This document shows positions 1 through 64,000 of a stretch of 64,000 nt of DNA, one piece after another. Both the position numbers and the translations under genes were made by a program. The DNA comes from Theodoxus fluviatilis (taxonomy: Eukaryota > Mollusca > Gastropoda > Cycloneritida > Neritidae), in assembly GCA_034096865.1 (NCBI GenBank), contig JAWQFJ010002771.1:117001-181000 (forward strand), written 5' to 3'. The notes beneath the pieces were generated by a model. It saw only the letters and a program-made list of their open reading frames with translations, was not told the origin of the DNA and made no database searches. Each line of letters opens with the position of its first letter. The stretch's first letter is position 1.

Positions 1-369
1 AAAGGTTAAGGTTCAGAGAAGCACCCGCGACAAACACCTCCATGGCTGGGTTCAGTTAATTAGGAGAAAGGCTTTGTTTAGGCTTTGCAATAAATTGCCA
101 TGAGTGCTCATCTCTGAACATTTATCTACACCTTCAAAAGAAACGTGCCTCTGGTTCTCCAAGAGGATCACATATGATGTGTTGGGATTGCCTGTAAGAG
201 ACCCGCCTCAAATCTTCGTCTTCTCTAAGGTTCCCCCTCTTGGACACCTGGAGGTTTAGAGTAAAAATTCTACCCATCTCCACATGATGAACTGGATAGT
301 GAATATCAAGTAATAATTTTTCAGCATACAACGGGAGATACATTCGTGCAGAAAAAAAAATGGTTAATC

Positions 370-1560
370 AGTTGTGACCATCACAGCCTTCTGCCTCAAA
401 GAAATTGCCAATGAAAATGTGGCCATTATTGATTCCTGTCTCAAGGGCATTGTTGGTCATAATGTGACCAACAGCTACCTCTGCCTCAGGTGAACCGTCA
501 GTCAACTCCCAATTCATGGATATTGTCAAAGTGTGCTCAACACGGACTTCAACCTCATGAGTGTAGCTGGTCAAAGTGGGACATCAGTGACTTCTGCCTA
601 AAGGATTGCAAGTCAAAGCGGGATGTCAGTGACATCACATGGGTGTGTCAGTATGACATCAGTTACCTCTACCTCATGGGTATTGTCAAAATGTCCCATT
701 GGTACCATTTTCCTCAAGGGTATTATCAGTTAAAATGTGACTTCTACACCTGTAGGTACTAAGTGCAACACGGCAACTTCTGTGTCATGAGTGCAGCCAA
801 AGTTCTGTGGCGAGTTACCCCATGGATATTGCGAGTTATTTCGGAACATCAGTGGATGGATGGAGTATTACAGCCTATCAATAAGCCCGAAAATCACTAA
901 TAGTTTAAAGAAAGTGCAAGTCAAGTCATGATGTCCCTAGTTCTTCACCTCTTAGGAATCGTGGAGATGCTGTGGGTCTATTCTGACCCCTAACCCACTG
1001 GGCGTGGAATATCAGTGACTTCTGCTTTGTGGCATGGATACCGTCAGTAAGAGTGTGAGATCAGTATCTTCTGCCTCCTGGGTATCGTCAGTCAAAATGT
1101 GATAGCGACTTTTACCTCATGGATACTGTCAGTCAAAAGGTGACATCAGTATCTTCTGTCTCGTGGGTATTGTCAGCAAAAATGAATGAATGAATTAATG
1201 AAGTGTTATGTCCTATCAGTCTTTGTAGGCTATGTAAGGCCATTAATCATGAAATCAATTACTCTTTAGAGTACGCACAAATCATGATGTCCCTAGTTAT
1301 TCAACCCTTACAAATGGCATGAGTGGCAGGTCATTTCTTGCCCTGAATCCACAAGGGGCAGATACTGACAGTCAAAATGAGACAGTATCCTTTGCCTCAT
1401 GGGTATTGTCAGTCAAAATGGGACCCATCAGACTTCTGCATCATGGATATTGTCAGCGACACTTTTTACAAGTGCACCATCTCATGGGTATTGTCAAACT
1501 CACCGATTTCTACTTCATGGATATTATCATGCTAAATGCAACCCAATTTCTGTTTCAACC
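370..1560. repeat. Degenerate minisatellite, units about 43-47 bp
   Basis: A phrase of the type 'CTCATGGGTATTGTCAGTC' followed by 'AAAATGTGACATCAGT' recurs many times with substitutions and small indels (clear around 510-700, 1000-1190 and 1340-1545). No protein-like frame persists. The short ORFs through it in several frames are incidental. The first 365 bases hold nothing I recognise. Confidence 0.7.
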
Positions 1561-1577
1561 ATCATTGCAAAGAAAAA

Positions 1578-2394
1578 ACAAGAAGGGCAAAGCCCATACG
1601 ACTCACATGCTTGACCTTGACCTTTATATGACCTTGACATTCAGGTGACCTTCAAGTTCAAGGTCAAACAACTAAACCTACCAATGACATCATACACAAA
1701 GAAATGCTTTACACATTTTTCCTACCAAAATACATGTGACCTTGACCCAAGGTCAAGGTCATGCAACACAAAGCTGTTAATTCAAGACATAGGAAGCACA
1801 ATGGTGCTTATTGGCACTTTCTACCATGAGATATAGTCACTTTTAGTGGTTCACTACCCCATTTTGGTCACATTTCATAAGGGTCAAAGTGACCTTGACG
1901 ATATGTGACCAAATGTGTCTCATGATGAAAGTATAACAAGTGCCCCACATAATTATTAAGTTTGACACAGTTATCTTCCATAGTTCAGGGTCAAGGTCAC
2001 TTCAAAATATATATACAATCCAACTTTGAAGAGCTCCTGTGACCTTGACCTTGAAGCAAGGTCAACCAAACTGGTATCAAAAGATAGGGCTTGCTTTGAC
2101 CTATATACCACTTGTAGCTAAGGTCGCCATTCTCAATAACGTGGGAGAAAATTGGGAAAATGTGAAAAATGACTGTTTTTGAGACCACATTTATGGCTCC
2201 TGTGACCTTGACCTTGAAGCAAGGTCAAGTCACTATGTATGTTTTTTGAGGCCTTGTCATCATACACCATCATGCCACATTTGGTGTTGATAGACTTAAT
2301 AGTCTCCGAGAAAAATCCAACGTTTAAGTTTTTTACGGACGGACGCCACGGCTCAGTACATAGACTCACTTTTGCTTCGCATGTGAGTCAAAAA
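1578..2394 (+). mobile_element. AGGTCA element, copy 1
   Basis: Starts at ACAAGAAGGGCAAAGCCC and ends at GCATGTGAGTC plus an A run. GACTCACATGC near the left end is the inverted complement of GCATGTGAGTC near the right end. The interior carries many TGACCTTGA/TCAAGGTCA motifs. The 62-90 residue ORFs that recur in each copy run in several frames and look like no known protein, so I treat the element as non-coding and non-autonomous. Confidence 0.85.
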
Positions 2395-3045
2395 GGGGTC
2401 AGTGGGATGGACTGGACCTTAAAATGTTTGGCACTTTTACACCAGATTTTAACAAATCAAATTTATTGTGCAGAAAAAACTTTTTGTAATTGTAGATTCA
2501 TTTAGTGCTCATTGGGCAGGAAGATGGGACAGCATACAGTTCTGTTTCCACTTTTATGAGGGTCAGCAGGGGAAAAAAAAGGGTTGGGGTGCTGAGACCA
2601 CTTCTTTTTCCTTCTGAATTGCCACCTGCAAGCAAATGCAACTGATGACATGTCCCCACAACTTCAACTCAAGTTGCTTTAAATTATCTACCCTTGTGTC
2701 CACTGGTAATTGCCAAGCATAGGCATCCCTAACTTCTTACCAACATCTAAGAAAAGTCTGCATTAGGCAAACTTGTGTACAGCTATTGGAGGCACTGGAG
2801 GCTTTCAAAATGGAGAAACCATTCTGCGTGGGAAATGCATACTACAGCACTAGGAAAGCATCCAGGCACTCTCATCCCTCCAGACAACCTGCCTATGGAC
2901 TAATCAACTTTCAATGCCAGCATATTACCCAAGCATTGCTGCCCTCAGCATTGCACTCGTTTCATCAAGCTATGCAGGTGTACAAGAGGTTTTCACTAGT
3001 CACCAACTCTACTCAAACCAAAAGACACACACACACAACAAATCA
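2395..3045. other. Intergenic stretch downstream of the AT-hook gene
   Basis: No repeat, RNA gene or convincing coding exon seen. An ORF at 2786-3058 has no recognisable features. Confidence 0.4.
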
Positions 3046-3049
3046 GTCA

Positions 3050-4230
3050 ATTAAGTGATACAACTTTATTTCAGACATGGTTAAAAATTTGCAAGACATA
3101 CATCTAGGTCTGCAAGGATGTAGTAACACGTACAAACGGCAATGGGATACAGTCATACCAGGGAGTTGGGACAAAGAAGTGGATGACACTCACTGCTTTT
3201 GATGTAGCTGCCTATGGTGGTGCAAGAACTTTAAACAGAAATGCCAGATCCCAGACTGTAAGGTCACATAAGACACAGCCACTTTTGAAGTTTGTCGCTT
3301 TCCATAAACTTGAATTATCATCATCTCATCATGTTCCCTGTCAAATCTTATTTTAAAAACTACTCATTATACATGGCAAGAATACAATGTGGAAGTCCAT
3401 GCATTTTCTGCTCAAGATTTGTCAGTTTGCAAGCAGCAAACAAAATAGCCTCATTTATTTCTTAGACTGCCATATGTGGAATGCAAATTCCTTTTATTAC
3501 TTGCATATTTACAAGTTAAAGGTACTTAAAGATAAAGTATTTAAAACGTACCAAGGGAATCTATGGGACAAGAAAAAAGCTACTTGAAGAATACATCGGC
3601 TTTGGTATCTATACCGAACAGAAATCCCCACTTAATGCAAAACTTATCCCTGCACACTGGCTGTTTTGCGGGACTAACTTTTGGCAGTGATTCTTTGGAG
3701 CGAAAGAGACAAATGCAATTACCAGTTACAGATACAAGCTTTTGCTTTGAAACATGAGATTCATGACAGAAAAAAGAAAAACACCACTCACCCAAATTAC
3801 CAATCACTGAGGAGTTAAACAGTCCACTTACATGCCCAAAGAATACAAGTCTTCCAAAACAAAGCCATGACGACAAAGCCACATTTCCATCTGACTCTCA
3901 AAATGCACTTTTGTATCTTTTGGCTTTGAACAAGGAAAGAAGACTTTTTCAGGCAGGTCACCGACATAAAAAAAATGAGGTGACATGGAAACCCTAACAT
4001 GTCCAAGACACTGCTAACAGTTACAGAACATCAAACCAGTCATCCACAAAGCACCGTTAATTAGAATGTTTTGAGGTGTCAACAGTCATGCTCAGGCTAG
4101 GAACAACACAAAATCAATGAAATACCATGCCTAGGAGACGATTGTGGTTTTCTTATTGGCAAAACATGATGGATGTAAACAGATGCGACAAAGAATGGAA
4201 AACTTGATCCTGGGCCTTGATCAGTTCTCA
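3050..4230 (-). other. AT-hook gene, last exon: stop codon plus 3'UTR
   Basis: After the acceptor CTTTCTTTTGCAG the exon opens directly with TGA (4228-4230), ending the protein at ...PAKAK. About 1.2 kb of non-coding sequence follows to an AATAAA signal (TTTATT on the plus strand, 3065-3070), so cleavage is expected near 3045-3055. Small ORFs inside are not supported. Confidence 0.65.
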
Positions 4231-7200
4231 CTGCAAAAGAAAGGTAAAAATGCTTATTGCCTAGCCAACCCTTTGCTGCATGGTACAGCAATACAGTAAG
4301 AATATACTATTGCACCAGTTGCTAGTTTTATGTCTGCTGAAAAGCCCCTCAATCAAACCCTAAACAACAATCAACCATGATGAATTCCGAGTCAAGCAGA
4401 TGATCCTACTTCACAAATGCCAGTCATGAGGTGCATTGCCTCATGTGAGAAAAGCTAGGATCTTGCAAGACAGGTCAGTGCCAACATTAGACGGCATTTA
4501 CATTCTGTTAACATTATGTTGCCATCAGGCTACTCCTTGCAAGATTCTCACTTACCTAGCATTCTGGCATCACACCCCTGGACCCCCCCCCCGGTTTGGC
4601 TTCGGTTTTGGTACTCAGTGGTGTGGCCACATGTGATTGGTGTGGCTTAGTGGTACAGACGGACCAAGGATCGATACAAGTTGGCGATTTTTATGACGCG
4701 CCCGGCTGGCGCATACACATTGAAAGTAACGTGCCATTCTGATAAAATATGCGCAAATGGCGCGGGCGCGCCAACAATCTGAAGCACTGCAGATTATGTC
4801 AAACACTTTCATAGTTACACACCCTTTGCACTGACCACTCCAAATATACTGGCAAACCTTCAGAGGGGGCAGTCAAACTTATGAAGGATATGTCTAGAAC
4901 ATTTTATTCCCTTATTCAGCACATACTTCTTGTACTTGCTGCTAACAACACCTCATCAACTTTTATCACCATTGACAAGAGGAAAAATCAGCAGTGAGTT
5001 ACAATGCCTCACAAGTGGATTTTTGTTCTCTCAATGCGTATTCATTCATTTCCACAACCATACCTTGGCTTTGGCAGGCCTGCCGCGTCCTTTCTTCCCA
5101 GGCGAGGCCTTGGCATCACCCTGTAGCCACATAAAGCGAACTATTCACTGACATTCAAGACAATCACTAATTGCTTTGTGCATAGTGAACAGTTGGTGAT
5201 CATACAATTGATTGATATGCCCCGAGAAGAATATTTTTCCTCATTTCTGAATGGTGGATTCCTCCCATATGACCTCTATAGGCACATAAGCATGAAAAGG
5301 TTTCAAAATTTAGTCTTAAATGAAGAGAAAGGATCAAGCAAAAACCACAGGTACGAAATGGCCAAAATCAACTGTTAATCTTACTCATTGGGTATCACTT
5401 CTCTAACATGCCAGTGGTCACATCAGAAACAATTACACATTCACTTGATATTTCCACTGTTAGTTAACATGTTAGCATCAGCTGTTTAGATTAGTTGAAT
5501 GACTAGGTCAAATCATTGATACATAAACATGCAAAGCATCCTACTACATAAGTGAAGTTGCCATCATTGCTATCATCATTATTGGTGATCTCCATGTCGA
5601 GGCTTGCCCTCATCTCTCCAAGACTGCCAACATTCCACCTACAGTATTCTTGCACATTTTGAAAAATCCCTTACCTTCCCTTCATCCCCCTTTGTGTCAG
5701 CCTTATCTTCCTCTGCTTTTTTGGGCTGAGAACACAGAGCAAATACAAGCAATAGAATACTCCTAAAAATAAAAACACATAGTAGCAAAACATTTCTGAA
5801 CATAAATACTAGTCCTATTAAGCATCAATTACAGCAGTTTTAACACAAGAAGCAGAGCTGCCAAATGCTACTATTTGGCATAGTTTGCTAAGCTGAAAAG
5901 GTCTCTGCTATGTTGCCATTACATTTCCATTTGCTACACCCGGCTAAAAATGTTCAAGCATTACCCTTTTTTCCTCTCTACATGGAAGCACACAGTTGTT
6001 AAAGATAGATTCATAGGCCTAACAAGCAGTGCACTATACACCATAAAAGAATTGGCCAATCATAAAGCTTCTTTCTAAGGGCTGATGTGTGGTGTCATGT
6101 TCCAATCAACAGGGTTTGTACAGGTTTTTAGATACAAAATTCCATGACTTTTCCATGAGCCTCATTAACATTTTCCATGACTTAGCGTACTGTGATACAT
6201 GACAGTTTTAAAGAGAAAAGTGTATGGCGCACGACCAAACTCACGCACAATACACCCGTTGTAAAAAAGTTCTAATTCTTTTGATTATATTTTAAAGCAG
6301 ATTGATTCAAAAACTGTCACGTATCACAGTACGCTAAGGCTGCCTCTCTCATGTTGGACACATCAAACTCTTTTTCACAAAATTGGCACTGCCATCCCAT
6401 TCAGTTTCACTCGCATGACCAACTCACGGAATTTTCCGTCTCGTGTCCAAGTGTCTTGCAATCGACACTTTCTAGGCATGATGATATTCTCAAAGAAACA
6501 CTGCACCACAAACAAAACAAGCTCTTTTCACTTTCTCCTCGTTTGAACCAACTGACCCTACCGGCGTGGAAATGAAACCAGGTCACCTAGCCAAAGAACC
6601 AATCAGGAAGCAGAAGACAAACAAGCCTTTAAAATTAACCAATGGGATGCAAGGGCACGTTTTCCTGTCGTTCGCAGCGTGTAAAAATAGATTGAGAGTA
6701 TCGCGAGAAGCACAGCCTAGAAAACATTTTTTTCTTTCTTCTTTTAAAAATTTATTAAATTCCATTACTTTCCATGTCATAAATCCATGATTTTCCAGGC
6801 CTGGAAAATGAAAAATAAAATTCCACGACTTTCCAGGTTTTCCATGACCTGTACGAACCCTGAACCAATGTACACTAAATTGTAAAATTTGGCTGGCGGC
6901 CATGTCACAAGTTTTACAGAATGAAACCAAAAAATCAGACTGGAAAAGCTGCTGCTTCTGAATAGAGTCCTTAAAAAAACAAGAGCAGATCAGACTTTTT
7001 AGACAAGACAAAAAAAACACAAAAAAAAACATCCCCCCATAAAACCTGCATTGAAAGTTCCACAGCATACACCAGGCATTTTGTTGCACATACAACCTGC
7101 ACTTACAAGTGAGTCATGGCAGGCTTGCCAACGTAGAACAAGAAGGGCAAAGCCCATACGACTCACATGCTTGACATTGACCTTCACATGACCTTGACCT

Positions 7201-10200
7201 TCAGGTGACCTTCAAGGTCAAGGTCAAACAACTACACCTAGCAATGACATCATACACAAAGAAATGCTTTACACATTTTTCCTACCAAAACACGTGGCCT
7301 TGACCCAAGGTCAAGGTCATCCAAGGTCATGCAACACAAAGCTGTTAATTCAAGACATAGGAAGCACAATGGTGCTTATTGGCACTTTTTACCATGAGAT
7401 ATGGTCACTTTTAGTGGTTCACTACCCCATTTTGGTCACATTTCATAGGGTCAAAGTGACCTTGACCTTGATATGTGACCAAATGAGTCTCATGATGAAA
7501 GTATAACATGTGCCCCACATAATTATTAAGTTTGAAACAGTTATCTTCCATAGTTCAGGGTCAAGGTCACTTCAAAATATGTATACAATCCAACTTTGAA
7601 GAGCTCCTGTGACCTTGACCTTGAAACAAGGTCAACCAAACTGGTATCAAAAGATAGGGCTTAATTTGCCCTATATACCATATATAGGTGAGGTATCCAA
7701 TCTCAAAAACTTCAGAGAAAATTAAGAAAATGTGAAAAATGGCTGTTTTTTAGACAACATTTATGGCCCATGCGACCTTGACCTTGAAGCAAGGTCAAGT
7801 CACTATGTATGTTTTTTGACGACTTGTCATCATACACCATCATGCCACATTGGGTGTTGATAGACTTAATAGTCTCAGAGAAAAATCCAATGTTAAAGTT
7901 TTAAACGAACGCCCGAAACGGGTGAGTACATAGACTCACTTTTGCTTCGCATGTGAGTCGAAAACACTTTGCACCAATTAGGCATGAGGAACAAGCCAAG
8001 GCAGCAACATTATCATTAGCCGCATACTAAAACAAGAAGGGCAAAGCCCACACGACTCACATGCTGAGAGGATGTGAAAAATGGCTGTTTTCTAGACAAC
8101 AATTATGGCCCATGCGACCTTGACCTTGAAGCAAGGTCAAGTCACTATGTATGTTTTTTGACGACTTGTCATCATACACCATCATGCCAAATTGGGTGTT
8201 GATAGACTTAATAGTCTCCGAGAAAAATCCAACATTAAAGTTTTTTTTACGGACGACACAGGTGACCTAGTATGAAAGTATAACATGTGTACTACAATGT
8301 TATGAAGTTTGGAAGAGTTATCTTCCATTGTTCAGGGTCAAGGTCACTTCGAAATATGTATACAATCCAACTTTAAAGAGCTCCTGTGACCTTGAAGCAA
8401 GGTCAAGTCACTATGTATGTTTTTGTATGCCTTGTCATCCTACACCATCATGCGAAATTGGGTGTTGATAGACTTAACAGTCTCCAAGTCTCCAAGAAAA
8501 ATCCAACATTAAAGTTGTTTACAGACGACAGGACGCCCGGACGGACGACACGGGTGACCTAGTATGAAAGTATAACATGTGTACTACAATGTTATGAAGT
8601 TTGGAAGAGTTATCTTCCATAGTTCAGGGTCAAGGTCACTTCAAAATATGTACACAATCCAACTTTAAAGACCTCCTGTGACCTTGACGCAAGGTCAAAC
8701 TGGTATCAAAAGATTGGGATTACTTTGCCCTATATACCATATATAAGGTCAGGTATCCAATCTCAAAAACTTCAGAGCAAATATGGAAAATGTGAAAAAT
8801 GGCTGTTTGTTTAGACATTTGACCTTGAAGCAAGGTCGTCACTATGTATGTTTTTTGACGCCTTGTCATCATACACAATCATGCCAAATTGGGTGTTGAT
8901 AGACTAAGTCTCCGAGAAAAATCCAACGTTTAAGTTTTTTACTGACACCCGGACATAGACTCACTTTTGCTTCGCATGCGAGTCAAAAATGCACCAAGGC
9001 TACTAGTGCTGTTTTTTTAGTCTGATTTTTAGTTAGGTCACACACATTGATTAAATCTGGTTAGCACTATGAATATGTGTTTTTTTTAATCAATGTTTGG
9101 AAATGCTCAGTTGAGGTTTCTGCTAAGCATACACCCCATCAGGGGTTGGCAGCTCTGATAAAGCACTAGCAGAAGCAAAAGAGGTGGGGTAGAGATAGAG
9201 GTGAGACAAAGAGGACAGCCAAAACTTGAAGAATGCACAAGAGAGAGAAGATATCAGGTGTCAGGCAATGAAGGTTTCTAGACTTTGAAAGCCACCACCA
9301 AAAAAGCCTTGGAGAGCACTAGAGGCCACCAAAAGTAAGGTGAATAGAAACCCCCCTCCCCTTCTTCCAATTTTGAATGTTGTGCTCAATATTGAGTGTT
9401 ACATCCCTGTATTATGTACACACCACACACAGTTCTCCCTTGTCATTTCTAAACTATTCAATCCACTCAGAAAGAGATGCATGCACATCCTCACTTGAGC
9501 CAGACCAGGGTAATTACATCATCTAAGGCCAACCAAAAAAAGTTGAGATTAATAATATAGTTTATTCATACGCACATGTCCCTTGACAGGCAAGTTCATG
9601 GCGTTTACAATCCAAAGAATCAACACTCATACAACCGCTTAACTCCACATTCCTACAAAAACTCACACACTACACACATAAACAAAAACAAAAACTAAGA
9701 TCCAATAGAACAAACTATACAATATACACAGCACTTGCAGGCAAGGTCAAGTAAGGCGAAGCAGCTCAGCGGGAAAGGCGGATCGGAAGAGGTGGGTCTT
9801 TAGAGCACTTTTGAACTGGGGCAGTGTCAGAATGACGGACTGAGAGAGGGATACTATTCCAGGTTACAGGTCCAATATAGAAGGCATGCTGTCCTCGAGT
9901 TTTCTTGTTACGGCGGGGGACCTTAAGCATTCTAGAGTCAGCAGCTGAGCGTAGAGATCTGGAGGACGTGTAGACTAAGAATTTCTGTAAGAGCGTGTGG
10001 TGCGGTGTTGTCGATGGCCTCGAAGCACAAAGTAGCAAGTTTATAATCTATTCTCTGAGAGATGAGTGAAGTGTATGTAGGNNNATGCACTGTACTGAAA
10101 ACAGAGCTGCCAACCCACCATCATGCCAAAGAGTAGCATCCAGAGCTTTTTGGAGTAGCATTTAAGAAATAGGCGTAGCACACACGCAAAAGAAGGAAAA

Positions 10201-12543
10201 TGGCGATGTTAGAGCAGGCGCGAAGCGCTGAACAGACAGCGTGAAGCGGGGGTGGGGGAGGGGGGGTGTTGACTGTGAAGGTGGTGAGCGCTGAACCGAC
10301 GGCGTGAAGGGGGGGGGGGGGGGGGCGGGATGGGAGGGGGGTTCTACGTGACAGTCAAAAGTTCAGTTCGAGGCTTTGAAAAATCGTAGTTTTTCCCGGA
10401 CGATGGTAGCAAGCATGTCGAAATCGTAGCATGCTACGCCTAAATCGTAGCACTTGGCAGCTATGTGAAAATCATAGGCTTGATCACTTCAAGTTCCTGG
10501 AGGATATATGGTAAGCAAATTTTTTTGGAAGAGGTTCCATAGCCGTGTCACGCTTGTAACTTATAATCTTTGGTGTGGTCAAGGGGGAAGTAACTCTTCA
10601 CTTGCATTGCCACTTCACAATTTTTTTATTATTTTTTTTGTCTCCCTGACTGACTGTGGAGTATCATGTGTGCAAACCAAAAGCTGCATTTTTAAAATTG
10701 TCGGTCCGCGCAAAAAATACGCACAGTTTAAAAAAAATACGCATATCTGAACCAGTGAGTACGCTGAGGCAAAATTTGGGGTACCCAGGTCTGGATTTGG
10801 ACTGTGGAGGGGAATTGTTGTGTGATTTGGACTGTGGAGGGCAAGTGTTTTGTGATTTTGCCTGTGGAGAGAAGGGTTGGTGGTTTGTGCTGTAAGCTGA
10901 AGGGTGGTGAGTTGAGATACGGATGTGAAGGTTTTGTGACTTGGACTGTGGCGGGGGAAAGTGGTTGGGGTTTGGACTGTGGCGGTGAAGTATTTGGTGT
11001 TTGGACTGTGGCGGTGAAGTATTTGGGATTTGGACTGTGGAGGTGAAGTGGTTGGGGCTTGGACTGTGGCGGTGAAGTATTTGGGTGTTTGGACTGTGGA
11101 GGGGAAGGGTTTTGTGATTTGGACTGTGGAGGGGAAGTGTTGTGTGATTTAGACTGTGGAGGGGAAGGGTTGTGTGATTTGGACTGTGGAGGGGAAGGGT
11201 TTTGTGATTTGGACTGTGGAGGGGAAGGGTTGTGTGACTTGGACTGTGGAGGGGAAGTGTTGTGTGATTTGGACTGTGGCGGTGAAGTATTTGGTGTTTG
11301 GACTGTGGTGGTGAAGTGTTGTGTGATTTGGACTGTGGAGGGGAAGTGTTGTGTGATTTGGACTGTGGAGGGGAAGTGTTTTGTGATTTGGACTGTGGAG
11401 GGGAAGTGTTTTGTGATTTGTGCAGTGGAGGTGAAGGGTTTTGTGATTTATGTAGTGGAGGTGTAGGGTTTGCAATTTGTATTGTGGATGGGAAGTCGGT
11501 GTGTGGAATTGTTTCTTGTGTCCCTATGTGCATTAAATCCTTGGTTATTCATTTATCCTTGCTTGCGTGGTCTGTGTCGTGTTTGTCTCACCCCAAGTAG
11601 CCCAGGGGTAGGAAGTGCTTTCCCTTATAGCGTCAAGGGTTTGTGTGTACTACCCACCACCAAAAAGCAGCTCTTGACATAAGGGAATATCCGTTGTCTG
11701 TTCACACACTTATTTCCAAGTCGAGTATTTTTTATTTGGTTTCCACGAGAGAAAAAAAAGTTATAAAAAAAAAAAGTTATTGCCTACCTACCTACCCTAT
11801 TTTTTTTGGCTATGTTACCTTAACCACACCAATATTTTTTTTTGGCCTTATATACGTATATCCCCTGCATGTTGCATGAACCCAATGGCTCATGAGAGCA
11901 CATGTGCACCCATGTGCATGTTCCCTGCAGATATGTGCCTGCACATGCATATTATATTCATACATTTTTGGGGGGTTGTTGCATGTGGGTGGGATTTTGC
12001 TAGGTCAAATATGTTCTGGGGATGTCAGGCTGCGGATTGAATGGTATGAATTGGTAAGGAACAGCAGATGACAAAAAGTGCCATCCTACCTCCCCAGCCT
12101 TCTTCCCACTGTTAACTGCTGGTTCTACCGGAGCATCACCAGCCTGTGGGGACAGAAAGCAAATGACCACAGTGATCAGTTTTACTACTTTTCCAAGTAA
12201 TCCAACCCCAACCAACCCATTTACTGAACCTTTGAATTCAAATCCCACTTCATTTTTTATACAAGACAAAATTCTGATTAAAAAATAATAATAATAATAA
12301 ACATTCAAACTCACACAACTGTAATTTATAAGTTTTCATTTTTCATCACCTCCATTAGCCCCCTATACTTCTGCTTTCAATGCATTCTAACAAATCATAA
12401 GTAGTAATGGGGGCACAGCAATTGGGACTCACAGCATCAATTGCGGCATCATCAGCAGTAGCGTTGTCTACTTTCTTGTTCTCAGCTGACGCAGCTGCAG
12501 CCCCACCAGCAGAACGTTTAGTTCCCTTCTTTGGTCCCATCTT
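3050..12543 (-). CDS. Small nuclear protein with C-terminal AT-hook-like motif (5 exons, 90 residues)
   Basis: Coding exons on the minus strand are 12433-12540, 12090-12143, 5675-5725 and 5065-5121; the stop codon is 4228-4230. Each is bounded by AG/GT and every junction is phase 0, giving 36+18+17+19 = 90 residues. The product begins MGPKKGTKRS, is rich in Ala, Lys, Asp and Glu, and ends GKKGRGRPAKAK. RGRP is the minor-groove-binding core of AT-hooks (HMGA family), and the Lys/Ala/acidic composition also recalls HMGN proteins. A chromatin-associated nuclear role is inferred. The ATG sits 3 nt inside an exon with an acceptor at 12544, so a 5'UTR exon must lie further upstream. The second intron is 6.4 kb and full of transposons. 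HMGN-like versus HMGA-like identity is not settled. Confidence 0.75.
3065..3070 (-). terminator. Polyadenylation signal AATAAA of the AT-hook gene
   Basis: AATAAA on the minus strand in the expected place at the end of the last exon. No competing signal is closer to the stop codon in the stretch I read. Confidence 0.55.
5065..5121 (-). CDS. AT-hook gene, fourth coding exon with RGRP core
   Basis: 19 codons (GDAKASPGKKGRGRPAKAK). Acceptor GGCTACAG, donor GTATGG. It contains the AT-hook-like RGRP core flanked by basic residues. A consensus AT-hook has PRGRP; here the first proline is replaced by Gly. Confidence 0.75.
5675..5725 (-). CDS. AT-hook gene, third coding exon
   Basis: 17 codons (PKKAEEDKADTKGDEGK), strongly charged. 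Acceptor TTCTCAG, donor GTAAGG. Its Lys/Glu/Asp pattern resembles the nucleosome-binding and acidic parts of HMGN proteins, by inspection only. Confidence 0.75.
6110..6862. mobile_element. hAT-like non-autonomous element
   Basis: The left end CAGGGTTTGTACAGG and right end CCTGTACGAACCCTG are inverted complements with one mismatch. Inside both ends are short repeated phrases such as TTCCATGACTTTTCCATGA. CAGGGTT-type termini are known from hAT MITEs. I could not find a perfect 8-bp target duplication. Confidence 0.6.
6180..6340. repeat. Hairpin nested in the hAT-like element
   Basis: CTTAGCGTACTGTGATAC at about 6181 and its inverted complement ending GTACGCTAAG near 6340 form arms of about 29 bp with one mismatch. 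The whole is about 160 bp, typical of a foldback MITE nested in the larger element. Confidence 0.65.
7138..7964 (+). mobile_element. AGGTCA element, copy 2
   Basis: Full-length with both ends. The right end reads GTGAGTCG instead of GTGAGTCA. The interior diverges from the 1578, 13916 and 17728 copies and carries a TATATACCATATATAGG variant, suggesting at least two subfamilies. Confidence 0.85.
8032..8989 (+). mobile_element. AGGTCA element, copy 3 (rearranged)
   Basis: The left end is followed almost at once by sequence normally found near the right end (deletion). The segment 'GGTGACCTAGTATGAAAGTATAAC ... TCCAACATTAAAG' then occurs repeatedly in tandem. The right end has GCATGCGAGTC. It looks like internal unequal exchange. 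Confidence 0.75.
8990..9530. other. Intronic stretch, nothing recognised
   Basis: Within the large intron of the AT-hook gene. I see no repeat end, RNA gene or protein-like frame. Confidence 0.4.
9540..10081 (-). pseudogene. 3' fragment of an L2/CR1-like LINE
   Basis: Minus-strand frames carry the usual C-terminal signature of L2/CR1-type reverse-transcriptase ORFs: SRSLRSAADSRMLKVPR, then a P-x-x-WNSIPLSVR block, and after a frameshift KSALKTHLFRSAF ending in a stop at 9748-9750. It is 5'-truncated close to the NNN gap, so its true left limit is unknown. Confidence 0.65.
10102..10465 (+). mobile_element. G-tract MITE (CAGAGCTGCCAA ends), copy 1
   Basis: Begins CAGAGCTGCCAA and ends TTGGCAGCTATG, near-complementary ends. 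It is flanked by TGAAAA on both sides (10096-10101 and 10466-10471). It holds long G runs (about 10240-10340) and a terminal phrase ATCGTAGCATGCTACGCC. Confidence 0.65.
10798..11475. repeat. 30-bp minisatellite, over 20 units
   Basis: The unit TTTGGACTGTGGAGGGGAAG plus about 10 bp (GTGTTGTGTGA-type) repeats with variants. Because 30 is a multiple of 3, several frames on both strands stay open. The minus frame reads as a decapeptide of the type SPNHKTLPLH and the plus frame LDCGGEVLCD. I see no start, splice context or homology suggesting translation. Confidence 0.8.
11682..11850. repeat. GGTGTGGTTAAGGTAAC-type MITE end, copy 1
   Basis: From 'GGGAATATCCGTTGTCTGTTC' to 'CTTAACCACACCAATA' plus a T run and GGCCTTA. 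Nearly the same 165 bases recur at 20204-20371, and the terminal part recurs inverted at 19417 and again near 55010. Confidence 0.65.
12090..12143 (-). CDS. AT-hook gene, second coding exon
   Basis: 18 codons (AGDAPVEPAVNSGKKAGE). The acceptor follows a pyrimidine-rich TTTCTGTCCCCACAG and the donor is GTAGGA. Phase 0 on both sides. Confidence 0.72.
12433..12540 (-). CDS. AT-hook gene, first coding exon
   Basis: 36 codons starting ATG GGA CCA AAG AAG. The donor is GTGAGT at 12427-12432. An acceptor CAG at 12544-12546, three bases before the ATG, shows this is not the first exon of the transcript. The Ala-rich stretch GGAAAASAENKK is typical of low-complexity nuclear proteins. Confidence 0.75.
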
Positions 12544-12599
12544 CTGCAACATAAGTGCATAATTAGGGTGGCAGAAAAATAAGATTCATAATTACCATT

Positions 12600-12969
12600 A
12601 AATGCAACCCGTACATTCAGGGTAGGTTGTGGGGATTAACATCCTCATCTGCAATTAAAACAGCACCTTGCATGTGGCATGCTACAGTAGTGGAACACGA
12701 TTCCTTCTCTGGGGATCTCTTATTTTTCCAACACACATACACAAACACCCATCTGTCCTCAGAGTCTGCCATCTGAAGCTAGCACCAACTAAGAGTATTG
12801 GGGCAGGGTGGGGTTACTGCAAAGCTACAGCCTTAATTCTGGCCTACAATAATATAGCTCATAACAGAGTCTTTACCACCCACTGACCTTCCACCAGTGT
12901 GGTGCAAAGTTGTTTTTTTAACATGGCAAAATGTTTAAGTTTTTACCTATACACAGATGTAACCTGGGT
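12600..12969. other. Upstream of the AT-hook coding exons, nothing recognised
   Basis: Lies between the acceptor of the ATG exon and the piggyBac element. By position it is an intron of the 5'UTR. I see no promoter element. Confidence 0.35.
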
Positions 12970-13242
12970 TTAACCCTTTTCTGACGGGCTACATGTATAC
13001 ATGTAACAGCTGATCTGCACCCACGGCCCGGCTACACGTATACATGTAATGGTCGTGGCAGTTCGTTTTGTGTATCTCTTCCAAACTTTCGATTGACCCA
13101 GAATGTCCACAGAGTTATTTCCCTTAGTTTATATAACTGTGTTTGCGTGATCGCTGTCTGATCGAAGAAATGTTGGATTTTTTCGCCAAAAATGTCGTTT
13201 TGAGGTCAAAGTTCCACTGCTCCGCCATTAGAGGAGATTCGA

Positions 13243-13890
13243 ATGGATGCCGACAGCGAAAGTGACTCCGATTCTGATGATTTATTGTCCAGAAATGTGC
13301 CCGATTCGAGTGATTCTGAAGAAGATTATGCAAGGCCAAGCATGTCGACTTCGAGTTTGGGAAGCAAGCGCCGTTCAACTCGATTTTCGCGTGCAAGAAG
13401 ACGGAGTTCGAGTCAAAGTGGGCGTGGCGGTCGAGCGTGACAGACTCCACAAGACGAAGATGAGGGGTGGGTCGAAGTGGAATACCGTGAAATGACAGAC
13501 GTTCCAGCATTCACTTGTGTACCTGGTTTGAAGGTGAATCTCAGTGAGGAGAAATCTCCGAAAACTTTCTTTGAACTTTTCATCGGTGCAACAGTGATTG
13601 AACTTTTTGTGACAGAGACTAATCGCTATACACATCAGGTGGCACAAGTGCATCCCAATTACTATTACCTGAGGGGATGGAGAAGTACCACTGCTGCTGA
13701 AATGAAGCGATTCATTGGCCTCCTCCTGACCATGGGAATTATCTCGAAGCCAGAGATTCGTCACTTCTGGACAAAAAAAACCGTTATTGAGAGCTATACT
13801 GTTCTTTGGCAAGGTAATTATGCAGCTGTTTTTGTTTACTCTCTCTCTCTCTCCTCTATTCCCACCCCCTCACTTTCTTATTTGTGATAT
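13243..13890 (+). pseudogene. piggyBac transposase, N-terminal fragment
   Basis: ATG at 13243 opens an acidic Ser/Asp-rich N-terminus (DADSESDSDSDD), then a basic Arg/Ser stretch. A frameshift near 13438 leads into a frame with the start of the DDE_Tnp_1_7 fold: PKTFFELFIGATVIELFV, then TTAAEMKRFIGLLLTMGI and a PEIRHFW block. The match stops near 13815, and the catalytic Asp residues normally found further on are missing. The frame ends at an ordinary stop before the inserted AGGTCA element. Confidence 0.85.
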
Positions 13891-13915
13891 ATCAAAATGA
13901 TGCACTTAGAGTATA

Positions 13916-14776
13916 ACAAGAAGGGCAAAGCCCATACGACTCACATGCTTGACCTTGACCTTTATATGACCTTGACCTTCAGGTGACCTTCAAGGTCAAG
14001 GTCAAACAACTAAACCTACCAATGACATCATACACTAAGAAATGCTTTACACATTTTTCCTACCAAAATACATGTGACCTTGACCCAAGGTCAAGGTCAT
14101 CCAAGGTCATGCAACACAAAGCTGTTAATTCAAGACATAGGAAGCACAATGGTGCTTATTGGCACTTTCTACCATGAGATATGGTCACTTTTAGTGGTTC
14201 ACTACCCCATTTTGGTCACATTTCATAAGGGTCAAAGTGACCTTGACCTTGATGATATGTGACCAAATGTGTCTCATGATGAAAGTATAACATGTGCCCC
14301 ACATAATTATTAAGTTTGAAACAGTTAGCTGCCATAGTTCAGGGTCAAGGTCACTTCAAAATATGTATACGATCCAACTTTGAAGAGCTCCTGTGACCTT
14401 GACCTTGAAGCAAGGTCAACCAAACTGGTATCAATAGATAGGGCTTGCTTTGACCTATATATCACTTGTAGCTGAGGTCGCCATTCTCAATAACGTGGGA
14501 GAAAATTGGGAAAATGTGAAAAATGACTGTTTTTGAGACCACATTTATGGCTCCTGTGACCTTGACCTTGAAGCAAGGTCAAGTCACTATGTATGTTTTT
14601 TGAGGCCTTGTCATCATACACCATCATGCCACATTTGGTGTTGATAGACTTAATAGTCTCCGAGAAAAATCCAACGTTTAAGTTTTTTACGGACGGACGG
14701 ACGGACGCCCGCCCGGACGGACGGACGACACGGCTCAGTACATAGACTCACTTTTGCTTCGCATGTGAGTCAAAAA
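13916..14776 (+). mobile_element. AGGTCA element, copy 4 (inside piggyBac)
   Basis: Complete ends, inserted in the interior of the piggyBac element, so it is younger than that insertion. Near its right end is a (GGAC)/(GCCC) array, a variable part of the family. Confidence 0.85.
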
Positions 14777-14929
14777 TCTTGATTATGTTGATATGGATAT
14801 ACATGATGTTTTCCTTGAGCCTAATTTTTGTCAGTGATTTACTTTCTTTATGTTATGCTCAATGTTCAGGAAGATATAAATTCATTTGGTTTGACTGATT
14901 TTTGTCAACAACTATCCTTCAGAAAATGT

Positions 14930-15895
14930 TAGTTTCTCAAGGGAGTTTTGAGGTTTTTAACTTTGATTCGAATGACTTTTTTCACACTTTTTGACCTAAC
15001 TATTTCCCTTTCCAATATGGCTACCATATGGATACAATGGCAGTTGAGCCAAACTTATCATCAATGGAAAGAGGAACCATTATTCTAGTAGTCCTGAAAG
15101 TTTCATGATGATTCATGGAGAAACATAATGATATTGATAGTGAGAACTTTTTTGACCCACCCCATATTTGGGCAGTTGACACGGTAACCAGCCCTTTAGG
15201 GGTCATGGTTTCGTTTGAGTTTTGTGCCCTATTTGACTGTTTCATACCCAATGTTTTGCTTGCTGCATGCTGCTGATATGTTGCTGAGGTGCTAGGCACC
15301 CAGAAAATGTTAGTTTCTCAAGGGAGTTTTGAGGTTTTTAACTGAATGAGTTTTTTTCACATTTGTTGACCTAATTATTTCCCTTTCCAATATGGCCACC
15401 ATATGGTTACCATGGCAGTTGAGCCAAACTTATCATCAATGGAAAGAGGAACCATTATTCTAGTAGTCCTGAAAGTTTCATGATGATTCATGAAGAAACA
15501 TAATGATAGTGATAACTTTTTTGACCCACCCCATATTTGGGCAGTTGACATGGTGACCAGCCGTTTAATGGGGTCATGGTTTTATTTGAATTTTGTGCCC
15601 TATTTGACTGGTTCATACCCAATGTTTTGCTTGTTGCATGCTGCTGATATGTTGCTGAGGTGCTAGGCACCCAGAAAATGTTAGTTTCTCCAGGAGTTTT
15701 GATGTTTTTAACTTTGAATGACTTTTTTCACATTTTTTGACCTAATTATTTCCCTTTCCAATATGGCCACCATATGGTTACCATGGCAATTGAGCCAAAC
15801 TTATCATCAATGGGAAGAGGAACCATTATTCTAGTAGTCCTGAAAGTTTCATGAAGATTCATGAAGAAACTTTGATGCAATAAAAGTTTTTGTAA
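14930..15895. repeat. Three tandem 371-bp repeats inside piggyBac
   Basis: Units begin with CAGAAAATGTTAGTTTCTC at 14930, 15301 and 15672 (the last partial). They lie where the transposase C-terminal half would be. No coding frame survives. Confidence 0.8.
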
Positions 15896-16061
15896 AACCA
15901 CTCCAATTCTTCCTTTTTCTTTGTGGCAACCTCAGGCAGCAGGAGGTGTTTTGAGTATGGCAACGTCAGTCAGAAAAGGGTTAACATTCTGTTTTCACAC
16001 ATGAAATGATGAATAAAAACCGCTGGCGCTGAACCTCCAGGTTTTGGAGAAGAAAAAAAGA

Positions 16062-16237
16062 AGATCGGGTTCGAACCCGCAGCCTCCGAGAAAAGAGGAG
16101 GAAAAAACGCACACACACACAAACACAAAAAACCAGGTGGGTTCGAACCCACAACCCCTCGAAAAAAAGTTTCAGTGCAGAATCGAACCTGGTCATGCAT
16201 GACCAAGAGCCCAATGCTCTACCAACTGTGCCATTGT
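16062..16237 (-). repeat. tRNA-like module with three T-arm palindromes
   Basis: On the minus strand 16171-16237 reads as a degenerate tRNA: A-box-like TGGCACAGTTGGTAGAGC and B-box-like GGTTCGATTC. The anticodon loop would be CTCTTGG (Lys-like), but the anticodon and acceptor stems do not pair. Two more T-arm palindromes, CGGGTTCGAACCCG (16066-16079) and GTGGGTTCGAACCCAC (16137-16152), follow. A tRNA-derived SINE or degenerated tRNA cluster is likelier than a functional tRNA. Confidence 0.5.
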
Positions 16238-16489
16238 AAACTTGTAGGTATGTGAAGCATTTATAACGACCTTGTCATAAACCCTCGTGGTTCGTATTTT
16301 GCACTGTAAATTGTAGAAAAATGGATGATAGCATGAACTGTTTGGTATTTCATACGGATCTAACCCATCAACGTCAATATTCTTTTCGTAGTATCGCATT
16401 TTGGCGCCTGCTGGTAGAGGTTCAACATATATTGAAGCGTTTTGCTGAAGTAGGAAAGATAACCCGGTTTGACTCGATGTCATTACCCT

Positions 16490-16525
16490 GAAATGGTCGT
16501 TGTCCCCAACATTTCCGGGTCAGGG
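16490..16525. repeat. Solo end of the GCTGAAATGG Mutator-like family
   Basis: CTGAAATGGTCGTTGTCCCC matches the terminal inverted repeat of the element at 28842-29281. Confidence 0.5.
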
Positions 16526-16924
16526 ATTGATTAAATCATCATATTTTTGTGACACTGAGACCAGACCATCAAAACAATTAGCACTAGGCCTTGAATCAAA
16601 TCGTCGTACGAGATCTTACGTTGACTGCAAATGTACAACAGTGCCGCGTGATTGTGTCGACATTCAGTTAGTTCGCTGGGCCCGTATTCACAACGGTGAT
16701 TTATCTTTTTAACACTCGATTTATCCCCTATCCCCGCGTTATCTTGATCGGTTAGATAAGGTACGCTCGTCAGAGGATCCTAGGTTGCGCTTTGCTATAT
16801 ATACTGCTTTCTTTGTCGTCTCTTCGATTCTCTTAGATCGTAGATGACGTCATGAGATTACGTCAAAGCGGAACAGGCAGTTGGAATCGTCTGAGTTTAG
16901 AGACAAGGGTAGTGAATTAGGCAG
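16526..16924. other. Unassigned stretch
   Basis: No recognised exon or repeat; moderately CpG-bearing near 16600-16800. Confidence 0.3.
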
Positions 16925-16926
16925 TA

Positions 16927-17111
16927 CAGTAGTCGCCGCTTATTAAAAACACATTGGGACCGAACAAAAGTGTTTTTAATAAGCGGCGTTTTTATTAACC
17001 GTTTGCTTGTTGAACATGTACATCAGTAACGAAGTAAATCCGGACCTTACCAACTGTATTTAAAAAACGGCTGTTTTTATTAACCGCGTGTTTTATAAGC
17101 GGCGACTACTG
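16927..17111. mobile_element. pogo/Tigger-type MITE, 185 bp
   Basis: Perfect 17-bp inverted termini CAGTAGTCGCCGCTTAT and ATAAGCGGCGACTACTG, flanked by TA on both sides (16925-16926, 17112-17113). The same terminus borders a pogo-type transposase fragment at 60177, which gives the family assignment. Each end also folds on itself through TTAATAAGCGGCG-type arms. Confidence 0.88.
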
Positions 17112-17162
17112 TATTGCCTTTCTTACTTACATTCAGCCCTTGAGGCAAAATATTCAAATGTG

Positions 17163-17496
<334 letters not shown>

Positions 17497-17727
17497 AGTA
17501 CTGATCAAAAGATCAGATAAAGGCCTTGCGGCCTAAGACATCTGAGGACATATCTATCTAAATCACTCTCTGTCCTCTGACGTCACGAATTCTATTCTAT
17601 TCTATTCACCCTCCTTCAAAAATCTCCTCGCAAATGACGTCACGTTTATTCAACGTCAAATGATGACGTCACAGATTTTGCAAAATGGAGTCTGTTGAAT
17701 TGTTTTCATTGAAACACCAAAATGTAA

Positions 17728-18584
17728 ACAAGAAGGGCAAAGCCCATACGACTCACATGCTTGACCTTGACCTTTATATGACCTTGACCTTCAGGTGACC
17801 TTCAAGGTCAAGGTCAAACAACTAAACCTACCAATGACATCATACACTAAGAAATGCTTTACACATTTTTCCTACCAAAATACATGTGACCTTGACCCAA
17901 GGTCAAGGTCATCCAAGGTCATGCAACACAAAGCTGTTAATTCAAGACATAGGAAGCACAATGGTGCTTATTGGCACTTTCTACCATGAGATATAGTCAC
18001 TTTTAGTGGTTCACTACCCCATTTTGGTCACATTTCATAAGGGTCAAAGTGACCTTGACCTTGATGATATGTGAACAAATGTGTCTCATGATGAAAGTAT
18101 AACATGTGCCCCACATAATTATTAAGTTTGAAACAGTTATCTTCCATAGTTCAGGGTCAAGGTCACTTCAAAATATGTATACAATCCAACTTTGAAGAGC
18201 TCCTGTGACCTTGACCTTGAAGCAAGGTCAACCAAACTGGTATCAAAAGATAGGGCTTGCTTAGACCTATATACCACTTGTAGCTAAGGTCGCCATTCTC
18301 AATAACGTGGGAGAAAATTGGGAAAATGTGAAAAATGACTGTTTTTGAGACCACATTTATGGCTCCTGTGACCTTGACCTTGAAGCAAGGTCAAGTCACT
18401 ATGTATGTTTTTTGAGGCCTTGTCATCATACACCATCATGCCACATTTGGTGTTGATAGACTTAATAGTCTCCGAGAAAAATCCAACGTTTAAGTTTTTT
18501 ACGGACGGACGGACGCCCGCCCGCCCGGACGTACGACACGGCTCAGTACATAGACTCACTTTTGCTTCGCATGTGAGTCAAAAA
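17728..18584 (+). mobile_element. AGGTCA element, copy 5 (best reference copy)
   Basis: Hairpin GGGCAAAGCCC at 17735-17745, then GACTCACATGC at 17750-17760; at the right, GACTCAC (18553-18559) pairs with GTGAGTC (18573-18579), and GCATGTGAGTC (18569-18579) is the inverted complement of the left GACTCACATGC. By eye I count 14 TGACCTTGA/TCAAGGTCA/CCAAGGTCA sites. At 17887-17911 there is a perfect everted pair, TGACCTTGACC and GGTCAAGGTCA, separated by 3 nt. Confidence 0.88.
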
Positions 18585-19165
18585 GTCACTTTCTTTTAAA
18601 ACCTCGATTCTGAAAATTTGATAATATTGAATCGGACCTAACTTCCAGTCAGTGTGCAAAATCTCAAGGAAATCCGTCCAGTAGTTTTTGAGATATAAGC
18701 CGTGGAGACGGGACAGACAGACACACACACACACACAGACAGATAAAGTCTGTAGGACCTCCAGTAAACCTGGAGGGATAAAAACAAGTAACCCCATGAA
18801 GATCTGAAATTATTTCCAGAATCAAGAAATAAGCATTTCTTCCAACTTAGATTCTGAAGAGTATTTTTAACTATTAGCTAAAACATTTTATTCATTCAAG
18901 GAAGATGGGGGTGGGGTGGGGGTGTGGGGTTTAAAATTCTAATCTTTTCAAAGTTAAATTAGACATCAAGAAAAACAAGGGGGTGGGGTCTTAAGTTTAC
19001 AAACCTACCTTGGATGCATTCATGCACATTAATGATTTGCCCAGTATTTTTCTGCATTAACATTTCCACTTAAAGTCATTAATGCATCAACACATAAGTT
19101 TTGCTAGTTGAGTTGTTCTCCTGAGTGACTGGATGGGGTGCTCTATTAAAGTTTCTTATAACCAG
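18585..19165. other. Unassigned stretch with LINE-tail-like phrase
   Basis: 18640-18740 contains 'TCCGTCCAGTAGTTTTTGAG' and 'GACAGACAGACACAC', a phrase often seen near repeat 3' ends. The rest is not recognised. Confidence 0.3.
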
Positions 19166-19416
19166 CTATTTTTTAGTTTTAGGCAAAGAAACATTGCATC
19201 AGGAGGTTGTACATATGTCCAAGAAACACCATGAGCAGTGGGATTTGATGAAAGTAAAGTTTGTGCATGTTAGAGTAATAAATAATGTAAAATTGCCATC
19301 AGAATGGAGGCCAAAAAGTGGAACGACTGACCCAACACGCTCCACAAACTATTTACAGCAAAGTATGCCATTGGTGTTTAAAAATTCTGCTGTGAATCTG
19401 TTAATAAAATTTTTGT

Positions 19417-19695
19417 TTAGGCCAAAAAAAAAAAATGGTGTGGTTACGGTAACCCGACCTACCCTATTCTGGGGCGCCGACCCTACATCTTTTTTATTGA
19501 AAATGTTGAAGTTTTTTTTAAATATCAAAGTTGTGGGTTGAGGGCTGGGCTGTCAAGTCCCTGAGCGCTGAGCCGCCGACGTGAAGCTGGGGGGGGGGGG
19601 GGGGGGGGGGAGGGGAGGGAGGGGGTTCTACGTGACGGTCAAAAGTTCAGTTCGACGCTCAGCGCTGAACCGCCAGCATAAAGCGGGGCGTGTGT

Positions 19696-19726
<31 letters not shown>

Positions 19727-20371
19727 GGGTTCTTCGTGACGGTCAAAAGTTCAGTTCCAGGCTTTGAAAAATCGTAGTTTTTCCCTGACGATCGTAGCAT
19801 CGTAGCAAGCACGGCGAAATCGTAGCATGCTACGCCTAAATCGTAGCACTTGGCAGCTCTGGTGATGTGACCACGTGCAAAGCAGATGGGAATGGGTTTG
19901 AGTTGGCTTGGGGTTTGACTGTTGGAGAGGTCGGGGACACGTTTTTGAACTGAAGGCGATACATTTCAAATGTGAAGTTTTTCAAGCCGAGAGTGAGGAA
20001 GATGAAGAGGATGATCAACATGCAGTGCTCACAAGTTCATGATGCATTTCAATTACATCTGGTTCACGTTAGGGGCACCGATGGTTGGTCACATGATACT
20101 GACACTAGCAGGACAGACAATCTCATATCAGCCATTATCTTCACTGGTAAGTCAATGCTTTTCTTTACATAATTCCAAGAGAAGTTAAGTCAAAATTGTT
20201 AAAAGGGAATATCCTCTGTCTGTTCGCACACTTATTTCCAAGTCGAGTAGGTTTAATTTGGTTTCCACGAGAAATAAAAAGTTATTAAAAAAAAAGTTAT
20301 TGCCGACCTACCTACCCTAATTTTTTTGGCTATGTTACCTTAACCACACCAATTTTTTTTTTTGGCCTTAG
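19417..20371. mobile_element. GGTGTGGTTAAGGTAAC MITE pair, inverted ends
   Basis: The left end reads TTAGGCC, A run, TGGTGTGGTTACGGTAAC; the right end reads GTTACCTTAACCACACCAA, T run, GGCCTTA, its inverted complement with few changes. Between them lies a truncated G-tract MITE (19540-19861) and unassigned sequence. Either one composite element or two facing copies. Confidence 0.55.
19540..19861 (+). mobile_element. G-tract MITE, copy 2 (left end missing)
   Basis: Contains two G runs of about 20, a short (TG)n, GAGCGCTGAGCCGCC-like phrases and the right end CTTGGCAGCTCTG. Confidence 0.6.
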
Positions 20372-20856
20372 CTTTTCCCAGGAAGAAAACCGCGATGTCA
20401 CAATAACTGTATGTGAAAATCGACTTCAAAAACAAGGTAATGCGCGCTTTCTGCAAGGTCACAAGTGGACTTGCTTTTTTCACAAGCCGCTTCCTTCCGA
20501 ATGCATTCAACACACACCGCTAGGTTTTAAAATCGAAAGTACTGATTCAATAGATCAAACTCATACAGAAAGCATTAGCATTTTGCGTGCGATGTAAAAA
20601 AAAAATAATTCCTTCAACAGTCACAGATGAAGCGTCCGTACCTTGATTTTAAATCTAAAACTGCGAACGTGAATCAGTCGTCTGCTGTTCCCTGTTGCAC
20701 TTTCACAGTACACTAAACATGCGCACACAGTTCAGTGATGTAGAACACAAGATTAAACGTAAATGTGTGATGTAAAACACAACATTGCACACAACTTGCG
20801 GCCAGAAGCGTGCGTTCCCGCCAGCCCTCTTGCCTCAATTTGTGCATCGCTGACGA

Positions 20857-20866
20857 ATGGCAGACG
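20857..20866 (+). CDS. Tentative gene, coding part of first exon
   Basis: ATGGCAGACG before GTGAGTAA. A very short coding first exon after a CpG-containing leader ('GCGTGCGTTCCCGCCAGCC') is common in animal genes. Too short to be proven by itself. Confidence 0.45.
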
Positions 20867-23115
20867 GTGAGTAAAATCTTGTAACTTGCCAAATTAATGA
20901 CTGTAATATCATCAGATGTGTTTTGTTTGTGAAGATAGGTCTCAGAACAAGGGTTTTCTGATGTTTCTTATGATTGATGATGGGTTTATCTTCAAAAACA
21001 TCAACGGCACATGAAGCGTGCGTTTCGTTTTTCTCTCAATAGAAATGGTTTGCCACTTTATTTGTTTCATTCTGTGTGAGAACATCATTTATATGACTTT
21101 CACAAATCACAAGTAGTTAGCTACTGTGTATGTGTGTGCAGTGAAACTGCATTTTGTGTGAAAATGCCCAAACAGAGTTTCGAAATTTCATGTGACCTCA
21201 ATTCTCTTCCCAAGTGTTGATGGTTGAACAGTCCCATGTAGCGGCGGTTCGGTTTTGGCTACTATCTCAAAGATTTGATTAAAAAGAACCCAAATGCCAC
21301 AAGAAGTAACATTTAAACATCACAGATGATCACCTATGTGCGTAAGATTGTGCAAACAAAGTAGCTTTTATGTTTAGTTCAAGTATGGTTTTGAAATTTC
21401 ATGTGACCTTGATTTTCTCTTTCAGCAATTGGCAACAAAGTCGCATGCAATGCTGTTACGGTTTGGGCTAAAATAACAATGTTTTCTTTTCTTCTTTAAC
21501 CCATTGCTTACGCAGCTCAACCACGTGGTTGCGATGACGCCAACACCCTTTGGCTACGCAGCTCAACTACGTGGTTGCGGTCGCCGTAAATAAATTTTCC
21601 TATCTACGTGGCTGTTTCAAGGGAAGTAAATCGTACAGCACTTTATGCTGTAACCAATCTGTGTTCGCTGGAGTTACCTTTTCTTTAGTATAGTCAACGT
21701 GAGAAAGCTAGATGTTGTAGAAGCTACGCTCACCCTACGTCGCGTTTTCGCGCTTGTCGACATGGCATCGCGTTGTCGGTGATTGAGCGGTGATGAAAAT
21801 GACGAAGTATTAGAAGTGTGGATGGAAGAAGGGTCTGATATTGAAGATCTAGGTGGATATTGAACTTCTGAAGAAGATCTTTATGATTCTGATGCGGAAA
21901 TAGTCCCAGTCAACGAGAATGAAGCGCTGGCTGACAGCGAAGATGAATTGACTTCGTCGCCGTCGTGTCAGAAAGAGAGGAAGAGATAGAAACGGTTTTT
22001 ACAGCAGACACAGACATCGATTCGGATGCAGAGGATGCCAAAAACCTTCCGAAAACCTTCTCTACTCCTCCAATGAACTGTACCACACAAAAGAGGACTA
22101 TGCTGAGTAGGGCGCCTTCTTTCTCTCAGGTCATTTGAGACTTTTCTTCTATTCAAACAAAGACAGATTGCAGTAAGTGTATATTTTCTGATTTCCCCTC
22201 TCTGACTTGCTAAAAAAAATAATTTTCAAGCATTTTTTTATCCTGTAGTCAATCATTCATCAATATAGTTTGATGTGGAAATACTGATTTCAGAACTGTT
22301 GTGCAAAATTTATCTCTTGACTAATATTGCAATACATTAGGTGTAAAAAAAAAAGAAAATCAAAATTGCATGTACCTGGTGTTAAAAAACAAATTTCCCC
22401 AATTTTCTTACTGCATATTGTAACTATCCAGCACTTCAGCTAGAAAGTGCAAATGATTATCTTTCTTGTGATACCAACCATTAAACAGTTATTCTAAATT
22501 TGGACTGTGTGTGATTTTTTGAAAACTTGCAAAAACACTGCGTACACAGGTAAAGTTCCTAATGCTATCCCTGCGTAAGCAATGAGTTAAGCAATCATGC
22601 GACTTGTAGATTTCTTTATTCTTTGCAGGTGTAGTTGTCGAAGACAACTTTACAAGTCTGCGAGTGGATTTTCTCAAACCACATGGAACCAAGGAAAAGC
22701 CTCAAAAGGTCTTCACAAAACCTGTGGTCCCTGATGTCCGGACTGTGATGACTGTGATGAAAGAGATGACTGTTGCCATGAACATTGTTTTTGTTCCTTG
22801 TGGCAATAGTTTTCGCGAATGGAGGGTGGAAGGATTTTTTTTTAATGAGTGTTCTTGTGCCTTATAGCATTAGGTGGATAGATTATCATTTTAATGTGGG
22901 TGTATAATGTTGCATGATTAGTTATATTTGTGTTTTGAATTTCCATTAATTTCCTCGTGAAAATGTCCATCTGCAAATTCTGTTGGGATAGTGAATGTTA
23001 ACCAGCATTTTAATCTGCGATTATTTTTGCTTCTATTACTGTATTAGATTTATTATTTATTTTGGTATTGTGTGTGTCTGCTGCAGTAATCAAATAAACT
23101 GTTGTGAACTATTAA
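20857..23115 (+). CDS. Tentative small two-exon gene, 82 residues, not recognised
   Basis: ATG at 20857 opens a 10-nt coding stretch (Met-Ala-Asp plus G) that ends at a consensus donor GTGAGT (20867). An acceptor TTCTTTGCAG ends at 22628, and the next exon supplies GT to complete the codon and continues VVVEDNFTSLRVDFLKPHG to a stop at 22865-22867. The sum is 249 nt, 83 codons, so the phase fits. An AATAAA at about 23093 follows a 230-nt 3'UTR. The C-terminal third (after MKEMTV) looks less protein-like and could be misassigned. The intron holds a 1087-bp piggyBac derivative. I do not recognise the family; function unknown. Confidence 0.45.
21500..22586 (+). mobile_element. piggyBac-type non-autonomous element 2
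   Basis: TTAA at 21496-21499 and 22587-22590. Termini CCCATTGCTTACGCAG and CTGCGTAAGCAATGAG match as inverted repeats with one change. Two subterminal copies of TACGCAGCTCAAC(C/T)ACGTGG follow the left end. The interior keeps an acidic stretch (around 21790-22050, e.g. SEEDLYDSDAEIV) like the N-terminus of a piggyBac transposase, but nothing of the catalytic domain. Confidence 0.85.
22629..22867 (+). CDS. Tentative gene, terminal coding exon
   Basis: Good acceptor, and an open frame of 79 codons plus stop. The N-terminal half, ending near KEKPQKVFTKPVVPDV, has balanced composition. Confidence 0.45.
23093..23098 (+). terminator. Polyadenylation signal AATAAA
   Basis: In 'CAAATAAACTGTTGTG', followed within about 35 bases by a T-rich stretch, as expected for a cleavage region. 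Confidence 0.45.
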
Positions 23116-23638
23116 TCTGGGTTTTTCCCCTTTTTAGTGGTTTGTCAGACTGATGTGAGTCACGTGTAATGCTGTTACCATTTATCTAAAGAATCCTCTA
23201 ACTTCTTGACTGTGGTTATAGAATTTTTCTAAAGAGCTTTCATAGTTAAAAGGTACATCTAGTGTTACAATGTATCCATGGATTGTACTCTGCTTCTTGA
23301 ACTTCATGTACAGGGTAATGTTTACAGTGGCCAGTAACAGCATTTCGCCGTCACAGATATATCTTGTCCAGTGTCTGTTATGTAACAACTATATCCAGCT
23401 CTCATCTTGTCACATTAAAGGTGCTTGCCATTTACTTTAGTGACAGGTATTGAGGTATTTGTTTACTCCAAACTCATTTGCATTTCATAATTACAGGTTC
23501 TAAATCTAAGAAGTCACGGCAGGGGAATACTTAATGACAGTTGACATCGTTTTAAAAAAGTACTACTGCTGCTGCTTTTTTGGTTACATTCTCTGATACT
23601 GTAATGACTAAGCTAAAGCTGTCCAAAAATGACATTAA

Positions 23639-24729
23639 CTCTTTCCGTCCCATTCACCGCACTGTGCGCAAAAGCGCATTCAGTTGCCTCCCATCCGCTG
23701 CACTCTGCGCCAAATTTTTTTTGCTTCGTTTCTTTGTATAATAATCCACACTTTCTAGTGTTCCCTATCGGACCCAATGTGGTTTTAGAGCAGTAGAGAG
23801 CTCTCCCACAACGTTAGATGAAACGACTAATGCGGAGCGTGAGGTTTAATGCAACTTTTGTGGACCGATTGTGATTGTTTTGATCGAAATGTCTGAGAAC
23901 ATCCCAGAAGTTCTGCGTCGCTCTGCGCCAAATTTTTTTTGCTTCGTTTCTTTGTATAATAATCCACACTTTCTAGTGTTCCCTATCGGATCCAATGTGG
24001 TTTTACAGCAGTAGAGAGGTCTCCCACAACGTTAGATGAACGTCTAACGTGGACCGATTGTGAATGATTTGATCGAGATGTCTGAAGAACAACCCGGAAG
24101 TTCTGCGTCGCAGTGGCGTAGTTGTTATACGGCCAAATTGCTCGCTTGATTATTGATTCATGCATGAAAGGACAACGATAGTGGAGATGAATAAATCTAC
24201 AATCAATGCTGGTGAAGAATTCATAAACCCCTCAGTTAGTACGTGTATTTGTGCAGCGAGATTCCAGTTCAGAGTCTGATGTGGAAGTGACTGTCATTGT
24301 GATGGACGGTTCGTCTCTTCTGTATGTCAGTGCTACTGCTAGACAACTGTTAAAGATATTCATTTAAAATTTTGACTGGACATTTTCCAATGGATGATTA
24401 TTGTGTGGTGATATTCTGTAAAGGATCAGTGGGATCATTACCAAGGTATTGCATGGTATAAGATCAAATTCAGCATGCTCCTATTTCTTGGTTTTTGAAA
24501 CAAGTGTGTAATTTCAAGCATGCTTTCTCAGTCTTGCTAAAGGCAACTAACTTTTTTTTGTTTTAGTCTTGTAGGGCATTTATTTTCCTTCAAAATGATA
24601 TGCCACATGATGCATGTAGTATCTTCTGTTCTAGAGGCACAATACACTCTCAAAAGAGCACTACCGGGTGCGTTTTTCTCTGTAGAAAATAATTGTGTTG
24701 TGTTCCGTAAAAACCTGGTACGGGAAGAG
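23639..24729 (+). mobile_element. piggyBac-type non-autonomous element 3
   Basis: TTAA at 23635-23638 and 24730-24733. Termini CTCTTTCCGTCCC and GGTACGGGAAGAG are imperfect inverted repeats. Two CCGC-ACT(G/C)TGCGC motifs lie just inside. An internal segment of about 170 bp (from 23709) is duplicated at about 23932. A short acidic frame (SSSESDVEV) near 24260 recalls a transposase N-terminus. Confidence 0.75.
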
Positions 24730-24733
24730 TTAA

Positions 24734-25365
24734 GAATTGCTAAAGTGAATGTTTAAAATGTAGTCCATTTTCCTGGTTTTAGTCACGAACTCGGGAGAAC
24801 AACGCAGTTACAAATACAATACGAGTTTTCATTCAATTATTTCAAATATGAAAAAATTGGACAGAAAAGTCACCATTACTTGTTCATGGTCATTTGATTT
24901 ATTTTAGTAAAATCACGCAAATATCTTACCCAGAGTGACTATTACTTAAGCATATACTTTCTCTTCATTTAAAGATTTTTTTTTGCGTCTTAAGACAAGA
25001 GTTCTCAACATTCTTATAACAAGAAAGCACTCACAGTCATACACGTCGATTAATTCATTATGAATTAAAAGTAGTAATCTTTTATTAACTCCGAATAAAA
25101 CAAAATTTACCACGACAAAACAAACATAATGCTTCACAACAATCTATTTTCTTCGACCTCGACGGCTACAGACTCTGAGACTGCATTTATACTAGTGCAT
25201 AATGATACGACGGTATCATTACCACGGTCACAACTGAACTTTTCCGAAACGGCACCTTGGTGACTACGAAAAAAAATTGTTTAAAAAATAACCATTAAAT
25301 GCATGCAAAGGGCGTCTTGGAATACCTGGGCGAAATTAGTACATCCTGTGCCAGCGTAAGCCGGT
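24734..25365. other. AT-rich unassigned stretch
   Basis: No recognised gene or repeat. Confidence 0.3.
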
Positions 25366-25369
25366 GCGG

Positions 25370-25960
25370 AAACAGAAATTTCGCTTTGCCCGCCATTTTA
25401 CTCAGATGCAACGACGCCGGTAGCAGCGGCGGCCTGCACTTCAAGTTCTACTGTTCTAGTAACAGGGAGGTACGCACGCTGCCTCGAGTGAGCAACCTCA
25501 TTTGAACATTCACAGATTTTCGGCATAGTTGACAACTGCATTAATTTGCAAGCATGTAACAATCGATACATTTAATATTTTTTGGTCAGAGAGATCAGCA
25601 TATTTGCTAATATTACGCGGGAACAAAGCCCGGCGTCCGTCGTAGAACGAATACAAAAAGTGTGAGGAAAATCGCTGATCAAATGTGCGGTGACAGCCAT
25701 AAAGCAGCAGACCACTTACAAAGGAACTTCAAAATAATAACGTAAAATCCCCATTAACAGATTCCTACCTTGTAATGTGCACCGGCAACGTCGACAAGCA
25801 CCGAGAAAGCACACGTTCGCTTGCACGAGTTAGCCTTCGCTCAAGCGGCCTTTTTGTGGCGGGATTGGGATTCTCGCGAGATTCACGTTGGTGTTCACGG
25901 AGTGCAAACGCACGAGGATACGTCGACTTCCCCGAATTGGGCGGGAAAAGTTCCTTCAAA
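25370..25960. promoter_or_regulatory. Promoter-like CpG-bearing segment
   Basis: Richer in CpG than its surroundings. It contains CCGCCATTTT (25390-25399), a YY1-type motif, and the palindrome TCTCGCGAGA (25872-25881), a known animal core-promoter element. A good minus-strand donor (TACAAG then GTAGGA) lies near 25768 and a plus-strand donor-like AGGGAG/GTACGC near 25470, so it may be bidirectional. No ATG-initiated exon is convincing. Confidence 0.35.
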
Positions 25961-26082
25961 TGAAATTAATTAAATAAAAGGTGCTCATTTAACTTTCTTA
26001 GCAGAAAAACTGTTCTATATTTATTACTAGTGATTATATTTTTAAAAAAAACACGCATCTTCAATGTTACTTGTACTTGTAG

Positions 26083-26227
26083 TACTTGCGTCATCGGGTC
26101 TTCCTCCATGGGGTCCTCATCAACGATCAAGAGAGTGGACGATGCCAACATCCGAAAGCGGAGAGAGAAGTTCTGGCGCTTCATGCTGCGCACCAACTAC
26201 CCTGAAGGACTGAATGTGTTTGACTGA
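26083..26227 (+). CDS. Candidate coding exon, unrecognised
   Basis: After an acceptor-like ACTTGTAG the frame reads on to SSSTIKRVDDANIRKRREKFW, then RFMLRTNYPEG and a stop at 26225-26227. The composition is protein-like and basic. I cannot find partner exons with certainty and do not recognise the family. Confidence 0.3.
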
Positions 26228-26256
26228 GAGAGAGATAGATGGAACTATGAACACTT

Positions 26257-26261
<5 letters not shown>

Positions 26262-26329
<68 letters not shown>

Positions 26330-26416
26330 ACTCTGGACACTGGACGCTGAGAGAGCTCGGGCTCCGAGAACTCGGGCTAGAACATTTTTTTATGAGGGTG
26401 GTGGAGAGAGAGGGAG

Positions 26417-26458
<42 letters not shown>

Positions 26459-26535
26459 AATAGAGAGGGAGGGAGGGAGAGAGAGAGAGGGGGGGGGAGG
26501 GGGGAGAGAGAGAGGGAGAGAGAGGAGGGGGAGAG
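26262..26535. repeat. (AG)n microsatellite cluster
   Basis: AG runs at 26262-26328 and G/A-rich runs at 26400-26535. Confidence 0.95.
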
Positions 26536-26615
26536 TTCTGGAGTGCCTACGTCATGTCATTCTAAAGTTTTTTTACGTCACGTGTTGCATCATTTATGTG
26601 TTTCTGCATCTTTCA

Positions 26616-26640
26616 CTGAAGAAGGGCGTGTGCCCGAAAG
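26616..26640 (+). ncRNA. CTGAAGA...GAAA hairpin, ribozyme-core-like
   Basis: CTGAAGA, then a GGGC-GTGT-GCCC hairpin, then GAAA. This order matches the conserved core around stem II of hammerhead ribozymes (CUGANGA, stem II, GAAA), which occur in Penelope-like retroelements. There is one extra A before the stem, and I cannot draw convincing stems I and III. It may only be the 3' end of a retroelement. Confidence 0.2.
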
Positions 26641-26709
26641 CCTTTGATTTTGGTGTTTGTCGTGTGTTTTTTTCTTATTTATATGTTACTTGTAGTTGTA
26701 AGTAAAATG

Positions 26710-26856
26710 GATGTCATTGCAGCCCCTCAGTCCAAGAGTGGAAATGAGCGTCTGCTGTTGGCAGTAGGAACAGTGACGAGGCAATGTTGCACAGAGTTAC
26801 TTCGAGCAATGGATCGCCCTGAACAGCTGCCTGATGACAAAATCAAGGAACTTTAG
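26710..26856 (+). CDS. Candidate exon or small ORF, unrecognised
   Basis: ATG at 26707-26709 after an acceptor-like TTACTTGTAG. The frame includes GNERLLLAVGTVTRQCCTEL and stops after KIKEL (26854-26856). Protein-like composition, no recognised domain. Confidence 0.25.
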   Translation, partial: DVIAAPQSKSGNERLLLAVGTVTRQCCTELLRAMDRPEQLPDDKIKEL

Positions 26857-27005
26857 GTTACATAAGAATGTTTAGAGATTTTAAAAATTGACCGTTGCCT
26901 CATTTTTCAATCAGAAATGTCAAGTTGTGGGCCTGACCTGACATGCCCTGAGCACAAAAGTAACTATAACTTTTATATTCCATTGGAAAACAGTATATAC
27001 TCAGT

Positions 27006-28832
27006 TCAGTCTCTTAACCCTGAGATGAGTTGTTGAGGCACCACTGATGACTTTCGGACAATCTTCCTCCATCGATCTCTATCCTCTGTGGCTCGCTGTG
27101 AGTCAGCAAAGGTCAAGCCTGTCCATCTTTGATGTTGTCTTCTCACCTCTTTCTCTGCCTGCCTCTCCTTCTCCCACCTGGTACGGTACCTTGCAGGATG
27201 GTCTTGACCAGCCCACTGCCTCTTGACACGTGACCGTACCACTTCAGCTTTCTGCTTTTCACAATTGACAGCAGGTCTTCGTACTGTCCAATTGCTCTCC
27301 TGATCCTGTTGCTGACTTCCTCATTCGTGACATGGTCTTTATAGGAGATGTTCAGAATCTTGCTGTAGCATCTCATTTCCAGGGCTTGTATCCGTCTCTG
27401 TAGTTCAGATGTGAGTGTCCAGGACTCGCATGCATACAAGAATACGGAGATGGCCAGCGTGCGCATGAGCCTGATCTTCGACGCGAGAGTGATATTTCTG
27501 TCAAGCCATATGGCTTTAACTTTACCGATGCTGCTGTTGTTTGTGCTATCCTGGACAGTATCTCTGGTTTGGACCCTTCATCAGTCATGATAGATACCAG
27601 GTATTTGAAGTTGTTCACAGCTTCCAGTTTTTGGCCTTTCACTTTGATTTCCATTTTGAAGCCCCGAGGATTGTTCGTCATCACCTTGGTCTTCTCGGCG
27701 CTGATCTCCATGCCATATGCCTGTGAGGTCTTGTCCAGGTGCTCGACAAGACTAGTCAGCTCCTCTTCACTTCCTGCTAATCCATCAAAGTCATCAGCAA
27801 AACGTAAGTTGGTGATCTTTCTGCCACAGATGCTGATCGATCCTTCGTGTTCTGCTAGGGCATCAGTCATTATCCTTTCGAGGAAGAGGTTGAAGAGTGT
27901 GGGGGAGAGTAGACAGCCCTGTCTGACTCCGACCGTTGTCCTGAACCATTCGCCTGTGGTACCATTCAACAGGATTGCGCTGGTCGCTCTGTTATAGAGA
28001 TGTTCGACGACTTTGATAATCTTGGAGCTGATGTTGTAGCTTCTCATGTGGCCCACAGCGCAGCATGCCAGACTCTGTCAAATGCTTTCTTAAAGTCTAT
28101 AAAGACATGGTACAGATCTTGTTGGTGTTGTAGATGTTTCTCACACAGGACTTTCAGATTGAAGATCTGATCGGTGGTGTTCCTACCTGGTCTGAAACCT
28201 GCCTGCTCTTCAGCAATGATTTTCTCTGCCTGAGGTTTTAATCTGTTCAACAGTACTTTCAGCATGACCTTGCTGGGATGGCTGATGAGGCTGATTGTGC
28301 GGTAGTTCTGGCACATTTGCAGGTTTCCTTTCTTGGGCAATGTAATCACTAGGGACTGTGTCCACAGGGTTAGCCAACCTCCCGTCTGCCAGATCTTATT
28401 GCAGATCTTTGTGAGTGCATCGATCATTGCGTCGGCTCCTGCCTGGATGATTTCCCTGGAATGTTGTTGTTGTTGTTGCGTACCTGAGCTAAACACTCCC
28501 AGGATCACCCAAGTGGGTGAGATGATTGCGTGTGTGACTGTTTTTGAACACCCCGCCATATAGGCAGCCACGTACACTCCGTCTTCAGGGGATTTGATCT
28601 CTGTCTCCAGAGAATGCCTGTTGTTATGTTAGGAGCTTACCGCGGCTGAAGATAATCCCCACATAACAGTACAACATAACAACATTTTGCTGTAGCCTTA
28701 ATTGGTTTTTGGCTGGAGTCAACAAATAGCAGCCTTTGCCCAAGGCAAGTGGAATGTTGTCAACCCTAGCTGACTTCCCTTTCTTGAGGGACTTAACCGC
28801 TGTCTCCACCTCCACGCGGTTAAGGAGTATAA
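27006..28832 (-). pseudogene. RTE-like non-LTR retrotransposon, broken reverse transcriptase
   Basis: Minus strand. From 28815 downward: EVETAVKSLKKGKSARVDNI; after insertions, EIIQAGADAMIDAL; YRTISLISHPSKVMLKVLLN; EEQAGFRPGRNTTDQIF; the palm block DFKKAFDRVWH; VRQGCLLSP; the catalytic FADDF (around 27785-27805); AEKTKVM; and a C-terminal region with WYGHVSR, RRRGRQRKR and WTGL. Frameshifts near 28050, 27420-27460 and 27160-27240 break it. A SINE-like insertion (28459-28617) and another unassigned insertion split the 5' part. The RTE-like label rests on remembered motif style. Confidence 0.8.
28459..28617 (-). mobile_element. SINE-like insertion in the RTE LINE
   Basis: Minus strand: a phrase GGAGTGTACGTGGCTGCC, then ATGGCGGGGTGTTCAAAAAC, ending in a (CAA)n tail. 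This body plus trinucleotide tail is reminiscent of an abundant gastropod SINE (from memory). GAATG occurs at both borders as a possible short target duplication. Confidence 0.5.
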
Positions 28833-28841
28833 ACTATTATT

Positions 28842-29281
28842 GCTGAAATGGTCGTTGTCACCAACGCCATTTGGCGACACTGTACCTCGGGTACTCTGTC
28901 CCCGGGGACAGAGTACCCCAGTTTGAATTATCGGCATTTGAACGAGAACGAGACTGCCAACAACCGGCAGTTTCTAAAACTTTCAAAATGGCGGTCGACA
29001 ACGAGACCGCAGCCGCCACCCCGCCTGATTGACTTCGCACGCCCGGGGAGTTACGCTAAGATCTGGCCGCGTTAATGTATCTGCGTTTTGTGACAAACGT
29101 CTTGCTCGGCGGTACTGTACTCCATGCACCTTAACGGTCCGCGTGATTTGGGTGTAATCTTAAGCTAAACGACGTTTATTGGCGCTGCTGAAATGGTCGA
29201 AGTCGGAAACATTCGGAGCTCTGGGGACAGAGTACCTCGGGTACAGTGTCGCCGAATGTTGGTGACAACGACCATTTCAGC
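28842..29281. mobile_element. Mutator-like (MULE) MITE, 440 bp
   Basis: Perfect 9-bp target duplication ACTATTATT at 28833-28841 and 29282-29290. The termini GCTGAAATGGTCGTTGTC are inverted, with arms of about 70 bp including a GGTACTCTGTCCCC palindromic zone. A third partial copy of the end sits internally near 29187. A 9-bp duplication is typical of the Mutator superfamily. Inserted in or beside the RTE LINE. Confidence 0.8.
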
Positions 29282-29290
29282 ACTATTATT

Positions 29291-30774
29291 TGATAAGCTT
29301 GTACAAGAAAGACAATATTAAATTTCTGTCTTAAAATGTGTAGGCCTGAACATGTTTATATAATTTTTCGTCTTTGCTAGCTCGCGCGAGAGAGAGAGAG
29401 TAGCCATGAAGTTATAATTATTGAATTTGCGATAGACGCACAATTCCTGCGCGCAGTGTTCACTGCTAGGCCTACATAGTATTAATAATTGTTCATGTGT
29501 TGGATAGGTATTCTTGAGTGTAATGATGAAACAGCTATGTCGACATTTGCGCATGCACTGAAGACAAAACCAGCAGGATATCGAGTTAATATCTAATTCC
29601 AAGCATAGTTTTCGCTAATGAAGCATTTGTCTTAGAATGAAACTTTTCGAACAATCAATGCAGGAAAGACTCGTATCTCTCGATTGAGATTTTGTGTAAT
29701 TTTGTGGTCATGTGGTTAAAACTTTTGACCTCCAGTCGCTTTCGGCTTTTGAAGTTGTGCAGATCCCAGAGTTGCATATCCTAATCCTTGAACAAAAAGC
29801 CTAACTCACCTTGCCTCTCTCCATCCAGGGGTAAAACTGGTTACCTGTGAGGGCGAAGCTGGAAATTGTGAAAGTTTACCGTGGCGTGTTCATCTGCAGC
29901 GGGATTGCATGCTCCTCAAGGAGTGTGGACGATACTGGAGTAAAGATGAAAGCAGCTCCATGACCAGAGGCTTAAACTTAAGTGTATGTTTTGAATCCCA
30001 ATCAATGAGTGAAAAGTCTCAGTCTACTCTAGGGTCAGCAGATTTTGCAGCTGGACATCTTACCTTTAAACCGGAAGCAGGCGAGACAGGAAGATTCCAA
30101 CCAGCTAGACTCCGTCGGGCAACTCTACAGAGCCGGCGGGGATAACATTCAGTGACGAACTGAAATGACATAATACTAGAGCTCACGTCCGCTTTCCGTA
30201 ATGTCAGTTAGAATCCTTCTGGTTTCCATCCCCCATCTCTCCTTTCAAGAATCGTGATATCAGAGGTGATTGATTGCCCCTCCCAATTGATAGGCTGCCA
30301 TGTCTCTCTCTGTGCCTCTCAGAAACAGATCATCCCAAATGGCTCTTATCATATACACTCACTGCCAGACGTGTCTTCCCCCGATTCAGGTTTCTGTACT
30401 GCTCTCAATGGACCACAAAAAAGTTCCAGAGATCACAGTATCAAAGTATGCCAGAGGAATATCTTTTCTCGGCAAAGTACATGTAAAGATACATAGTACA
30501 TATTCTGAGGTGCTTTCAACTGTGGTGTACTAGTAAGATGTTCTGTGGTAACTTACAGTTAACTCCACCCTTCTGTTGCTTTCTCTTTGTCACCGGATAG
30601 CTGTAGTGGGGAAGTGGGTTTTCGGAAGTATCTCACCTGAGAGGGACTTGGTTTTTGCTGGTAAGGTTGGTAGTCCAACGACTCTATAGAAATGGAGGGT
30701 GGATGGGGGTTGAGTTCTGCCCTAGGAATGATGAGCGGTGTTCGCTCTGGGATGTCTGTCCCCGCTCCCCCCCC
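29291..30774. other. Unassigned stretch
   Basis: Several small ORFs, none protein-like enough to support. No recognised repeat. Confidence 0.3.
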
Positions 30775-30996
<222 letters not shown>

Positions 30997-30999
30997 CAA

Positions 31000-31640
31000 T
31001 CCTAATGAAAATAGTTAACTTTTCTTGTTGACAATTTTAGCAGCTCAGTTGCATGCATGTCTCGGGAATGCTCTTTAGCGCACCACGCAATTACCTGAAT
31101 ATACGAGAGCTCTTTATAAGTGGACAAATCAGCGATGTGTTTCGTAGAGCTGTCACTGGAGCAAAAGAGGTATGTCTGCCTCTTCTCGCTTTCCAGGCCT
31201 TCCCTGCTCAGAATGACATTCGAAGATGAAACGAGTCAAGCATTACGGCCTGTCAGCTTCTGCACGCTATGTAAGGCCATTGACTACACAGTCACCAGAG
31301 CTGGTTAGATTTGGGGGAAGACTGAAAGCAAATCATGCCTCCATTTCCCTAGTTACTTGCTGTTTGCAAATCGCGAAAGGAGACGTGGTGGGTTTATTCT
31401 GATCTTATCCCTAGTCCTCAGGAGGTTGAGGTTTGTAATTCGAAAAGATACATAAAGTTTGAATTCCATCCGAGTCCTTCACCCAAATTACTTTTCAGTG
31501 CGTCAATGACATTTCAGCATACGTGGGTGCTCTCATCGGTGTTTACAAGTCTCTTTTTTCATGGGCGTGCAATAAATCAAAACGCACTCGAGGCAGAAGT
31601 GATTCCTGGTGCGCGTTGCTTAGTCAATCAAGTTCGCAAA
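31000..31640. other. Unassigned stretch
   Basis: No recognised gene or repeat end. Confidence 0.3.
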
Positions 31641-31645
31641 AAATA

Positions 31646-31727
31646 GGCCAGTGTCAACATGTGTCCAAGATTTGACTGCCTTTATTTTTGCTTTCATCAT
31701 ATTCACACATGTTGACACCGGCCTATT
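31646..31727. repeat. Hairpin with 21-bp arms
   Basis: TAGGCCAGTGTCAACATGTG and its inverted complement (one mismatch, ACACCGG for ACACTGG) enclose about 40 bases. Confidence 0.7.
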
Positions 31728-31769
31728 CCTCGCAACATCTTGCGAGGTTCCTAGAGTAAGCAAAGGGGG

Positions 31770-31905
31770 AGGGGCCGCTATTGCGGAGGGCTGCTATTGC
31801 GGGATTTTTTTTGGTCAAAAGTTTTTAAGGAAATAATTTTGTCCTAAAACGCCAAAAAAAACCCACATAAAATCTTTAATACTTTTTTTTTCTTAAAAAA
31901 CGTAG
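31770..31905. mobile_element. CCGCTATTGCGG foldback element, solo arm
   Basis: GGGGCCGCTATTGCGGAGGG, a related second unit, GGGATTTTTTT, then GTCCTAAAACGCCAAAAAAA. This is the same order as the arms of the foldback at 42750-43555. Confidence 0.65.
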
Positions 31906-31952
31906 AAATTTTTTCGATATGCCTGCAACCATTCTGAACACAGAGATATACT

Positions 31953-32650
31953 GGGGCCTGTTCAAGAGGCCTACCGGTACGTACCGGTACGTACCGGTAG
32001 CCTCTTGAACGACTTGGTACGGCTACCGGTACGTACCGGTACGTACCGCGCCGGAGAGCCGTTGCGCCTGTATAGCCAAAATGGCTGCCTTCGGGGAAAG
32101 GAAGAAAGTCGTCTTCACAAATATGCGCTGTGGCACGCATTTCGACCTGTGATTATTACCCAGCCTATGCGAGACGTTACAAGAAGTTAGGCTGATATTG
32201 TACTTTTCTTTTTTAAAAGAATAACTGCTCTGAAATAATTACTGGGCAAGATGTTAGCAAACATTTCCAAGGCAGATAGCGAAACAATTTTAAGGGAAGC
32301 AACTCTTATATCTTACATTAGCCCTTTGTTTGTTGTGTAATCTCCCTTGAAGTGAGCATCGAAATATTCTTGCTTACACCAAGTTAGCACTGTCGTTTTG
32401 ACATAAATTTCTATTCGAGTGATGCCGAGCATTCATGCACAGCTACAGCTTAACGTATTTCATCAGTTCCACAAGGAACGAGCAGTCTGCAGCTGCTGGT
32501 TTACTCATTTGGTTGAGAAGCGCAATCCGCGGCGATGAGAAGGCATCGCGGAAGCCATCTTGGCTACCGTTGGGTCATAACGAGTCGTTGAAGAGGGCAC
32601 ACCGGTTGCTCGGCCACCGGTAGGCTACCGGTAGGTCGTCTTGAACGCAC
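31953..32650. mobile_element. ACCGGTACGT palindromic element, copy 1
   Basis: About 700 bp beginning GGGGCCTGTTCAAGAGGCC and ending with inverted TACCGGTAGG, then TCGTCTTGAACGC. Nearly identical to 33317-34009. Near the left end ACCGGTACGT, which joins two palindromes, is repeated in two blocks. No coding potential recognised. Confidence 0.75.
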
Positions 32651-32654
32651 GGCT

Positions 32655-34098
32655 GGCTGCGCTCGATATGTCCGCCGGAATCCGCCGGCGGGCGAGACGG
32701 GGCACCGGCGGGTTTTTTGTTCAGCTCACGTGATCGGCGGATCACCCGGCGAACCGCCGGGTCCGCCGTCAGGTTTTCTGAGGCGAACGAAGATCCAAGA
32801 TGGCGACGACAAGACTAGGCTTTTTGTTTCATGACGATTCGACACTGAAAATATTTGATAATTCGTTCTCCGCTGACTCATGTGTGCCTTAATTTGTCAC
32901 CTCGCTGCAATTTCCGCTGGACAATTGAAGTAGATTACGATTTATTTTCTTTATTGTGTGCACGATGTGTGGTTGACGGTGAGAAATCCTGCATTAAGTT
33001 CGAATTGAAAATTCTCTCGCGAAGGGACGTAACTCTACATTCTGACCTCCCTTTGCGTAAAGGAAAATCGCTCGAGTGCGTGGTCTTAGTGTATAATTAT
33101 AGGGTCTTTGACTGCACCTAGGCTCAGGAGTCACTTATCAGGGCATAGGTAGTGGTAATAAAAATGTTCAATTTACACAATAACCTCAAACCTTACCATA
33201 AACCAAGAAGACAGCACATTTCCTCATCATCGCTACCGCTGTCTAGTAACTCTTCTAAACACCACAATTGTGCCGCCATGTTGATCAGCCGAAAGCGCTC
33301 GATTAGCACGAAAGCTGGGGCCTGTTCAAGAGGCCTACCGGTACGTACCGGTACGTACCGGTAGCCTCTTGAATGACTTGGTACGGCTACCGGTACGTAC
33401 CGCGCCGGAGAGCCGTTGCGCCTGTATAGCCAAAATGGCTGCCTTCGGGGAAAGGAAGAAAGTCGTCATCACAAATATGCGCTGTGGCACGCATTTCGAC
33501 CTGTGATTATTACCCAGCCTATGCGAGACGTTACAAGAAGTTAGGCTGAGATTGTACTTTTCTTTTTTAAAAGAATAACTGCTCTGAAATAATTACTGGG
33601 CAAGAGTTAGCAAACATTTCCAAGGCAGATAGCGAAACAATTTTAAGGGAAGCACCTCTTATATCTTACATTAGCCCTTTGTTTGTTGTGTAATCTCCCT
33701 TGAAGTGAGCATCGAAATATTCTTGCTTACACCAAGTTAGCACTGTCGTTTTGACATAAATTTCTATTCGAGCGATGCCGAGCATTCATGCACAGCTACA
33801 GCTTAACGTATTTCATCTGCTTCCACAAGGAACGAGCAGTCTGCAGCTGCTGGTTTACTCATTTGGTTGAGAAGCGCAATCCGCGGCGATGAGAAGGCAT
33901 CGCGGAAGCCATCTTGGCTACCGTTGGGTCATAACGAGTCGTTGAAGAGGGCACACCGGTTGCTCGGCTACCGGTAGGCTATCGGTAGGTCGTCTTGAAC
34001 GCATGGCTGTCGATTAGCCGGTCACGTGACGGGGGATCGCCGGTCACGTGGCGGCGGACCGCCGCCGCCGGATTCAGGCAGATAAATCGAGCGCAGCC
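32655..34098. mobile_element. GGCTGCGCTCGAT-ended element (1.44 kb, hosts a nested copy)
   Basis: GGCTGCGCTCGAT at 32655-32667 and ATCGAGCGCAGCC at 34086-34098 are perfect inverted ends. The similarity extends imperfectly over about 34 bp and includes CCGCCGG-rich sequence. Contains CpG-rich CCGGCGG palindromes, an unrecognised 88-codon ORF (32855-33121) and the nested ACCGGTACGT element. No clear target duplication. Confidence 0.65.
33308..34009. mobile_element. ACCGGTACGT palindromic element, copy 2 (nested)
   Basis: Flanked by TCGATTAGC on both sides (33299-33307, 34010-34018). It differs from copy 1 by one fewer palindromic unit and a handful of substitutions. The duplicated 9-mer sits 7-9 bp outside the conserved left end, so the exact border is uncertain. 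Confidence 0.7.
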
Positions 34099-34106
34099 AC
34101 TAGAGG

Positions 34107-34355
34107 TTGGTCATATGACTTCGGCTCCACATTCCAATGATTTAACCTATCAAAACTCAAATTAATCAAAAGACCATCGAGAGTAAAAAGAGACGATTCT
34201 GTTTCACTCCAATTATTTATCTTGATAGATAAACACAAATTTGGTGTTCTAATAAAACTAATCTATGAGATTTTCAGGAAATCATTTGAGAACTACTTTT
34301 AGCGCAAATGTCGTCTACAAAGTTGCAAAATGCCGTGAGCACGTGCGATTGTGTA
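34107..34355. repeat. Dispersed repeat shared with 59923-60176
   Basis: From TTGGTCATATGACTTCGG-like sequence through 'TTGGTGTTCTAATAAAAC' to 'GCACGTGCGATTGTGTA'. The second copy has about 85-90% identity by eye. Confidence 0.7.
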
Positions 34356-34659
34356 CGCAATCTTTGGAACCAGTATAAACGCAGCGAAAATGATTCCTGT
34401 GGCACCGAGCTGGTGGCATGAATCTATGGTTATACTCTCGCCAGTAAATGCTTTCTGACCGGAACCTGTAGTCTAACACTGTTTGACGAGCTGCTGGAGT
34501 CCACACTTCGATGATTCGTGTATCGACATATGGAGTCGGTAAGTGATTTAATCTACATTCCGTCTGTGTTGAACGTTAAATGGTTAATCGAGTGGAAGTT
34601 TCTTCTGTAGGAATCCGTCCGATTCCGAAGTTTGATATCATCGGATAGCTCAGAAACAG

Positions 34660-35225
34660 TTTTTGACTCACATGCGAAGCAAAAGTGAGTCTATGTACTC
34701 ACCCGTTTCGTCCGTCCGGGCGTCCGGGCGTCCGTACAAACTTTAACATTGGATTTTTCTCGGACACTATTAAGTCTATCAACACCCAATTTGGTATGAT
34801 GGTGTATGATGACAAGGCGTACAAAAACATACATAGTGACTTGACCTTGCTTCAAGGTCAAGGTCGCAGGGGCTGTCTAAAAAAACAGCCATTTTCCAAA
34901 TTTTCCCAATTTTTGACTGAAGTTTTTGAGATTGGATGCCTGACCTATATATGGTTTATAGGGCAAAGTAATTCCTATCTTTTGATACCACTTTGATTGA
35001 CCTTGCTTCAAGGTCAAGGTCACAGGAGCTCTTTAAAGTTGGATTGTATACATACTTTTTGAAGTGACCTTGACCCTGAACTATGTAAGATTAATCTTCC
35101 CAACTTCATAACATTGTAGTACACATGTTATACTTTCATACTAGGTCACCCGTGTCGTCCGTCTAGGCGTCCGGGCGTCCGTCTGGGTGTCCGGGCGTCC
35201 GGGCGTCTGGGCGTCCTGTAATCCT
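34660..35225 (-). mobile_element. AGGTCA element, copy 6 (truncated)
   Basis: Inverted orientation. The hairpin end is at 34665-34692; the other end is replaced by a (GTCCGGGC)-type array and then unrelated sequence at about 35226. Confidence 0.8.
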
Positions 35226-35231
35226 TAAACA

Positions 35232-35453
35232 CAATTTTTTGCACGGGGCCACAGATCACGGTTGTTGGATGCCATTAGCAGATGGTTTCTCATGTTGTCT
35301 GCTCCTAACTTCCGGTCAGTGCGCTGACCGCGCTCAGCTTCTGGAGGGGGGTCTGGCAATTGCCAGCCCCAGTGCGTGAACGCACGCGCAGGAATCAGGT
35401 CATTCCTGAATTGTCCCAGGGAGAACTGGCATCAACTCAAAATTTTTCTTGAG
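35232..35453 (+). repeat. Copy of the candidate TRIM interior
   Basis: About 220 bases beginning ACACAATTTTTTGCACGGGG and ending AACTCAAAATTTTT are essentially identical to 40826-41046, but here without flanking long terminal repeats. Confidence 0.7.
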
Positions 35454-35577
35454 GGAAGAGGAACGGAGAACGAGACGATCTGCCTACGAGATATAACGGC
35501 GAGTACTTATGATCTTTTCGATCGAATTTTTATCGGTTCCTCAGTTTTTCTCTACGTGCAGTTGTGTGTTGATGCCG

Positions 35578-35711
35578 TGAGAGTGCATTCGTTACTCGGA
35601 TATTCACATGTGCGGAGATTGAAAGACTTTCTCGATTATCATGGAAAAGTGAGAGTGCATTCGTTACTCGGATATTCACATGTGCGGAGATGTAAGACTT
35701 TCTCGATAAGA
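35578..35711. repeat. Tandem duplication, 73-bp period
   Basis: GAGAGTGCATTCGTTACTCG through GGAGAT occurs twice in a row (from 35579 and 35652), followed each time by a variant of AAGACTTTCTCGAT. Confidence 0.85.
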
Positions 35712-36178
35712 GTGGTCTGATTGAGTGGCGGACATTGTATACATGTATGATTGTGCGTCGATGAAAACCCCACGTGGGATTCTCACGGTCCGAGACCATG
35801 TGAATTCACACATGCCACGAAATATTTTCAGACGGTCCGCCGTTTCACTGAAACTGCAGAGTACCTCATTCGATAATCCAATCTGGCTAAGAACGGCTCT
35901 CACAATTTCTACCACGTTTTCTCCGGAATTCTTGCTAACTTACGATCTGTACGCATCAAGTATGTTCAGAGAAATGTGCGACAGACTTGTGCCTCCCATC
36001 ATAATGATCATTTGCGAATCATTCGGCATGATTCTGCCCGATTCTATGCTAAATTACGATATGTACGCACAGCATTAATTTATCATAGGTGTATGTTGAA
36101 TGCATTAACAGATCGTGAAACCTCCTACAGTTCACACATCGAATGCAGGTCAACGCAGCCACGCCGAACATTTGTCTC

Positions 36179-36221
36179 CAAGATGGCGGCACGCAATGTA
36201 CTCATGCTGTCCGCCATCTTG
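36179..36221. promoter_or_regulatory. Facing YY1-type motifs
   Basis: CAAGATGGCGG (36179-36189) and its inverted complement CCGCCATCTTG (36211-36221) with a 21-bp spacer. AAGATGGCGGC is the YY1 consensus. Either a promoter-proximal pair or the end of a palindromic repeat. Confidence 0.4.
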
Positions 36222-36239
36222 AATCTTAAAAGCTAGCAC

Positions 36240-37020
36240 CTCTCAAAATGCCTCGCTCAATCTACGCCCGTCTTCGATTGGCTCGATAGCAAGCAAAGAA
36301 CGAAACTGCCCCTTCGGCGAGATCTGCGTAGATCTACCGAGATCTTCGCATTTTCAAACCAGGCACAGGTAGCTCCTGGCGCCATAATAGCGGTGACAGG
36401 GGAGGCAACTCTGACTGGTAAGTTGCTAAGCAGGGAGCAGCGATAGTCTCCCTTGCCATTGCACGGGAACCTCTCGGTGTTGTGACCTTTGCAGAATGTC
36501 ACTGTAAAACATTTAAGTGGTGTGAGTTAAATGAGTGTGATAATTAGCTTACTGAGCTACAGTCGAAAAAATTCCAGGTTACCCAGAGGCATAAACCACT
36601 TTGATACCGGCAGAGCGAGAGGGTTCTGGTTGGAGCAAATGTCACTGTCAATGACTGGATGTACATGTTGGTTATGCTTTGCATATACTTTCAACATGGC
36701 AACACAAGAGTCGTGACCAATAACCTTGCAGTGACTAACCTACTTTCTGACTGGGTCAGAAACAAACATCTTTTTTGAGAAAAACCAAATGTGAGTGGTT
36801 GAAACTCATTTTGTAGACAAAATACAACAAACTGAAATGATGTGAACTTTTTTCCTTGAAGTGGGGCCTAATGCCCTGCGTGGCTTAATGCCATGCTTTT
36901 CCCTACTACTTCACAGCTAACAGTAAAGCTGTTCACAAACATCCTGCCTGTGATAGCACAGACCAGCCTTTTCTCTTTCTGTTGCCTTGTTTATTTCTAC
37001 TGTAAGTGAAATGTGCAAAT
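36240..37020. other. Unassigned stretch
   Basis: No recognised gene or repeat; short ORFs only. Confidence 0.3.
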
Positions 37021-37022
37021 TG

Positions 37023-37640
37023 TCACCCATCGATCTCGAAGTAGCGGATGTAATAGTCCACTGTTATCAGGAAGGATCTGTCTTGCCAATTGAAGATATC
37101 GGTGCCAAGCTTCTGCCACGGTCGAGTTGGGACTTCGTGGGATAGGAGTGGTTCCTTTGGGTTTGCTGGGCTCATACTGGCACAGATGGTACAGGCTGCG
37201 ATGGTGTTGTGGATCTGTTTTTTCATCCCTGGCCAGAACATGATTTCTCCTGCTCGTTGCTTTATTTTCTCAATTCCAAAGTGGCTGGAGTGAATCTTCG
37301 TTATTATTTCTGGACGCATGGCAAGTGGTAAAGTATCTTCTCTCCTTTGAAGATGATTCCATCGGTAAAGTATCTTCTCTCCTTTGAAGATGTTTCCATC
37401 GATGGAGGAAAGTTCATCTCTGAAGTTCCAGAACTCACTGATGGTTGATTTGCAGTCTGTACGAAGTTCAGGCCATCCATTCTGTATGGTTGACTTCAAA
37501 TCTTGCAGTTGAGGGTCTTCTGCAGTGGCTTTCTGAATTTGCTTCATTTTCACATCGGTGACGGGCTGATTCTCGACGACAGTGTGGACGTATGCGTCGA
37601 TGTCTTCAGCAATTTTCACTGTCTTCTGGTTCTGTTGCAG
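37023..37640 (-). pseudogene. Ty3/gypsy pol fragment: RNase H-integrase junction
   Basis: Minus strand. After the tandem repeats the frame reads TVKIAEDIDAYVHTVVENQP, then KATAEDPQLQDLK and NGWPE (the linker typical after gypsy RNase H). Next comes the integrase zinc-binding domain (HSSHFGIEKI, WPGMKKQIHNTIAACTICAS; an HHCC pattern) and the start of the integrase core with the first catalytic Asp in KLGTDIF. It stops after YFEIDG at 37023, so the remaining catalytic residues are absent. A 37-bp tandem duplication (37327 and 37364) repeats the ILYRW / EDTLP segment. Confidence 0.85.
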
Positions 37641-38700
37641 GTATGGGCGCAAGCCCCGGTGGTGGACTTCTTCGTGAACTCCAATGCTTGGGCGTAATGC
37701 CTTGGGGGAACCCTGTGGGATCCCAGTGGGCCCAGAGCCCTGGTTCTGTTGCAGGTTTGGGCGCAAGCCCTGGTGGTGGATTTCCTCGTGAAATCCAATG
37801 CTTGGGCGTAATGCCTTGGGGGAACCCTGTGGGATCCCAGTGGGCCCAGAGCCCTGGTTCTGTTGCAGGTTTGGGCGCAAGCCCTGGTGGTGGATTTCCT
37901 CGTGAAATCCAATGCTTGGGCGTAATGCCTTGGGGGAACCCTGTGGGATCCCAGTGGGCCCAGAGCCCTGGTTCTGTTGCAGGTTTGGGCGCAAGCCCTG
38001 GTGGTGGATTTCCTCGTGAAATCCAATGCTTGGGCGTAATGCCTTGGGGGAACCCTGTGGGATCCCAGTGGGCCCAGAGCCCTGGTTCTGTTGCAGGTTT
38101 GGGCGCAAGCCCTGGTGGTGGATTTCCTCGTGAAATCCAATGCTTGGGCGTAATGCCTTGGGGGAACCCTGTGGGATCCCAGTGGGCCCAGAGCCCTGGT
38201 TCTGTTGCAGGTTTGGGCGCAAGCCCTGGTGGTGGATTTCCTCGTGAAATCCAATGCTTGGGCGTAATGCCTTGGGGGAACCCTGTGGGATCCCAGTGGG
38301 CCCAGAGCCCTGGTTCTGTTGCAGGTATGGGCGCAAGCCCTGGTGGTGGACTCCCTCGTGAACTCCAATGCTTGGGCGTAATGCCTTGGGGGAACCCTGC
38401 GGGATCCCAGTGGGCCCAGAGCCCTGGTTCTGTTGCAGGTTTGGGCGCAAGCCCTGGTGATGGACTCCCTCGTGAAATTCCCATGCTTGGGCGTAATGCC
38501 TTGGGGGGAATCCTGTGGGATCCCAGTGGGCCCAGAGCCCTGGTTTTGTTGCAGGTCCTGTGGGATCCCAGTGGGCCCAGAGCCCTGGTTTTGTTGCAGG
38601 TATGGGCGCAAGCCCGGGTGGTGGACTTCCTCATGAACTCCAACGGATGGGCGTCATGCCTGGTGGAATTCCTGCAGGATCACAGTGGGCCCATGCCTTG
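37641..38700. repeat. 114-bp tandem repeat, about 7-9 units, in frame with gypsy fragment
   Basis: The unit contains CTGGTTCTGTTGCAGGT, GGGCGCAAGCCCTGGTGGTG and GTGGGATCCCAGTGGGCCC. Central units are almost identical. Because 114 = 3 x 38, at least four frames stay open for over 300 codons on both strands. The minus frame joined to the gypsy fragment reads 38-residue repeats such as QNQGSGPTGIPQGSPKALRP. Right-end units are shortened. Confidence 0.9.
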
Positions 38701-38820
38701 TTGGAATCCTTCGGGACCCCATCGGGCGGAGCCCTGTGATGATATTCTTGTGAACTCCAATTGTTAGGAATAGTGGCGAGTTTCATGTTGGTGGCACAAG
38801 ATTTTGTTGCATTTTGCAGA

Positions 38821-39177
38821 ATGCCTCCCCAACGACGGGGCACACGCAGGCGCAGGATTCCCAGCAGGTCGCAGGACAAGATGGAGTCACTCCCTTCCAC
38901 TGCTCTGCTTGACCACGCACAGGCAATCTCCGACCACCGCCACTCCAGCGTGGCGCCCCCACGGTCTTTCGGCCGGATCACCTGGGAAGCGGCTATCCTG
39001 CAACAGCTGAAGGAGAACAGCGCAACATTGATGGGCCTCTCCGCACGATTGGCGACCCTGGAGCACGAATGGATGCAACTGCTGCCATACAACCCTCCAG
39101 CGTGGCCCCCACGGACAGCAGCACCATCGTCTCCCCCACTGCCAGCACCAGCGTGGCACCCACTGCGCGTCCTTTGA
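38821..39177 (+). CDS. ORF of 118 codons, possible retroelement gag start
   Basis: ATG after an acceptor-like TTTTGCAGA; basic start (PPQRRGTRRRRIPSR), then a helical stretch (ITWEAAILQQLKENSATLM through LATLEHEW) and a Pro-rich end. The segment is much more GC-rich than its flanks. The basic-helical-proline layout suggests a gag or ORF1 N-terminus, but I recognise no domain and it may be non-functional. Confidence 0.3.
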   Translation: MPPQRRGTRRRRIPSRSQDKMESLPSTALLDHAQAISDHRHSSVAPPRSFGRITWEAAILQQLKENSATLMGLSARLATLEHEWMQLLPYNPPAWPPRTAAPSSPPLPAPAWHPLRVL

Positions 39178-39385
39178 GGGCTACAGCGTGGTGCCGTATC
39201 TACGGCCGCTAGAGACCTTGCACAATGACCTGACCCTCAAAGACATGGAGTGTAGGACAGCAACTTATGGCGGGGGCGTTGAGCAAGGTGACAAGAGTGG
39301 CATACCTAAGAACTTGAGCAGCAGTTAAGAACTTTGATCAGCAGCACAGACTCCCGAAGGCCTTGCCAGTAGATGCGCATGTCCT

Positions 39386-39832
39386 TTTGACTTACAAAAG
39401 CGAGTCTGTGTGTCCGTTAAAAAGGTCAGAATTTTAAATGTTGTCTAAAAACAGGAATTTTTCACAATTTCCTAATTTCGCTAAGGTTTTGGAGATTGGA
39501 TACCTGACCCATGTATGGTGTATAGAGCAAAGTCATCCCAATCTCTTTATACCAGTTTAACTCTTCCAAACTCATAACATTGTAGTACACATGCTATATT
39601 TTCATATTAGGTCACCCGTGTCGGGTGTCATCCGTTTAAAACCCTAACGTTGGAATTTTTTCTCCCAGACTATTAAGTCTATCAACACCCAATTCGGCTT
39701 GATGGTGTATGATGACAAAGCGACTTGACCCCGCTTCAAGGTCAAGGTCGCAGTTGCCTTAAATGTTGTCTAAACAACAGCCATTTTCTCACATTCGCTC
39801 AGCATGTGAGTCGTGTGGGCTTGCCCTTCTTT
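39386..39832 (-). mobile_element. AGGTCA element, copy 7 (degenerate)
   Basis: Inverted; decayed hairpin end near 39387 (GACTTACAAAAGCGAGTC) and left end GCATGTGAGTCGTGTGGGC ... GCCCTTCTT at 39802-39832, with large internal deletions. Confidence 0.7.
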
Positions 39833-39835
39833 TCT

Positions 39836-40355
39836 GTATATCTGTACATGCACGAGAAGGGGGTATGCTCCAGCCACAGTAGCATCAGCCTTTTCAGCAA
39901 TCGAACCCACCAGACTCCTTCATCATTAGGAAGATGCCGCAAGCTAGGAAAACATTAAAACCCACAGGGATCATCGCATACCAATCTCAAAACCTATCCC
40001 ACAAACTCTTTTCATGGCTATGTTTTTATGAGCCTTCCATGAATGGTGAGAGTAGGGGACTTGACAGTATCCAAGCACAATCTCAGTCTCGCAGATATAA
40101 CATTGGGCCTTGATAAGTTGTTCATTACTTTCCACTCGGCCAAACACGCAATACCTGCACACTCAATATCTCCACTGTTAGTCACGGAATCTACTCTAAT
40201 ATGAACGTTACACTTTTTCTGCAGATGGCACGGTGGTTGCACATACCTACCGGGTATTGTGTCTGTTTTTCGTGCGTCAGTTGGTCTTCTCTCTAGTTTC
40301 ATTCTCTGGGTTGTGTGGGGGCTGCTATAAGTCGTCTGCAACTCCTTATAGCTGT
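39836..40355. other. Unassigned stretch
   Basis: Nothing recognised. Confidence 0.3.
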
Positions 40356-41695
40356 GGCGGTCAGCCCTCACACAAAACAGGGGTCAAGAAGATTAGTTAC
40401 ATGTTATGATGTGATTGTAAATAATTTTGTACATGGGTGAGAGGTAAAACTACTAGAACAAATAACACTGAGATCAGAACAAGGGACATAACCAGGGTCA
40501 TGGTTTTGATTAATTGTATGAATGTAGAATTCTGTTTCTGAAGAGGAAAATTTGCAATGTGAGTGATGTGTACATTTGTTTGCACAACCTCAGCCGTGTT
40601 ATATAAGCAATAATATCTTTGAGGTTCTGAGGCATGCTGCTATGATTATTATACTGTCGTATGTATAATATATGGTGTCACTGGCTCTTTATTAAGAAAG
40701 AATACTGGATGTTGTGTTAATCGTTGGTTATTATGCTTTCTTAATAAAGATGCCCATTTTCTCTCTCGAATCAAGTGTGCTGTGGTCTTGTGCAAAAAAG
40801 GATTTGTGTGAAAGAATGCAACACAAACACAATTTTTTGCACGGGGCCACAGATCACGGTTGTTGGATGCCATTAGCAGATGGTTTCTCATGTTGTCTGC
40901 TCCTAACTTCCGGTCAGTGCGCTGACCGCGCTCAGCTTCTGGAGGGGGGTCTGGCAATTGCCAGCCCCAGTGCGTGAACGCACGCGCAGGAATCAGGTCA
41001 TTCCTGAATTGTCCCAGGGAGAACTGGCATCAACTCAAAATTTTTCCCCACCCTCCACCCCTAGCTGCCACCAACCTTGTTGTTTTACTAAACAGTCACA
41101 TATATTGCTTTCCATGTACTGACTGGTTACTCAATTGATCGCGTCCCTAGTGACTCTGGAAGGGTAGGAGCCATGCTTTTTCCCATGGGGTTTTTTACCG
41201 CAGGTCCTTCCTTCATATTATTTAGGCGGTCAGCCCTCACACAAAACAGGGGTCAAGAAGATTAGTTACATGTTATGATGTGATTGTAAATAATTTTGTA
41301 CATGGGTGAGAGGTAAAACTACTAGAACAAATAACACTGAGATCAGAACAAGGGACATAACCAGGGTCATGGTTTTGATTAATTGTATGAATGTAGAATT
41401 CTGTTTCTGAAGAGGAAAATTTGCAATGTGAGTGATGTGTACATTTGTTTGCACAACCTCAGCCGTGTTATATAAGCAATAATATCTTTGAGGTTCTGAG
41501 GCATGCTGCTATGATTATTATACTGTCGTATGTATAATATATGGTGTCACTGGCTCTTTATTAAGAAAGAATACTGGATGTTGTGTTAATCGTTGGTTAT
41601 TATGCTTTCTTAATAAAGATGCCCATTTTCTCTCTCGAATCAAGTGTGCTGTGGTCTTGTGCAAAAAAGGATTTGTGTGAAAGAATGCAACACAA
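40356..41695 (+). mobile_element. Candidate TRIM-type LTR element
   Basis: Direct repeats 40356-40826 and 41225-41695 (471 bp, no difference seen by eye) flank about 400 bp of interior. Each repeat contains a TATA-like GTTATATAAGC and, about 140 bp later, a polyadenylation signal AATAAAG, as LTRs do. The interior has no pol or gag. Doubts: the repeats begin GGCGGTC rather than TG, and I could not find a primer-binding site, polypurine tract or target duplication. A plain segmental duplication is the alternative. Confidence 0.5.
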
Positions 41696-41696
41696 A

Positions 41697-42324
41697 AAAC
41701 TTTAACGTTGGATTTTTCTCGGAGACTTTTAAGTCTATCAACACCCACTTTGGCATGATGGTGTAGAATGACAAGGCCTCACAAAACATACACAGTGACT
41801 TGACCTTGCTTCAAGGTCAAGGTCACAGGAGCTCTTTAAAGTTGGATTGTATACATATTTTGAAGTGACCTTGACCCTGAACTATGGAAGATAACTCTTC
41901 CAAACTTCATAACATTGTAGTACACATGTTATACTTTTATCATGAGACACATTTGGTCACATATCATCAAGGTCAAGGTCACTTTGACCCTTATGAAATG
42001 TGACCAAAATGGGGTAGTGAACCACTAAAAGTGACCATATCTCATGGTAGAAAGTGCCAATAAGCACCATTGTGCTTTCTATGTCTTGAATTAACAGCTT
42101 TGTGTTTCATGACCTTGGATGACCTTGACCATGGGTCAAGGTCACATGTATTTTGGTAGGAAAAATGTGTGAAGCAGTTCTTAATGTATGATGTTATTGC
42201 TAGGTTTAGTTGTTTGACCTTGACCCTGAAGGTCATCTGAAGGTCAAGGTCATGTAAAGGTGAAGGTCATGTAAAGGTCAAGCAAGGTCAAGCATGTGAG
42301 TTGAATGGGCTTTGCCCTTCTTGT
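41697..42324 (-). mobile_element. AGGTCA element, copy 8 (right end missing)
   Basis: Inverted. The GGGCTTTGCCCTTCTTGT end is at 42308-42324; the hairpin end is cut at the TRIM-like repeat, suggesting one inserted into or recombined with the other. Confidence 0.8.
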
Positions 42325-42445
42325 TCTAAGTTTAATCCTTCTAAGCATACATTAAATTAATTATTCCTCATCATTAAAAGCACTCAGCGGATTTCTGGGC
42401 ATATCGGCCCAAAAGATTATGCAGACGGGATCGGTTGCCTTACTC

Positions 42446-42740
42446 GCACAATGAAGTATAATTGTTGCTGTTGTATTCAAAGTCCTTATCATGAGTAGAG
42501 TTCACAATATTACACTCTTGTGGTTCAAATTTTTCCGCTTTAATACAAGTTTTACATTTTTGGGAAATCGATGTTTAGAAAATGAATTGATGAAAAGATG
42601 GCTGCCAATATCCGAGTGTATCACAACAAGTGGAGGAATACACTCAACGATGGGATACTTTGTGGTATGCATGGTATGGAAGATTTAAAGCAATCACGTG
42701 ACCAACCTGTTGCTGAGACTATATTCACTAGTCTCAGCAG
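42446..42740 (+). repeat. Host repeat, uninterrupted copy (empty site)
   Basis: From 'CACAATGAAGTATAATTG' to a terminal hairpin GCTGAGACTA ... TAGTCTCAGC (10-bp arms). A second copy at 60853-62638 is split by two insertions, so this copy shows the pre-insertion order. Confidence 0.8.
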
Positions 42741-42749
42741 GGTCGGCTC

Positions 42750-43555
42750 TCTATTGCGGAGGGCCGCTATTGCGGAGGGCCGCTATTGCGGGATTTTTTT
42801 AAATAACAAAAGTTCTTAGGCCATTTTGATTCTATTGTCCTAAAACGCCTAAAAAACCATAATATTTTTGTTACTTTTTGTTTTCGAAACTGAAAAATTT
42901 TCGTTTTTTTTCTATTGCGGGATTTTTTTTGTCAAAAGTTCTTCAGGCCATTGTGATTCTTTTGTCCTAAAACGCCAAAAAAACCATAAAATATTTGTTA
43001 CTTTTTTGGGGAAAAAACAATTTTTTGGGGGTTTTACCGATAGCGCTCAGCCAAGGCCGCACCCGCCACCCCGCCTGACTGACTTAGCCTGTCCGGGGAG
43101 TTTCACCTAAACCTGGACGCGTTACTTTTTGTCACGTTTGTGTCCAACATCAGCGTCGGGCCCTGGAGTTAGGGCGTAGGGACCACCCGTTGAGAGTCAA
43201 ACGTGGGATGGAGTTAGAATATAAAGTTTCACCCGTTATTGATAAAACCCGAAATAATTTCTAAGTTTTTGTCCAAAAAAAATAACAAATATATTTTTTT
43301 TTTTTGCGTTTTAGGACAAAAGAATCAAAATGGCCTGAAGAACTTTTGACCAAAAAAATCCCGCAATAGCGGCCCCCCGCACTAGAAAAAAAACGAAAAA
43401 ATTTCATTTAAAAAGTTTTTTTTAAAGTAACAAAATTATTTTATTTTTTTTGGCGTTTTAGGACAAAAGAATCAAAATGGCCTAAGAATTTTTGTTATTA
43501 AAAAATCCCGCAATAGCGGCCCTCCGCAATAGCGGCCCTCCGCAATAGCGGCCCC
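42750..43555. mobile_element. CCGCTATTGCGG foldback element
   Basis: Left arm: CTATTGCGGAGGGCCG units, GGGATTTTTTT, AACAAAAGTTCTTAGGCC, ATTGTCCTAAAACGCC. The right arm is its inverted complement over about 85 bp, and a second inner pair exists. The central 43040-43110 (CCGCCACCCCGCCTGACTGA ... CCGGGGAGTTTC) resembles 29010-29070 inside the Mutator-like element. Confidence 0.75.
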
Positions 43556-43713
43556 TACCCCATTTATCAACGACACCGTTGCAAGAAGATCTTGGACATG
43601 ACTGGAGGGTCTCCGCCGTGGCGCACACATGCTTGTTGCCCGGAACCATTCATCAATATAAATAGAAAGAAGATACAAAAGAATGAAAGAAACATAAAGG
43701 AAAATAAAAAGAA

Positions 43714-44598
43714 ACAAGAAGGGCAAAGCCCATACGACTCACATGCTTGACCTTGACCTTTATATGACCTTGACCTTCAGGTGACCTTCAAGGTCAAGGT
43801 CAAACAACTAAACCTACCAATGACATCATACACAAAGAAATGCTTTACACATTTTTCCTACCAAAATACATGTGACCTTGACCCAAGGTCAAGGTCATCC
43901 AAGGTCATGCAACACAAAGCTGTTAATTCAAGACATAGGAAGCACAATGGTGCTTATTGGCACTTTCTACCATGAGATATAGTCACTTTTAGTGGTTCAC
44001 TACCCCATTTTGGTCACATTTCATAAGGGTCAAAGTGACCTTGACCTTGATGATATGTGAACAAATGTGTCTCATGATGAAAGTATAACATGTGCCCCAC
44101 ATAATTATTAAGTTTGAAACAGTTATCTTCCATAGTTCAGGGTCAAGGTCACTTCAAAATAGGTATACAATCCAACTTTGAAGAGCTCCTGTGACCTTGA
44201 CCTTGAAGCAAGGTCAACCAAACTGGTATCAAAAGATAGGGCTTGCTTTGACCTATATACCACTTGTAGCTAAGGTCGCCATTCTCAATAACGTGGGAGA
44301 AAATTGGGAAAATGTGAAAAATGACTGTTTTTGAGACCACATTTATGGCTCCTGTGACCTTGACCTTGAAGCAAGGTCAAGTCACTATGTATGTTTTTTG
44401 AGGCCTTGTTATCATACACCATCATGCCACATTTGGTGTTGATAGACTTAATAGTCTCCGAGAAAAATCCAACGTTTAAGTTTTTTACGGACGGACGGAC
44501 GGACGGACGCCCGTACGCCCGGACGGACGGACGCCCGGACGGACGGACGACACGGCTCAGTACATAGACTCACTTTTGCTTCGCATGTGAGTCAAAAA
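43714..44598 (+). mobile_element. AGGTCA element, copy 9
   Basis: Full-length, very close to copy 5. It has an expanded (GGAC)n / GCCC array before the right end (about 44488-44550). Confidence 0.88.
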
Positions 44599-44599
44599 G

Positions 44600-45550
44600 G
44601 AATAAATAAAAGCAAGCACGCCAAATAATTATCATTAACCACTAATTTTTGACACTGACAAATGGAGACCACTTGAATTTGAAGTTGAAATTTTATCATG
44701 AAAAGAAAAAGTATCTTAGGGAGCATTGCTTGGCAATGTCCAGACAAAAAAAGGAAACGATAAGAGAGATTCCTCGTTTGCTTTTGATGGATTCATTGTG
44801 ATGCATGATTTTTGTTGTTGTTGTGCAAAGTTATTCGAATCAGGATAATGCAGCTAGAGTTGGGAAAGAGGTGCTCTGTCAATATTCACATGACTTCCCA
44901 CCAGTTTGAAGAGGGAGTTTACATGCAATCACTCTTCCTACTAGGACAACCTATAAGCTTGTTGATATTAGCAACCTACTCGGATCAGACAGAGCAGATG
45001 GCTCCATTCCTCATGACAAGGGTCTCTCCCAGATGGAGTTGTGCAGTCAGCCTGAAAGATGGGTGTTGCGGCAACCGATTTCCCCAAATCAAGCCCAAAT
45101 ATGACGATGACGAATACGATGACGAGGAGAGGGAGGTGGAAGAAAAAAAACCCGCGGCGAAGCAAAACCAAAAAGTATTTACAGGAACTATCCTTCCCTT
45201 CCATCTTGTCTATAATATATGCAGTTCCCTGCAGCCCACCAGCAAGTGCTCTACCCTCTTGCATGAGTGCATGGTCAGTCATGTCTTTTGACAAGTGGAG
45301 ATAGGCGAGCGTGCTTTGGGTCTGAGGATGTGCGAGGTTCAGTGCCGTGGTTCTATCTCTGGGACGAAAAAAAAGAAGGGTTTATTTAATTATCTTGACA
45401 ATGCCTTACTTGCTGCAACCTGTGTCGTGAATCTGTCTGCACGTGAATACTTGATGAACATCCATGATGCACCTATCCCATTGTGTGACTGCATTGGCTT
45501 TGGTTCAACGTCTACGATGTGCCCAAGTACCCCCAAAAAGTTTCCTTTGA
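44600..45550. other. Unassigned stretch with an acidic frame
   Basis: A plus-strand frame near 45090-45165 encodes YDDDEYDDEEREVEEKKPAA, flanked by no clear splice sites. Not supported as a gene. Confidence 0.3.
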
Positions 45551-45557
45551 TCTTGTC

Positions 45558-45926
45558 CAGACCTGCCAAATGCTACGCTTTAGGCGTAGCATGCTACGCT
45601 TTCGACATGCCTGCTACGCTGCTACGCTTGTCCATAAAAACTACGCTTTTTCCCGCGTGCTTGAACTTTTGACCGCGATGGAGAATTCCCCCCCCCCCCC
45701 CCCCCGCTTTCACGCCGCCAGCGCAGCTTATCACGCCGCCTTCACAGCCTTATCTCTTCTCCCCCCCCCCCCCCCCCCCGCTTTCACTCCACCAGGTCAG
45801 CTTATCACGCCAACCTCACAGCCTTATCTCTCCCCACCCCCCACCCCCGCTACGCCTATTCCTTCAATGCTACTCCATATAGCTCTGGATGCTACTCTTT
45901 GGTATGATGGTGGGTTGGCAGGTCTG
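45558..45926 (-). mobile_element. G-tract MITE, copy 3
   Basis: CAGACCTGCCAA and TTGGCAGGTCTG inverted ends, flanked by CTTGTC on both sides (45552-45557, 45927-45932). Two long C runs (45690-45705, 45762-45779) correspond to the G runs of the other copies. Confidence 0.75.
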
Positions 45927-45932
45927 CTTGTC

Positions 45933-46720
45933 TAAATTTCACATGAAAAAAAGGGTGGATGATAGAAAGACAGAAACAGAAAGGAAGAAGTATAAAATGT
46001 CAATGGGTACTAGTCTTCTCAGCAGAAATTTCTAGTCGACATGAATCCTAAGGCTTGAAAGTAACCTTTGACTTCCAGCAGCATTGGTGATGAAAATACA
46101 TGAGTTGATGTGTTAATTAACAATTCGTTCATTACACTGGTTGTTTGTTTACCTGAGAAAGTTTTAAGTCACTAAAATGGATTTGTTTCTTCTTCATGTT
46201 CAGTGTGTGTGTGTGTGTATGCGCATGAGCATATCATCATGATGGACCACATAAATTGCATGGTATAATGTAGCAGTGGCTCGTAAAGCAGCTAAGCACC
46301 ACAGCATCACACGAAAAGCTTTTGCTTATTGTAATAATTGGATACATCTGGCATCTGTGTCGTGTCATGTGGCATGACAAAGGTGCCGGGCCAGGACAGT
46401 TATTTTGACACACTTCACATCCAGAAAAGAAATCACGCACTGGTAATAAAGGTAATGAAGTGACAATATTGAAGTAGTGCCATGCTATGATTGGACCTAC
46501 TTGACAATCAAGGTTGGACAGTTTTTGCCAGGCTAGATATTTTATTTGTCTTAGTGTTCCCTTCATGATAAGTTCAAGGATCGTGTATGTGTGTCAACCT
46601 TTGAACAATTTTCTATGCTTGCCTTAAAAACCCCCACATAACTTCTCTTCTCTAGCATATGATGATACTTCTCAATGAGATTAAATCAATTTGACAACAA
46701 ACTTCTTTACTCATCTTGTT
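45933..46720. other. Intergenic stretch 3' of EXOC6
   Basis: Short (GT)n at about 46204. No recognised gene. Confidence 0.3.
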
Positions 46721-46726
46721 ACTGTC

Positions 46727-49700
46727 TTTATTTTGTGGAAAAGTTGCTGTTACAGAACTTAATACACACAAGCATCATTAGGTAAACACAAGGTCTACAT
46801 CAGCATTTATACTTACAATGCAAAAACATGGGCATGCATATCTGCACGGCTCACACACTTACGGCCATGTTACAGCTTGCTGTGGAGGAAATGACCACTG
46901 GCAGAAACTAATGAGTAGTGACTGAAGGAGACCAGAGCAAACATTGTGGCGAGATCCTTAGGTACAGAAAGGGTACTCACACAGGGGAAGAGAGGTGCCA
47001 TCCATGTTGACACTTCACTGCACTTAAGCCATTCAGTCTGCCCCTTATCACAGAGACTACGCTTCCCACACCTAGTCAGAGGCATGAATTTTTTTAAATA
47101 TCAAGCAGGTTCTTTATCAATTAATGTGAAATATTTGACAACACCAAAGAAGCACTCTTTGACAAGTTACCTCTTGTCTCCTAATTGCAGAAACAGTGAC
47201 CAAGGACAATTCACTCAAGATCAGTGTCATCCTGTATGATAAGTGCAGAAATGTGGCATGATGAAAGATTTGATTAAAAAAGGAATTGAGAAAAAGGTTA
47301 CCACAGCATTTCAAGCCCAAAACCATTCATTAGAAGCACACTGTGACTAAATGACAGAGTGGCTGCTTCTTTCCCACAATAGTTCATGCAATTTGTGAAC
47401 GGTTGCAAGTGTTAAAGTTATAAGAGTAACCAGTGAAATTCAAAGAGATCAAGTTTACAATTAGGTTGCAGACAAACCCATCCATCCCACCCCACTCCAC
47501 ACCCCACTTCCCCACCCCACCTAATTTTCCCATCCCACCCCACCTTTCCTCATGCACCTCTAACGCTGACTAGAATTTTTCAAGCTAAATACTTTTTGTC
47601 TTGAATCCAGTCCTCATGTCTGACCTTTTGTCATCCATTGCACCCAAACTGCAAGATTTCTGATTCTAACATTCCAGCAGCAGAATTGCATTTCAAAAGA
47701 ACATCTAAAAAGAATACCTAAAAGCAATTTCCCTGTAGATCAAAGCAAGCACTTCTGAGAGCATGACAAAGTGTTACACAGATGTGACCTTTGAAGCAAC
47801 ACAAATGGGGTGGTGGAAGAATGCACTGAATTATGCAGATCTTTCAAATGGTAAAAATTAAAAAGCTGTTACATGTAAGAGACCGCAATACTCATGAGAC
47901 ATCGGTATAGCAAAACCCTACAGTACATCAAAAGAATTTGGAAATCAAATTCAATGCTGTAACAATCAGCACTAACAAAAATATAAGGAATCACATTTGA
48001 TATTTTAAAATAATCCAAGAAATGAAGGAAGGTAACATGTTTGTGGATTCATCATGCAGGGGTAGTTACAGAAGTACAAAAGGGAAGTGAAAAGATTTAT
48101 CAGGTGTATAGCAATTGGTGCAACAAAGATCTACATCAACATACTATGTGAGCTTTCCTTTGCAGAACATGCCGAGAGCATCAAGACTTGTAAATCACAT
48201 GCCATTATTCTTTTACATCTTCAACACATAAGCTATAAAGCCCAAATAACAAGATTCATTCACTCCATGTTCACTTAATCAGACTGTACACGACTACCGC
48301 ATTCTTAAATTATTTTGCACAACTACAAGGCTCAAATACATCCACAAAATTGTAAGCACATATTGCACTTTGCTGTTTTTGTTTTCCAGCATTTTTCTAC
48401 AGAGCATCCTCCAAAACAGGTGCAGAATCATCTACAATTCCTAAAATATACATCTCTAAAGCATCACTTTCATGCAAGCAGTGAAAATGTTGTCCATATG
48501 AAGGAATATCTCCCATCAGGCATGTACAATTTGTACATATTTATTGGTCTCCTGACTCACAACTCGGTCACATAAGTCAGTCAAGTGGGTGGCTGGCACC
48601 TGGCCCAACATCACAGAGAGGAGGTTTGGTTGCATCATGGGTCAATGCGTGGCAGCAGCAGCAGTGGACACATGTGAAACATTCAGACTCAACAGGCTCT
48701 CGGGATATGTTCAACAAGATGACACACGACTGTACACATTATTTTTATATGCAGCTGTACACTTTTCCCCTTGCACTCCAGTCACAACAGCAGCAGTCAC
48801 ACCAAGAAACTCCCCTCACCACCTCACAAACTGCAGGTCTGATCACATAATCAGCACAGGTGTGGTTTGGGCAAACAAGGAAATCCAGCCTCTGACACAG
48901 GAATGTATAGGTATTCCCCCTTCATTGCAGCTGGGGACTTCCTCCCTAACATACAGGTCTCCCTACACCTATGACACTTGGTCATGCATACCTGGTTTGC
49001 GGGGTCTGATGGCATGAATAGGAATAAACCAGGATGCACACTAGTGCAGATATGTCCATGAGCAACAGTGAGTCAATGACAGTGCACTTTGCTTTGTGGT
49101 CCACCAGCCAGCCACACCAAATCAAGGTGAACCGGGCAGGAAGCCAAAGAGAGAATTGCTTGGTGAATGGAAGCCTTGCTGAATTGACAATGTCCGACTC
49201 CTCCTTTTCAAGATGGGTCACAGTTCCTGTGTCTTGTGTATTGAACTGTGGCTAGCTGGTCTCAACTCACTCTGTACACAAACAAAACAGAATTCTTTTT
49301 CTCCAGAGTCTCAAAAGTGCAACAACAAGAGAATAAGGCATGAGAATCTGGAACTATGTCTGCTCAAAAATATTTTGCCTCTTCTGTTATACCAAGATAT
49401 GTGATCTGTCTCTACACTCACTGTAAAGCATGGGAAACACGTTTTCTCTTTACTCCATTCGTTGTGGGCCTGATGTGAATTTTAAACAATTGTTCAAGCT
49501 ACTTTTATTTCCTCTGGAAAAGTATTTTACACAGTTGTCTCCATACAAACATCACAGAATTGAGCAGCACACTTTAACTACATGTGAGTATATTGAAATA
49601 ATATTACACCTAAAAAAATCTTGTCTACTCTTCAGATATGTAATGGCACTGAAAATGGAAGGGCATTAGTGTTCAATATAATGGCAGCTGCAAATACAAT

Positions 49701-50491
49701 TCTTGATGAATTAGCACTTACAGCTGTAATATCAAACCATGAATCTGTTACTTCCTTTCAGTATGGTTATCAAACATAAAAAGACAACCCTAAGAAACTT
49801 ATCACATATCTATGTTTGGACAAACACTAGTACCCCACAGTCACTAAAACTGAAAAGAAGCAAACTCATATTAATCCCCTGTTCACTTCAAGATAGAGGG
49901 GAAAGAAACAAGGGAGAAAGGAGGTCATACTCTGAGAGAAGGAAAAAAAAAATAGGTAGTGGAAGGAAGAGAAGCAGTAGAAGAGAAAGAAATGGCACTG
50001 AAATATGACACTGTAAAAAGGAGGAGGACAACACCAACAAGAGACATACAATTGCAGATGCCAAACAAAAGCAACCATACTCGAGTCAGGCACAGCAACA
50101 AGGAGAAATCCAGCCCTCCCACTCCACTGTTCACCCTGGCACTTCAAGTCCAGATCAGCACAGCACAGACAGCACAGCCCTACCAGCCTGTAACCCTTAG
50201 CACTGCACCACAGACACATGTCTGTGTCCAATGAAAGACTTGGGAAGCCAGATGTGCCCCTACACACTGGGACACAGCATCACCACTAAGGAAACCCACC
50301 CCCAACCCCTGGAGCCTACAAGCCCATCCTGGCTCCTCACTGTGTATATACCACAGGCACTCCACCATGGAATAAACCACATAATCTCTCCCCAGTTGTG
50401 GTGCTCCTTTGCAGTTCAACCAAGGTGTGAATTTTCTCACACACACAATGCAAAATTCTTCTGCACAAAAGTGACATGCTTTTAAATAGGA

Positions 50492-50570
<79 letters not shown>

Positions 50571-51204
50571 TGATTATCCTGAAAAACTGGAATGCCACGT
50601 GACACAACAGGTCATTAACATTTGGCATCTTCTGCTAGTGACAAGAAATCAAATCCAAGTGGTATGCATGTGTGAAATTGTCAGTGCTGTACTTTGGAGA
50701 AAAATGACCAAAGTTACTTCTATTTTCTATACATTCTAGCCTACTCCTACATCTTAAAGGCTGCTGTTAATTAATACTACAGCACAGCAAATGTTACAGA
50801 TCAGTTAAGCCTATCAGCCATATTCTCATTTTTAAATAGGCACTTGTACCATCACTTCAGTCTGCAACAAAATCTCTCTGATACAGAGCTGAATTTTTAA
50901 ATAGTCTTACAGCTTTACAAAACCTCCTTATTTTCTTTCATCATAGGCAATCTGTATTCTATTGTTATCTCATACAATGACAATGCCTGATCGAAGTTTG
51001 AAAGTTAAGAGAAAATCCCTTTCCTTTATATAAGCAGCGAGAGGCAGCCTGGACTCCTCTGCTAGTCTGATTGATGGAAAACCTGAATACTGAGGCTGCG
51101 CACAGCAACTGTGGCAGACTGCTGATTACAGCAAATCCTTCCTGTGGCTTCAAAAGTTCACCTCCTGGAGGGAGAGTGAGAGATGCGGATTCAGGGAGAG
51201 GCAA
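46727..51204 (-). other. Probable long 3'UTR or 3' flank of EXOC6
   Basis: About 4.5 kb with no transposon ends. It contains a (TA)n microsatellite and several AATAAA signals on the minus strand (for example 49504-49509, 48540-48545, 46727-46732). The lack of repeats contrasts with the rest of the window and suggests transcribed, constrained sequence. Which signal is used cannot be told. Numerous short ORFs here are not supported. Confidence 0.35.
50491..50567. repeat. (TA)n microsatellite
   Basis: About 38 TA units. Confidence 0.97.
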
Positions 51205-63835
<12,631 letters not shown>

Positions 63836-64000
63836 CTGAAACAAAGGTGGATGCCATGGCTCAGTCAGTCACACTCCATGACTCAACTCCATTTGAAATT
63901 ATATGCAATTTTGAAGAATTCTTATACATGGTAACTTTGACAAAAGTCAGTGTTTTCAGAACTGACATGTTTTGGCAGCACATGCAGAAATAGGCTCATG

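Follow-up and report, generated by a model that had tools for sequence, protein, structure and literature searches.

Why does one repeat family of Theodoxus fluviatilis hold so many copies of what looks like a hormone-receptor site, and what is this site for? The motif in question, TCAAGGTCA, is the extended half-site for ERR and NR5A monomers, and a preliminary description of the window (the whole 64,000-nt stretch analysed here) had proposed that a transposon family could spread receptor sites across the genome, or alternatively that the element itself might make use of the motif.

Abundance and structure of the motif-bearing family

The reference copy contains 15 matches to YCAAGGTCA/TGACCTTGR (13 TCAAGGTCA and 2 CCAAGGTCA), close to the 14 or so announced by the preliminary description, and the everted pair that it placed at 17887-17911 is present. 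The motifs are grouped in six clusters, occur in both orientations and include seven instances of the tandem form AGGTCAAGGTCA (DR0). By eye, the surroundings of these clusters differ, with the exception of two clusters sharing a 33-bp block that occurs as a repeat within the element, and AAGGTCAAGGTCA is itself a hexamer repeat of two units. In the window as a whole, 122 YCAAGGTCA were counted as compared with 1.84 on average, and never more than 5, in 100 dinucleotide shuffles; 121 of them reside in copies of the family, the sole outsider being located at 21404. Across the searched genome (965 Mb, 19,668 contigs), TCAAGGTCA occurs 223,452 times against 6,862 for a reversed-pattern control, and the 29-bp terminus of the element has 17,799 copies (up to three mismatches) against 0 for its own control. 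Furthermore, 15 arbitrary 10-kb stretches (contig starts, with contig numbers arbitrarily chosen, L014-L028) hold 69 exact 9-mers, 65 of which fall within matches to the family, while the surroundings of the other four appear unrelated by eye. The family thus carries most copies of this response element, and the proposal of a motif-spreading transposon family is borne out in the arbitrary stretches as well as in the window. The number of copies in the window, previously put at 11 at least, is 10 or 11, as two pieces are perhaps one element (Table 1).

Table 1. Positions in the window of the reference copy, its parts and the other copies of the family
Feature	Position	Strand	Remarks
Reference HINE copy	17728..18584	-	857 bp; HINE convention, minus strand: TTTTTGACTCACATGCG ... 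GGGCTTTGCCCTTCTTGT
Terminal palindrome GGGCAAAGCCC	17735..17745	-	7 bp from ACAAG end
Subterminal inverted repeat, copy one	17750..17760	-	plus strand GACTCACATGC
Motif cluster closest to ACAAG end	17762..17816		4 exact 9-mers, both orientations
Motif cluster including everted pair	17887..17921		pair flagged by the preliminary description
Motif pair, DR0	18050..18064		AGGTCAAGGTCA on minus strand
Single motif	18157..18165	+	
30-bp block TTTGAAGAGCTCCTGTGACCTTGACCTTGA	18191..18220		presumed deletion junction; once in HINE
Motif pair, right end	18369..18383		within second copy of 33-bp block
GGAC/GCCC (GTCC-type) microsatellite	18502..18532		length varies among copies; borders approximate
Short internal repeat GACTCAC	18553..18559		complementary to adjoining subterminal repeat
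Subterminal inverted repeat, copy two	18569..18579	-	plus strand GCATGTGAGTC; then AAAAA terminus 18580-18584
HINE copy	1578..2394	-	
HINE copy, older subfamily	7138..7964	-	
Short-terminus-type HINE	8032..8989	-	three internal repeat units (by eye)
HINE copy	13916..14776	-	
TTTTT-end part of old HINE	34660..35183	+	
Palindrome-end part of old short-type HINE	39435..39831	+	about 74-76% identity to reference in two longer matches
Truncated HINE copy	41694..42324	+	
HINE copy	43714..44598	-	
HINE copy, extra central repeat units	56267..57882	-	adjoins reverse-transcriptase frame 57878-58360
HINE copy	61608..62463	-	paralogous empty sites L014:6765-6955 and window 42509-42657

The pieces at 34660-35183 and 39435-39831 may derive from a single old element that was interrupted when 4.2 kb inserted into it, because they correspond to opposite ends in the same orientation. 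The reference insertion recurs with near-matching flanks at G000:C8266:124660-125690 (L029), i.e., at a duplicated or allelic locus.

The ends of the element are fixed across copies and read, on the plus strand of the reference, ACAAGAAGGGCAAAGCCC-ATAC-GACTCACATGC ... GCATGTGAGTC-AAAAA. On the opposite strand, this corresponds to the order TTTTT, 11-bp subterminal repeat, short complementary repeat, GTCC-type microsatellite, body, second subterminal repeat, palindrome GGGCTTTGCCC and CTTGT. Among 34 full copies, which include one duplicated locus and 20 copies chosen by similarity to the reference, each of the exact 11-bp subterminal inverted repeats GACTCACATGC and GCATGTGAGTC is found in 32, as are the exact palindrome GGGCTTTGCCC at 7 bp from the end and a host T following the CTTGT end. 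Insertion in a T-run, with no target duplication, is seen for two copies with paralogous empty sites: the copy at 61608-62463, with empty counterparts in L014 and in the window at 42509-42657, and the copy at L010:4410, with an empty counterpart in the flank of L036. In addition to the GTCC-type microsatellite, extra central repeat units are present in the copies at 8032-8989 and 56267-57882. All sequence features of HINEs and Helentrons that were looked for were found, including a candidate autonomous partner with the same ends at one locus. Judging from these sequence features, it is near certain that the element is a HINE, i.e., a very abundant, non-coding and non-autonomous Helentron of the rolling-circle type, and this identity is common to the explanation that we prefer and to all its rivals. 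Two copies (L040 and L047) are joined head to tail to a further copy, an arrangement that would point to rolling-circle transposition only indirectly.

The element is new and is clearly identified as belonging to a kind already known. Cg_HINE of the Pacific oyster, as described in PMC7492417, likewise possesses subterminal inverted repeats of 11-12 bp, a complementary repeat close to them, a GTCC/GTCY-type microsatellite, a terminal palindrome, embedded tandem units and dispersed insertion. This likeness is one of described parts; AGGTCA is absent from the main text of PMC7492417, whereas the Theodoxus ends carry AAGGTCA arrays. The Helentrons, HINEs and DINE-1 elements described in PMC4067079 are also similar in having a T-rich target, no target site change and a variable number of terminal T. 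As for the motif, literature matches to TGACCTTGACCTT, to TCAAGGTCA together with transposable elements and to AAGGTCAAGGTCA included, by title, no motif-carrying transposon. An oyster paper (PMC10743806) considered as a precedent for the motif was set aside, the sequence being a PCR primer in the part of the text where it occurs; motif matches in viral contigs were taken as chance and left out of the analysis. No Rfam family matched the window at gathering scores.

A 5'-truncated copy, L218 (G000:C7:231800-232836), lacks its first 22 bases and is flanked on both sides by the 10-base word TAGGGATAGG, in contrast to the duplication-free insertions elsewhere. Much of what surrounds the family in the window consists of other transposons, with reverse-transcriptase, Tc5/CENP-B-type and PF13843 (DDE_Tnp_1_7) frames at 27373-28577, 57878-58360, 60226-60693 and 13477-13887. 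Tandem repeats with open reading frames occupy 10664-11533 and 37023-38767, with units of about 30 bp and 114 bp, and one frame of the latter repeat includes an integrase zinc-binding domain (PF17921) as well. A dispersed repeat with a CTGTAGGACCTCCAGTAAACC unit at 18590-18790 directly adjoins the reference HINE and is also found in L017, L023 and L028; it forms short 35-bp arrays in places, and a 22-mer taken from it has 6,753 exact matches genome-wide. A palindromic repeat with ATTTTCCAGGCCTGGAAA is common to window positions 6790-6810, L009:4218 and L011:9153.

A candidate parent and the probable origin of the motifs

A search of the genome with the Helitron_like_N profile (PF14214) returned 18 places. 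For three of these Rep loci, the sequence at the predicted ends was read. HINE ends were found at one of the three, on contig C10001, where a candidate autonomous Helentron of about 9.3 kb is located. Its Rep match (108.8 bits) belongs by coordinates to the same frame as C2H2 zinc fingers situated at the frame start (PF00096, 5.4e-6), and this minus-strand frame runs over 2268 codons without stops, extending from about 194.9 to 188.1 kb. A GDGNCFFRC stretch near the frame start is OTU-like, a label that is our own, the Pfam otubain match being weak (0.082), and an endonuclease-like stretch follows the frame in a different reading frame (PF14529, 1.6e-6). Upstream of the coding frame lie HINE positions 1-493 at 94.5% identity, starting TTATTAA / ACAAGAAGGGC, and this left end precedes the frame start MSSKCATCEKVF by about 1.1 kb. 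Downstream of the endonuclease-like stretch, 394 bp correspond to HINE positions 464-857 at 92.6% identity and end with GAGTCAAAAA. The palindrome-bearing end is thus upstream of the coding frame, unlike in the majority of the elements described in PMC4067079, where one Drosophila ananassae Helentron has the same arrangement.

The two end pieces overlap by 30 bp in HINE coordinates, and this 30-bp sequence, which includes a motif pair, stands as a direct repeat at both inner borders of the C10001 Helentron. A search for this junction and the bases beside it (at most 8 substitutions in 52 bases) found it once in each of 69 full HINEs out of 71, missing L072 and L078. Because the HINE matches both ends of the C10001 element, with the junction repeat at both inner borders, it would most simply be a Helentron minus its coding part, lost between the 30-bp direct repeats. 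This is in line with PMC4067079, where HINEs are described as having arisen by deletion from Helentrons that encode Rep and endonuclease, and the candidate parent makes the origin of the HINE concrete, as a deletion between motif-containing direct repeats.

At the two other Rep loci, no HINE ends were present in 601 bp of C306, nor in 1,471 bp of C605, where the only match is an inverted HINE fragment. The latter (G000:C605:111180-112650; L222, L223) covers positions 84-749 at 88% identity and lies upstream of a Helentron coding frame. A Rep fragment at C1499:40937-41461 has a terminus of the short-type family 104 bp upstream, in coding sense.

The left end of the C10001 element holds 13 motif cores (AAGGTCA/TGACCTT) and its right end 6, 19 in total, as compared with 16 and 6 in the matching parts of the reference, 22 in total, and 0 were found in the 2,470 internal bp read, about 6 kb including the helicase part lying outside this reading. 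Since the cores fill both ends and are absent from the internal sequence read, the motif is a feature of Helentron ends. The ends of a rolling-circle transposon thus explain an approximately 30-fold excess of hormone-receptor-like sites in this genome, and motif-enrichment analyses in such genomes would be misled unless the family is masked.

Rep proteins of rolling-circle replicons bind short repeats. By analogy, the motifs would be cis repeats of the Helentron ends that act as iteron-like contact sites, either for the element's own protein, with its frame of C2H2 zinc fingers and Rep, or for a host factor aiding replication; the N-terminal zinc fingers would be the obvious candidate reader. 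HINEs would carry the motifs because they consist of ends and would inherit them as such from the parent, and any seeding of receptor sites would be a by-product. We consider it probable that the HINE derives from a C10001-type Helentron, with end-borne motifs that decay neutrally and an iteron-like role in cis. The most likely role of the motif, if it has any, would lie in cis for the element, and the alternative raised earlier, a use of the motif by the element, agrees with the presence of motifs in both ends of the candidate Helentron. The full motif array seems not to be strictly required, because there are short-type elements that lack the left motif array: the short-type terminus, which is related to the 29-bp terminus, occurs 771 times genome-wide, and the three short-type copies read contain 10, 1 and 0 motif cores versus 20 in the reference.

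A rather unlikely, if by no means negligible, alternative is that the motif has no function, the ends of a founder Helentron having carried by chance an AAGGTC hexamer repeat, which duplication and slippage then spread within these ends, the copies being passengers. The 33-bp block duplicated inside the element and the two-unit hexamer repeat AAGGTCAAGGTCA agree with such an origin, and repeat arrays are common in HINEs according to PMC7492417. The related proposal that internal tandem duplication explains the motif is right only in part: it covers the repeated 33-bp block, but the six clusters have surroundings that, by eye, differ except in the two with this block. The distribution of the motifs over six clusters in both orientations, and their presence in either end of the C10001 candidate, with 19 cores against 22, also speak against the absence of function.

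The clusters could also act through folding, inverted AAGGTCA/TGACCTT pairs shaping the single-stranded transposition intermediate into hairpins. The strand indeed folds far better than 20 shuffles (-154.2 kcal/mol, z -10.2), and scrambled motif blocks lower the stability by an average of about 35 kcal/mol, with 0 of 60 scrambled sequences as stable. However, such folding is expected of any set of inverted repeats, and when the 13 motif blocks were randomly re-oriented, 24 of 60 sequences were at least as stable; the order of orientations is therefore not arranged for folding, and we regard a hairpin function as highly improbable.

Decay of the motifs after insertion and possible receptor binding

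The decay test comprised 67 full-length copies, 34 of which were fetched by terminus alone, and left out CpG columns, microsatellite columns and the last 30 columns; copies that are not full length were left out of the alignments. L029, the same insertion as the reference, was left out of the decay tests, the relatedness test and the tree count, and L217, a duplicate, was left out of the relatedness test and the tree count and kept in the junction count. Private substitutions in the 133 motif-core columns number 45 versus 45.1 expected after standardisation by base (ratio 1.00, bootstrap 0.73-1.32), and versus 54.8 when matched by trinucleotide, a comparison of counts alone. On the tree, terminal branches carry 59 changes in motifs versus 75.3 expected (p 0.13). 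After insertion, the motifs thus seem to decay about neutrally, like ordinary DNA, so that retention of the sites by the host is not clearly indicated. Preservation of sites after insertion, as would be expected of response elements in use, was not found in the private substitutions, the other counts being lower, and not significantly so where tested.

Variants shared between copies were counted as well. In motifs, 8 were found versus 17.3 expected (ratio 0.46, shift p 0.029), a deficit that becomes 0.56 (p 0.065) without columns 222-332, a replaced segment at which old and young subfamilies differ wholesale. It amounts to 5 versus 13.6 expected in the 9-mer columns (p 0.008), 3 versus 11.5 in young copies alone (p 0.005) and 8 versus 14.3 in old copies alone (p 0.086), and gives p 0.059 with the terminus-fetched copies. 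Internal branches of the tree carry 7 changes in motifs versus 14.5 expected (p 0.096), and the differences between the reference and the C10001 ends fall in 2 of 139 columns of motifs and 26 of 696 columns elsewhere (Fisher p 0.21). Conservation of the motif in the source lineage, i.e., the one that transposes, is therefore weak, dependent on the cut and at most suggestive. These data cut both ways for an absence of function: the near-neutral private decay and the non-significant retention in the source lineage, on the tree and against the candidate parent, agree with it, whereas shared motif variants at about half of expectation or less do not.

The same results bear on the possibility that an ERR/NR5A/NR6A-type site is in use, either through co-option by the host or through exploitation by the element of a germline receptor, for instance of the GCNF type acting on the seven DR0, for opening or replication in germ cells. 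The extended half-site is matched exactly, the reference carries seven AGGTCAAGGTCA DR0 sites, and a review (PMC10909835) links the DR0 of AGGTCA to binding of NR6A1/GCNF; were a receptor involved, NR6A/GCNF on these DR0 would, from the sequence, be a candidate on a par with ERR or NR5A. Alu repeats provide a tested precedent for the spread of receptor sites by a transposon (PMC1785376). There, as here, one transposon family holds most copies of a response element, with 108,582 DR2 of which 90% are in Alu, and that case illustrates that such a spread can be functional. Unlike the Theodoxus sites, which are known from sequence and decay nearly neutrally, several Alu elements display occupancy by ChIP (PMC1785376). 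Some of the private and terminal change counts in Theodoxus also fall under expectation, at non-significant levels. However, private substitutions are neutral when standardised by base, and the location of the motif in the transposon's own ends is a simpler reason for its presence, which makes receptor use improbable in our opinion. A receptor network is not supported, and a function of the sites as receptor sites in the host finds no support in motif columns that mutate about neutrally after insertion.

Strand agreement of neighbouring insertions

The most surprising result, found unplanned, is that insertions on the same contig tend to lie on the same strand over tens of kilobases. The sample consisted of the first 100 exact termini listed, on 21 contigs with numbers C1-C39. 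Among these matches listed, 69 of 79 pairs of neighbours on one contig agree in strand, a figure above the highest value of 62 found in 10,000 strand permutations, and of the 14 contigs with at least three copies, 9 have all of them on a single strand, as compared with 1.3 expected and a maximum of 7 over 20,000 simulations, C7 having all of its 18 copies on one strand. All-pairs agreement at 20-100 kb is 187 of 209 among the matches listed, these pairs not being independent. A control repeat was analysed with tandem neighbours in one array collapsed; it is small, and part of its listings comprised only contigs with at least two matches more than 1 kb apart. Among the matches listed, neighbours more than 1 kb apart agree in 67 of 77 HINE pairs versus 14 of 23 control pairs (Fisher p 0.012), and those more than 5 kb apart in 43 of 52 versus 4 of 9 (Fisher p 0.024). 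Beyond 20 kb, the agreement of HINE neighbours alone is not significant (13 of 18, p 0.10), nor is its difference from the 3 of 7 of the control (p 0.20). The short-type terminus has too few neighbour pairs to add to these figures.

Local hopping was rejected as the main cause of this agreement, neighbours being no closer relatives than other copies. Indeed, the nearest relative is on the same contig for 1.0 of 45 copies versus 1.95 expected, and the mean distance is 0.0287 within contigs (68 pairs) and 0.0276 between contigs (2,347 pairs). Segmental duplication explains a single pair on C7 (L057/L217, with identical flanks) in a flank comparison that covered 11 of the 18 C7 copies. The other flanks compared, short and mostly under 200 bp, are unrelated, save those of L035/L076, a pair on different contigs. 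On C7, the positions G000:C7:210417/223702 and 213431/226717 show an equal offset of about 13,285 bp, attributable to tandem segmental duplication or an assembly artefact.

The strand agreement suggests strand-directed insertion or retention. Any of three causes would yield it: insertion directed by replication forks, the direction in which a region is transcribed, or selection within genes against one of the two orientations. The T-over-A skew of the flanks relative to HINE orientation gives no clear direction, being positive in 7 of 11 stretches. We tentatively put forward, as a quite possible explanation that falls short of being the probable one, that Helentron insertion in this animal is strand-directed over tens to hundreds of kb, most simply with the single-stranded intermediate entering the lagging-strand template of a moving replication fork or the exposed strand of transcribed DNA, with AAGGTCA arrays as docking sites. 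If true, the orientations of thousands of HINEs would constitute a germ-line map of fork or transcription direction. Long-range strand agreement would furthermore make the choice of target strand by Helentrons testable from sequence alone.

A parallel is offered by the IS200/IS605 family, which as described in PMC5371812 also transposes in single-stranded form and has copies whose orientation follows the large-scale direction of the chromosome. That family is bacterial with a reported link to replication, unlike the eukaryotic Theodoxus family, which is compared with it on strand agreement alone. By title or start of abstract, none of the matches listed, including PMC5371812 and PMC5876387, ties a Helitron orientation bias to replication. 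In the window itself, the HINE copies form strand runs: minus from 1.6 to 18 kb, plus from 34 to 42 kb and minus from 43 to 62 kb.
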